A DNA stretch of 64,000 bases from NCBI GenBank assembly GCA_034717495.1, contig JAYELL010000053.1, forward strand, positions 1 to 64,000, given 5' to 3'. The notes under the pieces were generated by a model. The model was not told the origin of the DNA, ran no database searches, and worked only from the letters and a program-made list of their open reading frames with translations. Source of the stretch: Chloroflexota bacterium (GTDB lineage Bacteria; Chloroflexota; Anaerolineae; JAAEKA01). Below, in pieces: positions 1-64,000 of this stretch (within the stretch, counting starts at the first letter, position 1; the number at the start of each line of letters is the position of its first letter). The translations under genes and the position numbers were made by a program.

Positions 1-573
1 GCCGTAGTCGTCTCTGGGCCCAGCGTCAAGCCGTTCAATATCGACTTTGTCGGGATGCAGGTATAACATGAAAGATGTCTCGAATTTCGCAGCATGATCT
101 CCTCCCACATCCTTTGCCTGGTTTTCAACAAGCGCCAGTACCTCCATTTGGCCACCGGACTGTTTGTATTTCTCAACGGCTGAGTCGATAAACTGGTTTC
201 TATTGGGGTAATGCCCCGAAAGCAGGATGGCTTTTTCGTAGCCGTCCGCATCGAACCCCTTCAATAACTCGGTGACGAGTGTGATCAAAGGCTCTGGGCT
301 GAACATAAAGGTAGACGGCCAATCAAGGTGACCTCCACCGGAACCAAAGAAGACAGCAGGATAAACAACGCCACCTGCTTTCGCGGCGAGGCCGACAAGT
401 TGCTCATGAGCCTTCATTGCATCAAGTCCCAAAACGTTATGGTACCCGTGCCATTCGATTGAGCCAAAAGGAACATAAATATATGGCGCCTGCTCTTTTG
501 CAGATGAGACCTCCTCTGGTCTCATCTGCTCAAGCCGTACTTCCTTCTCAAGAATGTCTGTAAATGTGCCCAC
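1..573 (-). CDS. Creatininase-family amidohydrolase, partial (C-terminus outside window)
   Basis: The reading frame starts at a GTG and stays open for 191 codons to the window edge, so the C-terminus is missing. An AGGAG lies six bases before the GTG. Residues 37-45 read GSIEWHGYH followed by an Asp at 51; this matches the metal-binding region of the creatininase family (usually GSxEqHGpHLP..D). Further in, LLSGHYPNRNQF resembles the family's GHGGN block, with GG replaced by YP. Family members are Zn/Mn-dependent hydrolases of cyclic or linear amides (creatinine, formamides, tailoring enzymes in cofactor and sugar pathways). The substrate cannot be inferred here. A small DUF4177 gene lies just upstream on the same strand. 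Confidence 0.8.
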   Translation of the reverse strand, partial: MGTFTDILEKEVRLEQMRPEEVSSAKEQAPYIYVPFGSIEWHGYHNVLGLDAMKAHEQLVGLAAKAGGVVYPAVFFGSGGGHLDWPSTFMFSPEPLITLVTELLKGFDADGYEKAILLSGHYPNRNQFIDSAVEKYKQSGGQMEVLALVENQAKDVGGDHAAKFETSFMLYLHPDKVDIERLDAGPRDDYG

Positions 574-687
574 TGGTTACTCCTGTTCATGTTCATGCAA
601 ATGATGTTTCTTCTCGCGCCAACGGCCAAACTCACTGACCCCGAGGAGACGCCACAAAGCGGCGGTAATCTCGGAGCCAGTGAGTTG

Positions 688-888
688 TCATGCAGTTACT
701 TCTCTTTTTGCCACACCTAAGAATTCAGATCTGTTCTCAAGCTCTAAGAAATCGAGATTGATGATCTCCCATCCATCCTTTCCGAGTCCGTTTAAATATG
801 TTTCCAGGTCAGCTCGCTCTTTCCCTTTGAAAATTCCGCCCCCGGAAACGTTCTTGGAATCAACGATCTTGTACTCCCATTTCGTCAT
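688..888 (-). CDS. Small DUF4177-like protein (66 aa)
   Basis: The start was set at the ATG preceded by AGGAGAG. A longer in-frame extension would run into repeat DNA and is rejected. The protein opens with MTKWEYKIV and has the pattern W-E-Y-K-I-V ... L-N-x-L-G-x-x-G-W-E-I-I-N, typical of DUF4177 proteins, which are about 55-70 residues, predicted alpha/beta and of unknown function. There is no signal peptide. It is transcribed in the same direction as the creatininase-family gene about 115 bp downstream, and a perfect inverted repeat lies upstream at 913-944. Confidence 0.75.
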   Translation of the reverse strand: MTKWEYKIVDSKNVSGGGIFKGKERADLETYLNGLGKDGWEIINLDFLELENRSEFLGVAKREVTA

Positions 889-912
889 TATTCTCTCCTC
901 TTCATAAACTGT

Positions 913-944
913 CGGGTTCAGCCGACGTTGCTCCGCTGAACCCG
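913..944. promoter_or_regulatory. Perfect 10-bp inverted repeat upstream of the DUF4177 gene
   Basis: Arms CGGGTTCAGC (913-922) and GCTGAACCCG (935-944) are separated by 12 bases. The repeat sits 25 bp upstream of the DUF4177 start codon. It could be a leader hairpin, an operator, or part of a dispersed repeat. No T-tract follows on either strand, so an intrinsic terminator is unlikely. Confidence 0.45.
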
Positions 945-1008
945 TTGTGAGTACCTTTCGAGTTACTTCTTGCCCAGTATGCAGGAAAATTAGCCACGAA
1001 ACTGACAA

Positions 1009-1244
1009 GAATGAAACGCAGCGCTGTCTTGAGCGCAGTCGAAGGGCGCTGTCCTGCCCACTCCGGGGCACCTAACGGTGAGCGCAGTCGAAGCGACCGG
1101 AATGAACCGCAGACCTATGCTGAGCGTAGCCGAAGTATGACGCTGATGAACGCAGATGATCGCAGATCAATCGGAAAAAGATCGGCGAGAATCTGCGCCG
1201 AAGGTCTGCGTAATCAGCGTTCCTCTGGCTTGTCCAGGTCAGGC
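1009..1244. repeat. Composite intergenic repeat, copy A
   Basis: This stretch carries motifs such as GAGCGCAGTCGAAG, ACTCCGGGGCACC, GATGAACGCAGAT and CGGCGAGAATCTGCGCC, and ends in TTCCTCTGGCTTGTCCAGG. The same blocks occur in the same order at 2276-2475 with scattered substitutions, and the last block recurs at 21369-21393. It has no coding potential of its own. Repeats of this look (AACGCAGAT..GCAGAT and TGAGCGNAGNCGAAG) are common between genes in environmental genomes. The stretch ends inside the 3' end of the truncated Imm5-like frame. Confidence 0.8.
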
Positions 1245-1583
1245 ATACGCCCGTCGACTCTGACGAGCGGAAGTTACCAAATGACGGATAGAGATTGGAA
1301 GCTGCTGATCTTGCCATTGCCGCTCTAATTTCGTATTGATTCCGCCCTCTTCTGCCGCCTTTAGTGCATAAGCTGCGGTACCCAAGCAGTGGTCAGCCAT
1401 ATGTGCCGTCTCGGCGGCATGTCCTGCGGCGCGAGCGGCGGCTGTCGCTGCGGCATCCTTGGACTCTCTTGCAGCCGCGTGGGCTGCTACTGCAGCCTGT
1501 CGTGCATCTCCAACGGAAATCTCGCCTCTAGCCCACGCCCTCGCTTGTCGTAGTGCATCAAATGGGCGCTGATCATTAAACAA
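1239..1583 (-). pseudogene. Imm5-like putative immunity protein, 5'-truncated
   Basis: The frame reads ALRQARAWARGEISVGDAR, then an Ala-rich helix with AAGHAAETAHMADH and TAAYALKAA, ending near LERQWQDQQLP. This is the recognisable central and C-terminal part of the Imm5-like 'putative immunity protein' family (about 160-180 residues, Ala-rich, helical). About 40 N-terminal residues are missing. The only available start is a TTG (1581-1583), an in-frame stop lies just upstream, and no ribosome site was seen. The sequence upstream belongs to another broken gene. The last 10-15 residues run into repeat copy A. Probably a relic rather than an expressed immunity gene; no cognate toxin was seen. 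Confidence 0.65.
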
Positions 1584-1717
1584 AGTGAAGTATGCAACAC
1601 TTTACCTTACCCTGCCTGCCAAGCGCAAATTGTTGAAAAGAACGGCCACCGCCATCTGGCCTGGGCTTCCTATGCCGGCGACGATCTGCAATCGCTGTAC
1701 CTGGGCATGGGCACCAA

Positions 1718-2116
1718 AATTACTGGAGATGGCTGATCGACTTCGTGCGCATGCACATCAGCCAGATGGCAGGCATCACTCCCGCGGTCAAGGTCGCCGG
1801 TTTTGCCGACATGTATGGTATACGCACCGCCTGGCACGGCCCCAGTAATACCTCCCCCGTGGGCCACGCAGCCAATCTGCACCTCGACCTCTGGGCGCCC
1901 AATTTTGGCATTCAGGAGTGGTACCGGGCCTCGGAGCTGGACTACGAGATGTTCCCCGGTTTGCCAGAAGTACGCAATGGCTATATGCTTTCCAACGACC
2001 GGCCCGGCCTCGGCATCGATATCGACGAAACATTGGCTGCCAAATACCCGCCCGGGGACAAGGTCGTGCAGTGGACACAAACGCGGCTGCCCGACGGCAG
2101 TCCGGCCCGTCCGTGA
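1718..2116 (+). pseudogene. D-mannonate dehydratase/RspA-like (enolase superfamily) C-terminal fragment
   Basis: The frame reads WLIDFVRMHISQMAGITPA, then IRTAWHGPSNTSPVGHAANL, NFGIQEW, NDRPGLGIDIDE and WTQTRLPDGSP. This is the conserved C-terminal third of ManD/RspA-type sugar-acid dehydratases, including the HGP and GIQEW blocks near the active site. The N-terminal domain and most of the barrel are absent. Upstream, 1620-1717 can be translated (HRHLAWASYAGDDLQSLYLG) but does not match ManD and looks like a fragment of another gene. The stop codon is intact. A loss event inside repeat-rich DNA is likely. The intact family member would have fitted the sugar-acid locus that starts at 2483. Confidence 0.75.
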
Positions 2117-2159
2117 CAGACAGCATGGCCTCTGCCCTGTCTTGAGAAAAGGGTGGAAT

Positions 2160-2475
2160 CAGAAAAAACCTAACCGCTGATAACCGCCGATAAACGCTGA
2201 TCAGACATCAGAAAAGATCAGCGACCTCTGCGCCGCAGGTCAGCGGGGAAAAGAAAAAAAACACAACCGCAGACCTGTCCTGCCCACTCCGGGGCACCTG
2301 ACGGTGAGCGTAGCCGAAGGGATGAACGCAGATAACCGCAGATCAATCAGAAAAAGATCAGCGAGAATCTGCGCCGAAGGTCTGCGTAAATCAGCGTTCC
2401 TCTGCCCTGTCCTGAGGAAAGAGAGGGAATGAACCGCAGCCCAAGTACCAGGTTCTGGCTTGTCCAGGATAGGAG
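2160..2475. repeat. Composite intergenic repeat, copy B
   Basis: This is a second copy of the composite repeat at 1009-1244, preceded by related AACCGCTGATAACCGC and GACCTCTGCGCCGCAGGTC units. The blocks at 2276-2320 and 2321-2404 align with 1050-1093 and 1145-1228 with only a few differences. The final TTCTGGCTTGTCCAGGATAGGAG supplies the AGGAG used as ribosome site by the following aldo/keto reductase gene. Copies A and B face the same way and bracket two gene fragments. Confidence 0.8.
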
Positions 2476-2482
2476 ATTACGA

Positions 2483-3454
2483 ATGAACTACGTTGATTTT
2501 GGCAGTACTGGTCAGCGGGTTTCCCAGATGTGTCTGGGCACCATGATGTTTGGCGAACGCTGCGACGAGGCAGAATCCGAGCGGATCCTCTCAGCAGCTA
2601 TGGACCAGGGCATCACCTTTGTCGATACGGCGGCGATGTACGGACAGGGGCGCACCGAGGAGATCATGGGACGCATCCTGAAAGGACGACGGGATCAGCT
2701 GTTTATCGTCACCAAGGTGACCAGGAGCACCGACGCGGCCTGGATTCGAGAGAGCATCGACGAAAGCCTGGCCCGCCTGCAGTTGGACTACGTCGACCTC
2801 TACCTGATTCATTGGCCCCGGGAGCAGATGCACACCGTGGAGATGATGGAAGGGCTCAATGATGTGGTTCTCCAGGGCAAGGCCCGTTTCGTCGGCTGTT
2901 CCAACTTTCCGGCCTGGCTGGTGGCTCATTGTAACGCCATTGCCCAGCGGAAGGGTTGGGCGCCGTTGATCTGCAATCAAGTACCCTACAATCTGATCGA
3001 GCGAGGCATTGAGGTCGAGGTGCTTCCCCAGGCCGCCGCCGAGGGGATCGCCATCATGACCTACCGGCCTCTGTTGATCGGCATATTGGCCGGTAAGTAC
3101 CAACCTGGCCAGGCGATGCCTGCCGACTCCCGCGGCCAGACCGATGGGCGCATTGCAACCTGGGTAGCCAGGTATGCCGATGGCCTGCGTCGCTTCAACC
3201 AGTTTGCATCCGAGCGGGGCCTGCATCCGGCGCAGCTGGCAATCGCATGGCAATGCCACACACCCGGAGTGACGTCGCCGATCGCCGGCGTGAGTTCGTT
3301 GGGCCAGTTGCAGGCCAGCATCGACGCCTTCGATGTGGCTCTCACTGCCGAAGAATATGCCGAGATTTCGGCCATGTTCGACACCGCCGTCAAGGAAGAG
3401 AGCGGCGGCAACTATCCTAACCTGCGCCGGTCCCATGACCTGGTGGCCAGTTAG
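2483..3454 (+). CDS. Aldo/keto reductase
   Basis: A 323-residue NAD(P)H-dependent oxidoreductase of the AKR TIM-barrel family. The four catalytic positions are visible: Asp and Tyr in FVDTAAMYGQG, Lys in IVTKVTR and His in LIHWPR. The Ser-Asn pair (GCSNFPAW) and the C-terminal cofactor segment (SPIAGVSSLGQL) are also present. The ATG at 2483 was chosen because AGGAG lies seven bases upstream; an upstream in-frame start would fall in repeat DNA. The enzyme probably reduces or oxidises a sugar or ketone. It is followed at 107 bp by a KDPG-type aldolase, which suggests sugar or sugar-acid catabolism. Confidence 0.85.
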   Translation: MNYVDFGSTGQRVSQMCLGTMMFGERCDEAESERILSAAMDQGITFVDTAAMYGQGRTEEIMGRILKGRRDQLFIVTKVTRSTDAAWIRESIDESLARLQLDYVDLYLIHWPREQMHTVEMMEGLNDVVLQGKARFVGCSNFPAWLVAHCNAIAQRKGWAPLICNQVPYNLIERGIEVEVLPQAAAEGIAIMTYRPLLIGILAGKYQPGQAMPADSRGQTDGRIATWVARYADGLRRFNQFASERGLHPAQLAIAWQCHTPGVTSPIAGVSSLGQLQASIDAFDVALTAEEYAEISAMFDTAVKEESGGNYPNLRRSHDLVAS

Positions 3455-3495
3455 GCTATTGACAATTAGCGTGACACCTCTGGAGACTGACGACT

Positions 3496-3514
3496 GTCCG
3501 GCTGGTAGCCGGAC
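3496..3514. repeat. Short perfect hairpin between reductase and aldolase genes
   Basis: GTCCGGCT-GGT-AGCCGGAC forms an 8-bp stem with a 3-base loop. It is 42 bp after the reductase stop codon and 48 bp before the aldolase start. No U-run follows, so it is more likely a small intergenic repeat or an mRNA-stability element than a terminator. Confidence 0.5.
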
Positions 3515-3561
3515 CTACGATCTGCATGGTTATTTTCGCTCACGACTGTCGAGGTCTTTGA

Positions 3562-4197
3562 ATGAATACAACTCTCCAACAGCTTGGCGACATGGGACTC
3601 ATCCCGGTTGTCGCCATCGACGACGCCGAAGATGCCCCCGATCTGGGCGAGGCTTTGCTGCAGGGCGGGCTGCCCTGTGTCGAGATTACCTTCCGCACAG
3701 CAGCGGCCACCGACGCCATTCAATCGATCGCGGCCAGGTTTCCCGAGATGGTGGTCGGCGCCGGCACTGTGCTCTCTGTAGCTCAGGCCGAAGAGGCCGT
3801 TTCCCGCGGGGCAAGCTTTATCGTCTCCCCAGGCTTTGATCCCCAGGTGGTCGACTGGTGCCTCGATAACGATGTTGCGGTGATGCCCGGCGTGATGACC
3901 CCCAGCGAGATCACAGCGGCTCTCAACAAGGACCTGCCGGTGCTCAAATTCTTTCCCGCGGAGGCGGCCGGCGGCGTCAAGTTACTGAAGGCGATCGGTG
4001 GGCCGTTTGTGGGTGTTAAGTTTGTGCCGACCGGCGGCATCAATGTGACGAACCTGCCCGATTATCTGCGGCTACCTGCCGTTCATGCCTGCGGCGGCAG
4101 TTGGATTGTCAAGCGGCAGCTCATCGCTGACGGTGATTTCGATGCGATTGCCCGCCTGACCGCCGAGGCAGTCGAGATTGTGCGACAGGTGCGATGA
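3562..4197 (+). CDS. 2-dehydro-3-deoxy-phosphogluconate (KDPG/KHG-type) aldolase
   Basis: A 211-residue class I aldolase, the usual length. The base residue is in VEITFRTAAATDAI (Glu) and the Schiff-base Lys is in VLKFFPAEAAGG; GAGTVLS, SPGFD, MPGVMTPSE and PTGGIN are all family motifs. The family splits 2-keto-3-deoxy-6-phosphogluconate or close analogues into pyruvate and an aldehyde. GAGG lies seven bases before the ATG. The gene converges tail-to-tail with the RuBisCO-like gene only a few bases away, leaving little room for separate terminators. In context it may serve the adjacent sugar operon or the lost mannonate-dehydratase pathway. Confidence 0.88.
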   Translation: MNTTLQQLGDMGLIPVVAIDDAEDAPDLGEALLQGGLPCVEITFRTAAATDAIQSIAARFPEMVVGAGTVLSVAQAEEAVSRGASFIVSPGFDPQVVDWCLDNDVAVMPGVMTPSEITAALNKDLPVLKFFPAEAAGGVKLLKAIGGPFVGVKFVPTGGINVTNLPDYLRLPAVHACGGSWIVKRQLIADGDFDAIARLTAEAVEIVRQVR

Positions 4198-4200
4198 TCC

Positions 4201-5349
4201 CTAAGCCTGTTCAACGAGCCGGCGAAACTGGCGGCTACTGGCCACAAGGTCGGGTCCCTGTCCATAGAGAGCGCCGGCGATGAGGAAGATGGCTTCCTTG
4301 CCGTAGAAACGCGACAACTCGGGCAGCCTGTCCAGCGTCATGCCACCGGCCGGGATGGGAAAGATGGGTTTCAAAGGACCCATGTCAGCAGCGGTGGCCT
4401 CCACAATGCCCCGGCAATCGGCGCGGCTGAAGGAAAAGCGGCCGCCGAAATTCACGAATATGGTGGCGTCTGCCCCTGCCAGGCGCGGCAGCTGGCCGAA
4501 AACGACCCGGTGCGACAGGCCCTGGTCCGGGTGGATGGCAAAGGTTCCCAGCCAGGCAGGGTGGCTCAGAATGGGCAGGCCAAGGGCGCTGTTCTGTGCC
4601 AGGATCCGCACGCTGTCCCAACCCACCAGGCCTGGAGCCACCATGATGCCGCCGGCTCCAGAGCCCCTGGCCTTGAAGGCGCGGGCAACGATCTGGTCAG
4701 CTGGAGCGGTCACGTTGGGAACATAGAGACAGCAGTAGCCTGTCTCGCGATTGGCTCGTTGGACTGCCTCTGCGCAGCGGGGGACTCTTTCGGAGAAGGG
4801 GGCGAAGGATTGCCCGGTCAGGCCGTGATCCTCTTTGATGATGTCAATGCCGCCAAGGGCCAGCTTGTATGCCAGGTCCGCCAGATCGCTTGCCCCTAGT
4901 CCCATGGGCTTGAGCGCCGTACAAAGCAAGGCTCGATCTGTGACTCCCAGCAGAGATCGAATTCCCTCTCTACCAAAACGCGGCCCATGAAACTGCATCA
5001 ACAAACTCTCCGGAAGATCGAGGTGGAGTACCTTGATCCCGGGATGCATGGCCGAATTGCCAAAGACCACGTTGAGTAGTTGCGTGAGCTCACCGGCCGC
5101 GGCTTCGATGGGATAGCTGATCGTAGCGTCGTATCGCTCTTCTCCCGCAGCTTCCAGCGCCTCGATGCGTCCGACCAGGTGGGCGCGGATGTCGTCGTCA
5201 GCCAGCAGGCTGTCGGGTATTTCAACCGTCTGCTCCAGGCAGATGCCATAGGCTTTTGCCCTGGCCTTGGCCTGGGTTTCAGCGACGAGGCGATAGCATA
5301 CGCCAAAACGCTCGCCCGAAAGGCTCAGCGAGGTTTCCGGGAAGATCAT
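4201..5349 (-). CDS. RuBisCO-like protein (form IV RLP), probable sugar-acid phosphate decarboxylase or isomerase
   Basis: A 382-residue protein with the RuBisCO large-chain fold. ALKPMGLG carries the Lys equivalent to catalytic K175 (Lys147 here). GGIDIIKEDHGL carries the Lys that is carbamylated in RuBisCO (Lys172) and one metal-ligand Asp (174), but the second ligand Glu is His175. Loop 6 reads NFGGRFSFS, so the essential RuBisCO Lys334 is replaced by Arg or lost. It is therefore not a CO2-fixing enzyme. It also lacks the PSPYGS loop I associate with MtnW enolases; the HGL and GGRFSF signatures resemble RLPs linked to sugar-acid catabolism. The ATG at 5349 was preferred over a TTG at 5400 that overlaps the kinase, but neither has a strong ribosome site. 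Last gene of the operon. Confidence 0.85.
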   Translation of the reverse strand: MIFPETSLSLSGERFGVCYRLVAETQAKARAKAYGICLEQTVEIPDSLLADDDIRAHLVGRIEALEAAGEERYDATISYPIEAAAGELTQLLNVVFGNSAMHPGIKVLHLDLPESLLMQFHGPRFGREGIRSLLGVTDRALLCTALKPMGLGASDLADLAYKLALGGIDIIKEDHGLTGQSFAPFSERVPRCAEAVQRANRETGYCCLYVPNVTAPADQIVARAFKARGSGAGGIMVAPGLVGWDSVRILAQNSALGLPILSHPAWLGTFAIHPDQGLSHRVVFGQLPRLAGADATIFVNFGGRFSFSRADCRGIVEATAADMGPLKPIFPIPAGGMTLDRLPELSRFYGKEAIFLIAGALYGQGPDLVASSRQFRRLVEQA

Positions 5350-5396
5350 AGGCAATTCGCTTTTGGACTTCTGTTTGCCGCAGGGAGAGGGTGAGA

Positions 5397-6944
5397 TCAA
5401 GAAGCGCTGACGTGGCGCACCATCTCGTGGGTCAGTTGCTGCAGCGGCGGATAGGTGTTGATGTACTGCTCAACGTAGAAGCGATAGGCCTGGTGTCTGG
5501 CGGGATCGGGTTCGATACGTGTGCGGACCTGCACCATCTGCTGGGCCGCGCTCTGGATGTCGGGGAAGAGCCCGGCGGCCACGGCGCCCAGGATAGCGGA
5601 GCCCAGTGCAGGACCATCGGGCACGGCGGTCAGGGTGATGGGCACATTGCTGACGTCGGCATGGATCTGCATCCAAAGGGGACTCCTGGTGGGTCCACCG
5701 GACGCCACCATCTCATCCACCACGAAACCGTTTTGGCGAAACGTGCGAAGGATATGCTCCGTGCCGTAGGCGATCCCCTCGATGATGGCTCGGAACAGGT
5801 GGCCAGTGGTGTGTTTTAGGGAGAGGCCGCGCACGATGCCGCGCGCTTCGGGGTCAACGTAGGGTGTGCGGTTGCCCTGCCAATAGTCGAGGACGATCAG
5901 CCCTTCGGAGCCAGGCGGGATCGGTTTTGCCAACCGGTCGAGAACAGTGTATGCATCAACGCCTTGTTCGGCAGCCTGCAGCACCTCTTTGGCACAGAAG
6001 TTGTCCTTGAACCATTTGACGACGGAGCCGGTGGACACCTGGCCACCCTCGACAGTGTATTGACCGGGCAGGATGGCGTCGGTGAAGGCTCCAAAGATGC
6101 CTTTGGCGAAGAGTGGCGTTGCGCTCTGGCCCAGGAGTAAATGGGAGGAACCGGTGATGAATGCCAGCTTGCCCGGCTGCAACACATTCAAGCCAATCAT
6201 GGCCACGTAGCCATCTGCGCCACCTTGGGCCACAGGGATGCCGGCTGGCAGGCCAAGCTCGTCGGCCACGTCGGGCAACAGAGTCCCTGCTATCTCGCCC
6301 ATGTCCAGAACACGCTGCGGGAATCGAGAGATAAGGTCGCCAAGGCCAATCTGCTCGTAGAAATCATCGGGCCAGCCACCCTCGGCTCGGTCGTAGTACC
6401 AGCGGATACTGGTGTTGTTGATGCTGGCAGTCCACTGCCCGGTCAAACGGAAAGTCAACCAGTCGATGAATTCGCCTACATGGCTGGCCTGCCGGTAGAT
6501 CTCCGGCTCGTTCTCCTTGAGCCAGAGGGTTTTGCAGGGCAACCATTCGGCGGACACGTTGCCATAGCCGTTGTATTTGAGGGCTGGATGGCCGCTCTCT
6601 GCGATGCGTCGGGCCTGCTCGGCGGCGCGGACGTCCATCCAGATAATCGCAGGGCGCAACGGCTGAAAGTGCTCATCCATCGCCACAACGGTACAACTTG
6701 TGCAATCCGCTCCCAGGCCGACGATCTCTTTCCTGGCAATGCCGCTCTTGGCCATTGCAGATCGCGTGGCTACAACCAGGGCAGACCACCACTCGTCCGG
6801 GCGCTGCTCGGCCCATCCCGGATGTGGGTGATTGAGCGGGTACGGCTGGGAAGCAAACACGACAGGTTGCCCCGTCTGATCGAATATACCAACCCGCACG
6901 CTCTCCGTGCCAAAATCGATGCCCAGGACATAGGAACCGGACAT
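5397..6944 (-). CDS. FGGY-family carbohydrate kinase (ribulokinase-like)
   Basis: A 515-residue ATP-dependent sugar kinase. The N-terminal phosphate-1 motif is VLGIDFGTESVRVGIFD, followed by GLGADCTSCTVV and IIWMDVRA. The C-terminal lobe has TGSSHLLL, the FGGY signature region and ASGGPTRSPLWMQIHADV. GTESVR and ADCTSCTVV are closest to ribulokinase or AraB-type members; LsrK-like members also belong to this family. The ATG at 6944 has GGAGG eight bases upstream, so a longer frame was rejected. It probably phosphorylates a ketose or polyol made or imported by this operon. It lies between the dehydrogenase and the RLP, which suggests it feeds one of them. Confidence 0.88.
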   Translation of the reverse strand: MSGSYVLGIDFGTESVRVGIFDQTGQPVVFASQPYPLNHPHPGWAEQRPDEWWSALVVATRSAMAKSGIARKEIVGLGADCTSCTVVAMDEHFQPLRPAIIWMDVRAAEQARRIAESGHPALKYNGYGNVSAEWLPCKTLWLKENEPEIYRQASHVGEFIDWLTFRLTGQWTASINNTSIRWYYDRAEGGWPDDFYEQIGLGDLISRFPQRVLDMGEIAGTLLPDVADELGLPAGIPVAQGGADGYVAMIGLNVLQPGKLAFITGSSHLLLGQSATPLFAKGIFGAFTDAILPGQYTVEGGQVSTGSVVKWFKDNFCAKEVLQAAEQGVDAYTVLDRLAKPIPPGSEGLIVLDYWQGNRTPYVDPEARGIVRGLSLKHTTGHLFRAIIEGIAYGTEHILRTFRQNGFVVDEMVASGGPTRSPLWMQIHADVSNVPITLTAVPDGPALGSAILGAVAAGLFPDIQSAAQQMVQVRTRIEPDPARHQAYRFYVEQYINTYPPLQQLTHEMVRHVSAS

Positions 6945-7043
6945 GGCTGTTACCTCCATCCGTTGAAGCAATCAGCGCCTGGGCAACCGCCAACAATGAA
7001 TTGCGGCAGCAAGGGCGCTGAAGGGTCGACCCATCTTGCCGTT

Positions 7044-7931
7044 TTATTTCTTCACTTCAACACCGGCCTGGTCTTCCAGGTTTCGTATCATGGCGGAGGC
7101 GTTCAGCTCGCCCCAGCCCTTGTTCACCGCGGCCTTGATATTCTCACGGGTGGCGGCACTTGCAGGAATGGGTACGTTCAGGTCCTGGGCGAAGCGAGCA
7201 ATCAAGTTGGCATCCTTCAACATCAGTTTGAGGGCAAAATGGGTGCTGAAGTCGCGCTCAATCAAGGCATGACCCACGCCGTCGAATATGGGCGACTTAA
7301 AATCGGTGACATGCAATACGCCCAGGACATCTTCAGGATCAAGGCCCGCCCTGGTCGCCAGGACCATGGCCTCGCCCAGCGCCTCCAGCTGGGACGCCAC
7401 CACGAGATTGCCGACCAGCTTCATGGAGGAGCCCTGCGCTGTGCCGCCCATGTAGTGGGTAGTTTCGCTGAGCACCTGCAAAATCGGCTTGACCTGCTCG
7501 TAAAGTTCCTTGTCGCCGCCAACCACAATCCACAAGCCACCCTGTGCAGCCTCGTTTCTGCTGCCAAAGACAGGCGCATCCAGGAATCGAACTCCCTTTT
7601 TGGCATAGGCCGCGGCAGATTTGCGACTGGTGTCCGGGTGCACGGTGGTCAAATCGACGACCGTCTGGCCTGGCTGCACGGCCGACAGCAGGTCGCCATC
7701 GCCGAAAAGCAAGTCCTCGACTGCGGCATCGTCGCTGAGGCAGTACATGATCAGGTCAGCGTCGGCCACCGCCCGAGCAGGGGTGGTGGCCTGCACAGCA
7801 CCTTGCCTGACCAGCGATTCGCAGCGTTCGGGTGACCGATTCCACACGGTTACAGGATAGCCGGCTTTGAGCAGATTTCCAGCCATGCCCCGTCCCATGA
7901 TTCCCATACCAAGATAAGAGATTTTTGTCAC
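7044..7931 (-). CDS. NAD(P)-binding beta-hydroxyacid dehydrogenase (HIBADH/6PGDH family)
   Basis: A 295-residue enzyme, the normal length. The Rossmann motif is [15 protein letters not shown], the substrate loop is [16 protein letters not shown], and the catalytic Lys with its partner Asn is in SSMKLVGN. The family oxidises 3-hydroxyacids (hydroxyisobutyrate, tartronate semialdehyde, 4-carbon sugar acids). The GTG start was chosen because AGGAG lies seven bases upstream. It sits between the ABC permease and the FGGY kinase in the operon, so it probably oxidises or reduces an intermediate of the imported sugar. The order of steps cannot be read from sequence. Confidence 0.87.
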
Positions 7932-8045
7932 AGAAGTACTCCTGTTGAGTTTGCAATGGCCCATTCCGATCGAAGCGGGTTTGGGCGTGAGCTGCGCGGG
8001 GAAGCAGAGAGCGGCCCGAGCAGGGAGTCAATTGACGGACAGGTG

Positions 8046-9086
8046 CTAAGTTTGGGTGCCCGGACTGCGTTTGCGTCGCCGATCGACGTAAAAAGTGAGC
8101 ACCATCACCAGCAAAAGCAACCCACCCCACGCAATCTGGCGGAAGAAGATGGCTGCGCTGGAAGGGAACAACTCCAACATCAACATGTTGAGGCCGGTCG
8201 AGAGGAACTGTATGCTCAACACAGCCAGCACCAGGCCGGAGACCGTGCCGAAGCCACCGGTGTAGCTGACGCCACCCAAAATAGCGATAAGCACTGTCAG
8301 CAAGATGAACGATGCGCCGAAGTCTGGTTTGGCCGAGTTGGTTCGGGCCAGGAAGATGATGCCCGCAATGCTGGCCACCAGACCGGCGATCCAGTATGTG
8401 CGTAACAGCACGCGGTTGCTGTTGATACCTGAGTAGAGGGCTGCCGTCGGGTTGGTGCCAAGCATGTAGACGTTGAAGCCAAAGGTCGTGCGGTTGAGCA
8501 TGATAGAAAAGACAACAGCTATCACAGTGAAGACGATGACGGGGATCGGCAGGCCCAGAATGTAGCCGTTGCCGATGAAAGCCAACTGGGTTGTAGTGAT
8601 GGCCGGACCACCCGTGACTACGAACGACAGGCCGGTGTAGATGGCACCGGTGCCCAGGGTGGCCAGAATCGGTGTGATGCCCACGGTCGATACCAGGAAC
8701 CCGTTGAACAGGCCGCAGATAGAACCGACGATGAGGGCGCTGATCATGGCCAGGGGAATAACCAATACCGGCGACATGCCGGCGCCATTCTCGCCGGCCA
8801 GCCGTGTCAGAACCAACGCCGCTACTACCGCCGACAGGTTGGCCGCGCCGACGATGGACAGGTCAATGCCGCCGGTCAGCATGGTGATCATGATGGCGAA
8901 AGCCAGGATGCCGTACTCCGGAAACTGTACCATCATCGACTGCATGTTCCTGATGGTCAGAAACTTGTCGGGCAGCAACAGGCTGAATGCCACGAAGATG
9001 GCAAATGAGATGACAAACAGGCGCAGCGTATAAATGTCGAACGGCAGACGGTTTATCAATGAATTCCGAGAAGTAGTTTTTTCCAT
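8046..9086 (-). CDS. Sugar ABC transporter permease (RbsC/LsrD type), second permease
   Basis: A 346-residue polytopic inner-membrane protein of the branched-chain/ribose permease family (about 8-10 hydrophobic segments). Family signatures include [23 protein letters not shown]-type helices, [16 protein letters not shown] and [20 protein letters not shown]. The product pairs with the permease encoded immediately upstream (12-bp gap), as in LsrC/LsrD-type importers with two different permeases. It forms half of the membrane channel for the sugar bound by the lipoprotein at 11721-12788. Confidence 0.88.
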
Positions 9087-9098
9087 CTGTTATGCTAC

Positions 9099-10097
9099 CT
9101 AAGCATCCGCCAGGCCGAAAGATTGTTTGCCGGCGCGGCGTGCCTGGATGGCAGGGATGCCCGTACCAACCAGGATGATGATGCCAATGACGACCCGTTG
9201 CCAGACGGTGGGGACGCCGATCAGAATCAGGCTGTTGTTGGCAATGATCACCAGGATCACGCCCAGGATAGTGCCGATCACCGTGCCGCGGCCGCCGGTC
9301 AGGGTTGCGCCGCCCAGGACCACGGCGGCGATCACGTTCAACTCCATGCCGACGATGTCCTGGGGATTGGACTGGCGGGCAAGCGAGCCGAAGGTCATGC
9401 CGGCGATTCCCGATAATAGGCCGACAAAGGCATAGATGAAATATTGGATGCGGGTGATGTTGAAACCGGCCCGGTCGGCGGCCTCGGGGGCGCCGCCCAG
9501 GGCATAGATGCCTCGACCCAACATCGTATACCTCAAAAGCAGCCACACGCCAAAGGCAATGACTATCGTCATAATGACAGCCGGATGCAGGATGGCCATG
9601 CCTCTCTCCTGGGGAATATTCATCAGCGACGACCGGGCAAAGGCCGTCATGGCCGGCGGTACATCCCGGATGATCTGGTTGCCGATGGCGAAGAGCAGAA
9701 AACCGTGGATCATGCTGAGGGTGCCCAGGGTCACGATCAGGGTGGGCAGCTTAAACTGGGCAATAAAGAAGGCGTTGATCATTCCCAATCCCAGCCCGAT
9801 GACCGCGGCGACAATAAAGAACAACCAGATCGGCGCATCGGGCGAATAGGCCATGAGCAGCTTGGTGGTTGCGTGTAAGGCGAAGACAGCGACCGCTGTA
9901 AAGGAGACGTCGATCCCTCCCGAGATGAGCACGATAAGCACCCCCATGGCGAAGATGCCGGTGACAATGCTGCTGCGCAGGAGGGTAAATAGATTGCCGA
10001 CGGTGAAAAAGGTCGGGTTGTTGAGCCCAATGATGAGGCACAGGCCGACAATGGTTATGGCCACCAGGGTTTCGTTGCGGCGAAAGATGCGGTTCAT
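9099..10097 (-). CDS. Sugar ABC transporter permease (RbsC/LsrC type), first permease
   Basis: A 332-residue membrane protein of the ribose-permease family with [31 protein letters not shown] and [21 protein letters not shown] motifs. Its start lies only 4 bp after the ATPase stop, so the two are translationally close. It is distinct from the second permease, so the transporter is a heterodimeric-channel type, as in LsrACDB and related RhaSTPQ-type systems. Confidence 0.88.
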
Positions 10098-10101
10098 GGC
10101 G

Positions 10102-11598
10102 CTATTCCTCGATCAGCTTGGCGGACAGTTCGTTTTCGTCCGTTTCCTGAGGCAATATCCTCTCGACGATGCGCCCGTGGCGCATCAGCAGAATGAGGTT
10201 GCAGGTCTGCAACAGCTCAGGAATGTCGTCGGAGATCACCAGTAGCCCCATGCCTTCACCCGCCAGTTGTTTCATCATATCGTGTAGTTCGTTTTTCGAG
10301 CCGATATCCACGCCAACCGTTGGCCCATTCATGATCATGAGGCGCGGTTTGCTGGCCAGCCACTTGGCCAGCACGACACGCTGTTGGTTTCCACCCGATA
10401 ACGTATAAACCGGCAGTTCAGGATCGGAGGTTTTTATGCGGAGTGCTTCGACCCATTTGTCCACCTGTTCGTCGACCTGCCGGGGATCGGTCAGGCCCAA
10501 CGCGCCACGCAGACTATCGATGATGCGAACCACCAGGTTGCGACCGACGGACTGTTCCAGGAAGAGTCCCTCGGTGAGGCGATCCTCGGGCAGATAGCCA
10601 ATGTCGTGGCTAATGGCGTCCTGAATAGAATTGATCTCGACCTGTTTGCCATTCATGTAGATGAGGCCGGCGTCAGTGGACAAAATACCATAAAGAGCGA
10701 GAGCCAATTCGGTGCGACCCGAGCCCAGCAGGCCGGTTACGCCCACGATTTCACCCCCTCGCAGTTCAAAGGTGATATCCTCCAGCATGTCGCCGGCAGA
10801 AAGGCCTTCGACCTTGAGCAGGGCAGGTTGGCTTGTGTCTGGTGTAAACTCGTATGATTCCTCGGAAATGGCGTGGCCTGTCATCTCGTAGGTGAGGCGG
10901 GCATTGTCGTATTCGCTGCGCTCGCCTACGCTGACGATCCTGCCATTTCGCATGACGATCATCGTCTCGGATATCTCCAGCACTTCGTTCAGCTTGTGGC
11001 TGATGAAGAGGAAGGCAATACCGCGACGTCTTTGTAACCTGTGAATCACCGAGAAGAGGTTGCGGATCTCTCGCTCGGTCAGCGCGCTGGTGGGCTCATC
11101 CATGATAATGAGCTGGGCATTCCGGCGCAGGGCCTTGGCAATGGCGATGAGCTGTTTGTTGGCGACCGACATTTCCTCTACGTACGCGTCGAGAGGAAGG
11201 TCCACCTCGATCTGCGCCAATGCGTCTTCGGCGACTTGATGGACCCACCGCCAGTTGACCAGGCGCCGGCCCTCGGCCAGCTCCTCATTCAGAGCGATGT
11301 TTTCGGCAACCGTCAGATTTGGAAAGAGGGAAAAGTCCTGATAGATAACCTGGATGCCCTCACGGATGGCGTCGATAGGCTCGATTTCCTCGAATTCCTT
11401 GCCGTTGATGATCACTGTGCCAGCGTCCCGCTCGTAGACACCGGCGATGATCTTGATCAGCGTCGATTTACCGCAGCCGTTCTCCCCGACCAGGCAGTGG
11501 ATTCTGCCCGGTTCGATGGTCAGATCGACCCCCCGAAGCGCATGCACGCCGGCAAAGGATTTGAAGATGCCAGTGAGGTGCAGAAGTTCATCGGTCAT
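10102..11598 (-). CDS. Sugar ABC transporter ATPase (two nucleotide-binding domains)
   Basis: A 498-residue tandem ATPase of the RbsA/XylG/LsrA class. The first domain has Walker [14 protein letters not shown] and Walker [14 protein letters not shown] with an ABC-signature equivalent around [14 protein letters not shown]. The second has a Walker-A-like [14 protein letters not shown], signature [15 protein letters not shown] and [17 protein letters not shown]. In the second Walker B the usual DEPT is NGPT, so the Asp-Glu pair is lost and this site may be catalytically weak; one degenerate site is common in this class. The ATG at 11598 was chosen as it begins the conserved domain; no strong ribosome site is visible. 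Confidence 0.88.
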
Positions 11599-11636
11599 GC
11601 TGGGACGTCCGGCTCCTTCTGCCGGGTGGGTGAAGC

Positions 11637-11669
11637 ACCTTCCTGGAAGCAATAGGCTTCCAGGAAGGT
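11637..11669. promoter_or_regulatory. Intercistronic hairpin between binding-protein and ATPase genes
   Basis: ACCTTCCTGGAAGC and GCTTCCAGGAAGGT form a perfect 14-bp stem around a 5-base loop. The hairpin lies just downstream of the sugar-binding protein stop and upstream of the ATPase start on the - strand. No U-run follows. Such structures after binding-protein genes commonly protect the upstream mRNA from 3' exonucleases or partly end transcription, which makes the binding protein more abundant than the transporter. Confidence 0.7.
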
Positions 11670-11720
11670 TTGCAACATCCGGCGCCTTCGCAAGGCATCG
11701 GATAAGAGAGATCGAGGATG

Positions 11721-12788
11721 CTAGAACGGATAATCTGGCGCGCTCTCGGCATTAACGTAGACAGCGCCGTCGCCGTACAATACGTTGCCTTCAGCGATCA
11801 GGTTGTTGTAGCCATCGATACCCAGGTCGGTACCCTCACCGATTTCCTCACCATTGATATACATCAGAGCAATCTGGTTGCAGGCGGCGCCGGCTACGGC
11901 CGGATCCCAGAAGCCAATGTAATCGACGGCGCCGGTGTCAAACAGATCACCGACAATGGAGGGCAGGGTCGTACCCACTTCAGAGACCTCATCCTGCAAG
12001 CCGGCTTCCTCAATGGCGCGGCCGATGCCGACGGGATCAGTGGAGGCACTGCTCTGGAAGCCCTTGAGGTTGGGATAGGCCGCCAGGACCTCTTTGGCCT
12101 TCTGGTAGGCGATCTCGGCGTCGTCGAACGCTTCGACTTTGTCGCCGGCCATAACCATGTTGGGATAGGCCTCTTTCTGGCGTGCAATACCGCCGTCCAC
12201 CCACTCGTTGTGAGTCTTGGAACCAAGGCTGCCCACGAATACGACGTATTCGCCCTCTTCACCCATCTCAGCGGCCAGGCGATCCATAAGACCGGCGCCA
12301 AAAGCGGTGTTGTCGAAGGCCTCGATGTCGTAGTGCATGTTCTCCTGGTTGCTGGCTTCGTGGGTGATGACAGTGATGCCGGCGTCCATAGCTTTCTTGA
12401 GCACCGGATCGAGCTGGGTTGGGTCCATGGGAACGACACACAGGGCGTCCACTCCCTGGGCGATCAGGTCCTCGATGATAGCGATCTGCTGGGCGGCGTC
12501 GGCCTCGGCCGGGCCGACGAGGGTGGCATTGACTCCTGGATGTTCATCGCCCCAGGCGTTGACGCCATCTTCCATGCGGTTGAACCAGCTAATGCCGGCG
12601 ATCTTGACGACGGTCACAAACTCCAGGGGTTCTTCACTGGCTTCTTCCGCCGGTTTTTCAGCAGCAGGGGCTTCTTCCGCCGGCGCTTGTTCGGCGGCGG
12701 GCGCTGGCACGGAAACGGGGGCGGCGCATGCAGATACGAGCATGGCGAAGATCAAAACTACAGCTACGACGGGAAACAGACGTTTCAT
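11721..12788 (-). CDS. Sugar-binding lipoprotein of the ABC importer (LsrB/RhaS-like)
   Basis: A 355-residue protein with a lipoprotein signal peptide ending in the lipobox LVSAC, then a Pro/Ala/Glu linker of about 40 residues, then a periplasmic-binding-protein type I fold. Segments such as [37 protein letters not shown] and [17 protein letters not shown] resemble rhamnose/autoinducer-2-type binding proteins more than ribose or xylose ones. AAGGAG precedes the ATG. It should be membrane-anchored outside the cell membrane and deliver the pathway's sugar to the permeases. The ligand is unknown. Confidence 0.87.
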
Positions 12789-12907
12789 GGTTCTACTCTC
12801 CTTGAGATAGGTTAAAAAAACGGATTGTGAAACGACGGGAAGTGATCTTGATACTAGTGTTTACTGATTTCAGCGTCACCTCCTTGTTTTGATGTGATCT
12901 GGCTGTT

Positions 12908-13546
12908 CTAACTTGTTGCTGGTTCGACGATGGCGGCTAACATGATTGTGAAGGCGGCGCAGCCAGGATCCACCTTGCCCTCGGTACGCTCACCCACCCA
13001 ACTTGCCCGGCCAACTTTGCTGCGCAATGGCGTCACACTGTCTCGACCAGCTTCCGCCGCGCTCAGGGCCTGAGCGCCGGCCTCCTCCAGCGTCTCGCCC
13101 GCCGCCACCGCTGTTGCAAGCACCTCACTGGCCGGATGCATGGCGTCCACGATGGTTTTGTCGCCAGGCCTGGCTTTGCCGCGCTCCTGGATACCGGCGT
13201 CGGCGGCAACCAACATTTGGCTGATCTCCTGCGCTGAGAGTTCACTCTTGCCTTTGGCTTCCTTGCCTGCCCGCATCAAAGCGGTGGCAAGCAGGGTGCC
13301 CATGGTGGAGGGAGCGGTTCGATTGGCTGCCATGCCGGCCCCAACCAGAAACTTGCCGATGTCGTCCGTGGACGTGTCAGCGGCATAGATCGACAGCGCG
13401 TCGGCGATCTTTCCCATGGTGATGCCCAGATCGCCGTCGCCCAAAGCCTGGTCCAGCGAGGTTAAGTAGTCTCGCTGTTGGCTCAATGCAACGCAAGCCC
13501 GCTTCATGGCTTCCGCCACGGCCTGGCCTTGAATCTCTTCTGTCAT
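12908..13546 (-). CDS. dhaL: Dihydroxyacetone-kinase-type ATP-binding subunit DhaL
   Basis: A 212-residue all-helical nucleotide-binding subunit, the usual length. [17 protein letters not shown] contains the Mg-coordinating Asp cluster (GDGDxG), and [12 protein letters not shown] and [17 protein letters not shown] are the conserved later blocks. It acts with the DhaK subunit encoded immediately upstream. No DhaM/EIIA gene is present, so ATP rather than PTS phosphate is the likely donor. In this operon the substrate may be dihydroxyacetone or a 4-carbon ketose such as erythrulose; that is inference from known relatives. Confidence 0.88.
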
Positions 13547-13615
13547 GCAGGGTCCTCCTGGCTGGTACGTCCCGAGCGAAGTGAGCTCGAGGCAGCGCTT
13601 ATTGCTGGATATGGC

Positions 13616-14614
13616 CTAACCCTGGATGAAGAAGGGTGTCCGGGCTGGGTAATCAAGCAGTTCGGCCAGCTCATCGTCCAGGCGCAGGAAGGTGAAGGAG
13701 GCGCCTGCCATTTCCATGGAGGTGGCGTACTCGCCCACGTAGGCCCGATGCACTGAAATGCCCTGCTCGGCAAGCATCTGGTGCACCTTGCGGTACATGA
13801 TGTAAAGTTCCTCGGGCGGCGTGGCGCCCAGGCCGTTGACCATCACCGCCAGGCGGTCGCCCTCTTCTGGCTGCAGGTCGTCGAGAATGGCTGTGGTCAT
13901 ACGCTCGGAAATCTGGTCGGCGGTCTGAAGTTGCTCCCGCTTCATGCCAGGTTCGCCATGGATACCCATGCCGATCTCCATCTCGCCATCGCCGATGGTG
14001 AATGTCGGTGTGCCGGCCATGGGCACCGTGCAGGGCGAAAGAGCCACGCCCATGGTGCGGGTATTGGCCAACGTCTTCTCGGCAATGGCGACCACTTCAT
14101 CCAATGAGCCGCCCATATCTGCCTTGGCCCCAGCCGTCTTGAAGGCGAAAACCATGCCCGCGACTCCCCGGCGGCGGTCCGCCTCCTCGGGTGGCGCCGA
14201 GGCGACATCATCTTTCACCAGTACTGTGCGGACCTCAATATCCTCGAATTCGGCCAACTCGGCTGCCATGTCAAAGTTCAAGACATCGCCGCCATAGTTG
14301 CCGTAGATGTAGACAACACCTTTGCCACCGTGAATACGTTGCGTGACCCACAACATCTGCTCGGCACCGGGGGACGCGAAGACGTCCCCAACGGCACAAC
14401 CATCCAGCATACCCTGGCCGACGTAGCCGAGGAATACAGGTAGATGGCCCGACCCGCCGCCGGTAGCCAGCGCTACCTTGCCCTCGACCGGTGAGTCGGC
14501 GCGCACGATGCAATGGATGTCTTCGGTATGGGCGAGTTGATCCGGATGGGCCTTGATCAAGCCTTCCAGCATCTCCGGGACAAAATCAGCCGGATCGTTT
14601 AGAATTTTCTTCAT
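13616..14614 (-). CDS. dhaK: Dihydroxyacetone-kinase-type substrate-binding subunit DhaK
   Basis: A 332-residue subunit with ATGGGSGHLPVFLGYVG at the N-terminal substrate pocket and GMGIHGEPGMKR, whose His forms the covalent hemiaminal with the ketose carbonyl in DhaK. AGGAGG lies six bases before the chosen ATG. The start overlaps the end of the MtnK-like kinase gene by 29 bp, which supports translational coupling. The natural substrate could be dihydroxyacetone, erythrulose or another short ketose. Confidence 0.88.
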   Translation of the reverse strand: MKKILNDPADFVPEMLEGLIKAHPDQLAHTEDIHCIVRADSPVEGKVALATGGGSGHLPVFLGYVGQGMLDGCAVGDVFASPGAEQMLWVTQRIHGGKGVVYIYGNYGGDVLNFDMAAELAEFEDIEVRTVLVKDDVASAPPEEADRRRGVAGMVFAFKTAGAKADMGGSLDEVVAIAEKTLANTRTMGVALSPCTVPMAGTPTFTIGDGEMEIGMGIHGEPGMKREQLQTADQISERMTTAILDDLQPEEGDRLAVMVNGLGATPPEELYIMYRKVHQMLAEQGISVHRAYVGEYATSMEMAGASFTFLRLDDELAELLDYPARTPFFIQG

Positions 14615-15860
14615 GAGTTTCCTCCTGAACAATAGCAATCAGGTCCTCGATGCTGGTCACCGACCTGCGTTCCAGAACCCAGCGAGTGCCGATACGAATA
14701 GCCAGCCGCTCGGCAACAGCCCGCTGTTCCAGATCTTCGATGGTCGTCAAGTCCCAAACGCTGACGATTCCCATCATGCGCCGCAGGAACTTGGTGCCAC
14801 CGTGGCCGGCTGTCTCCTGCAGGAGTCTATGGATATAGCGGCGGCGATATTTGGCAAAAGCCTCATCACCACCAGGGAAGTCCCAGTAGGCCTCCGGAAC
14901 CAACTCACCGCGGTTGTTGTTGGCCCAGGTTTCGTCGAATTTTCGGGCGAATTCTTTCCAAATATCTCTGACCATTGCCAGCAGGTAAGCCTGATAGCGC
15001 TCTCTTTCGTCTGAATCGGGCGTATGGCCATAGTGCGAGAGATAGTTGAGAATGAGGTTTTGCAGAACCGCGCCAACATCATAGGCCATGGGACCAAAGA
15101 ATGCAAACTCCGGATCGATCACCCGGGTGTCCTCGGCGTTGAGCATAATGGAACCGGTGTGCAAGTCCGCGTGGATGAGCGCCTCGGCGTGAGTCATATA
15201 CGCCCTCTTCATCTCGGCGATGGCCATTTTCAGTTCCGGATTCGAGCGAACGGCCTGCACCTCGTCGTCAACCAGGGAGTTCCAGTTGTTCTCCTCTGAC
15301 TCCATGTAGGGGTTCGTGTAGACGAAGTCCTCCTGGAGCTTGCGAAGCTGTTCGTTGACGAATTTGGCCTCCAGAAGCTTTTTCTCCGGACCGGTGAGAT
15401 AGAGGTCGGAGGTAAAAAAGAGTGAGTTGACCAGGAAGGTAGAGATGTGATCGACAAATCGCGGATAGTGCTTTCGGGCCACCAGGCCCTTGCGCATGAT
15501 CTCATGTTCCTTGAGGTGCTCCATGATAACGAGGGACATCTCCTCGTCAAAATCATAGACTTCAGGGGCCAGGCCTGGGGCCAGTTCGTTATGCTTGAGC
15601 AACGCCTGGGTCTCGTAGCGCATACGTTCCCGGGTCAGTGGCCAGGAGTCTCCGGCTACGCGCAGGTAGGGCAGCGCCTGCTTGAGGATTACCGACTCCG
15701 CTGGATTGGCCCCGTTCTCAACGATAAATACCAGGTTCAGGTTGCCATCTCCAACCTCGCTGATGGACAGCTGGCTGAAATCGGAAAACACGCCTGCCAG
15801 CGCAGGGCGTTGCGCAATATAGTCTTTTATGGTGGTCTCATCCAAAGCGTGGTAGGCCAT
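14586..15860 (-). CDS. mtnK: S-methyl-5-thioribose kinase-like protein (MtnK family)
   Basis: A 424-residue kinase of the APH-like fold, close to the usual 390-420. The nucleotide loop is EVGDGNLNLVFIV with KQALPYLRV; the catalytic loop reads IHADLHTGSIM, where most MtnK have HGDLH; the metal motif is VIDPEFAFFGPM. MtnK phosphorylates the anomeric carbon of 5-methylthioribose, and relatives act on 5-deoxyribose. With the adjacent MtnA-like isomerase this gives the first two steps of 5-substituted ribose use. No MtnB, MtnD or DrdA-type aldolase is in the window, so the downstream route must differ or lie elsewhere. Confidence 0.83.
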   Translation of the reverse strand: MAYHALDETTIKDYIAQRPALAGVFSDFSQLSISEVGDGNLNLVFIVENGANPAESVILKQALPYLRVAGDSWPLTRERMRYETQALLKHNELAPGLAPEVYDFDEEMSLVIMEHLKEHEIMRKGLVARKHYPRFVDHISTFLVNSLFFTSDLYLTGPEKKLLEAKFVNEQLRKLQEDFVYTNPYMESEENNWNSLVDDEVQAVRSNPELKMAIAEMKRAYMTHAEALIHADLHTGSIMLNAEDTRVIDPEFAFFGPMAYDVGAVLQNLILNYLSHYGHTPDSDERERYQAYLLAMVRDIWKEFARKFDETWANNNRGELVPEAYWDFPGGDEAFAKYRRRYIHRLLQETAGHGGTKFLRRMMGIVSVWDLTTIEDLEQRAVAERLAIRIGTRWVLERRSVTSIEDLIAIVQEETHEENSKRSG

Positions 15861-15904
15861 TGTCAGGTGATCCTTGCTACTTGAGACGTTGCACCGTGAT
15901 GTCT

Positions 15905-17032
15905 CTACACTCGTTTTTCCGGGTACAACCCCAGAACCCCTTCCTCGGAGGCAGGGCAGATGCCGCGCTCGGTGATCAGGGCGGTAACCAGATGAGCCGG
16001 GGTAACGTCGAAGGCGTAGTTAGCGGCAGGGCTATCGCTCGGCGTCAGGAGGACGGTAATGATTTCGCCGTCATGTAGCCCCTGGATGGTCTTGATCTCC
16101 ATTGCATCCCGTTGCTCGATGGGGATCTCCCGCACGCCATTGCGCCGTTCCCAGTCAAATGTTGAGGATGGCAACGCGACGTACAGAGGAACCCCGTTGT
16201 CGCGAGCCGCCAAAGCCTTGAGATAGGTGCCGATCTTGTTGGCAACGTCGCCCGTGTACAGGGTGCGGTCGGTGCCAACGATAACGACATCCACCATGCC
16301 GTGCTGCATCAGGTGCCCGCCCACGTTGTCGGCGATGACGGTATGATCGATGCCGTGCTGGCCCAGTTCCCAGGCAGTCAGACGCGCGCCCTGGTTGCGA
16401 GGCCGGGTCTCGTCGACCCACACGTGGACGGCAATGCCATCGTCGTCAGCGGCATAAATGGGCGCTGTGGCCGATCCATAATCCACAAAGGCCAGCCAGC
16501 CAGCGTTGCAGTGGGTGAGGATATTGACCGGTTCTCCACCTTTGCGCTCACTGATCTCCTGGATGATTGTTTTGCCGTGTTGGCCGATGCGCCGGCAGAA
16601 GTCAGCGTCCTCGTCGGCAATAGTTTGAGCCGTGGCCAGCACTGCCTCGATTTTGGCCTCACGGTCGCTGCCTGCGGCGGAGATGGCTGCCAGTTGACGT
16701 TTAACCGCCCATTCCAGGTTGGTCGCCGTGGGTCGGGTTGCCGTGAGCAGGTCGCCGTCCCTGGCCAAGGCCGCCTCGAAGGCCGCCGCCGGCGTTCGAG
16801 GGGCGTGCAGCGCCGCCAGGTACATGCCATAACCCGCCGTAGCGCCGATGAGGCCAGCGCCGCGCACGTGCATGTCCGCGATGGCCCGCGCTACATCTTC
16901 GACCGTGACAAGATCCTCGACGATGAATCTGTGAGGCAGGTGGCGTTGGTCGATGATTTGCACTACAGCAGGATCGTTTTCCTTTAGCCAGATGGTTCGA
17001 TAGTGCTTACCTTGGACATTCATGCTTTGCAT
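15905..17032 (-). CDS. mtnA: S-methyl-5-thioribose-1-phosphate isomerase-like protein (MtnA/eIF2B family)
   Basis: A 375-residue enzyme. The N-terminal strand is GKHYRTIWL; then HVRGAGLIGATAGYGMYLA. The catalytic Cys lies in ILTHCNAGWLAFVDYG and the catalytic Asp in VIVGTDRTLYTGDVANKIGTY (more often GADR..ANGD). These are the two residues needed for aldose-1-phosphate to ketose-1-phosphate conversion. The same fold includes ribose-1,5-bisphosphate isomerase, which in archaea feeds RuBisCO, so pairing with an RLP is notable. The first of two close ATGs was chosen because AGGA lies five bases upstream. It is followed at 44 bp by the MtnK-like kinase gene. Confidence 0.86.
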   Translation of the reverse strand: MQSMNVQGKHYRTIWLKENDPAVVQIIDQRHLPHRFIVEDLVTVEDVARAIADMHVRGAGLIGATAGYGMYLAALHAPRTPAAAFEAALARDGDLLTATRPTATNLEWAVKRQLAAISAAGSDREAKIEAVLATAQTIADEDADFCRRIGQHGKTIIQEISERKGGEPVNILTHCNAGWLAFVDYGSATAPIYAADDDGIAVHVWVDETRPRNQGARLTAWELGQHGIDHTVIADNVGGHLMQHGMVDVVIVGTDRTLYTGDVANKIGTYLKALAARDNGVPLYVALPSSTFDWERRNGVREIPIEQRDAMEIKTIQGLHDGEIITVLLTPSDSPAANYAFDVTPAHLVTALITERGICPASEEGVLGLYPEKRV

Positions 17033-17103
17033 TGTTTCCTGAAGGTGCCCCGGGTCCGGGGACCGCTATGTCCAGCTGCCAACCGAGCGCTGGACAGGGG
17101 TCG

Positions 17104-18000
17104 TTAGAACATCTTGGGCAATAACGCGTCCCAGATCCGTTTATCGTTTTTGGTGGCCAGGTCGATGCTGTTCAGCGCCATGATCACGTACAGGGCGTCG
17201 GCGATGCTCACCTGGGCCAACCGGGAGGCGATAGCCTCGATGCGGGCTTCCCGGGCAACGCTCAGCAGCGTGACATCTGAAAACTCGGTGATTGGCGAAT
17301 GGGCATTTCCGGTGATGCAGACCGTGGCCGCTCCGTTCGCTTTGGCCTGCTTGAGCGTGAGAACAGGGTCCATGGAACTGCCCGATTGGGAGATCGCAAC
17401 CACAACGTCACCAGGGCCCATGAGCGCCACTTCCATCAGTTGGAGATAGGAGTCGGTTTGAGCCTTGCAGTTCAGGCCAAGCCGCAGCAGCATGTTGTAC
17501 ATGCTCTGCACGATGGGAGCCGATGTGCCGACCCCGACAATCAGAATGCGCTTGGCTGTGCCGAGCAGCTCGATGGCTTCAATCAGGGCATTCTCGTCCA
17601 GCACCTCCAGGGTGTCATAGAGTGCCTGGATGTTAGACATGAACACCTTGCGGGCGATGATCGCCGGCGCATCCCCCTCGAGGATATCGTCGTGAATGAC
17701 CTGGGTGGGACTGACCAGATCACGTGCGATGGACAGCTTCAGATCGGTGTAGCCCTGAAAGCCGGCATTTCGACAGAAGCGCAACACCGTTGTATCGCTC
17801 ACACCACATGCCTGAGCGACCTGGGCCATGGATAGTTCCATGATTTTTCCAGGCTGCTGCATAACCCAATTGGCCACACGGGCTTCCGATGCGGCCAACG
17901 CGGGAAAACTACTGCGAATGCGGGTCAGGGAGTTGATCGAGGATGGAGCTGTGGCGGTGGTTCGGCCATCGCCGTCTGGGTCTCGCTGCACGTGATACAT
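17104..18000 (-). CDS. RpiR-family transcriptional regulator (HTH + SIS domain)
   Basis: A 298-residue regulator. The N-terminal helix-turn-helix includes VANWVMQQPGKIMELSMAQ and ACGVSDTTVLRFCRNAGF; the C-terminal SIS domain has ILIVGVGTSAPIVQSM and VVVAISQSGSSMDPV. RpiR proteins sense phosphosugars through the SIS domain and usually control adjacent sugar operons. It is the promoter-proximal gene of the -strand operon that ends with the RLP, so it probably regulates that operon and itself. The first ~20 residues before the HTH are not conserved and the start is uncertain; no strong ribosome site is visible. Confidence 0.87.
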   Translation of the reverse strand: MYHVQRDPDGDGRTTATAPSSINSLTRIRSSFPALAASEARVANWVMQQPGKIMELSMAQVAQACGVSDTTVLRFCRNAGFQGYTDLKLSIARDLVSPTQVIHDDILEGDAPAIIARKVFMSNIQALYDTLEVLDENALIEAIELLGTAKRILIVGVGTSAPIVQSMYNMLLRLGLNCKAQTDSYLQLMEVALMGPGDVVVAISQSGSSMDPVLTLKQAKANGAATVCITGNAHSPITEFSDVTLLSVAREARIEAIASRLAQVSIADALYVIMALNSIDLATKNDKRIWDALLPKMF

Positions 18001-18154
18001 CCGTTATTGTGGTGGTACAACAACATAAAAGGGATTAACGTGATACTGCCACGCAATTATAGTGCAGACTACAGGCCCTGTCAAATCAACCTGCGATCCC
18101 CATAGCAATTCTCAATATGACGAAACAGGGAGCTGAAGTCTGCATATTGAGAAT
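18001..18154. promoter_or_regulatory. Candidate control region of the sugar operon with a 12-bp inverted repeat
   Basis: This intergenic stretch should hold the promoter of the -strand operon. Perfect arms ATTCTCAATATG (18108-18119) and CATATTGAGAAT (18143-18154) are separated by 23 bases, a spacing compatible with a dimeric operator. A weaker dyad TTGT..ACAA lies at 18007-18020, close to the RpiR start. The right arm is also only 3 bp past the toxin gene stop, so a role in ending that transcript is possible. The candidate site is AT-rich compared with its surroundings. Confidence 0.45.
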
Positions 18155-18156
18155 GG

Positions 18157-18573
18157 TTAGCTGAGTTCGGCCGATTCCAGTCCTTCCGCAGGAAAGCGAT
18201 CGTCGAAGGAAAATACTCGCTGGATTCCGCTATGACTGGCCTCAGCCCAGAGCAAGGCATCTGCGAAGGAATGGCGTTTGGAGTCGCGGCAGAGGCGGAG
18301 GGCCTCCAACGCCCGGGGCTTTGAAAGGTTCAGCAGGCGGATATTTCGTCGTTGGATGAACGCGCTCAGCGCGTCAACGACCGCTACCCTGGGAATGTCG
18401 TAGACGGAGGACAACACGTAGGCTGTCTCGGCCAGAATAACCTCGCTCAGGATCAGCGGCTGGTCGCTGTCGATGAGCCTGGCCGCTACCGCGGCCATGG
18501 CCGGAGGGTCATTGGTGAGATAGCGGAAGACGACACTGGTATCGATAAATGCTGCGGATTCCGGCTCGCTCAA
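18157..18573 (-). CDS. vapC: PIN-domain ribonuclease toxin (VapC-like)
   Basis: A 138-residue PIN domain. Acidic active-site residues are visible in AAFIDTSVVFRYLTND (Asp), LSEVILAETAYVL (Glu) and HSFADALLWAEA (Asp), followed by RVFSFDDRF. The start was set at a TTG whose bases overlap the antitoxin stop (TTGA), the usual coupling of such pairs; a longer frame reads through the antitoxin gene and was rejected. VapC toxins cleave tRNA or rRNA when freed from the antitoxin. Confidence 0.85.
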   Translation of the reverse strand: MSEPESAAFIDTSVVFRYLTNDPPAMAAVAARLIDSDQPLILSEVILAETAYVLSSVYDIPRVAVVDALSAFIQRRNIRLLNLSKPRALEALRLCRDSKRHSFADALLWAEASHSGIQRVFSFDDRFPAEGLESAELS

Positions 18574-18845
18574 GCAGTTCCCTCGTCCACCATCCATTCC
18601 AAGCGAACTGCCTTTGACCACGCTTCCTCGCGAACCTCTGCCCACTTCTCGGGTGGGACGGACCGTTTCGCCTTACTCGCCAGCACGCCGCGCAACGACT
18701 CCTCGTGCTCTGGCGGGTAGAAATGGAGTTCCACGTGGTCGGCCACCAGCCGCTGAACGGCGAGGTAGCCTGGCTCCAAACCGAGCGCATCACGAATCGG
18801 CTTTTCAATGACAATTTGTCCTCGTTGTCCTACCACGCTAGGCAT
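18570..18845 (-). CDS. vapB: AbrB/SpoVT-type antitoxin (VapB-like)
   Basis: A 91-residue protein with an N-terminal swapped-hairpin DNA-binding domain (VVGQRGQIVIEKPIRDALGLEPG) and a C-terminal acidic, helical toxin-binding tail. The ATG at 18845 has GGAG at good spacing; an ATG six bases earlier is too close to it. It should bind the VapC-like toxin and autorepress the operon. Confidence 0.85.
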   Translation of the reverse strand: MPSVVGQRGQIVIEKPIRDALGLEPGYLAVQRLVADHVELHFYPPEHEESLRGVLASKAKRSVPPEKWAEVREEAWSKAVRLEWMVDEGTA

Positions 18846-18965
18846 ATTCATACTCCGCTTGTTGATTCATATCTCGGTGATGAGCTTATACTGGATGACC
18901 CTGTGGTTGTCAACAAATGCGTGCTGCGCCCACAAAACAGGAAACGAAACCCCTCTTTCCACGCA

Positions 18966-19262
18966 CTATACGCCGTCTGCAGTAGCTTGCAGGACCACCA
19001 GGAGCATCTCGAACTCCTCCCGGCAATCATTGCAGCGGTCCAGGTGGTCCTGGACCAACGGCATGGCTTCGGCCGCGTTCTTGCCCGCGAGCTCCAGTTC
19101 GGCGAAGCGATCAAGCTGCTCGAAACACTCGTCACAGCCGATCTCATCCGGCCGGGTCGTGGCAACCATTTGCACCATAGTGGCCAGTTCAGCCGGCTGC
19201 AGTGCAGCCGTGCCTTGGCCGCGCCTCATTGTTCTGATGTTCATCAGGAATTTGCGAAACAT
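18966..19262 (-). CDS. Zinc-finger anti-sigma-like protein
   Basis: A 98-residue soluble protein. CDECFEQLDRFAELELAG is followed by DHLDRCNDCREEFEMLL; the His-x3-Cys-x2-Cys arrangement plus the upstream Cys matches the zinc-binding anti-sigma domain of ZAS-type proteins. It has no membrane segment, so it would be a cytoplasmic anti-sigma or a structural zinc-binding partner. It lies 11 bp downstream of the ECF sigma gene and should bind that sigma factor. Confidence 0.75.
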   Translation of the reverse strand: MFRKFLMNIRTMRRGQGTAALQPAELATMVQMVATTRPDEIGCDECFEQLDRFAELELAGKNAAEAMPLVQDHLDRCNDCREEFEMLLVVLQATADGV

Positions 19263-19273
19263 CTTTGACCTGC

Positions 19274-19894
19274 CTATCTTTCGTCGAACATGGCCAGTAG
19301 CTCTTCAGGCGACAGCCCCTCGCGCAGCATCGCCTTTTTAAGCCGTTGCCGGGCATCGTGCAGGAGTTTGTACATGGCGTTGCGGTTCGTGCCCATCCGC
19401 TCGGCAACTTCCTGCATCGGCATGCCACCCTGCATCACCGCCATCATGGCCTGCCGCTGCCGATCGGTCAGTTCCTCGGCGATCATGCGTTGGATCTTTT
19501 CCAACATCATCCGCCGAACGGCGGTCTGTTCCGGATCTGGGCCGCGATCGGTCAGGACATCCGGGGTGAAGTCGGAGTTTTCCCGGTTGACCAGCAAGTC
19601 CTGGAGCGAGATATCGCGCCACCTGCGACGGCGCAACTCGGTCAGCGCCACGCGCACGGCGACCTTCTGCGCCCAGGTGGTGAAACGAGCTTCGCCTCGA
19701 AACGAAGCCAGCTCGCGCAACACCTTGACCAGCGCTTCCTGGACGAAATCCTCCAGATCAGCTTCGGTCACACCGTAGCTGATCAGCCCGTAGCGCAGGC
19801 CGCGCAGGAGCACGACGCGCAGGTCGGTGATGGCAGCATCGGTTTGTCTACTCCGCAATGCTTCACACCATTCCTGATTCGTTCGCTCAGTCAT
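19274..19894 (-). CDS. ECF-type RNA polymerase sigma factor
   Basis: A 206-residue sigma-70 family protein. Region 2 includes DLEDFVQEALVKVLRELASF and FTTWAQKVAVRVALTELRRRR; region 4 includes LTDRQRQAMMAVMQGG and EVAERMGTNRNAMYKLLHDAR. It lacks regions 1 and 3, so it belongs to the extracytoplasmic-function type. It is co-transcribed with the zinc-finger protein. Its target promoters are not evident in the window. Confidence 0.88.
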   Translation of the reverse strand: MTERTNQEWCEALRSRQTDAAITDLRVVLLRGLRYGLISYGVTEADLEDFVQEALVKVLRELASFRGEARFTTWAQKVAVRVALTELRRRRWRDISLQDLLVNRENSDFTPDVLTDRGPDPEQTAVRRMMLEKIQRMIAEELTDRQRQAMMAVMQGGMPMQEVAERMGTNRNAMYKLLHDARQRLKKAMLREGLSPEELLAMFDER

Positions 19895-20390
19895 TGGCTC
19901 GCTTTCTGAACCCTGCCATGCTCAGCTGTGGTCTCGCTTCGATTCATGAGCGTCGCCTCATACTCGGCCTCGGCGCGCTTCCCAGAGTGACGGGCGTTCA
20001 CAGCAAAAGGACTGCACACCACACCAGATCGTGCAATACAGTGCCAGAGTACCATAGGATGCCGCCGGAGACTAAAAACCGAATGGAGGCACGAGCTCAC
20101 TTCGCCGTGGGCTTACGACTCTCCCACAATGGTTCGGTCTCCCGATTGTCATTGCGACACTACGGCAGCACGTCACGCACCGTCTAGCTCACACCTCGCG
20201 TCCATCCTGCCCGGGCCAATCATTGCGATTTTCATCCGTTTGAAATCCCTCCGTCTGAATAACGTCTATAGTCAGGATCGGTGACAATGACAGAATTGTC
20301 GCTGCCATAGATATTGTGACCATCGCTCATCATCCTTGAGTCAAGGCGTGTTCGGCGGCCTGCAACTTGAGGGTCGGCTCTCGATCCATG
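19895..20390. other. Intergenic, no gene seen
   Basis: About 500 bp between the sigma-factor start and the end of the HAD-like gene. Short open frames exist but have no family features. The sigma-factor promoter should lie near 19895-19990; no clear -35/-10 pair was found by eye. Confidence 0.5.
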
Positions 20391-21089
20391 CTACGTCTTT
20401 GCCTGGGTCGCCATCAGCGCCTGTGCCACGGCTGGCAGGGTCGCCGGGTCGTCGACGATCCAACGCTCTTCCAGGAGTCCGTCCGCGCGTAGCGCCTCGC
20501 GGGTGAACGGCGTGCTCACGGCGATCACGTGCATGCCGGCGGCCAGCGCTGCCTTCACGCCGCTGGGCGAGTCTTCGATCACCAGGCATTCGTGAGTCGA
20601 CACACCCAGCTCGCGCGCCACCAGCAGGTAGATCTCCGGGTCCGGTTTGCCCTGCTCCACGTCATCGCTGCTGGCCACGAAGTCGAACTCGCCCATCAGA
20701 TCCAGGATGCTCAGCACACGCTGCACCTGGGGGCAATTGGACATGGTCGCCAGACCCACCTGGCAGCCGGCGCGCCGCGCCGCGTGCAGTAGATCCACAT
20801 TGTGCGGCCACTGGTTGCGCCGAAGCACATCGGGATCGGCCAGCATGGCCTCGTAGTGGCGCAGGCGAAGCTGGATGTAGGCCTGCCATGGCGTGCTGAC
20901 GCCGAACTCGGCCATCCGTGCTCCGGCGGCGTCCTCCAGGTCAAAGCGCGCCACCAACGCTGTCGCCACCTCGTTGCGCGCGAGGCCGACGACATCCCGG
21001 AAGGCGGTCATAACCGCATCTTCGGTCACAGCTTCCGGGCGCAGTTCCATGGCTGCGCGGGCATAGGAAGTTGAGCCTGTCAGCGCCAA
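20391..21089 (-). pseudogene. HAD-superfamily hydrolase lacking its N-terminal nucleophile motif
   Basis: The frame carries the later HAD motifs: motif II in VGLATMSNCPQ, motif III in EQGKPDPEIYLLVARELG and motif IV in CLVIEDSPSGVKAALAAGM, as in beta-phosphoglucomutase-type phosphatases. The essential DxDGT/V motif expected in the first 15 residues is absent; the frame opens directly in the helical cap (ALTGSTSYARAAMELRPEAV). Translating about 100 bp further upstream in other frames gives no DxD. About 20 residues appear lost or replaced, so it is probably inactive. The C-terminal remainder is well preserved, which suggests a recent event. Confidence 0.7.
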
Positions 21090-21368
21090 CCTCTCCCTGT
21101 ATAGAAGCGGATAACGTGACGTCGAGTGGCCAGCAACGCCTCTTTGTCGCCCAAGGCATGGGGCCAGCCTTACTACGTCACTTGTTCACTCCCCTGGACG
21201 TAACCTGGCGCCGGGGTCTTACCTGCTGACCCTTCCCTCGGTTCTGAGGCCAGGCAGCTTTGCCCGGCGATCTTCTCATGCAGATACTTGCGGTTTTTTC
21301 CTCCAACTCAGTCAACGCCACAGTTTACGGGATCATTAGGTACTGCCAGAAACACAGTCGAGGCTCGT

Positions 21369-21393
21369 GTTCCTCTGGCTTGTCCAGGTCAGG
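21369..21393. repeat. Short repeat shared with 1220-1243 and 2453-2475
   Basis: The block TTCCTCTGGCTTGTCCAGG plus flanking bases is nearly identical to the end of repeat copies A and B, about 19-20 kb away. It lies alone in an intergenic region. Confidence 0.75.
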
Positions 21394-21510
21394 AAGGAAA
21401 AACAATGTCGCGAATCAAGGCGATCAGGTAAGAATCTCTCCCTGTCATGCGTCAGGGTTTTTGGTGCGTGATGCAGGCCAGGCGTTCGGTCCCCAAACGG
21501 CGCTTAGTAG

Positions 21511-21639
21511 CTGTTTGAAAAGGGGTCGAAGATATCCCCAGGCCGCTCGAAAGCTGCAATTCAGGCCTGGAAACCAGCCTGATGCCGCGAAGCACACTTT
21601 GAAGACCCGACAAGCCCATGGACAAGACTTTTCAAACAG
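21511..21639. repeat. Inverted-repeat-bounded element of about 129 bp
   Basis: CTGTTTGAAAAG (21511-21522) and CTTTTCAAACAG (21628-21639) are perfect 12-bp inverted ends around a non-coding core. The element ends about 27 bp before the TVP38-type gene. The layout is that of a small non-autonomous element or of a large hairpin-forming repeat. No target duplication was confirmed. The rest of 21090-21665 holds no recognisable gene. Confidence 0.45.
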
Positions 21640-21665
21640 TTTCTTATCCCGATGCGAGGTGACAA

Positions 21666-22442
21666 TTGGCGATCCCTTCAAGCCCAGAGATAGAGACGAC
21701 GACGATAAGCGCGGATATCTCCGAACGACGCTGGTTGGGCAGTCTCCAACGGGCGTGGCCGAAGCTGCTCGGGCTGGTGATCTGGCTGGCGTTACTCGGC
21801 GCGTACTGGTACTATGTGCGCGTCAGTGGCCTCACGCCGTTGCAGACGGTGCAACGGCTGGTCGAGTTTCTGGCGGGCAACCCGCTGGGTGTGCTTGTCT
21901 ACGTGCTGCTGTATATGCTGCGGCCCGTGCTGTTCTTTCCGGCCACGCTGCTGACGCTGGCCGCCGGCTATCTGTACGGGCCATTCTACGGGATAGCCAT
22001 CGTGATCGTAGCCAGCAACCTTTCAGCCATGGTGGCCTATTTCATTGGACGCTTCTTTGGCGCTGGCATCGTGGACCGGTCATCGGGCAGTGGTGCTCTG
22101 CAACAATATACCGAGCGCATGCGCCAGAACAGCTTCGAAACTGTGCTGATTCTGCGCTTCCTGTTCCTGCCCTATGACCTGGTGAGTTACTTCTCCGGCT
22201 TCCTGCGGGTTGAATGGAAAGGCTTTCTGCTGGCGACGGCCCTGGGCAGTATCCCGGGGACGATTTCCTTTGTCATGTTCGGCGCAGCCATCGAGGGCGG
22301 GTTCACGGGTGAACTGCCGCGCCTGAACCCCGGGTCCCTGGCAGTGGCGGCAGCGATGTTCGTCGTTAGTATTGGCCTGTCGCGCTGGTTCAAGCGCCGC
22401 GAGGCCCGCCGCGAACCTTTGACATCTGAAGGGGTCTCATGA
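21666..22442 (+). CDS. TVP38/TMEM64-type membrane protein (VTT/DedA-like domain)
   Basis: A 258-residue membrane protein with about six hydrophobic segments. The core has FFPATLLTLAAGYLYGPFYG, then FIGRFFGAG, LILRFLFLPYDLVSYFSG and LGSIPGTISFVMFGAA, which are VTT-domain landmarks; the domain resembles DedA lipid scramblase or transport proteins. The TTG start is supported by GAGG six bases upstream. The stop overlaps the next gene by 4 bp (ATGA). TVP38 genes are often seen next to MerA-like reductases, as here a few genes downstream; the reason is unknown to me. Confidence 0.85.
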   Translation: MAIPSSPEIETTTISADISERRWLGSLQRAWPKLLGLVIWLALLGAYWYYVRVSGLTPLQTVQRLVEFLAGNPLGVLVYVLLYMLRPVLFFPATLLTLAAGYLYGPFYGIAIVIVASNLSAMVAYFIGRFFGAGIVDRSSGSGALQQYTERMRQNSFETVLILRFLFLPYDLVSYFSGFLRVEWKGFLLATALGSIPGTISFVMFGAAIEGGFTGELPRLNPGSLAVAAAMFVVSIGLSRWFKRREARREPLTSEGVS

Positions 22443-25150
22443 ACAGCCAAAAAAAACAAACTGCCGAACACCAGCGCCTGGCCGATTCGGAGGCGCGGCA
22501 GGCCGATTGGAAGCACTGGGGTCCCTACGTCAGCGACCGTGCCTGGGGCACGGTGCGAGAGGACTATAGCCCGGGTGGCAGGGTCTGGCAGTACTTTCCC
22601 CACGATCACGCCCGCAGCCGCGCCTACCGCTGGAACGAGGATGGCCTGGGCGGCTTCAGCAACCGCTTCCAGAACCTGGTGCTGGCCGTGGCGCTGTGGA
22701 ACGAACACGATCCGATTCTCAAGGAGCGCCTGTTCGGTGTGACCGGTAACGAGGGCAACCACGGCGAGGATGTCAAGGAATACTACTTTTACCTGGATGG
22801 CACGCCCACCCACACCTACCAGAAGATGCTTTACAAGTACCCGCAGGTCGAGTACCCCTACGGGCGGCTGGTGGAAGAGAACCGGCGGCGGGGCAAACAT
22901 GAGCCGGAGTTTGAGTTGATCGACGCGCTGCGGGAGGTGTTTGAGCAAGGGCGCTATTTCGACATCTTCATCGAGTACGCCAAAGCGGGCCAAGAGGATA
23001 TCCTGTGCCGCATCACCGCCGTCAACCGCGGGCCGCATCCGGCTCCGATCCACATCCTGCCCCACCTGTGGTTCCGCAACACCTGGACATGGCGCCAGGG
23101 TAAGCCACGGCCGGAGTTGCGCGCCGTGGCGCAAAATGCAGCGCAGGTGGAGGCCCCGCACCTGGGGCCGCGCTGGTGGTACGCCCGCCGGGGCGATCCC
23201 TTTGCGCAGCACCCCGCGGCGTCAACGGAGCGGGCTGCGGGCACAGAGGCGCCGCTGCTACTGTTCACCGAGAACGAGACCAACGCCGAACGCCTGTTTG
23301 GCCATGCCAGTGCCACAGCGTATGTCAAGGACGGAATCAACGATGCCGTGGTACATGGCCACCTGGATCGGGTCAATCCTGAACAACGCGGCTCAAAGGT
23401 GGCGGCTCACTTCCAGGCCGTGGTACCGCCGGGTGAGACGTTCATGGTGCATGTGCGTTTCACCGACACCCCCGCCGAGGTGCCCTTCGCTGACTTCGAC
23501 GCCATCTTTGCCCGGCGCATCGCCGAGGCGGATGAATTCTACGCGGTCATTGCGTCCCCAGGCTTGAGCGAGGACGAGCGCCTGGTGCAGCGTCAGGCTT
23601 TGGCCGGCATCACCTGGAGCAAGCAGTTCTACCACTACAGCGTGGAGCGCTGGATGGATGGCGACCCCGGCCAGGCGCAGCCGCCTGCCGGGCGCCTTGA
23701 TGGTCGCAACACCGGGTGGCGCCATCTCTACGCACTGGACGTGCTGTCCATGCCCGATAAATGGGAGTACCCCTGGTTCGCGGCCTGGGATCTGGCGTTT
23801 CACGCGGTTCCCATCGCCATGATCGACTCCGAATGGGCCAAGCGGCAACTCCTCCTGTTGCTGCGCGAGTGGTACATGCACCCCAACGGGCAGATCCCTG
23901 GCTATGAATGGAATTTCAGCGACGTGAACCCGCCGGTGCACGCCTGGGCAGCGCTGCAAGTCTATCGGATCGACCGCGAGCAGCGCGGCGAGGGGGACGC
24001 CGATTTTCTGGAGCGGGTCTTTCACAAGCTGCTGCTCAACTTCACCTGGTGGGTCAACCGGGTGGACGCCGACGACCGCAACGTATTCCAGGGTGGCTTT
24101 CTGGGCCTGGACAACATCGGCCTGTTCGACCGCAGCGCCCCTCTGCCCACCGGCGGCCATATCGAGCAGACCGATGGTACAGCCTGGATGGCGATGTTCA
24201 GCCTCAACATGCTGGCCATCAGCCTGGAGTTGGCGCGCACCCGGCCCGCCTACGAGGACGTAGCAACCAAGTTCTTCGAGCACTTTATCTACATCGCCGA
24301 TGCTTTCTACAACCTGGGTGATGCCGATGTCAGCTTGTGGGATGAGGAAGACGGCTTTTTCTACAACGTACTGCACATGCCCGACGGCAGATTCACCCAG
24401 GTCAAGGTGCGCTCCTTCGTGGGCCTGCTGCCGCTGCTGGCAGTGGAGACGCTGGAGCCCGAGATTCTGGAGCGTCTGCCGCGCTTTCGCCGTCGCCTGG
24501 AGTGGTTTCTACGCTACCGCCCGGGTTTGATCGCCAACGTCGCCTCTCTCACTGAAAAGGGTGTTCACGATCACTACCAGCTTGCCATCCTGGATCGCGA
24601 TAAGCTGGCGCGTATCTTGGACCGGGTTTTCGACTCCGGTGAGTTCCTGTCCGATTACGGCCTGCGTTCGCTCTCCCGCGAGTACGCCGAACATCCCTAC
24701 GAGCTACGCGTGAATGGGCAGAGCTATCGGGTGGACTACCAGCCGGCCGAATCGGACAGCGGCTTGTTCGGGGGCAACTCCAACTGGCGCGGCCCGATCT
24801 GGTTCCCGTTGAACTATCTGATGGTCGAGGCGCTGCGCAGGCATGGACACCACTACGGCGATACGCTCATGGTCGAGTTGCCCACCGGTTCGGGTCAACA
24901 GGTTACCCTGAATGAAGCAGCCGACGAACTGTGCCGCCGGCTGGCGCGCCTCTTCTTACGAGATGAGAGCACCAGCGGTCGCCGGCCCGTCTTCGGCGAC
25001 GAGGCGCTCTTTCAGGCCGATCCGAACTGGCGGGATCACGTGTTATTCTACGAGTACTTCCACGGCGACAGCGGGGCCGGTGTGGGCGCCAGCCATCAGA
25101 CCGGCTGGACTGCCCTGGTGGCGAAGTTGATGCAGGACATATCGACATAA
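22439..25150 (+). CDS. GH63-type glucosidase (MGH1-like glycoside hydrolase)
   Basis: A 903-residue cytoplasmic glycosidase without signal peptide. The N-terminal beta-rich part holds WGPYVSDRAWGTVREDYS and FSNRFQNLVLAVALWNEHDP; the (alpha/alpha)6 barrel begins around residue 390 and includes WEYPWFAAWDLAFHAVPIAM, GQIPGYEWNFSDVNPPVHAW and GPIWFPLNYLMVEALRRHG. These blocks are typical of the large bacterial glucosidase group in GH63, related to processing alpha-glucosidase I and mannosylglycerate hydrolase. It probably hydrolyses alpha-linked glucosides. It is translationally coupled to the TVP38 gene. Confidence 0.85.
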   Translation: MNSQKKQTAEHQRLADSEARQADWKHWGPYVSDRAWGTVREDYSPGGRVWQYFPHDHARSRAYRWNEDGLGGFSNRFQNLVLAVALWNEHDPILKERLFGVTGNEGNHGEDVKEYYFYLDGTPTHTYQKMLYKYPQVEYPYGRLVEENRRRGKHEPEFELIDALREVFEQGRYFDIFIEYAKAGQEDILCRITAVNRGPHPAPIHILPHLWFRNTWTWRQGKPRPELRAVAQNAAQVEAPHLGPRWWYARRGDPFAQHPAASTERAAGTEAPLLLFTENETNAERLFGHASATAYVKDGINDAVVHGHLDRVNPEQRGSKVAAHFQAVVPPGETFMVHVRFTDTPAEVPFADFDAIFARRIAEADEFYAVIASPGLSEDERLVQRQALAGITWSKQFYHYSVERWMDGDPGQAQPPAGRLDGRNTGWRHLYALDVLSMPDKWEYPWFAAWDLAFHAVPIAMIDSEWAKRQLLLLLREWYMHPNGQIPGYEWNFSDVNPPVHAWAALQVYRIDREQRGEGDADFLERVFHKLLLNFTWWVNRVDADDRNVFQGGFLGLDNIGLFDRSAPLPTGGHIEQTDGTAWMAMFSLNMLAISLELARTRPAYEDVATKFFEHFIYIADAFYNLGDADVSLWDEEDGFFYNVLHMPDGRFTQVKVRSFVGLLPLLAVETLEPEILERLPRFRRRLEWFLRYRPGLIANVASLTEKGVHDHYQLAILDRDKLARILDRVFDSGEFLSDYGLRSLSREYAEHPYELRVNGQSYRVDYQPAESDSGLFGGNSNWRGPIWFPLNYLMVEALRRHGHHYGDTLMVELPTGSGQQVTLNEAADELCRRLARLFLRDESTSGRRPVFGDEALFQADPNWRDHVLFYEYFHGDSGAGVGASHQTGWTALVAKLMQDIST

Positions 25151-25202
25151 ACCGTTGGGATGCTCTGACGCTTTGTGTGGTAGGGGCGAGGCATTTGCAG
25201 AC

Positions 25203-26075
25203 ATGAACTGGGAGATGATGACATTACAGTATTGGTATCTGTTCCCGGTCGCCATACTGGTGGCTACTATCGCTATGGCCTCAGGCGTCGGCGGAGCAAC
25301 CTTCTTCACGCCGATCTTTATCCTTGGTTTAGGCCTGCCGGCAGAGGTGGCCATTGGCGTGGGGTTGATCACCGAGGTGTTTGGTTTTATCAGTGGCCTG
25401 TACGCCTACGTAAAAAAACGCCTTATCGATTACAGGCTGGGCCTGAGCTTGCTGGTTGTCACCATCCCCCTGGCTCTCATCGGCACCTGGGTGGCCGGCT
25501 ATGTTGACTCGGAGATACTGAAGGTGATTCTGGGGGTTGGACTCTTCGCCATAGCGCTCAGCTTTCTGCGCGCTCCCGATCATCGCGATGTGGTCATCAT
25601 GGATGATGTCATCGAAGATGAATACGGCGGCGACAAGGCAGAGACATGCCTGGTCACCTCTGATGGAGAACAAATTTGCTACACCGTCTGCAACAAGAAT
25701 GAAGGACGATTGATTTCCGGCGTGGGCGGACTTTTCGTAGGCATGATCTCTACTGGACTTGGCGAGCTCAACGGTTATTTCCTGTTGCAACGTTGTCGTG
25801 TTCCCAGCGCCGTATCGGTTGCCACGAGCGTTTTCGTGGTGGCCTTCACGGCCCTTGCCGCGGCAACGGGTCACCTGGCTCAGTTTTTGCAGGCCGACTC
25901 GGAAGTAATGGCTCTCGTGCTGAGTATCGTCATCTTCACCGTTCCCGGCGTGATCATCGGCGCCCAGGCGGGATCGCGTGTCGCTCGCCGCATTTCACAG
26001 CACACCCTGGAGCGGGCTTTGGGCGTACTCTTCATTTTAGTGGCCGTCTTGACCTTAGGCGAAGCCATCCTGTAA
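25203..26075 (+). CDS. TauE/SafE-family anion or sulfite exporter-like permease
   Basis: A 290-residue membrane protein. The conserved opening MASGVGGATFFTPIFILGLG and second-half VGGLFVGMISTGLGELNGYFLL and FTVPGVIIGAQAGS are TauE/SafE landmarks. A polar segment of about 50 residues between the two halves (around DDVIEDEYGGDKAETCLV and GEQICYTVC) has three Cys and many acids; it is longer than usual in the family. The start at MNWEMM was chosen because it precedes the first helix; the ribosome site is weak. Family members export sulfite, sulfonates or related anions. Confidence 0.82.
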   Translation: MNWEMMTLQYWYLFPVAILVATIAMASGVGGATFFTPIFILGLGLPAEVAIGVGLITEVFGFISGLYAYVKKRLIDYRLGLSLLVVTIPLALIGTWVAGYVDSEILKVILGVGLFAIALSFLRAPDHRDVVIMDDVIEDEYGGDKAETCLVTSDGEQICYTVCNKNEGRLISGVGGLFVGMISTGLGELNGYFLLQRCRVPSAVSVATSVFVVAFTALAAATGHLAQFLQADSEVMALVLSIVIFTVPGVIIGAQAGSRVARRISQHTLERALGVLFILVAVLTLGEAIL

Positions 26076-26129
26076 GTAACGCTATGCGACGCGGTACAAT
26101 GAAAACTCAACAAATTCAAGGAGAAGATA

Positions 26130-27518
26130 ATGAAAAAATATGATGTGATTTGGATTGGAACGGGCCAGGCAACAGGCACGATTGTGCCGCGGCTGGTTGA
26201 AGCAGGCAAGACGGTGGCCATTGCCGAAGGCGGCCGTTTTGGCGGCAGTTGTGTCAACTACGGCTGTACCCCCACCAAGACGATTGTCGCCAGCGCCCGT
26301 GCGGCGCACATGGCTCGTCGCGGCCCCGATTTCGGGGTGAAGACCGGCGATATCAGCATCGACTTCGCCAAAGTGATGGAACGCCAAAACAACATGCGCA
26401 ACGGCGCCAGTCAAGGGATGGAAAAGTGGCTGCGGGGCATGGATAACGTCGATATTTATGCCGATTACGCGACGTTCGTCGATTCGCACACGGTGCGTGT
26501 TGGTGATGAACTGATCGAGGGGGAAACGATCATCATCAATGCCGGCGCTCGTCCCCGCATGGTGCCGATCGATGGCATCGATGATGTGAATTGGCTGGAT
26601 AACGCCCGCTTGCTGGATTTGAAGGAATTGCCCCAACATCTCGTCATCGTCGGCGGCAGCTATATCAGCCTGGAATTTGCCCAGGCCTTCCGCCGTCTGG
26701 GGAGTGAGGTGACTGTGCTGGGACATGGCGCGCAGCTCATGTTCCGGGAAGATGCTGACATCGCTGCCCTGGTCAAGGAGATTCTCGAAGGTGAGGGGAT
26801 CACGATCCGCCTCAACGCCGACGTCAAGAGGTTGGCGCAGGTGGCTCCCCAGCAGATCGATATTTCCTTCGAGCAGGAGGGCGAAACCAAGCAGGTGCGG
26901 GGCACGCATCTCCTGCTGGCCGTAGGCCGAACCCCGAACAGCGACCGCCTCAATCTGGAAGCGGCCGGTGTCGAGGTCACTGCCCGTGGCTACATTCGCG
27001 TGAATGACGTGATGCAGACGAGCGTGCCGCACATCTTCGCCGTAGGCGATATCAACGGCGAGGGGGCTTTCACCCACACCTCGGTCAACGACGGCGAGAT
27101 CTTCTGGGACTATTTCAGCGGCGACGATGACCGCATTCTGTCTGAAAGGATCCCCACGTATGCACTGTTTATTGACCCACCGTTAGGACGGGTTGGCATG
27201 TCTGAAAAGGAAGCGCGGGCCAGTGGCCTCAACGTGCTGATGGCAACCCGGCCCATGAAACATATTGCCAGGGCCAGGGAGAAGGATGAGACAGCGGGTC
27301 TGGTCAAGATACTGGTGGATGCGGATACGGAGGAGTTCCTGGGTGCGGCCATTCTCGGCGTAGGCGGCGATGAAGTCATCAACATGTTTACGCCGTTCAT
27401 GTATACCAAACAATCGTACAAGCTCTTTCGCAAGGCCGTCCTCACGCACCCCACCGTGGCCGAATTGATGCCGTGGATTTTGGACGATTTGAAGCCGCTC
27501 GCGTTAATAGAGCAGTAG
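26130..27518 (+). CDS. Pyridine nucleotide-disulfide oxidoreductase, MerA/Lpd-like
   Basis: A 462-residue FAD- and NAD(P)H-binding flavoprotein. The redox disulfide is in GGSCVNYGCTPTK (Cys41/Cys46), the NAD site in HLVIVGGSYISLEFAQAF, the second FAD motif in VPHIFAVGDINGEGAFTHT, and the dimer-interface His-Glu pair in LTHPTVAELMP. It lacks the N-terminal heavy-metal domain and the C-terminal Cys pair of true mercuric reductase, so mercury reduction is doubtful; a general thiol or quinone reductase is possible. AAGGAG precedes the ATG. A short TGGTAGA repeat lies between this gene and the next. Confidence 0.86.
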   Translation: MKKYDVIWIGTGQATGTIVPRLVEAGKTVAIAEGGRFGGSCVNYGCTPTKTIVASARAAHMARRGPDFGVKTGDISIDFAKVMERQNNMRNGASQGMEKWLRGMDNVDIYADYATFVDSHTVRVGDELIEGETIIINAGARPRMVPIDGIDDVNWLDNARLLDLKELPQHLVIVGGSYISLEFAQAFRRLGSEVTVLGHGAQLMFREDADIAALVKEILEGEGITIRLNADVKRLAQVAPQQIDISFEQEGETKQVRGTHLLLAVGRTPNSDRLNLEAAGVEVTARGYIRVNDVMQTSVPHIFAVGDINGEGAFTHTSVNDGEIFWDYFSGDDDRILSERIPTYALFIDPPLGRVGMSEKEARASGLNVLMATRPMKHIARAREKDETAGLVKILVDADTEEFLGAAILGVGGDEVINMFTPFMYTKQSYKLFRKAVLTHPTVAELMPWILDDLKPLALIEQ

Positions 27519-27580
27519 ACTGGTAGATTGGTAGACTGGTTGACCAAGGCGTTATCTCCCCAGTTTCCCGGTCTACCAGT
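27514..27580. repeat. TGGTAGA-type short repeats between flavoprotein and Rieske-fusion genes
   Basis: AGTAGACTGGTAGATTGGTA is followed by TAGACTGGT, and then by an inverted GGTCTACCAGT at 27570-27580. The direct units are 8-9 bp and can pair with the inverted unit to form a hairpin after the flavoprotein stop codon. No T-run follows. Confidence 0.5.
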
Positions 27581-27612
27581 TCCATGCACGCAACACGAGG
27601 AAAACAAGGAGC

Positions 27613-29250
27613 ATGATGCATAACGAGCAACCCCGAGCAGCGCAAGTGGCCGTGTGGAGCGAGTTGGCGGATCGTCAGCCAGCTTATGCGCTCGTAGCCA
27701 ACGTGGACCTGGTGGTCATTCGCCACGACGATCAGGTGTCGGTGCTCTATGGCCGTTGCCTGCACCGCGGCGCGTTACTGTCCGACGGCCACATTCAAGG
27801 CGATGATCTGATCTGCGGCTTGCACAATTGGGATTATCGATACGACACGGGCGTCAGCGCCTACAACAATGAAGAAGCCCTGCCTGGATTCGGCGCCTGG
27901 GTGGACGCAGAACAGGATGCGGTTCTGGTGGATGAAGCGGAAATTGAGCGCTGGCATCGCGCCCATCCTCTGCCTTACCAGCGACAGGATTATCTCGGCC
28001 TTTATGCCGATGTGCATGGCGCGGCCGAGGAGCCGTACACGGCCACTATCCAGCGGCTTGCCAAACATGGCCTGAAAAAGGATGGCCATCATGGCAAAGT
28101 CTCGGCGATGGGTGTGCCTTTGGTCGAGCTGCCGCGTTGGGACGATATCCAAATACTGACGGCTCAACTGGCCAAACGCCCGCTGCTGGATGATGAACCG
28201 GTCGGAACCGATCTTGTCATCGGCCCGGCAGCGCGCAAGCCGCTGTGCTTGCAGATTCCGATCTTCGTCAGCGATATGAGTTTTGGCGCGCTCAGCGAAG
28301 AGGCGAAAATCTCTCTGGCCATGGGGGCTGAGATGGTCGGGACAGGTATCTGTTCGGGTGAGGGTGGGATGTTGCCGGAGGAGCAGCAGGCCAATAACCG
28401 CTACTTCTATGAGTTGGCGTCTGGGCGCTTTGGCTGGCAGTTGGACAAAGTGCGGCGCGTGCAGGCCTTTCATTTTAAAGGCGGGCAAGGGGCAAAAACA
28501 GGTACGGGAGGGCATCTTCCCGGTCACAAGGTCGTGGGAAGGATTGCCGAAGTGCGGGAGCTGGAACCCGGTTCCCCCGCCATCAGCCCGGCCACTTTTC
28601 CTGATCTCAAAACCATTGCTGATTTCCGGAATGTGGCGGCTCAGGTCAGAGATGTCACTGGCGGCATTCCCATCGGTTTTAAGCTTTCCGCCCAGCATAT
28701 CGAAGATGACATCGACGCTGCCCTTGCCATCGGCGTCGATTATATCATCCTGGATGGCCGGGGTGGGGGGACCGGCGCCGCCCCTCTGATCTTCCGTGAC
28801 AACATCTCAGTTCCGACCATTCCTGCACTGGCCCGCGCCCGCCGACATCTGGACAAACGGGGCGTCAGCGACCAGGTTACACTCATCATCACCGGCGGAT
28901 TGCGCACTGAATCCGATTTCGTGAAGGCGTTGGCGCTCGGCGCAGATGGCGTCGCCATCTCCAATTCGGCCATGCAGGCCATCGGCTGTCTGGCCATGCG
29001 CGCCTGCCATACCAACAATTGCCCGGTCGGCATCGCCACGCAGAAAGAGCCTTTACGAAAACGATTGGAGATCCGCAAATCGGCTGTCCAGCTTGCCAAC
29101 TTCCTGACAGCAACCGTTGAGTTGATGCAAGTCCTTGCTCGCGCCTGCGGGCATTCACACCTGAACCAATTCAATCGTGATGACTTGACGACCTGGAAGC
29201 GAGAGATGGCTGAACTGGCCGGCATTCGGTACGCGGGGGTACGGTCATGA
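27613..29250 (+). CDS. Rieske [2Fe-2S] domain fused to glutamate-synthase FMN/3Fe-4S domain
   Basis: A 545-residue fusion. Residues 10-110 are a Rieske domain with Cys49-x-His51 (GRCLHRGA) and Cys68-x2-His71 (ICGLHNWDY). From about residue 170 comes the GltB-like FMN barrel: IFVSDMSFGALSEEAKISLA, GEGGMLPEEQ, FKGGQGAKTGTGGHLPGHKV, DYIILDGRGGGTGAAPL and ITGGLRTESDFVKALALGAD. The 3Fe-4S-type cysteines are in MRACHTNNCPVGIATQ. There is no glutaminase domain, so ammonia- or electron-only chemistry is more likely than true glutamate synthesis. The Rieske part suggests electron transfer from an external donor. It overlaps the next gene by 4 bp. Confidence 0.87.
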   Translation: MMHNEQPRAAQVAVWSELADRQPAYALVANVDLVVIRHDDQVSVLYGRCLHRGALLSDGHIQGDDLICGLHNWDYRYDTGVSAYNNEEALPGFGAWVDAEQDAVLVDEAEIERWHRAHPLPYQRQDYLGLYADVHGAAEEPYTATIQRLAKHGLKKDGHHGKVSAMGVPLVELPRWDDIQILTAQLAKRPLLDDEPVGTDLVIGPAARKPLCLQIPIFVSDMSFGALSEEAKISLAMGAEMVGTGICSGEGGMLPEEQQANNRYFYELASGRFGWQLDKVRRVQAFHFKGGQGAKTGTGGHLPGHKVVGRIAEVRELEPGSPAISPATFPDLKTIADFRNVAAQVRDVTGGIPIGFKLSAQHIEDDIDAALAIGVDYIILDGRGGGTGAAPLIFRDNISVPTIPALARARRHLDKRGVSDQVTLIITGGLRTESDFVKALALGADGVAISNSAMQAIGCLAMRACHTNNCPVGIATQKEPLRKRLEIRKSAVQLANFLTATVELMQVLARACGHSHLNQFNRDDLTTWKREMAELAGIRYAGVRS

Positions 29251-30920
29251 ACCAGGCGAACACAACGTACGACGTAGCGATTGTCGGCTCGGGCATCAAC
29301 GGCTCGCTGCTGGGTGCCATCCTGGCCCGCAATGGGCTGAAAGTCATCATTTTCGAGGCTGGGGTCCATCCCAAGTTCGCCATCGGCGAGTCGATGATCC
29401 TGGAGACCTCGGAGATGCTGCGCGCGATCGCCGAGCTGTTTGGGGTGCCTGAGGCGGCTTACCTCAGCTCCGAAAATTACTTCGCCTACATCGGTGGTTC
29501 CCATGGCGTAAAGCGCCATTTCAGCTTTGTCCATCACAGCGAAGGCCAGCAACAAGACCCGAAACACGTTCTGCAAGCGGTGATCCCCAAGGCTCCCTAT
29601 GGGCACGAACTACACGTTTACCGCCAGGACAGCGATTGCTATCTGACCACAGTGGCGATCTCCTGCGGCGCGCAGGTGCTGCAGGCCACCAAGGTGCAGG
29701 ACATCACCATAGCTCCGGACGGGGTTGTCGTCATCACCGATCGGGGTAACTTCGACGCCGAGTACGTGGTGGACGCCGCCGGCTTCCGCTCGATCCTGGC
29801 CGAGCGCCTCGACCTGCGCGACAGGGACATGCTCAGCGACTCCCGGGCCATTTTCACCCACATGGTGGATGTGCCCTGCTTCAACGACGTGCGGGCATCG
29901 ACCAAGGACTATGGTATTCCCTTCCGGTTCTCCGAGGGGACGCTGCATCAGATTTTCGAGGGCGGCTGGCTGTGGGTGATCCCCTTCAATAACCACGCCA
30001 GCGCAACCAATCCGCTGTGCAGCGTCGGCCTGTTGCTGGATTCGCGCTTTCACCCGCCGCGGCCCGATCTCAGCCCCGAGCAGGAGTTCCAGGCGTTTGT
30101 CGACCGTTATCCCAGCCTGCGTGCCCAATTCGACCAGGCCAAAGCGGTACGCGGCTGGACGCGGACAGGTCGCATCCAGTATACGGCCAGGCAAGTCGTC
30201 GGCGATCGCTTTGCTTTGCTGGGCCACGCGGCAGGCTTTGTCGATCCCCTCTATTCTAAAGGCCTCTACATTTCGTTCATGAGCACCGCGATGTTAGCCC
30301 ACTTGCTGCTGGAGGCCCACCAGGAGGGCGACTACTCAGCGGCGCGCTTCCAGCCGCTGGAGAAGTTGACCCTGGCTTACGTGAGCGCTGCCGATCGCCT
30401 GGTGGCCAACTCGTTCAAGTCGTGGGGCAACATCGAACTGTGGAATGTCTACGCGGTGCTGTGGCTGCTGGGTGCCTATCTGGAGTATCTCAAACTGACC
30501 AGCGCCCGGCTGCGCGCCGGCAGCCGCCAGGCATATATCGATGAGATCCAGGGGCTGCACCTGGTGGGCGGCGGCTATGAGGCGTTCGACCAACTGGCGG
30601 AGGAGATCGACTCCATCGTGGAGGCTGTGGACATCGACGATGACGCCGCTGTTGCGCGCGCCGTTGTCCAGATTCGCGACCTGTTCGCCGCCATCGATTT
30701 CATGCCCGAGGCATTTAATCAGCTCCTGGCCGGCGAAAATCACTTGCCGGTCAGGAAACTGCGGTTGAGCCTGCTCAAACCGGGTGAAGGCTTTCTTGGG
30801 CAAGGGCGCTATCGGGAACACTTCTTCGGCTCTGGCTCTGTCGTCGACCTGGCTCAGCTTTATCTGCGCGAGCAGGTGGTCTATGCGACGCCTGGGCTAT
30901 CGGGGCCTGTTCAACGATAA
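29247..30920 (+). CDS. Flavin-dependent halogenase-like FAD protein
   Basis: A 557-residue FAD monooxygenase-type protein. The dinucleotide motif is VAIVGSGINGSLLG near the N-terminus, then KFAIGESMILETSEML, the motif WLWVIP (residues 241-246), which fits the WxWxIP signature of flavin-dependent halogenases, and LLGHAAGFVDPLYSKGL. The WxWxIP motif normally blocks monooxygenase chemistry. Related proteins include tryptophan halogenases and geranylgeranyl-reductase-like enzymes; the substrate is unknown and true halogenase activity is not proven. Translational coupling to the Rieske fusion suggests the latter passes electrons or makes a substrate for this enzyme. Confidence 0.82.
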   Translation: MNQANTTYDVAIVGSGINGSLLGAILARNGLKVIIFEAGVHPKFAIGESMILETSEMLRAIAELFGVPEAAYLSSENYFAYIGGSHGVKRHFSFVHHSEGQQQDPKHVLQAVIPKAPYGHELHVYRQDSDCYLTTVAISCGAQVLQATKVQDITIAPDGVVVITDRGNFDAEYVVDAAGFRSILAERLDLRDRDMLSDSRAIFTHMVDVPCFNDVRASTKDYGIPFRFSEGTLHQIFEGGWLWVIPFNNHASATNPLCSVGLLLDSRFHPPRPDLSPEQEFQAFVDRYPSLRAQFDQAKAVRGWTRTGRIQYTARQVVGDRFALLGHAAGFVDPLYSKGLYISFMSTAMLAHLLLEAHQEGDYSAARFQPLEKLTLAYVSAADRLVANSFKSWGNIELWNVYAVLWLLGAYLEYLKLTSARLRAGSRQAYIDEIQGLHLVGGGYEAFDQLAEEIDSIVEAVDIDDDAAVARAVVQIRDLFAAIDFMPEAFNQLLAGENHLPVRKLRLSLLKPGEGFLGQGRYREHFFGSGSVVDLAQLYLREQVVYATPGLSGPVQR

Positions 30921-31019
30921 TACACGACGGATCACCAGGAGGGGGTGAGGCGTTCCTGGCAGATAGTGGCAAAATAACCATTCATAGAAGTCGTACTAAC
31001 AACCTATCAGGAGAAAAAA

Positions 31020-32636
31020 ATGTCTTACAATACAATCGTTGCTGAGCAGACCGTCGCAGCAAGCGATGGTCTGGCTGACACGACTCTGGCCGGGGCTTTC
31101 CCTGGCCCCGGGGTAGAAGTGCTGCCCATGGATGAGTACAATCGCAAGCTGGTTGCCAACGTGCATCCGGCGGACTGGCAGAATCCCAGGGTCGACGGTC
31201 GCTACAACCTGGTCGTCATCGGCGGAGGCACGGCCGGGTTGATCGGTGCCCTGGGCACGGCTGGATTGGGTGGCAAGGCAGCCTTGATTGAGCGCCATCT
31301 ACTGGGCGGCGACTGCCTCAACTGGGGCTGCGTGCCCTCCAAGAGCCTCATCCGCTCGGCCAGGGTGATCGGCGAGCTGCGCAAGGCAGCCGAGTTGGGC
31401 ATTATCGTTCCGGACGGCGTTCAGGTCGATTTCGGCGCGATCATGGCGCGGATGCGTGCTCTGCGCGCTGACATCAGCCACGACGACTCCATGGACCGGC
31501 TCGTACGGGACGGTGTCGAGGTCTTTCTGGGCGAGGCCCGCTTCACCGCCCCGGATACTGTCGAGGTCTTCGACGGCCAGGAACGGCAGACGCTGCGCTT
31601 CGCCAAGGCGCTGATCGCCACGGGCGGACGGGCGCGTGAGCTCCCGTTGCCTGGCCTGGCCGAGGCCGGCTATCTGACCAACGAGACTCTCTTTCAGCTG
31701 ACCGAGCAGCCGCGGCGGATGGCGGTGATCGGCGGCGGTCCCATCGGCGCGGAGATGGCGCAGACCTTCGCCCGCTTCGGCACGCAGGTGACGTTGTTCG
31801 TCAAGGACAATCACTTCCTGCCCAGAGAAGATCGCGATGCAGCGGCGATTTTGGAACGAGCGTTCGTCCGTGATGGCGTGCAGTTCATCCGCGGCGCGGC
31901 GCTTCAGGAGGTTACGGCATCAGAGGGCGGCAAAACGCTGCACTACGAACTGGAAGGGCAGTCCGGTCAGCTGGAAGTGGATGCCATCCTGGTCTCCATC
32001 GGCCGCGTGCCCAACATCGAGGGCCTCGATCTTGAAGCGGCCAACGTGGCGTACAGCGAGCAGGGGGTAACAGTGGACGATGGCCTGAGCACCACCAACC
32101 CGCACATCTACGCGGCCGGCGACGTGGCCATAAAATACCATTTCACACACATGGCCGATGCGACCTCCCGCATCGTGTTGCAGAATGCGCTCTTTCCGGG
32201 CCCCCGGAAGAAGCTAAGCAACCTGGTCGTGCCGTGGACCACCTACACCGACCCCGAGGTGGCGCACGTAGGGATGTGCGAGCACGACGCCGAAGCAGCG
32301 GGCATCGAGTTTGACACCTTCTTCAGATCCTTGAGCGAGGTCGACCGTGCCCGCACCGACGGCGAGACTGACGGTTTTGTCAAGGTCCTGGTCAAGAAGG
32401 GGACCGATCAGATCCTGGGCGCTACCATTGTGGCCGGTGAAGCCGGCGAGATGCTCAACGAGATCACGCTGGCCATGGTGGCAGGTCTCGGTTTGAAGAC
32501 GTTGTCCACCGTCATCCATCCGTACCCGACGCAATCAGAAGCCATCAAAAAAATAGCCGATGGCTATAACCGCACGCGCCTGACACCCTCGGTAAAGCGC
32601 CTGTTCACGACCTGGCTGTCGTGGGCGCGACGCTAA
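31020..32636 (+). CDS. Second MerA-like pyridine nucleotide-disulfide oxidoreductase with N-terminal extension
   Basis: A 538-residue flavoprotein. A 60-residue extension without Cys motif precedes the FAD fold (NLVVIGGGTAGLIGALG). The redox disulfide is LLGGDCLNWGCVPSKS (Cys99/Cys104); the NAD motif is RMAVIGGGPIGAEMAQTF; IYAAGDVAIKYHFTHMAD and VIHPYPTQSEAIKK follow. It resembles the MerA-like branch found with TVP38 proteins, but the C-terminus ends in a Trp/Arg-rich tail rather than the mercury-binding Cys pair. AGGAG lies eight bases upstream of the ATG. Only about 31% of such a chain would be needed for redox core contact; the role of the extension is unknown. Confidence 0.84.
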   Translation: MSYNTIVAEQTVAASDGLADTTLAGAFPGPGVEVLPMDEYNRKLVANVHPADWQNPRVDGRYNLVVIGGGTAGLIGALGTAGLGGKAALIERHLLGGDCLNWGCVPSKSLIRSARVIGELRKAAELGIIVPDGVQVDFGAIMARMRALRADISHDDSMDRLVRDGVEVFLGEARFTAPDTVEVFDGQERQTLRFAKALIATGGRARELPLPGLAEAGYLTNETLFQLTEQPRRMAVIGGGPIGAEMAQTFARFGTQVTLFVKDNHFLPREDRDAAAILERAFVRDGVQFIRGAALQEVTASEGGKTLHYELEGQSGQLEVDAILVSIGRVPNIEGLDLEAANVAYSEQGVTVDDGLSTTNPHIYAAGDVAIKYHFTHMADATSRIVLQNALFPGPRKKLSNLVVPWTTYTDPEVAHVGMCEHDAEAAGIEFDTFFRSLSEVDRARTDGETDGFVKVLVKKGTDQILGATIVAGEAGEMLNEITLAMVAGLGLKTLSTVIHPYPTQSEAIKKIADGYNRTRLTPSVKRLFTTWLSWARR

Positions 32637-32828
32637 GTATAGTTTCACAAGATCATTGGGTATGTTCCCTCGCCTCACAGGCGATTGGCACGCGCCAGAA
32701 GCCTGAGAACATTTGAAATCGTACTTAAAGTAATGCTACTTTGAAACCAGGGGTTTAAAGCCGGCCACACGGGCATCCATCGGGTGGCGATGGCGCTGAC
32801 AAACTCCTGGTCTCTATCAGGAATCACT

Positions 32829-32885
32829 TTAGTACTACAACGAGACTTTGTCATTCTGAGGCGTCTGCGCCGAAGAATCTCGACC
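32829..32885. repeat. Dispersed repeat with GGCGTCTGCGCCGAAGAATCTCGAC
   Basis: The block from ACTACAACGAGACTTTGTCA to GAAGAATCTCGAC is shared with 53791-53847, where the middle differs. It contains the small dyad GGCGTCTGCGCC. Both copies lie between genes. The surrounding 32637-33000 holds no gene. Confidence 0.7.
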
Positions 32886-33000
32886 TGTTTGACCGCTGGA
32901 GATGCTTCGGCGCGCTTTGCGTCGGCATGACGATTGATCGAACCCTGGTTAACCTACGCCCGGCTGTACCAGGCTGACAATCCCGGCATTCCCGGGAATG

Positions 33001-33039
33001 AAAAAGCCCCTGACCGCGAAGACGTGGTCAAGGGCTTTT
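33001..33039 (-). terminator. Intrinsic terminator of the membrane-protein gene
   Basis: On the - strand an AAAAGCCCTTGACC arm pairs with GGTCAGGGGCTTTTT across a 10-base loop (one mismatch) and ends in five Ts, 19 bp after the stop of the gene at 33058-33507. On the + strand the hairpin is preceded by A and followed by TTTT, so it may work in both directions. Confidence 0.8.
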
Positions 33040-33057
33040 CCGCCTGAACAGCTGTGT

Positions 33058-33507
33058 CTAGAATCGTTTGCTCAGTGGGATGAACAGCAGACCTGTGACA
33101 ACGCCAAAGATCATGTGGCCCATCAGGCTCAGCCACTGATCGCTGCCGATTTTCAGGACCATATCGCCCATTCCCAGCATCAAGGGCATTAGAATGAGCG
33201 CACCCAGCACCCACCAGATCACGCCGTTGATCGCGCCGGCTACGATCGCCGTGCCGGTTGTCTGGGGCAAGCGGCTGGCCACCAGGCCGTAGACGCCGCC
33301 AATGCCGGCGCTGATGGCCATATGGACGATGAAGCCGACGATGGGGCTTTGCGACTTGACGAGCATTGCTACCATTGGAAGCATCCCCATCATGGCCATC
33401 ATCATGCCAAAGACGAGACCGCCGCCGAGGCCAGCGATAGCGCCGGCGATAATAGAGGAAACCAGTGAACGACTTTCTGTGTTTGCGTTGCTTACTGTAG
33501 TAGTCAT
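33058..33507 (-). CDS. Small Gly/Met-rich membrane protein, function unknown
   Basis: A 149-residue protein with about four hydrophobic helices: SSIIAGAIAGLGGGLVFGM, IVGFIVHMAISAGIGGVYGL, AIVAGAINGVIWWVLGALIL and LMGHMIFGVVTGLLFIPL. AAGGAG lies eight bases before the ATG. Gly-rich helices with conserved His and Met suggest a small multipass protein of the YagU/DUF1440 style, but I do not recognise the family firmly. It stands alone with its own terminator. Confidence 0.6.
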   Translation of the reverse strand: MTTTVSNANTESRSLVSSIIAGAIAGLGGGLVFGMMMAMMGMLPMVAMLVKSQSPIVGFIVHMAISAGIGGVYGLVASRLPQTTGTAIVAGAINGVIWWVLGALILMPLMLGMGDMVLKIGSDQWLSLMGHMIFGVVTGLLFIPLSKRF

Positions 33508-33851
33508 GATTCTTTCTCCTTAAATGCGAAAATGCGAGTGATTTCTAAACGGGCTTGTTTACCCGCCCAGTGTACTTGACGACCTGTCGCGACGTTTTCT
33601 TACCCCCGAACTGAATGAATTTTCCCAGGGGCTGGGCGCAACGTTCGTGACGCCGGGTCTGGCGATTGGCCTCACTGGAGTGCATGGATGGCGAAGCCGC
33701 GTCGGCAATCGCCCGACCGTGGCCAGGCAATTGCATCGATTGCCAGTAAGATTCACTGCCCTCCGGTTGTCTGAGGCTGTGGGGACGAGGAGCATCTGCC
33801 TTATGATTGGGGGCTCCCCGGCCTGATCAAAGACAAAAAGGGAGTATGTCA
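33508..33851. other. Intergenic between divergent genes, no gene seen
   Basis: About 340 bp that must hold the two divergent promoters. No convincing -35/-10 pair, riboswitch or repeat was recognised. Confidence 0.45.
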
Positions 33852-34562
33852 ATGCTGGATGACAAGTTACGCGCTTACAAAGACCAATTGCTCAGGCCGT
33901 TTGTGGGCTTGATGGGCCACATCTCTCCCAACACCATCACGGTGATGGCAATGGTGGTGGGCCTGGCAGCCGCGGGTCTCGCCGCCGGACAAATGTATCT
34001 GTGGGCCCTCTTTCTGTGGCTGGTCAGCAGAATTCTGGATGGAATGGATGGTTTGGTAGCCCGCCTTCGCAATCAGCAGAGCGACTTCGGCGGCTACCTG
34101 GACATGGTGACCGACTCCGTGGTATACGCCGCCGTGCCAATCGGCCTGTTTCTGGGCAACCCAACGCTCGAACTCGGCATCAGCCTGGCGTTTCTATTGG
34201 GCAGCTTCTACGTCAACCTGGCATCATGGATGTATCTATCGGCGATACTGGAAAAGCGCAATCTGGGGGCGAACACCCGTGGTGAGCTAACTACGGTGAC
34301 AATGCCGGCTGGCCTGGTAGGCGGCGCGGAGACGATCCTCTTCTATTGCGCGTTCTTCATCTGGCCGGGCGCGTTGCTATGGCTTTTCCTGGCAATGGCT
34401 GCGCTGGTAGTGCTTGGCACGCTACAGCGCGTGTGGTGGGCGAATAAAAACCTGCCTGGCCCGCTGGCCCGCCAGGTCGCAGAGACCAGGAAGGAGACGG
34501 CAGTACACGGCCCATTTGGCCATGCCTGGGACGAACACACAGCCGCAGTTGTCGATGTATAG
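33852..34562 (+). CDS. CDP-alcohol phosphatidyltransferase
   Basis: A 236-residue membrane enzyme. The diagnostic metal-binding motif is complete: DGLVAR, eight residues, G, three residues, D, three residues, D (in DGMDGLVARLRNQQSDFGGY and LDMVTDSV). About six hydrophobic helices follow. It transfers a phosphatidyl group from CDP-diacylglycerol to an alcohol such as glycerol phosphate or inositol phosphate. The second ATG was chosen because GGGAG lies seven bases upstream; the ATG six bases earlier is too close to it. Confidence 0.87.
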   Translation: MLDDKLRAYKDQLLRPFVGLMGHISPNTITVMAMVVGLAAAGLAAGQMYLWALFLWLVSRILDGMDGLVARLRNQQSDFGGYLDMVTDSVVYAAVPIGLFLGNPTLELGISLAFLLGSFYVNLASWMYLSAILEKRNLGANTRGELTTVTMPAGLVGGAETILFYCAFFIWPGALLWLFLAMAALVVLGTLQRVWWANKNLPGPLARQVAETRKETAVHGPFGHAWDEHTAAVVDV

Positions 34563-34598
34563 AAAAACTTCTGATCCAGGCACTCTTGTGGAGGAGCT

Positions 34599-34938
34599 AT
34601 GGACGCTAAGTCCAAACCACCTGAGATGATGGAACCTGCTGTTTTGATCACCGGCGTCACCGACGGCATTGGCCGCGCCCTGGCGGAGCATTACGCCTCA
34701 GCGGGGAACCGTGTCCTGGGCGTTGGCCGACGCCCGCAACAGGCATCGCCCGCCGCTCTCCTGGCGACCGGCGCCTATTGCCAGGTTGATCTTGCCCGGC
34801 CTGGAGCTGCCGAGACGATGCAAAGCTTCCTGGACGCCCGGGGGATCGATCAGATCAACCTTCTGGTGCACAACGCAGCCGTGGGCTGGTATGGTCCCAT
34901 CGCGGCGCAAAGCCAGGACTCCATCGCGGAGACAATTT
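34599..34938 (+). pseudogene. Short-chain dehydrogenase, N-terminal fragment
   Basis: The frame has a start with GGAG upstream and the SDR cofactor motif VLITGVTDGIGRALAEHYA, then LLVHNAAVGWYGP (NAAxG). It stops resembling an SDR after SIAETI, before the Ser-Tyr-Lys catalytic residues. At that point it joins another gene fragment (ABC permease) at 34934-34940. It is a broken gene; the missing half is not elsewhere in the window. Confidence 0.8.
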
Positions 34939-35252
34939 CGTGCGCGCCTGGACCAAAGCTAATTTCAACATCTATTTCGGCAATACCGTGCTGTACGCTG
35001 TGGCGACGACCATCATCGAGTTGATCAAATCTTCCACCTGCGGTTATGTGCTGGCGCGTTACGACTTTCCCGGCAGGAAACTGCTATATGGTCTGATCGT
35101 TGGAACCCTGTTCATTCCCATTGCGTCGATCATCATTCCCCAATTCGTGCTGATCAAGGGTTTAGGCCTGCTCAATACCCGTGCTGGCGTGATCCTTTAT
35201 CCTCTTCCAGGGCTACTTCGTGCGCGGACTGGCCGGCGCGGTGAAGGAATAA
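34934..35252 (+). pseudogene. MalG-type sugar ABC permease, internal fragment with deletion
   Basis: From NFVRAWTKANFNIYFGNTVL through YVLARYDFPGRKLLYGLIVG and LFIPIASIIIPQFVLIKGLG this is the middle of a CUT1-family permease. After VIL the frame changes, and another frame gives FQGYFVRGLAGAVKE-stop, the typical C-terminus of MalG-like proteins. About 100 codons including the EAA loop are therefore deleted at roughly 35200, and the N-terminal helices are missing. The 5' edge is fused to the SDR fragment. Confidence 0.75.
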
Positions 35253-35394
35253 ACAGGGCGTTCGCTTCGGCCTTTGTGGTCTTCTTCTCCTCTCTCAGTA
35301 GTTTTCCCGCGATTGGCGTCAGCGCCTGTTTATGGTAAAATGCTGCCCACTTAATCGTATCCAATTTACTCGACAACCTATCGCGGGGGGGGCT

Positions 35395-36933
35395 ATGCTT
35401 GCCAAAGTATTCAGTTGCTCAGTTATTGGACTGGACGGCACCGTTGTTGAGGTAGAGGTTGATATTTACTCCAATGCTTTGCCTTCGATTATATTGGTCG
35501 GCTTACCTGACGCCGCAGTCAAAGAGTCGACGGAACGAGTTCGAGCCGCGCTGGTCAATTCCAGCCTGATGTATCCCCGCGGCCGGGTGACGGTCAACCT
35601 GGCGCCGGCCGACCTGCGAAAGGTCGGACCGGTGTATGACCTGCCCATTGCTGTGGGCCTGCTGGCCGCCAGTGGACAGGTGGCGTCGGAGCGGCTGGAA
35701 AACGCCCTGTTCATCGGTGAGTTGAGCCTGGATGGCAGTCTTCGCCACATCAACGGCGTTCTGCCCATGGCTCATATGGCTCAACAGCAGGGTTTCGAGA
35801 CTATCTACCTTCCCCAGGAGGATGCACCGGAAGCAGCGCTGATTGAGAAGCTGACTGTCATTCCCGTGCCCGGCATGGCGGCGCTGGTCAGTCACCTGCG
35901 CGATTTTGATCCCATCCCGCCGTTCGAACCACTGTTGTCCTTTGACGAAACGCAACCATCGACCGGCGCGGTCGATTTCAGTGAGGTCAAGGGGCAGGAG
36001 CATGTGAAGCGTGCTCTGGAAGTGGCGGCCGCTGGGGCTCACAACGTCCTGATGACAGGACCACCTGGTGCAGGCAAGACGCTCATGGCGCGCTCTTTGC
36101 CCTCGATCCTTCCAAAGGTGACGCTGCCCGAAGCACTGGATATCACCCGCATTTACTCGGTGACAGGTTTGTTGCCGGGCGATGTCCCACTTATCAACTA
36201 CCGGCCTTTTCGAGCGCCCCATCATACGATCAGCCACGCAGGGTTGGTTGGCGGTGGCCGGTTGCCACGACCGGGTGAGATCAGCCTGGCCCATCGGGGC
36301 GTGCTCTTCCTGGATGAGCTGCCGGAGTTCGGCACGCGCAATCTGGAAACTCTTCGCCAGCCGCTGGAGGACAAGACCATTACCATCAGCCGAGCCCAGG
36401 GCACCCTCAGCTTTCCGGCCAGTTTCATGTTGGTCGGCGCCATGAATCCATGTCCCTGTGGCTGGGCCAATGATCCTGAACAGGAGTGCACCTGCTCGAT
36501 GGCGATGATAACCCGTTACCAGAAGCGGTTATCTGGCCCCCTGCGGGACCGCATCGACATCCATGTCGAGGTGCCGCGCGTCGACTATGAGAAGCTGAGC
36601 GATCGTCATCGCGGAGAGCCATCCGCAGCTATTCGAGCTCGTATTGAGTCGGCCCGAGCGGGCCAGCGCCAACGCTTTGCCGATCTGACCAACGGCAGAA
36701 GCTTGACGACCAACGCCGATATGGGTCCAGCCGAGATCAGGGAGTATTGCCCTGTAGACGATGCTGGACACAGCCTGCTACGCGCGGCCATGCGCCAACT
36801 CCACATGAGCGCCCGCGCCTATCACCGCACCCTCAAGCTGGCTCGCACCATCGCCGACCTGGCCGGCGCAGAGCGGATCGAAACCGCGCACCTGGCCGAG
36901 GCCATCCAGTATCGCCCCCGGTGGCAGGCCTGA
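35395..36933 (+). CDS. YifB/ComM-family Mg chelatase-like AAA+ ATPase
   Basis: A 512-residue protein, the normal length. The N-terminal Lon-like fold opens with AKVFSCSVIGLDG; the AAA+ core has Walker A TGPPGAGKTLMARSLPSIL, Walker B GVLFLDELPEF and the Mg-chelatase C-terminal domain with a zinc-binding CPCGWANDPEQECTC. ComM proteins are hexameric helicases for branch migration during natural transformation. The ATG at 35395 begins the conserved chain; a G-run lies just upstream. A short fragment of a second, lost copy lies at 51391-51468. Confidence 0.9.
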   Translation: MLAKVFSCSVIGLDGTVVEVEVDIYSNALPSIILVGLPDAAVKESTERVRAALVNSSLMYPRGRVTVNLAPADLRKVGPVYDLPIAVGLLAASGQVASERLENALFIGELSLDGSLRHINGVLPMAHMAQQQGFETIYLPQEDAPEAALIEKLTVIPVPGMAALVSHLRDFDPIPPFEPLLSFDETQPSTGAVDFSEVKGQEHVKRALEVAAAGAHNVLMTGPPGAGKTLMARSLPSILPKVTLPEALDITRIYSVTGLLPGDVPLINYRPFRAPHHTISHAGLVGGGRLPRPGEISLAHRGVLFLDELPEFGTRNLETLRQPLEDKTITISRAQGTLSFPASFMLVGAMNPCPCGWANDPEQECTCSMAMITRYQKRLSGPLRDRIDIHVEVPRVDYEKLSDRHRGEPSAAIRARIESARAGQRQRFADLTNGRSLTTNADMGPAEIREYCPVDDAGHSLLRAAMRQLHMSARAYHRTLKLARTIADLAGAERIETAHLAEAIQYRPRWQA

Positions 36934-36996
36934 TCTGATTGACATTGATCGAAGAAGCGAGAGACACAAGAGCAGGAACGTACCGGAGACGACCTT

Positions 36997-37827
36997 ATGG
37001 CCCAACCATTGACCGACACTTCCAAACTCTGTATTCATACCATCACGACCAAACCCTGGAGGATAGAGGAAGCGGTTGAACATTATGCTGCTGCCGGGGT
37101 GAAGGGCATCACCGTCTGGCGGCAGTGGCTGGAGGATCGGGACCCGCACCAGGTTGGAGAAGGCATCCGGGCGGCCGGGATGACAACGGTCTCTCTTTGC
37201 CGCGGGGGTTTCTTTCCGGCCGCCGAAGCCGCCGAACGCCAGGCTGCTATCGACGACAACCTGCGCGCTATCGACGAGGCGGCAGCCATTGGCGCGCCGT
37301 TGATTGTGCTGGTGTGCGGCGCTTCACCCGATCTGCCCCTGTCCGAAGCGCGCCGGCAAATCCAGTCCGGCATCGAGGCGGCATTGCCTTACGCCGAGGC
37401 TAATAAAGTCAAGCTATCGATTGAGCCGCTACACCCCATGTACGCCGACAGCCGCTCAGCCATCAACACCCTCAAGCAGGCCAATGAACTGTGCGCGGCG
37501 ATCGGATCGCCGTGGGTGGGGGTGGCGGTGGACGTTTATCACCTCTGGTGGGACACGGATCTGGAGGCCGAGATCAAGCGCTGTGGGCGGTCTGGATGGC
37601 TGGATGCCTTGCACATCTGCGATTGGATGACCCCCACCACCGATCTGTTGTGCGACCGGGGCCTGATGGGTGAAGGCTGCATCCCTGTCCGCCAGATACG
37701 GGGATGGATGGAAGAAGCTGGGTTCAATGGCTTCAACGAGGTCGAGGTTTTCTCCAACCGGCATTGGGCCAGAGACCAACAAGAATTTCTCGATGACATC
37801 GTCAACGCATATGTGCAGCATTCGTAG
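36997..37827 (+). CDS. Sugar phosphate isomerase/epimerase (xylose-isomerase-like TIM barrel)
   Basis: A 276-residue AP-endonuclease-2-type barrel. Metal-binding positions are suggested by KLSIEPLHPMYADSRSAI (Glu), GVAVDVYHLWWD (Asp, His), LDALHICDWMTPT (His) and FNEVEVFSNRHW (Glu). These proteins isomerise or epimerise sugars and inositols or dehydrate keto-inositols. It is 63 bp after comM but an own promoter is likely. The substrate is unknown; it is not clearly part of another operon. Confidence 0.82.
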   Translation: MAQPLTDTSKLCIHTITTKPWRIEEAVEHYAAAGVKGITVWRQWLEDRDPHQVGEGIRAAGMTTVSLCRGGFFPAAEAAERQAAIDDNLRAIDEAAAIGAPLIVLVCGASPDLPLSEARRQIQSGIEAALPYAEANKVKLSIEPLHPMYADSRSAINTLKQANELCAAIGSPWVGVAVDVYHLWWDTDLEAEIKRCGRSGWLDALHICDWMTPTTDLLCDRGLMGEGCIPVRQIRGWMEEAGFNGFNEVEVFSNRHWARDQQEFLDDIVNAYVQHS

Positions 37828-37871
37828 TGCAAGTTGGGTACCAAACAGCATCCTCCTCAATCGTTTCGCAC

Positions 37872-38685
37872 TTATTGATCTCCAAGATAATCGATAGCGG
37901 CTTCCAGTTGGGCATCGATTCCCCGAAGAAGCTGTGTGCGCGTCAAGGTCACCTTGATGTCCGGTACCACGCCGTTGTCCTCCAGCACGCGGCCGTGGGG
38001 CAGGGGCACGATATTGGCTACCAGACATCGTCCCGGCGTCCGGTGGCCGTGCGTATTCCCTGCGCCAGGTTCGCTCGCCGATTGCGCTCGTTATCGGGCG
38101 GGCTTTGCAGGTCAACCGCCGCAATCTCCTCTGCAGTCCATCCGTCCACGCTCGTGACCACAAACCCGGGTCGCAGCTTGGCCTGATCCGCTGGGAATCT
38201 GGCGACGACCTCGGTGATAACCAACTGGCCATCCAGCCAGCGCATATCCATGCCCAGTATGCCCGCCGAGAAGGTCATTGGCTCCATCTGGTTGGAAAAC
38301 TCGGGCGGCAGCGCGGCGACGTGGGACACCTCCAACTCGAACAGCATGGGATTGAGCACCTCCAGCCAGAAGGTGTGGTCATCTTCCACCGTGGCCAGCA
38401 TCTGGCGGTAACGTTCGCCGATGGCCTGCCAGTCCTTGCCGCCAAAGTCTGAGTCGAAATAACCCTCGTTCACGGTCTGCCAGACTGTGTCGAATATCTC
38501 CCTGCGTTCAGCCAGGTTGAGTCGGTTTTCGATCGTCGGCGTTGGCCGGCGGTGAAGGCAGGTGCTTTCTCTTCGCCGCACCCTGCCAGCAGCAGCGTGC
38601 TGGCCAGGATTAGCAACAAGAGGAGCCGGACGGCTGCGGTGCCAGATGATGCAGATGTTCCCGCAGCGGCTCGCTGTTTGACCAT
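37872..38685 (-). pseudogene. S41 (C-terminal processing) peptidase, frameshifted and internally deleted
   Basis: The chain starts with a lipoprotein signal (LLLLLILASTLLLAGCGEE). A frameshift around 38530-38560 puts the next part, IENRLNLAERREIFDTVWQ to WQAIGERYRQM and a PDZ-like FPADQAKLRPGFVVTSVDG, in another frame. After a stop at 38018 a third frame gives HGRVLEDNGVVPDIKVTLTR, the C-terminal end of S41 enzymes. The catalytic Ser/Lys core is deleted. An intact S41 enzyme would be an exported protease; this one cannot work. Confidence 0.75.
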
Positions 38686-38699
38686 GATGGCGACCACGA

Positions 38700-38873
38700 T
38701 CAACCCAGTTTCTCCACGATGAGCAGAAAATCGACGCGGGGAATCCAGCCGACGGAAATCGTCACGTTAGGAACGATGGCGACCACTTCGCCTTCCAGGC
38801 TGTTCAGAAATTGCTCCAGTTTACTCTGATCCCTCGTCATCTTGATGTCGAACTGATGCACGCGATACCTCAT
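38700..38873 (-). CDS. 57-residue conserved-looking small protein
   Basis: ATG at 38873 with GGGAGG nine bases upstream. The protein runs MRYRVHQFDIKMTRDQSKLE to a C-terminal VDFLLIVEKLG and stop. It has mixed polar and hydrophobic strands without signal peptide or Cys. The pattern (short strand, basic-acidic helix, two strands) resembles DUF4177-like ferredoxin folds, but the family is not certain. It overlaps the start region of the S41 relic by a few bases, so the two were once co-transcribed. Under 60 residues, it is easily missed. Confidence 0.6.
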   Translation of the reverse strand: MRYRVHQFDIKMTRDQSKLEQFLNSLEGEVVAIVPNVTISVGWIPRVDFLLIVEKLG

Positions 38874-39346
38874 GGGCTTAGCCCTCCCGTTGCCATCAAC
38901 AATTGATCATTCGCCAATTTACCAATTGACAATTTCCTCCTCCAGTCTACATCAGGACAGCCTGACGCGCATCCGGCACGTGGATAATCTCCTCACTAGC
39001 CAGGCGGCCAATCCCCTCCCTCCATTAGAGATCGCTCATGTCTGGCAAACCGGGATAGCCTCAGCGGGCCGCGACCCGAAAATATCTCCGGCCATTCTCA
39101 CAGCACGGGAAAATCATGCCAATTGACGCAAATCCAACGGTATGTTGACATAAAATGATTGCGTTTTGGGACAAAATGATGTATAATTCTAATGCCATTA
39201 TTCACAACCTTGATGGCGATTTCACAATCGTAGGGCGCCGGTTGCGTGCCCTGCGCCAGGCATTCTTGGGGACCGTAAGACGAGGATGTCGGTAACAGAA
39301 TAGATCGGCCGCCTCCCCTCTCGCTCTCCACAAAGGAGTAGGGCCT
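38874..39346. other. Intergenic region upstream of formate dehydrogenase
   Basis: About 470 bp without a convincing gene. It contains AT-rich CAATTGACAATT-type direct and inverted bits at 38895-38935, and the FDH promoter candidate described separately. Confidence 0.5.
39145..39187 (+). promoter_or_regulatory. Candidate formate dehydrogenase promoter with paired activator-like repeats
   Basis: A consensus -10 (TATAAT) lies at 39182-39187. Upstream, two copies of AAAATGAT, in ACATAAAATGAT and GACAAAATGATG, are spaced about 21 bp, two helical turns, and no -35 box is seen at 17 bp. A TTGACA at 39145 is too distant. This fits an activator-dependent promoter. The leader to the ATG is about 155 bases. 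Confidence 0.45.
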
Positions 39347-42300
39347 ATGAATCTTTCACGCAGAGAGTTCCTGAAATTCTCCGGCCTGGCGGCCGGGGCA
39401 ACTTTGTTGCCTACCACGGCTGTCGCCGGCGCACGAGCTGGTCCGGAGTTTCCGCTGCACAAGAAGATCGGCGAGACGCTGACTATTTGCCCCTATTGCG
39501 CGGTCGGATGTGGCATGGTGGTAGGTGCCATGGATGGCGAGGTGGTCAACATCGAGGGCAACCCTGACCACCCCATCAACCTTGGCTCGCTATGCAGCAA
39601 GGGCAGCACCCTTACCGGCCTGGTCAATAGCCCGCAGCGCATCACAAAACCCCATTACCGGGCGCCGGGCGCTTCCGAATGGACAGAGGTCAAGTGGGAT
39701 TGGGCGCTGGACGAAATAGCCAAGCGCATCAAAAAAACACGGGACGATCACTGGATCGAGCGTGACCAGCAGGGCCGGACAGTGCGCCGGGTGGAGGCTA
39801 TTGCCTCCGTCGGCAGTGCGGCCCTGGATAACGAGGAGTGCAGTCTCCTCGTGAAAGCATTGAGGGCAATGGGCCTGGTGTACATCGAACACCAGGCGCG
39901 CATATGACACTCCGCTACTGTTGCGGCTCTGGCAGAGTCGTTCGGCAGAGGAGCGATGACAAATCACTGGAATGATATCAAAAACAGTGACGTCATCCTG
40001 ATCATGGGCTCCAATGCGGCCGAGAATCACCCCATCTCTTTCAAGTGGGTGATGGCCGCCATGGACAATGGCGCAACCCTGATTAGTGTCGATCCCCGTT
40101 TTACCCGCACCTCGGCCCGGGCGGACATCTACGCGCCCCTCCGTTCCGGCACCGATATCGCCTTTCTGGGCGGCCTGGTCAAATATATCCTCGACAGTGG
40201 GCTATACCACGAAGAGTACGTCGTCGAGTACACCAACGGCCCCTTCCTGATCAATTCTGATTACACCTTCGATCCCGAGCAGGCCATCTTCAGCGGTTAC
40301 AAGCCAGAAAACCGTAGCTATGACAAGAGCACCTGGACTTACCAGGTGGACGCCGAGGGCGTTCCGCTGGAGGATGCGACTTTGCAACATCCCAATAGTG
40401 TCTTCCAGTTGCTGCGCCAGCATTACGATCGCTACGACCTGGACACGGTGAGCAGCATCACCGGCACGCCCAAAGAAGACCTACTCAAGGTATACGAGGC
40501 TTATGCCTCTTCCGGCGCGCCCGACCGGGTGGCGACGATCATGTACGCCATGGGTTGGACGCAGCACACCTACGGTACGCAGAACATCCGCACGGCGGCC
40601 ATCATCCAGCTGTTGCTTGGCAACGTGGGCCGGGCCGGCGGCGGTATCAACGCGCTGCGCGGGGAGAGCAACGTGCAGGGTTCCACCGACCACTGCCTGC
40701 TCTTCCACATCCTGCCTGGCTACCTCAAGCCGCCGCGGGCCAAGGACGAGACCCTGGACACCTACCTGGCGGCCTACACGCCCAAATCCAGCGATCCCAG
40801 GAGCGCCAATTGGTGGCAGCACTACCCCAAATACGCGGTCAGTCTGTTCAAGTGGATGTTCGGTGACAAGGCCACCGCAGACAACGAGTTCGGCTACCAG
40901 TGGATGGCCAAGCTGGGCGACAATGCCAACTATTCCTGGCTGGCCCTGTTCGAGGCCATGTATGCGGGCGACATCAAGGGCTTTTTCGCCTGGGGCCAGA
41001 ACCCGGCCGTCGGCGGCGCCAACGCCAACATGAACCGCAAGGCCATGGAAAAGCTGGATTGGATGGTAGCGGTCAATCTGTGGGATATGGAGACCAGCAG
41101 CTTCTGGCAGCGGCCTGGCGTGGATCCGGCCACCATCGACACCGAGGTCTTCCTGCTGCCCTGCGCTGCCTCCGTGGAAAAAGAAGGCAGCATTACCAAC
41201 TCCGGTCGCTGGGGCCAATGGCGCTACAAGGCGGTCGATCCGCCCGGCCAGGCCATGGCCGACTCCTGGATTACCAACCAGATCATGCGGCGGCTGCGCC
41301 AGCTCTATGCCGGGGACCCCGGCCCCAATGCCGAACCTATCCTCAACCTGGCCTGGGACTATGGCGAGGGCGAGGTGGACCCGCACCAGGTGGCCAAGGA
41401 AATCAACGGCTGGGCATTCGAGGACGTCAAGGATGGCGACGGAAACGTGGTCTTGCCGGCCGGCAAACAGGTCAAGAACTTCACCAAATTGCAGGCTGAC
41501 GGTAGCACCGCCTGCGCCAACTGGCTCTATAGTGGCAGCTACAACGAGGACGGCAACATGATGGCGCGACGGGACAACGTGGACACCCATCCCGCCGGCA
41601 TCGGGCTCTATGCCAACTGGGCCTGGGCCTGGCCTGTCAATCGCCGCATCCTCTACAACCGGGCTTCGGTCAACGCCGAGGGCGAGCCTTTTGACCCTGA
41701 GCGCTTCGTCATCCGCTGGACTGGTTCCGAGACCAAGTGGGAGGGTGATGTGCCTGACGGAGGATGGGCGCCGTCCGATCGTCATGCCTTCATCATGAAG
41801 CCGGAAGGCCACGCGCGCATCTTCGGCGCCGGCAGGGCCGATGGCCCTTTCCCCGAGCACTACGAACCGTGGGAAAGCCCGGTGGCCAATCTGCTGCATC
41901 CGGCCCGCGATATAAGTCCGGCCTTCAAGATCTGGGACTCGGAGATGGATAAGCATGGCGACCCGTCCCGTTATCCGTTGGTTGGAACCACCTACCGCGT
42001 CTCCGAGCACTGGCAGACGGGCGCCATGACCCGCAACGTAGCCTGGTTAGCCGAAATGCAACCAGACATGTTCGTGGAGATGAGTCCCGAGCTGGCTGCC
42101 GAGCGCGGCATCGGGAACGGCGAGTGGGTGACGGTCGAGTCGGCCCGCGGCGCCATCGAGGCTGTGGCTCTGGTGACGAAACGATTCCGACCCTTCCAGG
42201 TCAACGGCCAGACTGTGCACCAGGTGGGCATGCCCTGGCACTGGGGCTACAAAGGCCTGGTGACCGGCGGCAGCGCCAACGAGTTGACCCCGCCTGTGGG

Positions 42301-42424
42301 CGATGCCAACACCATGATTCCGGAGACCAAGGCGTTTCTGTGTGATGTGCGCAAGTTGGAGCAATCGGCCTTTCGCGAGGTACCTGCTGTTGAATCCGTT
42401 GGCAACAACGGAAAGGAGGTGTGA
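39347..42424 (+). CDS. fdhA: Formate dehydrogenase alpha subunit, selenocysteine-containing (FdnG/FdoG type)
   Basis: A single 1025-residue protein read through an in-frame TGA at 39905-39907. Evidence for Sec187: the flanking residues EHQARI-Sec-HSATVAALAESFGRGAM match FdnG (NQARV-Sec-HGPTVASLAPTFGRGAM), and both frames on either side are one continuous frame. N-terminus: Tat signal NLSRREFLKFSGLAAGA; 4Fe-4S ligands Cys48, 51, 55 and 83. Molybdopterin domains follow, ending in HQVGMPWHWGYKG. It oxidises formate to CO2 (or the reverse) and passes electrons to the beta subunit. The Tat signal places it outside the cytoplasmic membrane. It is followed 1 bp later by the beta subunit. Confidence 0.92.
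39905..39950 (+). promoter_or_regulatory. Selenocysteine TGA codon and putative bacterial SECIS hairpin
   Basis: Right after the TGA, TGCGGCTCTGGCA can fold with TGC/GCA closing a loop, about 15-30 bases downstream. This is the position of SelB-binding hairpins in E. coli fdhF/fdnG. Pairing was judged by eye only. SelA, SelB, SelC and SelD genes are not in the window and must exist elsewhere if the reading is right. Confidence 0.65.
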
Positions 42425-42425
42425 C

Positions 42426-43247
42426 ATGACCAGGGCAATGCTGATCGATCTGAATAAGTGCATCGGCTGCCGGGGCTGTCAGGCCGCCTGCAAGCAATGG
42501 CACGACCTCCCGGCAGAGATGACGACCAACAACGGCAGCTACCAGAACCCGCCTGCGTTCTCCGACAAGACCTATACCGTCGTGACCTTCAACGAGGTGG
42601 AGTACGACGAGCGTTTCTACTGGATGTTTGCGAAACGCCAATGCATGCACTGCGAGCATCCCGGCTGCGCGTCGGCCTGCACGGTGGGCGCGTTGCAGAA
42701 GACGGCAGAGGGCCCGGTGGTCTACGACAGCAGCAAGTGCATCGGTTGCCGCTACTGCCAGTACGCCTGCCCCTTTGGCGTGCCCACCTTCGAGTGGCAG
42801 GAAACGCTGGGGCTGATCCGCAAGTGCGACTTCTGCGTGGACCGCACAGGCGATGGCATGGCGCCGGCCTGCGCCAAGGCCTGCCCTACCGGGGCCATCC
42901 AGTTCGGCGAACGAGACGTCCTGCTGGCCGAGGCACACCATCGCATCGCGACGCAACCCCACAAGTACATCAACCACATCTACGGCGAACACGAGGTGGG
43001 CGGCACCTCCATGCTCTACCTGTCGGGCGTGCCTTTCGCAGCCCTGGGATTCCCCAAGCTGGGCGAGCAGCCGGTGTCCGAGTACGCCGAAAAGGTTATG
43101 GGCCAGACGCCAACCGTCGCGGTAGGCGTGGCGGCCATCGCGGCCGGCCTGTGGTGGGTTATCAAACGACGGGAGGAGAACATGCGTCCCGTTGCGGTGC
43201 TGAACGCGGATGGGAAGCCAACTGCCGATGAGGAGGTGGAGTCATGA
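42426..43247 (+). CDS. fdhB: Formate dehydrogenase beta subunit (4x[4Fe-4S] ferredoxin)
   Basis: A 273-residue electron-transfer subunit. Four Cys-rich motifs: CIGCRGCQAACKQWHD, CMHCEHPGCASACTVGAL, CIGCRYCQYACPFGVP and CDFC..CAKACPTGA. A hydrophobic segment TVAVGVAAIAAGLWWVI near the C-terminus fits the FdnH-type membrane anchor. The ATG has AAAGGAGGT five bases upstream. It links the alpha subunit to the membrane subunit and overlaps the next gene by 4 bp. Confidence 0.92.
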   Translation: MTRAMLIDLNKCIGCRGCQAACKQWHDLPAEMTTNNGSYQNPPAFSDKTYTVVTFNEVEYDERFYWMFAKRQCMHCEHPGCASACTVGALQKTAEGPVVYDSSKCIGCRYCQYACPFGVPTFEWQETLGLIRKCDFCVDRTGDGMAPACAKACPTGAIQFGERDVLLAEAHHRIATQPHKYINHIYGEHEVGGTSMLYLSGVPFAALGFPKLGEQPVSEYAEKVMGQTPTVAVGVAAIAAGLWWVIKRREENMRPVAVLNADGKPTADEEVES

Positions 43248-44401
43248 GCGCGACGACTGTACAAAAACGGCCTGCCTCGGCCAGGTTGACGGGTGAAAAC
43301 GTGACGGTGGTCGTGCTGTTGGCGCTGGTGCTGATCGGTGCGGCGGCCGGTATCTATCGACTGGTGGTTGGGCTAGGTCCGACGACGAACCTGAGTGACG
43401 CCATCCCCTGGGGCATCTGGATCGGCTTCGACTTCGCCCTGATCGCCTTCAGCGGAGCGGCCTTCACCATGGCGGGGCTGGTCTACGTCTTTGGACAGGA
43501 GCAATTCCGCCCTGCCATGCGCCCGGCCGTCCTCTTCGGCCTCGTGGGCTACATCGCGGTCCTGGTGCTGTTGCTTCTGGACCTGGGACGCTGGGATCGT
43601 TTCTGGAGCTTTTTCATCAACTGGAACGGCCACTCGCCTCTGTTTGAGATCAGTTGGTGCATCGTACTTTACAGCATCATTCTGGCAGTCGAGTTCAGCC
43701 CGCAACTGTTCGAACGGGTAAACAAGGAGGGACCGGTCAGGCTGGTGTACCGCATTGGGGTCGCCCTGGCGATCATTGGCGTGACCCTCTCCTCGCTGCA
43801 CCAGTCGACGCTGGGCACCCTATACCTGAACATGCCCCACCGGCTGCAGGCGCTGTGGTACTCACCGTTGCTGCCGCTGTTCTTTTTCATCTCCTCGATC
43901 ATGGCCGGCCTGGCCGTCACCATGATCATCTACCCGCTTGCCTGTCGCATTCGAGGCAAGCAGGCGGACGTGAAGATACCGCAGGGACTGGCCGCCATTG
44001 CCGCCTGGGTGATGCTCGTGTACACCCTGCTCAAGCTGGGTGACATCCTGGTGGCAGGCGAGCTGCCAGCTCTCTTCGCCTTCGACCGTACCAGCCTGCT
44101 GATGTGGATCGAACTGGGCCTGGGGGCGATCGTGCCCATGATCCTGTTCTTCATCCCGTCGCTTCGGGCGCAACGGCTTTGGCAGACGGTCGGCGCTCTG
44201 TTGATCCTGTTCGGGGTGTTGATGAACCGCTTCAATGCCACCCTCTTCGCCCAGATCAACCGGCCCGGTGCCAGCTACTCCCCTCACGTGCTTGAGTGGT
44301 TGAGTACGCTTGGCGTGCTGGCGGCCGTGGCCCTGGCCTGGTACCTGGGCGTCAAATACCTGACCGTATTGGACAGCGAGGCGGACGCCAAGTATCACTA
44401 G
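43244..44401 (+). CDS. NrfD/HybB-type membrane subunit of the formate dehydrogenase
   Basis: A 385-residue protein with about ten membrane helices. PWGIWIGFDFALIAFSGAAF, RWDRFWSFFINWN, LSSLHQSTLGTLYLNM and ALWYSPLLPLFFFIS match NrfD/HybB proteins. It would pass electrons to menaquinone instead of the cytochrome b FdnI subunit used by E. coli. No heme-binding His pairs are required in this family. It is coupled to the beta subunit. Confidence 0.88.
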   Translation: MSATTVQKRPASARLTGENVTVVVLLALVLIGAAAGIYRLVVGLGPTTNLSDAIPWGIWIGFDFALIAFSGAAFTMAGLVYVFGQEQFRPAMRPAVLFGLVGYIAVLVLLLLDLGRWDRFWSFFINWNGHSPLFEISWCIVLYSIILAVEFSPQLFERVNKEGPVRLVYRIGVALAIIGVTLSSLHQSTLGTLYLNMPHRLQALWYSPLLPLFFFISSIMAGLAVTMIIYPLACRIRGKQADVKIPQGLAAIAAWVMLVYTLLKLGDILVAGELPALFAFDRTSLLMWIELGLGAIVPMILFFIPSLRAQRLWQTVGALLILFGVLMNRFNATLFAQINRPGASYSPHVLEWLSTLGVLAAVALAWYLGVKYLTVLDSEADAKYH

Positions 44402-44412
44402 ATTGTTCCAAC

Positions 44413-44446
44413 AGACTGGTCCGGTTTTCCGAAACTGGACCAGTCT
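44413..44446. promoter_or_regulatory. Strong intercistronic hairpin after the membrane subunit gene
   Basis: AGACTGGTCCGGTTT-TCCG-AAACTGGACCAGTCT folds into a 15-bp stem with one G-U pair and a UCCG loop, which is of the UNCG class. It sits 11 bp after the stop codon and lacks a U-run, so it is likely an mRNA stabiliser or partial terminator that lowers fdhE expression. Confidence 0.75.
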
Positions 44447-44497
44447 TGAGCGGTCTGGTTTGGACGCATCCCACAACGGTAGGACGGATCATCCGCA

Positions 44498-45307
44498 ATG
44501 CAGTCTCCTGCTGATTACGACACCCTGCTGGCGGAACTGGTTGAGACGGCCTCGGCCTATCCCCACCTGGCCGAGGCTATCGATCTGGAATGTGCCCTGC
44601 TGGAGGCCGGCAGCCGTTTGGAGGTGTCCATTCCTCCCGTTTCCCTGACCCGCGACATCGCTCAAGGTCGGCTGGAGTCCGGACTGCCGTTGCTCCCGCA
44701 GGAGGAGGTTCTGGTATCCGGCGGCCAACAGCTAAGCGACTTCCGGCGGACGGTGGGTTCCCTTGTGGCCGCGCATCGGCCTGAGCTGTCGGATGAGCTG
44801 GACCGTCTCAGCCGGGCTACTACACCACCGTGCAGCGGGCAGAGCATGGCCGGGCAGGAGTCGCACTCCGAATTGGGTTCCTATATCCAGCACCAGACGC
44901 TGCGCCCCTTTCTGGTGGCCCACGCCTGCGCCCTGGCTGCCATGTTGAGCGACATGAACTTCACAGGCTGGCAGTGTCCTATCTGTGGCAGTGGGCCCGA
45001 CATGGCCGCCCTGACCAGGCCAGATGGTCAGCGAATCTTGTTGTGCAGCGCCTGCGACACGCGATGGCCATGCCAGCGCATCGGCTGTCCCTTCTGTGGC
45101 AACGAGGATCCTTCCACCTGGGCCTACTATCCGAGCGACGACGGGGTTTACCGGCTGTATGTCTGTGACGCCTGCGGGGGCTACCTCAAGACCGTGGATC
45201 AGCGCGAGCAAGTCAGGCCGCGTCTGCTGGCTACGGAGCGCATCCTGACCATCGGCATGGATGCAGCGGCCGTGGATGCCGGTTATCAGATCTTGCCTGG
45301 GGACTAA
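44498..45307 (+). CDS. fdhE: FdhE-like formate dehydrogenase accessory protein
   Basis: A 269-residue cytoplasmic protein. The C-terminal rubredoxin-like fold has four Cys pairs: CPICGSGP, CSACDTRWPC, CPFCGNEDP and CDACGGYLK. FdhE binds the formate dehydrogenase apoprotein and is needed for its maturation or export check. The gene follows the fdh operon at 97 bp. Confidence 0.88.
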   Translation: MQSPADYDTLLAELVETASAYPHLAEAIDLECALLEAGSRLEVSIPPVSLTRDIAQGRLESGLPLLPQEEVLVSGGQQLSDFRRTVGSLVAAHRPELSDELDRLSRATTPPCSGQSMAGQESHSELGSYIQHQTLRPFLVAHACALAAMLSDMNFTGWQCPICGSGPDMAALTRPDGQRILLCSACDTRWPCQRIGCPFCGNEDPSTWAYYPSDDGVYRLYVCDACGGYLKTVDQREQVRPRLLATERILTIGMDAAAVDAGYQILPGD

Positions 45308-45416
45308 CTCTGGTCTACTCGGTCATCACCCCGATTGACGTTCAATTTCCGCCGAACATGCGCTGCATGGCCGTTTCCATCGGTGTCAGGGTCACGCCAA
45401 AGGAGGCGGCGATATC

Positions 45417-46160
45417 GTGAAGCAGGTCTGCTGGGACTTTGCTAAAGGGGGCGTGCCCGACATTTGGGTTGATCCCAAGCTGGCAGAGCGCAAGCTGGAA
45501 CTGCAGCAGGGCGCCATGTACAACCTGTTGCATCTGGCCCTGATGGGAGGATACCAGGGGGAAGCCGCTGTAGAGAACTTCTGGGACTGGGCCCATCCGG
45601 CCGAGCAGGGTGGTGAGGGCAACTTCGAGACTCTGCTGCTCAGCCTCGTCGTCGAGGCCAACTATCCCAGCGGCGAATGCGGCATGATCAGCCCCGATAC
45701 CCTCGACGGAAAATTGACCCCGGAGCAAGCTCAGGCCATCTTCGAGCAGGACGAGCCGGAGATCGTACTGCTCGCCGGCGGTACCGATGCTGGTGGCGAC
45801 TCGGAAACGCAGCTTGACAACGCCCAAGTTCTGGCCGACTAGGTACACGACCTATTCGGACTATGGCGTGCCCTTCATCTATGCCGGTAACCAGGATATT
45901 CGGGCCCAGATCGAGCGCACCATCGGCGACAACGGAGTGGACTGCCGCATCTCGCCCAACGTGATGCCGGAGATCAACGACTTCCGCATCGAGGTAGTGA
46001 ATGAACACATCCGCGAATTGTTCCAGACGGTGATTATCCGAGGCAAGGGCTTTGATGTAGTCGAGGAGTATATGGATGCGCCCTTTATCCCGACCCCTCG
46101 AGCCTGTTTCCGGGGAGTCCAGCTCCTGGCTCATGGCTGTGGCGACGAGGAGGGGATCGG
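45417..46160 (+). pseudogene. GlmL/MutL-like ASKHA-fold protein, frameshifted and truncated
   Basis: The first frame ends in EIVLLAGGTDAGGDSETQLD, the hallmark of the GlmL group; a frame change near 45840 is needed to continue with YGVPFIYAGNQDIRAQIERT, NVMPEINDF and PFIPTPRACFRGVQLLAHG. After this the homology ends, before the second nucleotide-binding half. N-terminal residues up to about 60 do not match and may be foreign. GlmL proteins are actin-like ATPases linked to B12-dependent mutases and related methyltransferase systems. Inactive. A same-length frame on the other strand is a shadow. Confidence 0.65.
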
Positions 46161-46364
46161 CAATGGGCTGGCCTGGTTCGCATCTAAGGATGTGAACTCA
46201 GCGATCAAAAGAGGCCCTGCTAACTTCGCTTTCCTGGAATCCGAGATGGTTCATGTTGCCGTAGCGCTGCCCGGTCTATCCTGTCGCTCGATGCGCAACT
46301 TCACGTAGGCTGTGTTATACTGTCCCGGCACGACCCGCCAACCCGGATGAAACGCAGCTTCATC

Positions 46365-46431
46365 ATGATCGATTATCTGCTCATCGGCCATGGCAGCATC
46401 GACCTGACGCCCGATGGCCCCAAGCCGGGAC
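46365..46431 (+). pseudogene. PfkB-family kinase N-terminal relic
   Basis: MIDYLLIGHGSIDLTPDGPK matches the very beginning of Chloroflexi-type PfkB carbohydrate kinases (DYLxIGHxTxDLTPDG). The similarity ends after about 22 residues, where the leader of the methyltransferase gene begins in the same frame. It probably is a leftover of a deletion. Confidence 0.55.
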
Positions 46432-46463
46432 CATGGCTCGAGGAAACAGGGAGTAATGAAACA

Positions 46464-47408
46464 ATGAACAAACGGGATGCCGTTCTTGATATTCTGGACG
46501 CCGGCAAGCCTCAGGATTACACGCCGGCTGGGTTTTTTATCCATTTCGACCCGAGCTGCCACTTCGGGCAGGCAGCGGTGGACAAACACCTGGAGTTTTT
46601 CCGCCATACGGACATGGATCTGGTCAAGATCCAGTACGAACGCAATTTTCCCTACCAACCCGGTATCCGGAAGCCGGAGGATTGGGCCAACCTGCCATTG
46701 CTCACCAGGGATTTCTTCCAGCCGCAACTGGACGCCGTGGATGGACTGGTGAGGGCAGCCAAAGATGAAGCCGTCGTTATCGTCACGCTTTATTCGGCGT
46801 TCATGTGCGCCGGGCAGGCCAGCAACGGCTTGATCACAGAACACCTCAAGGAAAACCCTGACCAGGCCAAAAAGGGGATCGAGATCGCTACCGAGAGCTT
46901 GTTGACCTTTGTCAGGGCGTGCATTGACTTGGGTGTCGATGGGTTTTATGCATCGACACAGGGGGGCGAGAGTGCCAGATTCGAGGACAAAACCCTCTTT
47001 CTCGACTATATCAAGCCGTACGATCTGGCGCTGATGGAAGAATTCAACCGGGCGTGCATTTTCAACGTGCTGCATGTGTGCGATTACACATACGGTTACG
47101 ATGACCTTACACCATTCCTGGAGTATCCAGGGCAGGTGGTCAACTGCAATCCGCGTGTTGGCTCAAAAGCGTTGTCGGGTCAGGAAATCTCTGAGCTGTT
47201 TGGCCGGCCATTCATGGGTGGGCTGGAGCGAAAGGGTGTCATTGCCACCGGTGGCGAGGCAGAGATCGCACGGGAGGTGCGGCGGGTACTGCGCGATGCG
47301 CCCGATAAATTCTTCCTGGCCGCCGACTGCACCTTGCCGCATGACGTGAGCTGGGACAATATCAAGACGGCGATCTCAACCGCCCATAGGTTTCAGAACG
47401 AAATGTGA
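46464..47408 (+). CDS. Uroporphyrinogen decarboxylase-family protein, probable corrinoid methyltransferase (MtaA/CmuA-like)
   Basis: A 314-residue TIM-barrel protein. A His-x-Cys (LHVCDYT; His204, Cys206) and a later Cys (DCTLP; Cys289) are the zinc ligands of MtaA/MtbA-type methyltransferases and are absent in true HemE. Therefore methyl transfer between a corrinoid and coenzyme M or folate is more likely than heme synthesis. The start at 46464 was chosen because the frame before it is a kinase relic. The GlmL-like relic upstream suggests that a larger corrinoid module decayed. Confidence 0.78.
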   Translation: MNKRDAVLDILDAGKPQDYTPAGFFIHFDPSCHFGQAAVDKHLEFFRHTDMDLVKIQYERNFPYQPGIRKPEDWANLPLLTRDFFQPQLDAVDGLVRAAKDEAVVIVTLYSAFMCAGQASNGLITEHLKENPDQAKKGIEIATESLLTFVRACIDLGVDGFYASTQGGESARFEDKTLFLDYIKPYDLALMEEFNRACIFNVLHVCDYTYGYDDLTPFLEYPGQVVNCNPRVGSKALSGQEISELFGRPFMGGLERKGVIATGGEAEIAREVRRVLRDAPDKFFLAADCTLPHDVSWDNIKTAISTAHRFQNEM

Positions 47409-47537
47409 TATACTGAACATAGTGGCCTTGCAAGGCAGGGGAGATGGTGTTCAACCGCTTGCCGCCTGCTGGCCGCTGTGTTAAACTCAGGTCTAACCGA
47501 TTGAATCCGTGCAGCAGCGTTCCTCAGGAGGAGAAAC

Positions 47538-49265
47538 ATGAAGAGCAACCGATGGAAGATGATGGCGGCAGGGGTTGTCCTGGTCGTCCTGGTAGTGGGT
47601 GCAGCGGCCTGCGTAGCGCCGGCGGCTCCCGGCGCACCACCGCCGGCAGAGCCTGTCACCGAAGTGGAAGAGGCGCTGCCGTCCGAAGCGAGCGCTCCAG
47701 AGGAGCCCGCCCAGGAGGACGTTGTCCTGGCCATGAGCATCGGCGCCGAGCCGGCATCGATGGATCCCAACCTGGCCCAGGATACCTTTGCTATCAACAT
47801 CCTGGAGAACATGTTTCTGGGCTTGACCAACCTCAACAACGAGACGGGCGAGGTCGAGCCGGAGCTGGCCACCGACTGGGATATCTCTGAGGATGGCCTG
47901 GTCTGGACCTTTAACATGCGGGACGACGCTGTATGGAGCGATGGCAAGCCGGTGACGGCCCACGATGTCGAGTACAGCGTCAAGCGCGCCGTGGCTCCTG
48001 AGACTGTCTCCCCCTACGCCTACGTGCTCTATATCATTAAGAATGCCCAGGCCATCAACCAGACCGATGTCAATCAGGACAGCTACGACATCGACACCCT
48101 GGGGGTCAAAGCCCTGGACGATACCACCGTGCAGTTCACCCTGGAGGCACCGGCCACCTACTTCGAGGCTATCTCCAGCCTTTGGACCCTGCGCCCGGTG
48201 CCCCAGTGGGCCGTGGAGGAACATGGGGAGCTGTGGACCGAGGCGGAAAACGTCGTCACCAACGGCCCCTACCTGCTGGAGGAGTGGAAGCACGGCGAAC
48301 AGCTGACCCTGGTCAAGAACCCCGACTACTATGATGCCGATGGGGTCCAGATTGATCGCTTCGTGCTGGACATCATCACCGACCAGTTCACCGAGTTGGC
48401 GCTCTACGAGTCAGGCGAGTTGGATGTGGCCGGCGATGGGCCAGGCACACTGCCCATGGAGGAGCGGGCCCGCATCAATGAGGACCCGGTATTGAGCCAG
48501 GAGCTGCACATTGGCCCCAGGGCCTCCACCACCTATGTGGGCTTTACCATGACCAAGCCACCCTTCGACGATCCCCTGGTGCGCAAGGCCTTTTCGGCAG
48601 CCATTGACCGCGAGGTCATGGTGCGCGACGTGGTCGGCTCCGGCGTGCCCGCCACCCAGTTTGCGCCGCCCGGCATCTTTGGGGCTCCCGACCCTGAGGT
48701 CGGCATAGAGACGGACGTGGAACAGGCCCAGGCCTGGCTGGCCGAGGCTGGCTATCCTGATGGCGAGGGCTTCCCCACCGTGACCTACCGCTATTTCGCA
48801 AGCAGCCTGGAAGAGGTGCTGGGTGAGGCGTTGCAGGCCATGTGGAGCGAGGCGCTCAACGTGGACGTCAACCTGGAGTCCCAGGAATGGCCCGTCTTCA
48901 TCGCAGGAATCAACCCGGAGACGCCGCTGGAGGAGATGCCGGAGATGTGGCGCCTGGGTTGGGGTGCCGACTATCCCGACGAGAACAATTGGGTCTACGA
49001 GGTCTTCCACTGCACCGCCAGCACCAACTACTCCCGGGCGGAGTGTTCGGAGGCCGACGAGATGGCCCAGGCTGCCGCGTTGGAGACTGACCCGGACAAG
49101 CGCAAGGAGTACTATGAGCAGGTAGAATCGCTCATGTTCGGCGAGGAAGTGCGGGCCGCGCCCTACTACCATCGCGGCTACACCATCCTGACCAAGCCGT
49201 ACGTACAGCGCGGTTATACCACCTTTGCCCCGAACAACTGGGATACCTGGAGCATCGAGCAGTAG
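47538..49265 (+). CDS. Peptide/sugar ABC transporter substrate-binding lipoprotein (SBP family 5)
   Basis: A 575-residue protein with signal VVGAAAC lipobox and a Pro/Ala/Glu-rich linker, then the DppA/OppA-type fold: AEPASMDPNLAQD, ELATDWDISEDGLVWTFNM, PVTAHDVEYSVKRAV, TNGPYLLEEWKHGEQLTLVK and DPLVRKAFSAAIDREV. It would capture oligopeptides, oligosaccharides or similar ligands outside the cell. AGGAG precedes the ATG. It begins a three-gene set with two permeases. Confidence 0.9.
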   Translation: MKSNRWKMMAAGVVLVVLVVGAAACVAPAAPGAPPPAEPVTEVEEALPSEASAPEEPAQEDVVLAMSIGAEPASMDPNLAQDTFAINILENMFLGLTNLNNETGEVEPELATDWDISEDGLVWTFNMRDDAVWSDGKPVTAHDVEYSVKRAVAPETVSPYAYVLYIIKNAQAINQTDVNQDSYDIDTLGVKALDDTTVQFTLEAPATYFEAISSLWTLRPVPQWAVEEHGELWTEAENVVTNGPYLLEEWKHGEQLTLVKNPDYYDADGVQIDRFVLDIITDQFTELALYESGELDVAGDGPGTLPMEERARINEDPVLSQELHIGPRASTTYVGFTMTKPPFDDPLVRKAFSAAIDREVMVRDVVGSGVPATQFAPPGIFGAPDPEVGIETDVEQAQAWLAEAGYPDGEGFPTVTYRYFASSLEEVLGEALQAMWSEALNVDVNLESQEWPVFIAGINPETPLEEMPEMWRLGWGADYPDENNWVYEVFHCTASTNYSRAECSEADEMAQAAALETDPDKRKEYYEQVESLMFGEEVRAAPYYHRGYTILTKPYVQRGYTTFAPNNWDTWSIEQ

Positions 49266-49267
49266 AG

Positions 49268-49317
49268 CAGGAACATACCGGGCGTTGTCCCTGTAAGCTG
49301 GCAACGCCCGGTTCCTG
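49268..49317. promoter_or_regulatory. Intercistronic hairpin after the binding-protein gene
   Basis: CCGGGCGTTG and CAACGCCCGG form a 10-bp stem (49278-49311) and CAGGAA/TTCCTG extend it beyond a 4-base bulge. It directly follows the binding-protein stop codon, as does the hairpin at 11637-11669 for the sugar transporter. It has no U-run. Confidence 0.75.
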
Positions 49318-49464
49318 TCCGTCAGATGCTTCCGGTGTACCGATCCGGAGATTTCGCCCAGCTCATGTTCAGGTCCACCCAAGGCCTGTCCTCCTGGCAC
49401 AGACCGCCGGGAACTTTGTGAACTGGTCGAAAGGATATCGAGTTCCTTGCCCCTTCTCTGACCC

Positions 49465-50406
49465 ATGGCCCAAGTTATCATCCGCCGCCTCTTGTGGTTC
49501 ATCCCGGTGTTCTTTCTCGTCACCGGTATCACCTTCGTGACCATGCATTCCCTGCCGGGCGGGCCCTTTGACAAGGAGAAGACGCCGCCGGCCCTGGTTG
49601 AGCAGATGGAGGCCATCTATGGCCTCGACCGCCCCTTGCCAGAGCAATACATCACCTGGTTGGGCAACGTGGTGCGCCTGCGCTTTGGCCCCTCCCTGGC
49701 CTTCCGGGGGCAGCCGGTGGAGAACTACCTGCTGCCCGGCCTGGCGGTCTCGGCCCAGCTGGGCCTGCTGGCCATGGCCTTCGCCTTGTTGGTGGGCCTG
49801 CCCGCCGGAATCATAGCCGCGCTCAAACATGGCACCTGGCTCGATCACGGAGCGACGTTCATCGCCATCCTGGGCGTCTCCATCCCTGCCCTGATCCTGG
49901 GCCCCTTGCTCTACTGGATCTTTGGCCTGGAACTGGGCTGGCTGCCGGTGGCCAAGTGGGCCAGCTTGAGCGATGGCCTAGTGCCCTATATCAGGCATGC
50001 TATGCTGCCGGCCATCACCCTGGGCGCCGGTGTCTCGGCCATCATCGCCCGCCTGACCCGGGCCAGCCTGCTGCAGGTGCTGCACGAGGACTACATTCGG
50101 GCCGCCCATGCCAAGGGCCTGCACCCCTGGGTTGTTACCACACGCCACGCCCTGAGGAATGCCCTGATCCCGATAGTCACTTTCCTGGGTCCCATCACAG
50201 CTATCGTACTGACCGGCTCGCTGGTCGTCGAGCAGATCTTCGCCATTCCCGGCATGGGCCGCTACTTCGTCACCAGCATCTCCAGCCGGGACTACCCCAT
50301 GGTGATGGCCATCGTCGTCATCTATTCGGTCATCATCGTCGGGGCCAACCTGGCTGTGGATATCAGCTATGTCTTCCTCGATCCCCGAAGCCGTGACACA
50401 ACCTGA
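49465..50406 (+). CDS. Peptide/oligosaccharide ABC transporter permease (DppB type)
   Basis: A 313-residue membrane protein with about six helices. RRLLWFIPVFFLVTGITF opens the chain; the EAA-type loop is around RAAHAKGLHPWVVTTRHALR, and GSLVVEQIFAIPGMGRYFV is the conserved C-terminal block. It forms half of the channel. The start is the ATG of MAQVIIRR; SD-like bases are weak. It overlaps the next gene. Confidence 0.9.
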   Translation: MAQVIIRRLLWFIPVFFLVTGITFVTMHSLPGGPFDKEKTPPALVEQMEAIYGLDRPLPEQYITWLGNVVRLRFGPSLAFRGQPVENYLLPGLAVSAQLGLLAMAFALLVGLPAGIIAALKHGTWLDHGATFIAILGVSIPALILGPLLYWIFGLELGWLPVAKWASLSDGLVPYIRHAMLPAITLGAGVSAIIARLTRASLLQVLHEDYIRAAHAKGLHPWVVTTRHALRNALIPIVTFLGPITAIVLTGSLVVEQIFAIPGMGRYFVTSISSRDYPMVMAIVVIYSVIIVGANLAVDISYVFLDPRSRDTT

Positions 50407-51394
50407 ACCGGCCCCGGTGGAACTGGATCTGGCGCCGCCGCGGCGGGCGCGCGGGCTGTGGCGAGATACGATCGGCTATCTGCTGCGCGATCCCCTGGTT
50501 GTCGCCTTCCTGCTCTTCATTCTGCTATTGGTGGTGGTGTCGCTCTTCCCCGACCGGTTCGCTCCCCTGAGCTACGAGCAGACCAGCTTTGCCGACAAGC
50601 TGGCCAAGCCCGGCACCATTGCTACTGCGGAGAAGCTGGAGGGTCACCGTTACCTCTTTGGCTCCGATCGCCTGGGCCGGGACATCCTGAGCCGGTTGGT
50701 TTACGGCACCCGGATCTCCATCGCCGTGGCCTTCGTAGGTGCCACTGTCAGCTTTGGAATCGGCCTGGCCTATGGGCTGATCTCTGGTTACTCCAGCGCC
50801 CGGGTGGACAACGTGATGATGCGGGTGGTGGATGTGATCTACGGTTATCCCACCCTGATCCTGGTTATTCTGCTGCAGGTCTTCCTGACCGCCATTGCCC
50901 GCCAGGACCTCAGCGAGACCACGGGCCTGCAGCGGGTGGTCATCGGGTTGGACCAGAGCTCGGGGGGGCTCTTCTTTATCTTCGTGGCCGTCGGCGCGGT
51001 GAGCTGGTTGGGCATTGCCCGGCTGACGCGAGGCCAGGTGCTGCATCACAAGAACCAGGAATTCGTGCAGGCCGCGCAGTCGGTGGGCGTTCCCAGAGGG
51101 CGAATCATGCGCCGGCATCTGTTGCCCAATGTGCTGGGCCCGGCTATCGTGGCCGGGACCCTGGCCATCCCCACCTATATCTACACCGAGGCCTTTCTCA
51201 GCTTCATCGGCCTGGGCGTCCAGCCCCCCACACCCAGCTGGGGCGGGATGATCAGCAATGGCTATGGCGCGCTGCGCTCGGCACCCCACCTGATTGTCTC
51301 GCCGGCCATCGCCCTTTTCCTGACCATGCTGGCCTTTAACTTCCTGGGAGATGCCGTGCGCGACGCCATGGATCCCCGTGTGCGCCATCGCTAG
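50369..51394 (+). CDS. Peptide/oligosaccharide ABC transporter permease (DppC type)
   Basis: A 341-residue permease. HRYLFGSDRLGRDILSRLVY, FVGATVSFGIGLAYGLISGY, the EAA loop around QAAQSVGVPRGRIMRRHLLP and FIGLGVQPPTPSWGGMISNG are family landmarks. The start may be the ATG at 50369 or a GTG at 50393; both overlap the DppB-type gene. No DppD/DppF ATPase genes follow; the next gene is on the other strand. Confidence 0.88.
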   Translation: MSSSIPEAVTQPEPAPVELDLAPPRRARGLWRDTIGYLLRDPLVVAFLLFILLLVVVSLFPDRFAPLSYEQTSFADKLAKPGTIATAEKLEGHRYLFGSDRLGRDILSRLVYGTRISIAVAFVGATVSFGIGLAYGLISGYSSARVDNVMMRVVDVIYGYPTLILVILLQVFLTAIARQDLSETTGLQRVVIGLDQSSGGLFFIFVAVGAVSWLGIARLTRGQVLHHKNQEFVQAAQSVGVPRGRIMRRHLLPNVLGPAIVAGTLAIPTYIYTEAFLSFIGLGVQPPTPSWGGMISNGYGALRSAPHLIVSPAIALFLTMLAFNFLGDAVRDAMDPRVRHR

Positions 51395-51468
51395 AGTCTG
51401 TCAGTGCCGGGCGGGCCCGTGAGAAGCACATTGTGTGCTCCAGCCGCCGCTACCCCCAACGCCCTCAT
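51391..51468 (-). pseudogene. YifB/ComM Walker A relic
   Basis: The frame MRALGVAAAGAHNVLLTGPP continues to GTDRL and a stop. In the intact comM of this window the matching segment is KRALEVAAAGAHNVLMTGPP followed by GAGKT. About 20 codons are kept and the DNA is diverged, so it is from another copy. It lies just after the rhamnose isomerase-like gene. Confidence 0.65.
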
Positions 51469-51475
51469 ACTCTTG

Positions 51476-52720
51476 CTACTGGAAGCCGCCGCTTGTCGCA
51501 GCCAGCCCCCTCTCCTTCTGGATAGTCTCCTCGTACCCGCTGGCCCAGTAGGCGGCGATGGGATCGGTTGGCAGGCCCGACTCAGCGCGGACTTGCGCCA
51601 GCAGCGGACGCACGTCGGTGCGGGAGGCGTCATTCAGTACGCTGTGCGCTCCCAGGACATTGCCTTCGCCTTGCGCCTGCGCCAGGTCTTCCCGCCGTAC
51701 CAGCAGCGCTTTGGCATAGGCTTCCTGGCAGTTGAGCACAGAATATATCATCGGCGCTATTTTGCCCTCGACATTGTGACACTGGTCGATCATGAAAGCG
51801 ATACGCTGTGCCGTGGCCTTTGCCGGTTGGTCGTCACCCTGAGCTGCATCCACGATCTCATTGAAGATCAGAAACAGTTCGTATGGATTGACGCTGCCCA
51901 CGATCAGGTCATCGTCGGCGTATTTGCGGTTGTTGAAATGGAATCCGCCCAGTCGGCCCTCATCCAGCAGAAACGCTACGATCTGTTCGATGTTTACTCC
52001 TTGAGCGTGGTGTCCCAGATCGACGAGCACCTGGGCTTGTGGTCCCAGTTTCAGCGACCAGGCATAAGACGTACCCCAGTCGGGCAGATCGGTGCTGTAG
52101 AAGGCCGGTTCAAAGAACTTATACTCGATCAGCATGCGGCTTTCGCCTGGTAGATGTTGGTAAATGGTGCGCAGGTGATGCTCGAAGCGCTGTTTACGCC
52201 CGCGCAAACTATCCTGCCCGGGGTAGTTGGTGCCGTCGGCGAACCAGAGGCTGAGATCGCTGCTCTTCAGTTTGGGCATGATAGCGCAACATTCGAGGAT
52301 ATGATCCAGTGCCTGTTCCTGAATGGAGGGGTTGGGGTTGCCCAGGGAACCGAGACGGTATTGATCATCCTGAAAGACGTTGGGATTGACAGCGCCGATA
52401 CGGATGCCTTGCGCCTCGGCGTACTGGCACATGCCATCGAAATCGCCATCTTCGGGCCGGTCCCAGGGGATGTGAACGGCCACAGTGGGGGCAATGCCGG
52501 TCATTCTGTGTACCATGGCAGCGTCATCCAGCTTTTCCTGGGTGGTTGTGGCCGCGCCCGGCCAGGCAAAAGCCTTGAAACGGGTGCCACTGTTGGCATA
52601 GCCCCAGCTGGGGGTCTCTACATGTTGCCTTTTGAGCGCCTCCTTCACCGCTTCGATGTTGATGCGCCGGGCGTTGAGCCGCTCGGCCAGGATCTCATAT
52701 TCGGCTTGATAATCGGTCAT
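51476..52720 (-). CDS. rhaI: L-rhamnose isomerase-like sugar isomerase (RhaI type)
   Basis: A 414-residue xylose-isomerase-like barrel. [22 protein letters not shown] at the start is conserved in RhaI; later metal-binding parts include [36 protein letters not shown] (Glu), [18 protein letters not shown] (Asp, His) and [13 protein letters not shown] (Asp). The start at 52720 has AAGGGGT six bases upstream; a longer frame upstream is rejected. It would convert L-rhamnose to L-rhamnulose or a related sugar. It is co-directional with the esterase gene at 52771-53733. Confidence 0.85.
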
Positions 52721-52770
52721 TAGCTTACCCCTTGGGTTGGTGTCGGTCAATGCGAATTCATTGTCGGCGA

Positions 52771-53733
52771 TTACAGGTTCATCATGAACTGAAAGATGCG
52801 GTCCGCATGCCCTGGTAGAGGCTCGTGGCCGAAATCGGGGTAGAAAACAACATCCTTTTTGGACTGAATCCTGTTGTAGGCGGCAAACTGGGAGGAGGGT
52901 GGACATATCTGGTCCATAAGGCCAACGCCCATCAGTATCTCCGCCTGGATACGTGGACTGAGATACTGCACGTCGATGTAGCCCAGCTGGGTAAACACCT
53001 CGTTCTCCCGGGCATGGGTGGGATCGAAGCGTCGAAACCACTCACGCAACTCGGCGTAGGCGCCCACGTCCAGATCGATCTCCCAGACACGCTTGTAATC
53101 GCAGAGGAAGGGGAAGACAGGTGCAGCAAGCTTGATGCGAGGTTCAAGGGACGCGCAGGCCAGGGTCAGGCCTCCGCCCTGGCTGCCACCGGTGACGCCC
53201 ACACGCTTTTCATCCACCTCTGGCATGTCCATAACGATGCGCGCCAGCAGGGCGGTATCGAGGAAGATCTGGCGAAAAAGCAGTTTCTCGGAGGGGCCAC
53301 CAAGGCCGCGAACCATGTGCCCCCGAAGGGTCCAGCCCTGGACGCCACCCGGGTCTTCCGATTGCCCGCCCTGACCACGACAGTCCAGCGCGGCAACCGT
53401 ATAGCCCTGGGCCGCGTAGCCAAGTCGCTCTGACCAGTCGCCCGCGTGCCACGAATAGCCGTGAAAGACCAGCAGAGCAGGGTGAGGCCCGGTGGCGTTT
53501 TTCGGCCGCCATAGCTTGGCGTGCACGCGGGCGCCGCCGACGCCTGTGAAGTAAAGGTGGAAACACTCGGCGAAGTCGGTTTGAAATCCGGCCGGCACCA
53601 ACTCCACCTGTGGATCCTGGACTCGGATTTCAGCGATGGCAGCATCCCAATAGCTGTCGAAGTCATCGGGCCTGGGATTGGTGCCCTGGTAAGTGAAAAG
53701 CTCGTCGAAGGATAGGTCAAATTGCAATGGCAT
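52771..53733 (-). CDS. Acetyl xylan esterase/cephalosporin-C deacetylase-like (AXE1, CE7)
   Basis: A 320-residue alpha/beta hydrolase of the usual CE7 length. The nucleophile Ser is in [13 protein letters not shown], the Asp in LMDQICPPS and the His in FGHEPLPGH; the RGQGGQSED motif is a CE7 hallmark. It has no signal peptide, so it deacetylates small imported saccharides in the cytoplasm. AAGGAG lies seven bases before the ATG. It is followed at 50 bp by the isomerase gene. Confidence 0.9.
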
Positions 53734-53790
53734 TATCGTGCTCCTTGGCGATTCTCTTTGACGGAGGAGAATAGTTTCGCCTATCTTAGC

Positions 53791-53847
53791 ACTACAAAGA
53801 GATTTTGTCACCCCCGGCGCGAGGCGTCTGCGCCGAAGAATCTCGAC
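53791..53847. repeat. Dispersed repeat, second copy
   Basis: Shares ACTACAAAGAGATTTTGTCA and GGCGTCTGCGCCGAAGAATC with 32829-32885; the middle of the unit differs (CCCCCGGCGCGA here). A 12-bp palindrome GACTCGCGAGTC follows. It lies between divergent genes. Confidence 0.7.
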
Positions 53848-53974
53848 TCGCGAGTCTCTCAGTTTGACAGCTGACTGACCTTGCGTTACACTTGCACATC
53901 GCATGTGCTGTGAATGCGTCTCACCTCAGTCGTTGAGAACACCCGCTTTCCCGACAATTCAAAGGCAGGAGATA

Positions 53975-55837
53975 ATGATGGATCGGACTGATCGCTTTCG
54001 GATGCCGCTTGTGCTGGGCGTAACCCTCTTGTTAGCGCTGGCAGTCTTCGCCGGTTTTATTCCCTTGGGGGCAGCGGCCGACACCGCCCCTATTCGACCC
54101 CTGAATCCCAACGAGCAGCGGCTAGGCGACGAACAGGTGGAGGCCCAGGACCTGGCACTCAATTCAGCGGAGGTGATTGATCTGATCGATGGCCATCGTG
54201 CGGAGGTGTTTGAGGTCTTTCCCCTCTTCGGCCCTTACGCTCCCGGTTTGGGCCAGTGTATTGACGGCACCTGCTACCAGGTGGACATCTACGATTTCGA
54301 GCAGTTGGCAGCTGTTACGGCTATCGTGCACCAGCGCTCAGGGGAGGTGCTGGATGTTTTCCGCATCGCCGACTCAACGCCATTGATCAACAAGCGTCTC
54401 CACGATCGGGCGGTCGAAATCATCCAGACCGATGCCGATGTGGCAGCGGCCCTGGGATTCTCGCCCCGGTCGGACCAGATTCGCCTGATGCACATCAACC
54501 GCATGGATACGGAATGTCAAGGTGGGCGTCTCTGTGCCGGCGCCGTTTTCTTCGTGGATAGTGGCGCCCTCTGGGTTGCCGTCGACCTGGTCGACGACGA
54601 CATTGAAAAGATCTGGTGGTCGGGCCGGCCCGCGGCCCTGCAGAGCAATGTCTTTGACCCGAAACCGGAACGGGAACCCGAGGATTGCGGCACCACCATC
54701 AGCGTTGACCGGGATGGCTGGAAGCTGGACTATCGTACCACACCCACGGATGCGCTCGAGATCACCAGCGTCACTTATGATGCAGGTGGCGGCGACGTGG
54801 CAGTGGCGACCCGCATGAAACTCATCGAATGGCATGCCCATTATCCTCCAAGCTGGGGATTCGTGGATTATACCGGTTGCGGTGGCGGTGGTGGCGGTTT
54901 TCCAATCTATCCCTTCGGCGTTACCCAGGTACTCGATCTCTACGAGAATCTGGATTACACAGGATTCGAGGTTGTCCAGGATTTCCGCATGAGCAATTGG
55001 GGCGCCAGCTGCAATTACCGCTACGAGCAGCATTTCCAGTTCTTCACCGACGGTCGTTTCCGCGTAGTTACTGTGGTGTTTGGCCAGGGTTGCGGCAACA
55101 ACCAGCTCGAGGAGGCTACCTACCGCCCCGTGGTTCGCATCGACATCGCCGTCGACGGGGATCCCAATGATTCGATCCAGGTGTGGGATGGCAACGACTG
55201 GCAGACCCAGGCAAGCGAAGCCTGGTGGCTCCAGAGTGGTCCCTACACCCCCGAGGGATATCGCTACCGGGTGATGGACGCGTCCGGCACCGGCTTTTTC
55301 ATCGAGCCGGGCCAGGGGCAGTTCGATGATAGTGGCACCGGTGATAACGCCTATACCTACGTAACGCAGCACAAGGAATCTGAAGGCGATGGGGATATGC
55401 CACAGCAGGGAAGCTGCTGCAACGCCGATCATCGCCAGGGCCCTGAGCAGTTTATCAACGGCGAGTCGGTTGACGACGACAACATCGTGCTCTGGTATGT
55501 GCCTCAAAGCGAGACGATCACAACGTGGCAGGTGGACCAGGGCCTGGCCGACGCTCAATACTGCTGGACCGACAACACCAGCACGACCTGGCCCTGCTTC
55601 TCTGGTCCCATGTTCGTGCCTGTGAATGCCTGCTCTGCTTACGACCTCAACTGCGATGGCATCATCGATACGGGAGACATCACCGAGGTGGCCAGCCATT
55701 GGAATTGCCGTATTCTGTCGTCGACGTGCTACGTTCCCGAGTACGATTTTAACAACGACTGGGTCATAGATATCCAGGATGCTATGCGGGTGTCGGGCCG
55801 TTGGGGCTGTGTCCAAGGCCAACCCTGTTACAACTAA
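53975..55837 (+). CDS. Secreted degenerate copper amine oxidase-like protein with dockerin-like C-terminus
   Basis: About 620 residues. An N-terminal signal (PLVLGVTLLLALAVFAGF) is cleaved near AAADTAP. An N2/N3-like part (RLGDEQVEAQDLALNS) follows, then a beta-rich domain with NYRYEQHFQFFTDGRFRV, YTYVTQHKESE and DDDNIVLWYVPQSET. These parallel conserved segments of copper amine oxidases (NYDY..DG, VTPYxxGE, DIVLWYxxGxHH). However, the TPQ-following Asp is Arg and the copper His-x-His is not seen. The end carries two Ca-binding DxNxDGxID/DxNNDWxID repeats, as in dockerin. AGGAG supports the start; two adjacent ATGs are possible. Likely non-enzymatic or of altered chemistry. Confidence 0.65.
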   Translation: MMDRTDRFRMPLVLGVTLLLALAVFAGFIPLGAAADTAPIRPLNPNEQRLGDEQVEAQDLALNSAEVIDLIDGHRAEVFEVFPLFGPYAPGLGQCIDGTCYQVDIYDFEQLAAVTAIVHQRSGEVLDVFRIADSTPLINKRLHDRAVEIIQTDADVAAALGFSPRSDQIRLMHINRMDTECQGGRLCAGAVFFVDSGALWVAVDLVDDDIEKIWWSGRPAALQSNVFDPKPEREPEDCGTTISVDRDGWKLDYRTTPTDALEITSVTYDAGGGDVAVATRMKLIEWHAHYPPSWGFVDYTGCGGGGGGFPIYPFGVTQVLDLYENLDYTGFEVVQDFRMSNWGASCNYRYEQHFQFFTDGRFRVVTVVFGQGCGNNQLEEATYRPVVRIDIAVDGDPNDSIQVWDGNDWQTQASEAWWLQSGPYTPEGYRYRVMDASGTGFFIEPGQGQFDDSGTGDNAYTYVTQHKESEGDGDMPQQGSCCNADHRQGPEQFINGESVDDDNIVLWYVPQSETITTWQVDQGLADAQYCWTDNTSTTWPCFSGPMFVPVNACSAYDLNCDGIIDTGDITEVASHWNCRILSSTCYVPEYDFNNDWVIDIQDAMRVSGRWGCVQGQPCYN

Positions 55838-55862
55838 GAGGAAGATAACTCCAATATGACAC

Positions 55863-55895
55863 AAGCTGCACAGTCCTCGGGTTGTGCAGCTTTTT
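55863..55895 (+). terminator. Intrinsic terminator after the secreted protein gene
   Basis: AAGCTGCACA and TGTGCAGCTT form a 10-bp stem with a 10-base loop, followed by TTTTT, 26 bp after the stop codon. Confidence 0.88.
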
Positions 55896-55967
55896 CACCG
55901 CTCCGTTCCATGTCTGTGGTCTGCTCTTTCCCTCTTTTTTTCCCGCCTCGTTCTTTTTACTTCCCCA

Positions 55968-57146
55968 TCATTTCTGATCGACGGGAGCAATCACCGGCAG
56001 ACCCGAGAGGGCTCTTTCCGGCACATCGGGTAACCCGCTTTCATCGGTAAGGGCCGTCAAAAAGGCCACCAGGTCGGCGCGGTCCTGCTCGTCCAGATCA
56101 AAGCCCTTGAGCAGGGGATCTACGTTGGGGAAGTCGTGAGCCCGGCCCGCGCCTGCCGCGTAGAAATCTACCACATTCTCCAGGGCAGCAAAGGACCCAT
56201 CGTGCATATAGGGTGCCGTGCGGGCGATATTGCGCAGAGTCGGAACCTTGAACGCGCCATACAAACCCCGTTCGTGGACGGCGGCGCGCCCTGGATCCTC
56301 GCTGTTCACACCGACGACCCGGAAAGTCTCCATGGCAAAGGTCGGTGGTTGGTGGCATTCGCTGCAGTTGGTACGCTGGGAGAAGAACAGGGCCATTCCC
56401 CGCTGTTGTTCCGGCGTCAGCGAGCTTTTTTCGCCAGCCACGAAACGATCGTAGGGGCTGGTATCGCTGATCAGCGATCGCTGGAAGGCAGCCAGGGCCC
56501 GGGTGGTATTCTCAAAGGAAATCGGCTCAGTCCCGCCAAAAACAGTGTTGAACATCTGGACGTAGGCTGGTATCCCCTGCAGCGTCGCCACGATCCGGTC
56601 CGGATCTGAGGCCATTTCATGGGGCAGGGTAAGGGGCAGACGAGCATGTTCTTCCAGGGAGCTTTCACGACCATCCCACAACAGGAAGCGATTGAAGCCG
56701 GTATTCCACAGGGTAGACACGTTGCGCGGCGGCGCTCCCGGTCGGGCGGGACTGACGGGTTGTCCATTGCTGAAACCCAGTTCGGGACGGTGGCAGGTGG
56801 CGCATGACATTCCGCCACTGTCCGAAAGGATAGGTTCAAAAAAGAGCTGCCGGCCCAACTCGATTTTTTCCGCCGTGGGCGGATTTTTGACAGCGCCCTC
56901 CGGGGGCGGCCAGGCCGCTGCCGGCGTCGGCGATGGGGCTGCTGTGGGCAGCAGTATGGGTTCCTCAGAAACGGTTGCTTCTGGTGGCGGTTCCGGGGGG
57001 ATTGGAGAAGGAGGCCCGCAGCCAGCCATCAATACAACGGCGGCTGTTACTGCCATCAGAATCAGCCGCTGTCGCAGGAAGATCGCAAATCGAGCGAACT
57101 CAGACAGCCCTGTGGTTCTGCGAGGGCAGGATATCACAGACCCCAA
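55968..57146 (-). CDS. Di-heme cytochrome c peroxidase/MauG-family lipoprotein
   Basis: About 392 residues at most. The lipobox is LMAGC, then a Pro/Thr linker. The two c-type heme sites are SCATCHRPELGFSNG and NCSECHQPPTFAM; GMALFFSQRTNC and FKVPTLRNIARTAPYMHDGS are family blocks (the last has the distal Met/His region). It is exported and anchored. Family members reduce H2O2 or, as in MauG, make protein-derived cofactors. The start is uncertain: the longest frame overlaps the end of the upstream gene by 47 bp and an ATG at 57056 would give a short signal. Confidence 0.87.
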   Translation of the reverse strand: MGSVISCPRRTTGLSEFARFAIFLRQRLILMAVTAAVVLMAGCGPPSPIPPEPPPEATVSEEPILLPTAAPSPTPAAAWPPPEGAVKNPPTAEKIELGRQLFFEPILSDSGGMSCATCHRPELGFSNGQPVSPARPGAPPRNVSTLWNTGFNRFLLWDGRESSLEEHARLPLTLPHEMASDPDRIVATLQGIPAYVQMFNTVFGGTEPISFENTTRALAAFQRSLISDTSPYDRFVAGEKSSLTPEQQRGMALFFSQRTNCSECHQPPTFAMETFRVVGVNSEDPGRAAVHERGLYGAFKVPTLRNIARTAPYMHDGSFAALENVVDFYAAGAGRAHDFPNVDPLLKGFDLDEQDRADLVAFLTALTDESGLPDVPERALSGLPVIAPVDQK

Positions 57147-60100
57147 CTGCCAGCGGCAGGTCTTTCCCCTGTGTGTTCATGGTTGTGAGAGTCCATTGTG
57201 CACCTTTGAGCAGATTCAACAAAGTGGTTGCATCTGCGGTCAGTTTGATACCAATCTGGCCCGCCGGAGCATCCACTACCAGGGAGCCATCGCTGCGCGT
57301 GAGGCCAGCGGCCTCTGGTACATTACCTGAGATCGACTTCAAGCCATCCTGGGCGTCACCGCCATCGATAGCCTGAATCTGGATCACCGGGTTTTCGCCG
57401 CTGGCCCGGTCAACGGTCCAGGTCAGCATACTCCAATTGCTCGGAATCTTCAAATTACTCAGCGCGACTCTGAAGGTGACATCCTGGTGAATGGTGAGGG
57501 CGCCGGCATTGTTGCTCGTGGTGATCGAAACGTCTGCGGCACTGCCATCATCCCAGATGGCGCCCACCGGGCCGGCCACGATGCCGTCGGAGGTGCCCAT
57601 TGGGGGTGAGCCATTGCCCTGCCAGGAACCTGCACCATGAGTACCGCTCAATTGCGTGTCGATATCTGTCGCCGATGGCAGGCCATCGATCACATCGTCG
57701 GCGCTATGGCTGCTACGACTGGAAACGGCGACGTCCAGCCGATCCACAATCTGTTTTCCAACGCTGCCGACCGTGGTCATGGTGCTGGTCAATCGCTGCC
57801 AGAAACCACTGGTGAGAATGTCAGGATCGAAACCCTCCACATCCTTTATGGTGCCCTCGTTCTGCTGTCCCGATCCTGAGGTAGCCTGGTTGTGCTGTCC
57901 CTGTGTGGTGCCGATGTTGTATTGCCCTGGCCCGGAGATGCTCTTGTTCTCCTGGCCAGGTCCCGACCCTCCAGCCGTATTCTGCTGTCCTGCATTCGAG
58001 CCCACATTGGTCTGGCCAAATGAATCGCCCTGGTTGTGTTGCCCTGCGCCGGTGCCGCTGTTTTCCTGGCCATAGCCGGCTACAGCGTGGTTATACTGAC
58101 CCTGAGCGCGACCACGGTTGTACTGTCCGGGACCCGCAATGGCGTAGTTGTATTGCCCTTTTTCCCCTGTGTTGAGCTGTCCGATATTTCCACCAATATT
58201 GCGCTGCCCGAATCCACTGGCGTTTTTGATATCCAGGGCCCCTTGGCCACCGATATCGCACTCCAGCTTAAGTTGTTGAAGGTGCAGGGTGGGGCGATCG
58301 GCAAAGTCCGGGGACCCGTCGGTCAGTGCGCCGTTGATCATTCGTACGTCAGCCAAAACGTGGTCACCGGATGGGTCGAAGGTGCTGAAGCCGGTAGCAT
58401 GCGCCAATTGGGCCACCGAGCCGTCGATGGCCACTGTTTCGCCCGTATCGTCTGTGACGAATTGGGCGAGGGCTTCAGCCGAAAGGCTCTGCACGCCGAC
58501 GGCGCTGAGAGGCGCATCGAGAACGGCACCCAGTGCCCACACATCGCTTTGATCAGCATTGGCATAGCTGGTATGAAACAGGGCTACATACTGATAGCGG
58601 CCCAGGTCTGCATTTTCAAGACGGTATCGCCAGGTTTTCACCACCCCATCATATGAGGTGGCAGCGATTTGGACGGGCGTTATGGACACACCGCCGTCCC
58701 GGGCGAACCCCCGCACGGAGCAAACCGGTTCAGCGCCTGCCAGATCGCTATCCGCCAAGGCGACGCCGGCCTCGGTGAAGGTTGCCTGGAAAAGAATGGT
58801 CGCCGTGACCGTTGAGTCGCCGGCTCGATCTATCTGGCTACTCTCCAGGTAATCGACCAGATTTTCGATGTGCTGGCCATCCCCGACCGGAAAGGCGGCA
58901 ACATCCAGATAGCCGTTGAGCAAGGGGAGCGGCTTCAGTGCCGCCAGGGCCAGGCCGCGGAAGAAAGAGCGATCGTGCAGGGGCTGGGACGCTCCCTCCG
59001 AGATGACTGTCCAGAAGCGTGAGACAAACCAATGGGGTGCCAGTGAAATCAGACGGTCGATGGTATCGCTCAGCGCGACATTCTCCCGCACCCAGGTGAC
59101 CTGTTCCGGCACCATCCAGAGCCATGAACGCATGATGTTGAGGCTTCGCCTGGAGTCTCCCTCGGGATTATCCTGCTCGGCGACAGGCCAGGCGGTCTGC
59201 CAGGTAAAGTTGTCCCGCCACAGGTTCAGCAATCGGTCCCTGTTGGCCCGCCAGGTCGCGGCTTTTACCGGGTCTCCAGCCAGCGCGGCCAACTCGGCAT
59301 AGCCCCACATGCCCGCGATCCAGCCATTGAGCAGCCACATCTCCTTCACGATGCGATCGTCGAAGTCGCCGTTGGCTGCGTTCTCCATGTCGGTCACGAT
59401 GCCCGATCCATCGATGTCGGCGAGCAAAGAGACGGCATCCCGACCCAACGTCGCTGCATATTTCCAGGTGGCATACACGCCCACCGGATTGAAACGCCAA
59501 ATGAACTGATACAGGCTTCCCGTACCCTGCACGTCCGCCATGCCCGCATCGTCGGGGATATCGGCCCAGTTGCGGCTTTCACCCGCGTTCCAGGCAATCT
59601 GGGCCCATGCGCTTGGGCTGTGATTCTGCCATTCCGTATCAATGAAGTTTTCCAGGTCTTGCTGAAGGGGGGAACTCACGTACTCGAAGGCTCGCAGCAG
59701 CGCCGCCAGCCATGGTCCCGGCTCGCGGTAATACTCGGTCAAACGGGGATAGATGAGGGCTGAATTGTCCCATTCGCCCTGCTGCAGACCCTGGGCCAGG
59801 TAGCCGGGGCGCAAATGCTGCCCCGCGACCAGGGTCGAGATTTCCTGGTCCAGCAACGCCTGGGCACTGAGCTCCACCGGGTCATAGACGGCTGGCTGGC
59901 TGGCGAAGAAGGCCACCCGGGGGGCTTCACCGATATCCGCGGAAGACCAGAAGAGCAGCGAATTTCTGGCCAGCATGAAGACCCCGTTGTTTATCGGCAC
60001 TGCGGGCGACATCAGGCCTGCCTGGCCGTAGACGCCATCCTCGCCGCCAAATACCACCCGTGTATCCCGGGCGCCGTAGGAACTATCGTAGCCGGGAGCC

Positions 60101-61464
60101 TTGAGTCTAAAACCGTTCTCGTTGTCGTAGGCATGGTGGTGTTCCAGGGTGTCAGTGCTGTTGGTTATATCGGCTGAAACATATCTGCGGTCCAGAATCA
60201 GCCGCGAGTGGATCGTCGTGCCTGCAATCGAAAGGGCGGCAGGCTCATCGGAGGCCTCGAAGAACTCGGGAATCGGCCAGACGTGAGACGTGCCGATGTT
60301 CCAGGCGCATAGGTAACTCCTGGGAATATACCGCGTGCCCTTCGTCTTGAGGAACAAGTAGACCGTGCCGCTGCCATCGACCACTGGCGGGTAGCGGCTG
60401 CTGCCGCTGTGGGTGCCATGCCATGAGAAGGGCGGCTTTTCATCCTGACCGTCACCATCCAGATCCCATTCGGCGAAGGATAGATCAGCCGGATTCAGAA
60501 GATGCAGCGAAACCATCTGAGGGTTGTCCTCAAAGACCTGTACCGCCGAGGGAATGGTCACCGGCTGGCCATCGTACCCCGTCAGGGTCGCCCCCTGGTT
60601 GAGGTCGTAGGTGGTGGCGCCGGCGGGCCAGGGGCCGGTCTCGCTGCCTGATTGATACATCCAATCGCCAGGCGCTGCAGGAAGGTTTTCCACCTGGCCA
60701 TCGGTGAGGATATCGTTTTCGATGTGGATCTGTGAATAGTTTTCGCGAACGTTGTAGGCACCGGGGACAAAACTGCCGGAGCGGTAGTTGCCCAGGGCTT
60801 TCGTTACGAAGAGTAAGTCAGCGTCCTCAGCCAGGACGGTTGCGAAACCGATGGCCAGGTCCCCGGGCAGCTTGCCCGAGATCGCCAGTTGTGCGCCGTC
60901 GTTGGGGTTGATTTTGTAAACGAAGTTGTCCCACGAGACGGCGAATATGGCCGAACCGTCCGATGCGGCGGCGGGGGACTGGGTGATGGGTCCGCCGGTC
61001 CCGCTGCTCCAGATTGCACCACCGTTGCTGTCCAGGCCATAGATGTTGCCATCCCGGCAGGCTGCGACCACCACCGTCTGCGTGCCGGTATCTACCACCA
61101 GGGGGGTTGCCTGGAATCCCCCCTGAGCCTCGAAGTGCCAGAGCTCGGAGCCGTTTGTCACATTCAGCGCGTAGAGCCGCCGATCCATACAGGGCACGTA
61201 GAGCACACCAGCCTCAAGGGTGGGTGTGGCGCAGGGCAAGGCGGTCGCAAAGAGCCAACTCAGGCCGCCGGAACTGACATCGATGGCATAGAGGCCACGG
61301 GATGTGGCAACGTACACGAGCTGTCCATCGGTGATGGGCTGCGTATCGGGCGTGATATAGGGCTCAAACTCCACGTACCATTGAACAAATAATTGTCCGA
61401 GTGGCAGGCCGGCGGGCGTGTAACTGGTCCTCTGGTTGTTGGCAAATGCGGTTGTCCAGGTCAT
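57100..61464 (-). CDS. 1454-residue PQQ-propeller protein with a GQxN repeat array
   Basis: Residues 1-200 form a PQQ-like propeller (VYVATSRGLYAIDVSSGG; RLYALNVTNGSELWHFE; NIYGLDSNGGAIW). Residues about 500-900 are helical and aromatic-rich, like an (alpha/alpha) barrel. Residues about 1084-1203 hold some 13 repeats of Gly-Gln-x-Asn with 8-11 residues per unit (GQLNTG, GQYNRG, GQENSG, GQTNVG). The C-terminal 250 residues are beta-rich, with a DIDTQLSGTHGAGSWQG stretch reminiscent of phage tail-associated proteins. No signal peptide is visible. It is coupled by a 4-bp overlap (ATGA) to the LamG-like gene upstream. The function is unknown; surface or structural. Confidence 0.7.
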   Translation of the reverse strand: MTWTTAFANNQRTSYTPAGLPLGQLFVQWYVEFEPYITPDTQPITDGQLVYVATSRGLYAIDVSSGGLSWLFATALPCATPTLEAGVLYVPCMDRRLYALNVTNGSELWHFEAQGGFQATPLVVDTGTQTVVVAACRDGNIYGLDSNGGAIWSSGTGGPITQSPAAASDGSAIFAVSWDNFVYKINPNDGAQLAISGKLPGDLAIGFATVLAEDADLLFVTKALGNYRSGSFVPGAYNVRENYSQIHIENDILTDGQVENLPAAPGDWMYQSGSETGPWPAGATTYDLNQGATLTGYDGQPVTIPSAVQVFEDNPQMVSLHLLNPADLSFAEWDLDGDGQDEKPPFSWHGTHSGSSRYPPVVDGSGTVYLFLKTKGTRYIPRSYLCAWNIGTSHVWPIPEFFEASDEPAALSIAGTTIHSRLILDRRYVSADITNSTDTLEHHHAYDNENGFRLKAPGYDSSYGARDTRVVFGGEDGVYGQAGLMSPAVPINNGVFMLARNSLLFWSSADIGEAPRVAFFASQPAVYDPVELSAQALLDQEISTLVAGQHLRPGYLAQGLQQGEWDNSALIYPRLTEYYREPGPWLAALLRAFEYVSSPLQQDLENFIDTEWQNHSPSAWAQIAWNAGESRNWADIPDDAGMADVQGTGSLYQFIWRFNPVGVYATWKYAATLGRDAVSLLADIDGSGIVTDMENAANGDFDDRIVKEMWLLNGWIAGMWGYAELAALAGDPVKAATWRANRDRLLNLWRDNFTWQTAWPVAEQDNPEGDSRRSLNIMRSWLWMVPEQVTWVRENVALSDTIDRLISLAPHWFVSRFWTVISEGASQPLHDRSFFRGLALAALKPLPLLNGYLDVAAFPVGDGQHIENLVDYLESSQIDRAGDSTVTATILFQATFTEAGVALADSDLAGAEPVCSVRGFARDGGVSITPVQIAATSYDGVVKTWRYRLENADLGRYQYVALFHTSYANADQSDVWALGAVLDAPLSAVGVQSLSAEALAQFVTDDTGETVAIDGSVAQLAHATGFSTFDPSGDHVLADVRMINGALTDGSPDFADRPTLHLQQLKLECDIGGQGALDIKNASGFGQRNIGGNIGQLNTGEKGQYNYAIAGPGQYNRGRAQGQYNHAVAGYGQENSGTGAGQHNQGDSFGQTNVGSNAGQQNTAGGSGPGQENKSISGPGQYNIGTTQGQHNQATSGSGQQNEGTIKDVEGFDPDILTSGFWQRLTSTMTTVGSVGKQIVDRLDVAVSSRSSHSADDVIDGLPSATDIDTQLSGTHGAGSWQGNGSPPMGTSDGIVAGPVGAIWDDGSAADVSITTSNNAGALTIHQDVTFRVALSNLKIPSNWSMLTWTVDRASGENPVIQIQAIDGGDAQDGLKSISGNVPEAAGLTRSDGSLVVDAPAGQIGIKLTADATTLLNLLKGAQWTLTTMNTQGKDLPLAVGVCDILPSQNHRAV

Positions 61465-62144
61465 AAGTTCTGCAGCGCCTCCATATTTGAAGCGATCGTC
61501 GATACCTCATTCGGGCTCAGCACGCGATGGTAGATGGCCACAGCCTGAATGTTGCCCACAAAGAATGCTGTCGAGCCGTTCATTGTGCCGATATAACATT
61601 CAGACGCCCCTGTCCATTCGCTGGAAATGGGTGCGCCATCGCGCAAACCATCCCGGTAGGGCTGGTTGCCCGCCAGCCCGATATTCCCCCGTTCATGTTG
61701 CGGCGGCTGAATCTGGAACTCGAAGCCATAGCTGTATGTGGCCACTCCGTTGTAGTTGTTGGGTCTGATGCCGAAGTACTTGCCCCAGTGGAAAACCCCG
61801 ATCAGGCTCGTTCCAATCCCCGCATCGGAGAATTGAACCAGGAGGGAGAAGTTGCCCTTAAGGTTGATGCCTGTACGCAAATATTCGCTGCCGGAGAAGG
61901 CCCAGCCGGTTACTCCATTCCAGCCAGGCCATCCCATCGGGTTGAGCAGTTTGTCGTTGCCACTGAGATCGTTGAGGCTGGCGGCGAAGCTAGTGGCCTG
62001 CACGGCCTGCCAGGCCGCGGTGCATCCCTCGATTGCGCCATCGTCGTCCCACCATCTGAACAACCGGGTCCCTCCGGAAGTGACCGGCGTTGTTGCTACC
62101 ACGGGCCAAACAGATCTTTGCGAAGCCAGGACAGGTCGAATCAT
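61461..62144 (-). CDS. LamG/concanavalin-like domain protein
   Basis: A 227-residue protein. After a short N-terminus (SGGTRLFRWWDDDG) comes a jelly-roll with FAASLNDLSGNDKLLNPMG, GWAFSGSEYLRTGINLKGNF, FGIRPNNYNGVATYSYGFEF and VGNIQAVAIYHRVLSPNEVS. The last blocks are typical of LamG-like carbohydrate-binding domains. There is no signal peptide; the ribosome site is weak. It probably acts with the 1454-residue protein as a surface or tail-like structure. Confidence 0.72.
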   Translation of the reverse strand: MIRPVLASQRSVWPVVATTPVTSGGTRLFRWWDDDGAIEGCTAAWQAVQATSFAASLNDLSGNDKLLNPMGWPGWNGVTGWAFSGSEYLRTGINLKGNFSLLVQFSDAGIGTSLIGVFHWGKYFGIRPNNYNGVATYSYGFEFQIQPPQHERGNIGLAGNQPYRDGLRDGAPISSEWTGASECYIGTMNGSTAFFVGNIQAVAIYHRVLSPNEVSTIASNMEALQNL

Positions 62145-62560
62145 AGTACTATCACATCAATATGAGAATGGCATGACGCCAACAGCATCATGCAACGAAC
62201 CACCCGATTTCTTTGATTGGAATTTCGATGCGCCAGCGTCCTCCGAGCATCGTACCCAGACAAATGATCAACAGTGTAATGCAGCAATGGTTCGTCAGGG
62301 TCGTCCCGGCCGGATTCGCCAGCATCGACCATGCGAGGGTTTTGAGACGGTTTGAAGGGATCCTGTCTTTACGATCAGTTTCCTGACATAACTAAGGATA
62401 GCAAAGAAGGCCGAGCTTGTCAAATGAATGTGACTTGGGTCATTTTGCAGCTAAACCGGTGGAATTCGACACCCCACTGATGTAGTTGCGCAGGCTGGAA
62501 TAGCGCCAGGCGACCCATATCCCATTTGGTGAAGAGCATCGGAGTGGAATTCACCATTAC
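62145..62560. other. Intergenic, no gene seen
   Basis: About 415 bp between the LamG-like start and the end of mrpG. It must hold the promoter of the LamG operon. No terminator-type hairpin was found for the mrp operon. Confidence 0.45.
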
Positions 62561-62923
62561 CTACGGTTCTTGTTTGAGGGGCGAAACGGTCTGGGGATGC
62601 TCCACCAGTGGCGCCAGGTCATCCCTGGATCCTTCGGCCATAGGGATGCCGACGCGGTATGCCGCAGATGCTATGGCGTGGGCGGAAACGGGTCCCGCCA
62701 TCATCAACAGGATGATCAGAAGCAGCGCCTTGGCCCATCCCAGGGGTGTCCAGAAGGCCGCAGCAACCAGCAGCAACACCACGCCAAAGACCCCGACTTT
62801 GCCAGTTGCGTGCAGCCGGGTGTAGGCATCGGGAAACCGAAGGTAGCCCAGGATGCCTACCACCGAAAAGAAGGTGCCGATAACCACGACGACGATGGTA
62901 AGTAGTTGTAGTGTTTGGTCCAT
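62561..62923 (-). CDS. mrpG: Mrp/Mnh Na+/H+ antiporter subunit G
   Basis: A 120-residue protein with three hydrophobic helices: LTIVVVVIGTFFSVVGILGY, VFGVVLLLVAAAFW and ALLLIILLMMAGPVSAHAIA. The GYLRFPDAYTRLHATGK block is the MrpG hallmark. It belongs to the membrane arm of the multi-subunit Na+/H+ antiporter. Last gene of the operon visible here. Confidence 0.9.
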   Translation of the reverse strand: MDQTLQLLTIVVVVIGTFFSVVGILGYLRFPDAYTRLHATGKVGVFGVVLLLVAAAFWTPLGWAKALLLIILLMMAGPVSAHAIASAAYRVGIPMAEGSRDDLAPLVEHPQTVSPLKQEP

Positions 62924-62970
62924 GTTTACTTGTATTACTATGTCATGGCATCTTGACATCGTGACATGAT

Positions 62971-63246
62971 TTAGAACATCTGCTCATCTGCTACATACTT
63001 GGCCAGGGCCAGGGTGCCGATGAAGCCCAGGGCTGCTAATCCCAGAGCCACATCGATGTAGATGCTGTCTCGTAGAATCAAGGCAACCAGGATCACCACG
63101 GCCAGCATGAGCGTGGTCACCAGATCGGTGGCAATGAGGCGATCGATTACATCCTCCCCGCGCCAGACGCGCCAGACAGCAATGGCGATCATGACGATGT
63201 GGATGACCAGGGCGGCATGCAGTACGACGATAAGGATGGATTCCAT
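62971..63246 (-). CDS. mrpF: Mrp/Mnh Na+/H+ antiporter subunit F
   Basis: A 92-residue protein with three helices; WRVWRGEDVIDRLIATDLVT is the conserved MrpF core and IYIDVALGLAALGFIGTLAL follows. The ATG has AAGGA upstream. It lies between mrpE and mrpG. Confidence 0.9.
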   Translation of the reverse strand: MESILIVVLHAALVIHIVMIAIAVWRVWRGEDVIDRLIATDLVTTLMLAVVILVALILRDSIYIDVALGLAALGFIGTLALAKYVADEQMF

Positions 63247-63271
63247 GAAAGGGTGTCCTTCTGGCTGTGTT

Positions 63272-63751
63272 TTACGGAATGATCTTATCCAGCAGTTCCC
63301 GTCGCATTTCCTGTGCGTCGGAGATATTCTCTTCGGTCCGGCTTGTATCGAGGCAATGGGTGTACATGATGCCATCCCCATCGATTTCGACCACCAGCTC
63401 TCCGGGCGTCAATGTAATGGCATGGGCACTAAGCGCCATGTTCAGTTCCGTATCGTTGACACAGGGAATGGCGATGATACCTGGATGAATCGGCAATCGG
63501 GGATCCAGAACGATACGGGCCGTCTGAATGCCGCTGGCTACCAGGTCAAAGATCAATATGGCGATGTAGCGGACCAGCGAGACGCCCGCGACCAGCCAAT
63601 CCCGCAGGCTGGCATTGCGGCGTCTCGGCCGCCACAGGGCGATGATAATGCAGGACATCAGCAGCCCAAGCAGGATGTTGCCGGGGCTGAAATTCGAGGT
63701 GAGCGCCAGATAGGTGAGTGTAAACAGCGCTATCAAGATGAGGTAGCTCAT
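63272..63751 (-). CDS. mrpE: Mrp/Mnh Na+/H+ antiporter subunit E
   Basis: A 159-residue membrane protein. The first helices (LILIALFTLTYLALTS; ILLGLLMSCIIIALWRPRRR) and the later LSAHAITLTPGELVVEIDGD are MrpE features. GGGAGG lies six bases before the ATG; the bases overlap the end of mrpD, as expected for a coupled operon. Confidence 0.9.
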   Translation of the reverse strand: MSYLILIALFTLTYLALTSNFSPGNILLGLLMSCIIIALWRPRRRNASLRDWLVAGVSLVRYIAILIFDLVASGIQTARIVLDPRLPIHPGIIAIPCVNDTELNMALSAHAITLTPGELVVEIDGDGIMYTHCLDTSRTEENISDAQEMRRELLDKIIP

Positions 63752-63753
63752 GG

Positions 63754-64000
63754 TTAACCTCCCAGAACTGCCCGGATGTAGATACCTGGATCGCCCAGCC
63801 ACGTGCTGGCTTCTTCTGCAGCTCGAACCAGTGGTTGAGCCCAAATGCCCAGAACCAATACGCAGCCGATCAGGAACGCAGGTGCGATCAGGCGATCACC
63901 CGCGGGTGGACACTCAACGTCCACCTCCGATGGGCTTGCTGCCTTTTGCCACCAGATGCGATTGAACGCTCGGACCGTGTAGATCAGGGTGAGAATGCTG
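63754..64000 (-). CDS. mrpD: Mrp/Mnh antiporter subunit D, partial C-terminus
   Basis: The frame is open to the window edge and ends in IYIRAVLGG-stop, just before mrpE. Visible parts are SILTLIYTVRAFNRIWW and LIGCVLVLGIWAQPLVRAAE, the final helices of the MrpD/NuoN-like subunit. The N-terminal 400 or so residues lie outside the window. Confidence 0.8.
   Translation of the reverse strand, partial: SILTLIYTVRAFNRIWWQKAASPSEVDVECPPAGDRLIAPAFLIGCVLVLGIWAQPLVRAAEEASTWLGDPGIYIRAVLGG

Follow-up and report, generated by a model that had tools for sequence, protein, structure and literature searches.

Two RuBisCO-like proteins (RLPs), RLP1 (DeepYkr) and RLP2 (Photo), are described for R. palustris in the available portion of PMC5893883, which identifies RLP1, in vitro and in vivo, as a 5-(methylthio)ribulose-1-phosphate 1,3-isomerase that works downstream of MtnA in the MTA-isoprenoid shunt. 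The accessible part of PMC5468372, published in 2017, states that histidine replaces the canonical Glu204 in form IV proteins from both R. palustris and R. rubrum, citing a 2006 paper for it.

The window, by which we mean the whole 64,000-nucleotide stretch of Chloroflexota DNA analyzed here, encodes an RLP that falls in the clade of structure 3qfw, has the loop 6 arginine found in 3qfw, and shares with the R. palustris and R. rubrum proteins the histidine that the available text of PMC5468372 gives for them. Its surroundings differ from those of RLP1: by locus number, a cupin gene lies beside rlp1 in R. palustris (PMC5893883, accessible portion), whereas the window RLP is neighbored by an FGGY-family kinase, a GarR-like dehydrogenase, DhaKL, an importer, MtnK, and MtnA. 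The enolase MtnW shares the fold, Lys172, and Asp174 with the window RLP but has Glu at position 175 and Ser in loop 6 and belongs to another clade. OiaX (NF042437) likewise shares the fold, but OiaX-like proteins have Glu at position 175, other gene neighbors, and a separate place in the tree.

Clade and active site of the RLP

The mechanical open reading frame of the RLP gene spans 4201-5400 and starts at TTG; reading from the ATG gives the gene listed in Table 1. A predicted structure (mean pLDDT, 96.6) was closest to 3qfw (Foldseek E value of 3.9e-41; Z score of 47.1 and rmsd of 1.3-1.4 Å, with 2zvi and 2oem tied in Z). This entry, which is also the best PDB sequence match at 39% identity, is titled "Rubisco-like protein from Rhodopseudomonas palustris," and 2qyg is titled rlp2; because the species has both RLP1 and RLP2, we infer that 3qfw is the DeepYkr-clade RLP1. 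In a quick maximum-likelihood tree (no bootstrap, no R. rubrum RLP or labelled OiaT sequence among its rows, and some long branches, namely L024, L025, L118, and L121), the window RLP joined 3qfw and L121, whose RLP is encoded beside a cupin, in a 91-row clade with SH-aLRT support of 99. Within it, the window RLP belonged to a six-row Chloroflexota group with support of 100, two of the six rows being identical. The MtnW rows (2oek and L119), 4nas, the OiaX-like rows, and other RLPs of genomes of the same class lay outside the clade. The initial annotation had called the protein an RLP, and this is supported.

We examined the active site in an alignment of 117 rows, consisting of the 91 clade rows (89 distinct sequences, two pairs being identical) and 26 other RLP or RuBisCO relatives; the rows are not all independent because some genomes were reached twice (L029/G060 and probably G290; L030/G019; L031/G061/G245; L032/G062/G282). 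Lys172, Asp174, and His175 of the window RLP occupy the columns of RuBisCO Lys201, Asp203, and Glu204, where Lys201, like Asp202, Asp203, Lys175, and Lys334 below and in Table 1, follows RuBisCO numbering. The initial annotation had read K-E-D-H at Lys172-His175, within positions 4790-4890, with the histidine at the Glu204 position, and both the codons and the alignment bear this out: the column holds His in 90 of the 91 clade rows, Asp in the remaining one (Vibrio L024), and Glu in all 26 outside rows. The equivalents of Lys175 (Lys147) and of the carbamylation residue Lys201 (Lys172) are invariant across the 117 rows, as had been proposed for this protein. The loop 6 sequence GGRFSF was also read correctly, but its codons fall outside 4790-4890, the interval to which it had been assigned. 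Neither of the RuBisCO carboxylase residues considered here is present, since Lys334 is replaced by Arg304 and Glu204 by His175. The Lys334 column holds Arg in 90 of the 91 clade rows and a gap in the other (outside the clade, Lys in 12 rows, Ser in 10, Arg in 3, and His in 1), and for this reason carboxylation, which had been declared excluded, is better described as unlikely.

The second position of the motif is Asp in 85 of the 91 clade rows and Glu in 6, and the Glu of the window K-E-D-H appears to be a minor local feature; 3qfw reads K-D-D-H and GGRF, and 2oek, 2zvi, and 4nas read K-D-D-E. A pattern-free search at an E value of 1e-60 or better, which reaches close relatives only, matched the window RLP in 30 of the 346 genomes searched from the same class, which, judging by named relatives, is probably Anaerolineae. 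K-[DE]-D-H was present in all 29 loci that could be read, the 30th being a fragment that does not extend to this region; eight of the 29 have K-E-D-H, every one beside an FGGY kinase, and three more FGGY-linked loci have K-D-D-H. A broader contig scan gave loci L029-L108, the best 80 of 544 matches, and used two peptide patterns, one of which contained the His, so that its His count is biased upward. We rejected the idea that the His is a chance or local oddity, given its presence in 90 of 91 clade rows and 29 of 29 same-class loci. The initial annotation had treated the His as noteworthy in itself; it is a normal mark of the whole clade and no peculiarity of the window protein, and it is already known as a residue change, since it is in print (PMC5468372, available part). 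A natural variant occurs on a plasmid of Vibrio nigripulchritudo (L024, 8977-10122), where the RLP reads K-E-D-D, with Asp where the clade has His; its neighbors are a split transketolase and an FGGY kinase, with no MtnA or MtnK within the fetched stretch. The window RLP is thus a further member of a known clade, and the surrounding cluster is the part worth following.

The gene cluster and its relatives in the same class

The RLP gene is the last of a 12-gene minus-strand run that reads downward from position 18000 in the order RpiR, MtnA, MtnK, DhaK, DhaL, RhaS-like binding protein, ABC ATPase, two permeases, GarR-like dehydrogenase, FGGY kinase, and RLP (Table 1). The names given to DhaL, GarR, FGGY, and the binding protein are family assignments, with scores below the NCBIfam cutoffs. 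Upstream of the run stands a promoter-like sequence; under a looser 9-of-12 rule the region holds 10 such sites against 5.7 expected. No Rfam family matched at the gathering threshold across the whole window, and no riboswitch was found there. Viral contigs scanned with the single RLP protein, a query that reaches close relatives only, yielded no confirmed match.

Table 1. Positions of the RLP gene, its active-site codons, and the other features of the cluster in the window.
Feature	Position	Strand	Basis
RuBisCO-like protein (RLP), His-type clade, 382 aa from ATG	4204..5349	minus	Domain/profile matches, tree, alignment, predicted structure
Loop 6 GGRFSF, Arg304 at Lys334 position	4429..4446	minus	Codons GGC GGC CGC TTT TCC TTC, alignment
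K172-E173-D174-H175 motif (RuBisCO Lys201-Asp202-Asp203-Glu204 positions)	4825..4836	minus	Codons AAA GAG GAT CAC, alignment
Lys147 codon, RuBisCO Lys175 equivalent	4909..4911	minus	Alignment
FGGY-family sugar kinase	5397..6971	minus	FGGY_N, FGGY_C; no NCBIfam model over cutoff
GarR/3-hydroxyisobutyrate dehydrogenase-family NAD(P) dehydrogenase	7044..7964	minus	NAD_binding_2, NAD_binding_11; best model 215 bits, below cutoff of 340.75
ABC transporter permease 1	8046..9086	minus	BPD_transp_2; kept in cluster of relatives
ABC transporter permease 2	9099..10097	minus	BPD_transp_2; kept in cluster of relatives
ABC transporter ATPase, two ABC_tran stretches	10102..11652	minus	Pfam; kept in cluster of relatives
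RhaS-like sugar-binding protein	11721..12788	minus	Peripla_BP_4; RhaS model 121 bits, below cutoff of 342.25
DhaL subunit	12908..13546	minus	126.5 bits, below cutoff of 138.3
DhaK subunit	13616..14638	minus	411 bits, above cutoff of 406.25
MtnK, S-methyl-5-thioribose kinase family	14586..15860	minus	500 bits, above cutoff of 275
MtnA, S-methyl-5-thioribose-1-phosphate isomerase family	15905..17032	minus	402 bits, above cutoff of 279; sole copy found in genome
RpiR-type regulator, first cluster gene	17104..18000	minus	HTH_6 and SIS domains; same place in relatives
Promoter-like TTGACA-17-TATAAT, 12/12, upstream of cluster	18056..18084	minus	Consensus match only

Two plus-strand genes at 2429-4197, for an aldo-keto reductase and a KDPG aldolase, are convergent with the RLP gene. 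Neither had a match above 60 bits in the fetched flanks of L029-L032, although in L030 and L031 fewer than 350 bases follow the RLP; L133, which covers more sequence, gave an aldo-keto reductase match at 52 bits only. We left both out of the unit because the flanks of the close cluster relatives hold no match to them. Further along the window, a plus-strand gene at 39347-42424 encodes a molybdopterin oxidoreductase that reads as formate dehydrogenase-like and has an in-frame TGA at 39905-39907, probably encoding selenocysteine; the mechanical ORF call starts only at 39956.

The cluster recurs among same-class relatives. L167 has the same order from RpiR through RLP, and L133 has it from RpiR into GarR, its contig continuing in L029 through GarR, FGGY, and RLP. 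Genome G019 has this order on two contigs (L135 and the contig of L027/L030) that presumably adjoin, and L168 has it from MtnK onward; MtnA and MtnK hold the same place in L133, L135, and L167. Other arrangements also occur. In L170, which shares its contig with L031, a divergent MtnA lies 240 bases short of the contig end, with no GarR or MtnK in view; in L136, MtnA is divergent from the RLP cluster, and the contig ends 240 bases past it. L171, on the same contig as L032, has a cluster with no MtnA, MtnK, or GarR, and that genome carries a separate MtnA-MtnK pair (L134). Of the 30 same-class genomes, examined over about 1.5 kb on either side of the clade RLP, 11 have an FGGY kinase, 8 have half of a split transketolase, 3 have a divergent sugar-binding protein (leading in G232 into ABC-FGGY-DhaK-DhaL), and 8 have none of the three. 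Among these last eight, MtnA is near the RLP in L158 and L161, DhaK in L163, and cupin-DhaK-DhaL in L166. One same-class genome has RLP, cupin, DhaK, and DhaL in a one-strand row (L166, 8454-11780), which links a cupin route with the DhaKL module. Two kinds of MtnA, 75-80% and 43-46% identical to that of the window, occur per genome in L029, L031, L032, L049, and G019; because these five relatives hold the window-type MtnA plus at least one further homologue, it may be that the window type is a paralogue acting on a different substrate.

The window genome itself has one match to the window RLP and no other RuBisCO relative at an E value of 0.001. It encodes a single MtnA and an MtnP over the cutoff, and thus the genes called for by the MTA-isoprenoid shunt (MtnP or MtnK, plus MtnA). 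A cupin homologue, a candidate for the cupin methylsulfurylase of the shunt and 63% identical over 138 residues to the cupin beside the L052 RLP, lies on contig C16, another contig than the RLP. We found no match to MtnC, no MtnB over the cutoff, and no OAH/OAS sulfhydrylase over the cutoff (best, 193.5 bits against 495.1), absences that weigh little in an assembly of 120 contigs with an estimated completeness of 95.6%. Three weaker matches to the MtnB model, including ones at 60 and 52 bits, could instead be class II aldolases that cleave ribulose-1-phosphate sugars. From this inventory, methylthioadenosine salvage, if present, would plausibly run through MtnA and the window RLP.

Split transketolases and other partners across the clade

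His-type RLPs are accompanied by a split transketolase in L021-L025 and in 57 of the best 80 of 544 contig-scan matches, across many phyla and usually directly upstream (counted at >60 bits anywhere in the fetched stretch, with Pfam Transketolase_N and Transket_pyr/Transketolase_C confirmed on L021 only). All 57 loci have the C-terminal half, joined in 50 of them by the N-terminal half. In 56 loci the C-terminal half lies upstream of the RLP, and in 49 its end is no more than 300 bases from the start of the RLP ORF. When the count is limited to loci whose two flanks each extend 3 kb or more, transketolase is present in 35 of 49, and 23 of the 80 have no match in the fetched stretch. We found no description of this linkage in the literature searched, and the word transketolase is absent from the available text of PMC5893883, PMC6302742, and PMC6079011. 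These loci share with the window RLP its clade and active-site residues, and L049 and L108 carry MtnA/MtnK and sugar importers as well (L104, MtnA/MtnK); they differ in that the window cluster has no transketolase. L108, from Clostridium ljungdahlii, has the order MtnK-MtnA-split transketolase-RLP. The window genome's own transketolase halves are distant: the best scores 182 bits, compared with 391-530 for RLP-linked C-terminal halves in L029-L108, leaving aside those truncated at the end of a contig.

Other neighbors vary. MtnA or MtnK lies within the fetched flanks in 13 of the same best 80 loci and FGGY in 4. Hyphomicrobiales plasmids have the order mtnK-mtnA-transketolase N-transketolase C-RLP with a sugar importer alongside, and a Ponticoccus plasmid carries genes for a purine nucleoside phosphorylase, an amidohydrolase, MtnA, a molybdopterin oxidoreductase, a split transketolase, and the RLP. 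A single sequence cluster recurs in five loci (L042, L054, L056, L095, and L104), its L042 member being a Cys/Met-metabolism PLP enzyme, and cupins occur beside or near the clade RLP in L045, L052, L054, L121, L166, and L169 (in L045, L054, L166, and L169, beside it or within about 7.5 kb). These partner genes fit a sugar-phosphate isomerase acting on 5'-deoxynucleoside products. An Rfam scan covering eight of seventeen loci placed a SAM riboswitch some 0.3 kb beyond one clade RLP (L042, 10458-10558) and a TPP riboswitch some 3.2 kb beyond another (L043, 13388-13496); two in eight loci are too few to argue from.

Proposed function and its alternatives

We consider it probable that the window RLP is a 1,3-isomerase that converts a 5-substituted ribulose-1-phosphate to a 1-substituted xylulose-5-phosphate, acting third after MtnK and MtnA. 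We infer every reaction in this organism against an observed background of clade membership, residues, gene order, a single MtnA, and a cupin homologue. The importer and MtnK would supply 5-methylthioribose-1-phosphate or 5-deoxyribose-1-phosphate, and MtnA would convert the 5-substituted ribose-1-phosphate to the ribulose-1-phosphate. The RLP would then shift the carbonyl along the chain by 1,3-proton transfer, with Lys147 and Lys172 as candidate proton carriers and His175 as a fixed part of the site that would serve as an acid-base or as a neutral ligand of the metal. The initial annotation had suggested proton abstraction, and such chemistry fits the sole clade member with demonstrated activity, R. 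palustris RLP1 (PMC5893883, available portion). If the substrate carries a methylthio group, the cupin encoded elsewhere in the genome could remove methanethiol from the product to give 1-deoxyxylulose-5-phosphate; if 5-deoxyribose is the starting sugar, the isomerase product would itself be 1-deoxyxylulose-5-phosphate. FGGY might phosphorylate free 5-substituted ribulose at C1, offering a second entry to the RLP, as perhaps in Vibrio L024.

Several observations count against this assignment. The nearest clade member with demonstrated activity is 3qfw, taken as RLP1, at the 39% identity given above. The MTA-isoprenoid shunt as known has no step for FGGY, DhaK, DhaL, or GarR, MtnA or MtnK accompanies only 13 of the 80 clade loci within the fetched flanks, the cupin is unlinked to the RLP, and the genome search found no OAH/OAS sulfhydrylase over the cutoff. 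MtnA is divergent in L136, the MtnA-MtnK pair of L134 lies away from the cluster, and the second kind of MtnA in five relatives may speak against a plain methylthioribose role for the window type. That second MtnA also favors a variant that we judge unlikely, in which the same 1,3-isomerase chemistry acts on another ketose-1-phosphate, made by FGGY from an imported pentulose or deoxyketose, with MtnA and MtnK as a side entry. In this lineage FGGY is the RLP's constant partner (no more than about 1.5 kb away in the 11 of 30 same-class genomes noted above), is present where MtnA and MtnK are not in the cluster (L171), and in Vibrio L024 stands with a split transketolase and the RLP in a stretch with no MtnA or MtnK. 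Such a side entry is harder to reconcile with the placement of MtnA and MtnK in the same gene run in the window, L133, L135, and L167 and with an MtnA that is the only copy in the window genome.

Profile scores bear on two other functions. No NCBIfam model passes its cutoff for the window RLP, and the best scores, 200 and 157 bits, are to MtnW models with cutoffs of 409 and 513.6 (the latter TIGR03332), which leaves some room for a 2,3-diketo-5-methylthiopentyl-1-phosphate enolase like MtnW. We rejected this function, which seems very improbable: the scores are far below the cutoffs, the MtnW rows (2oek and L119) and 4nas lie outside the clade and read K-D-D-E where the window protein has K-E-D-H, and the genome has no MtnB over the cutoff and no MtnC match. 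The initial annotation had also proposed comparison with OiaX and OiaT, and the OiaX model does match, at 86 bits against a cutoff of 700. The comparison with OiaX proved of little use. Five OiaX-like rows, which score 391-501 bits with the OiaX model and so miss its cutoff too, each have a four-carbon acid sugar kinase next door; they group in a clade of their own and carry Glu at the His position, and no such kinase occurs among the ten cluster and neighboring proteins scanned. We rejected an OiaX-type function, and a 3-oxo-isoapionate-4-phosphate decarboxylase or transcarboxylase (OiaX/OiaT) seems extremely improbable. From its sequence, the window protein appears to be neither OiaX-like nor MtnW.

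Building on the 1,3-isomerase assignment, we offer a broader and distinctly more tentative proposal, which we would stop short of calling probable. His-type RLPs may be the hub of a widespread, undescribed salvage of 5-deoxy- and 5-methylthio-sugars, in which most members hand 1-substituted xylulose-5-phosphate to a dedicated split transketolase that would cleave it into glyceraldehyde-3-phosphate and a two-carbon fragment, perhaps releasing methanethiol, and the Chloroflexota lineage of the window may have replaced the transketolase by the FGGY kinase and DhaKL module. Phosphoketolases lose water, an analogy for loss of methanethiol at the split transketolase. Gene context matters more here than the His substitution, which is a known clade mark. 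If the 1,3-isomerase assignment is true, RLPs of this clade would act generally as isomerases on the sugar portions of S-adenosylmethionine by-products, and their gene neighbors (a split transketolase in many lineages; FGGY, DhaKL, and GarR here) would point to unexplored uses of those carbons.
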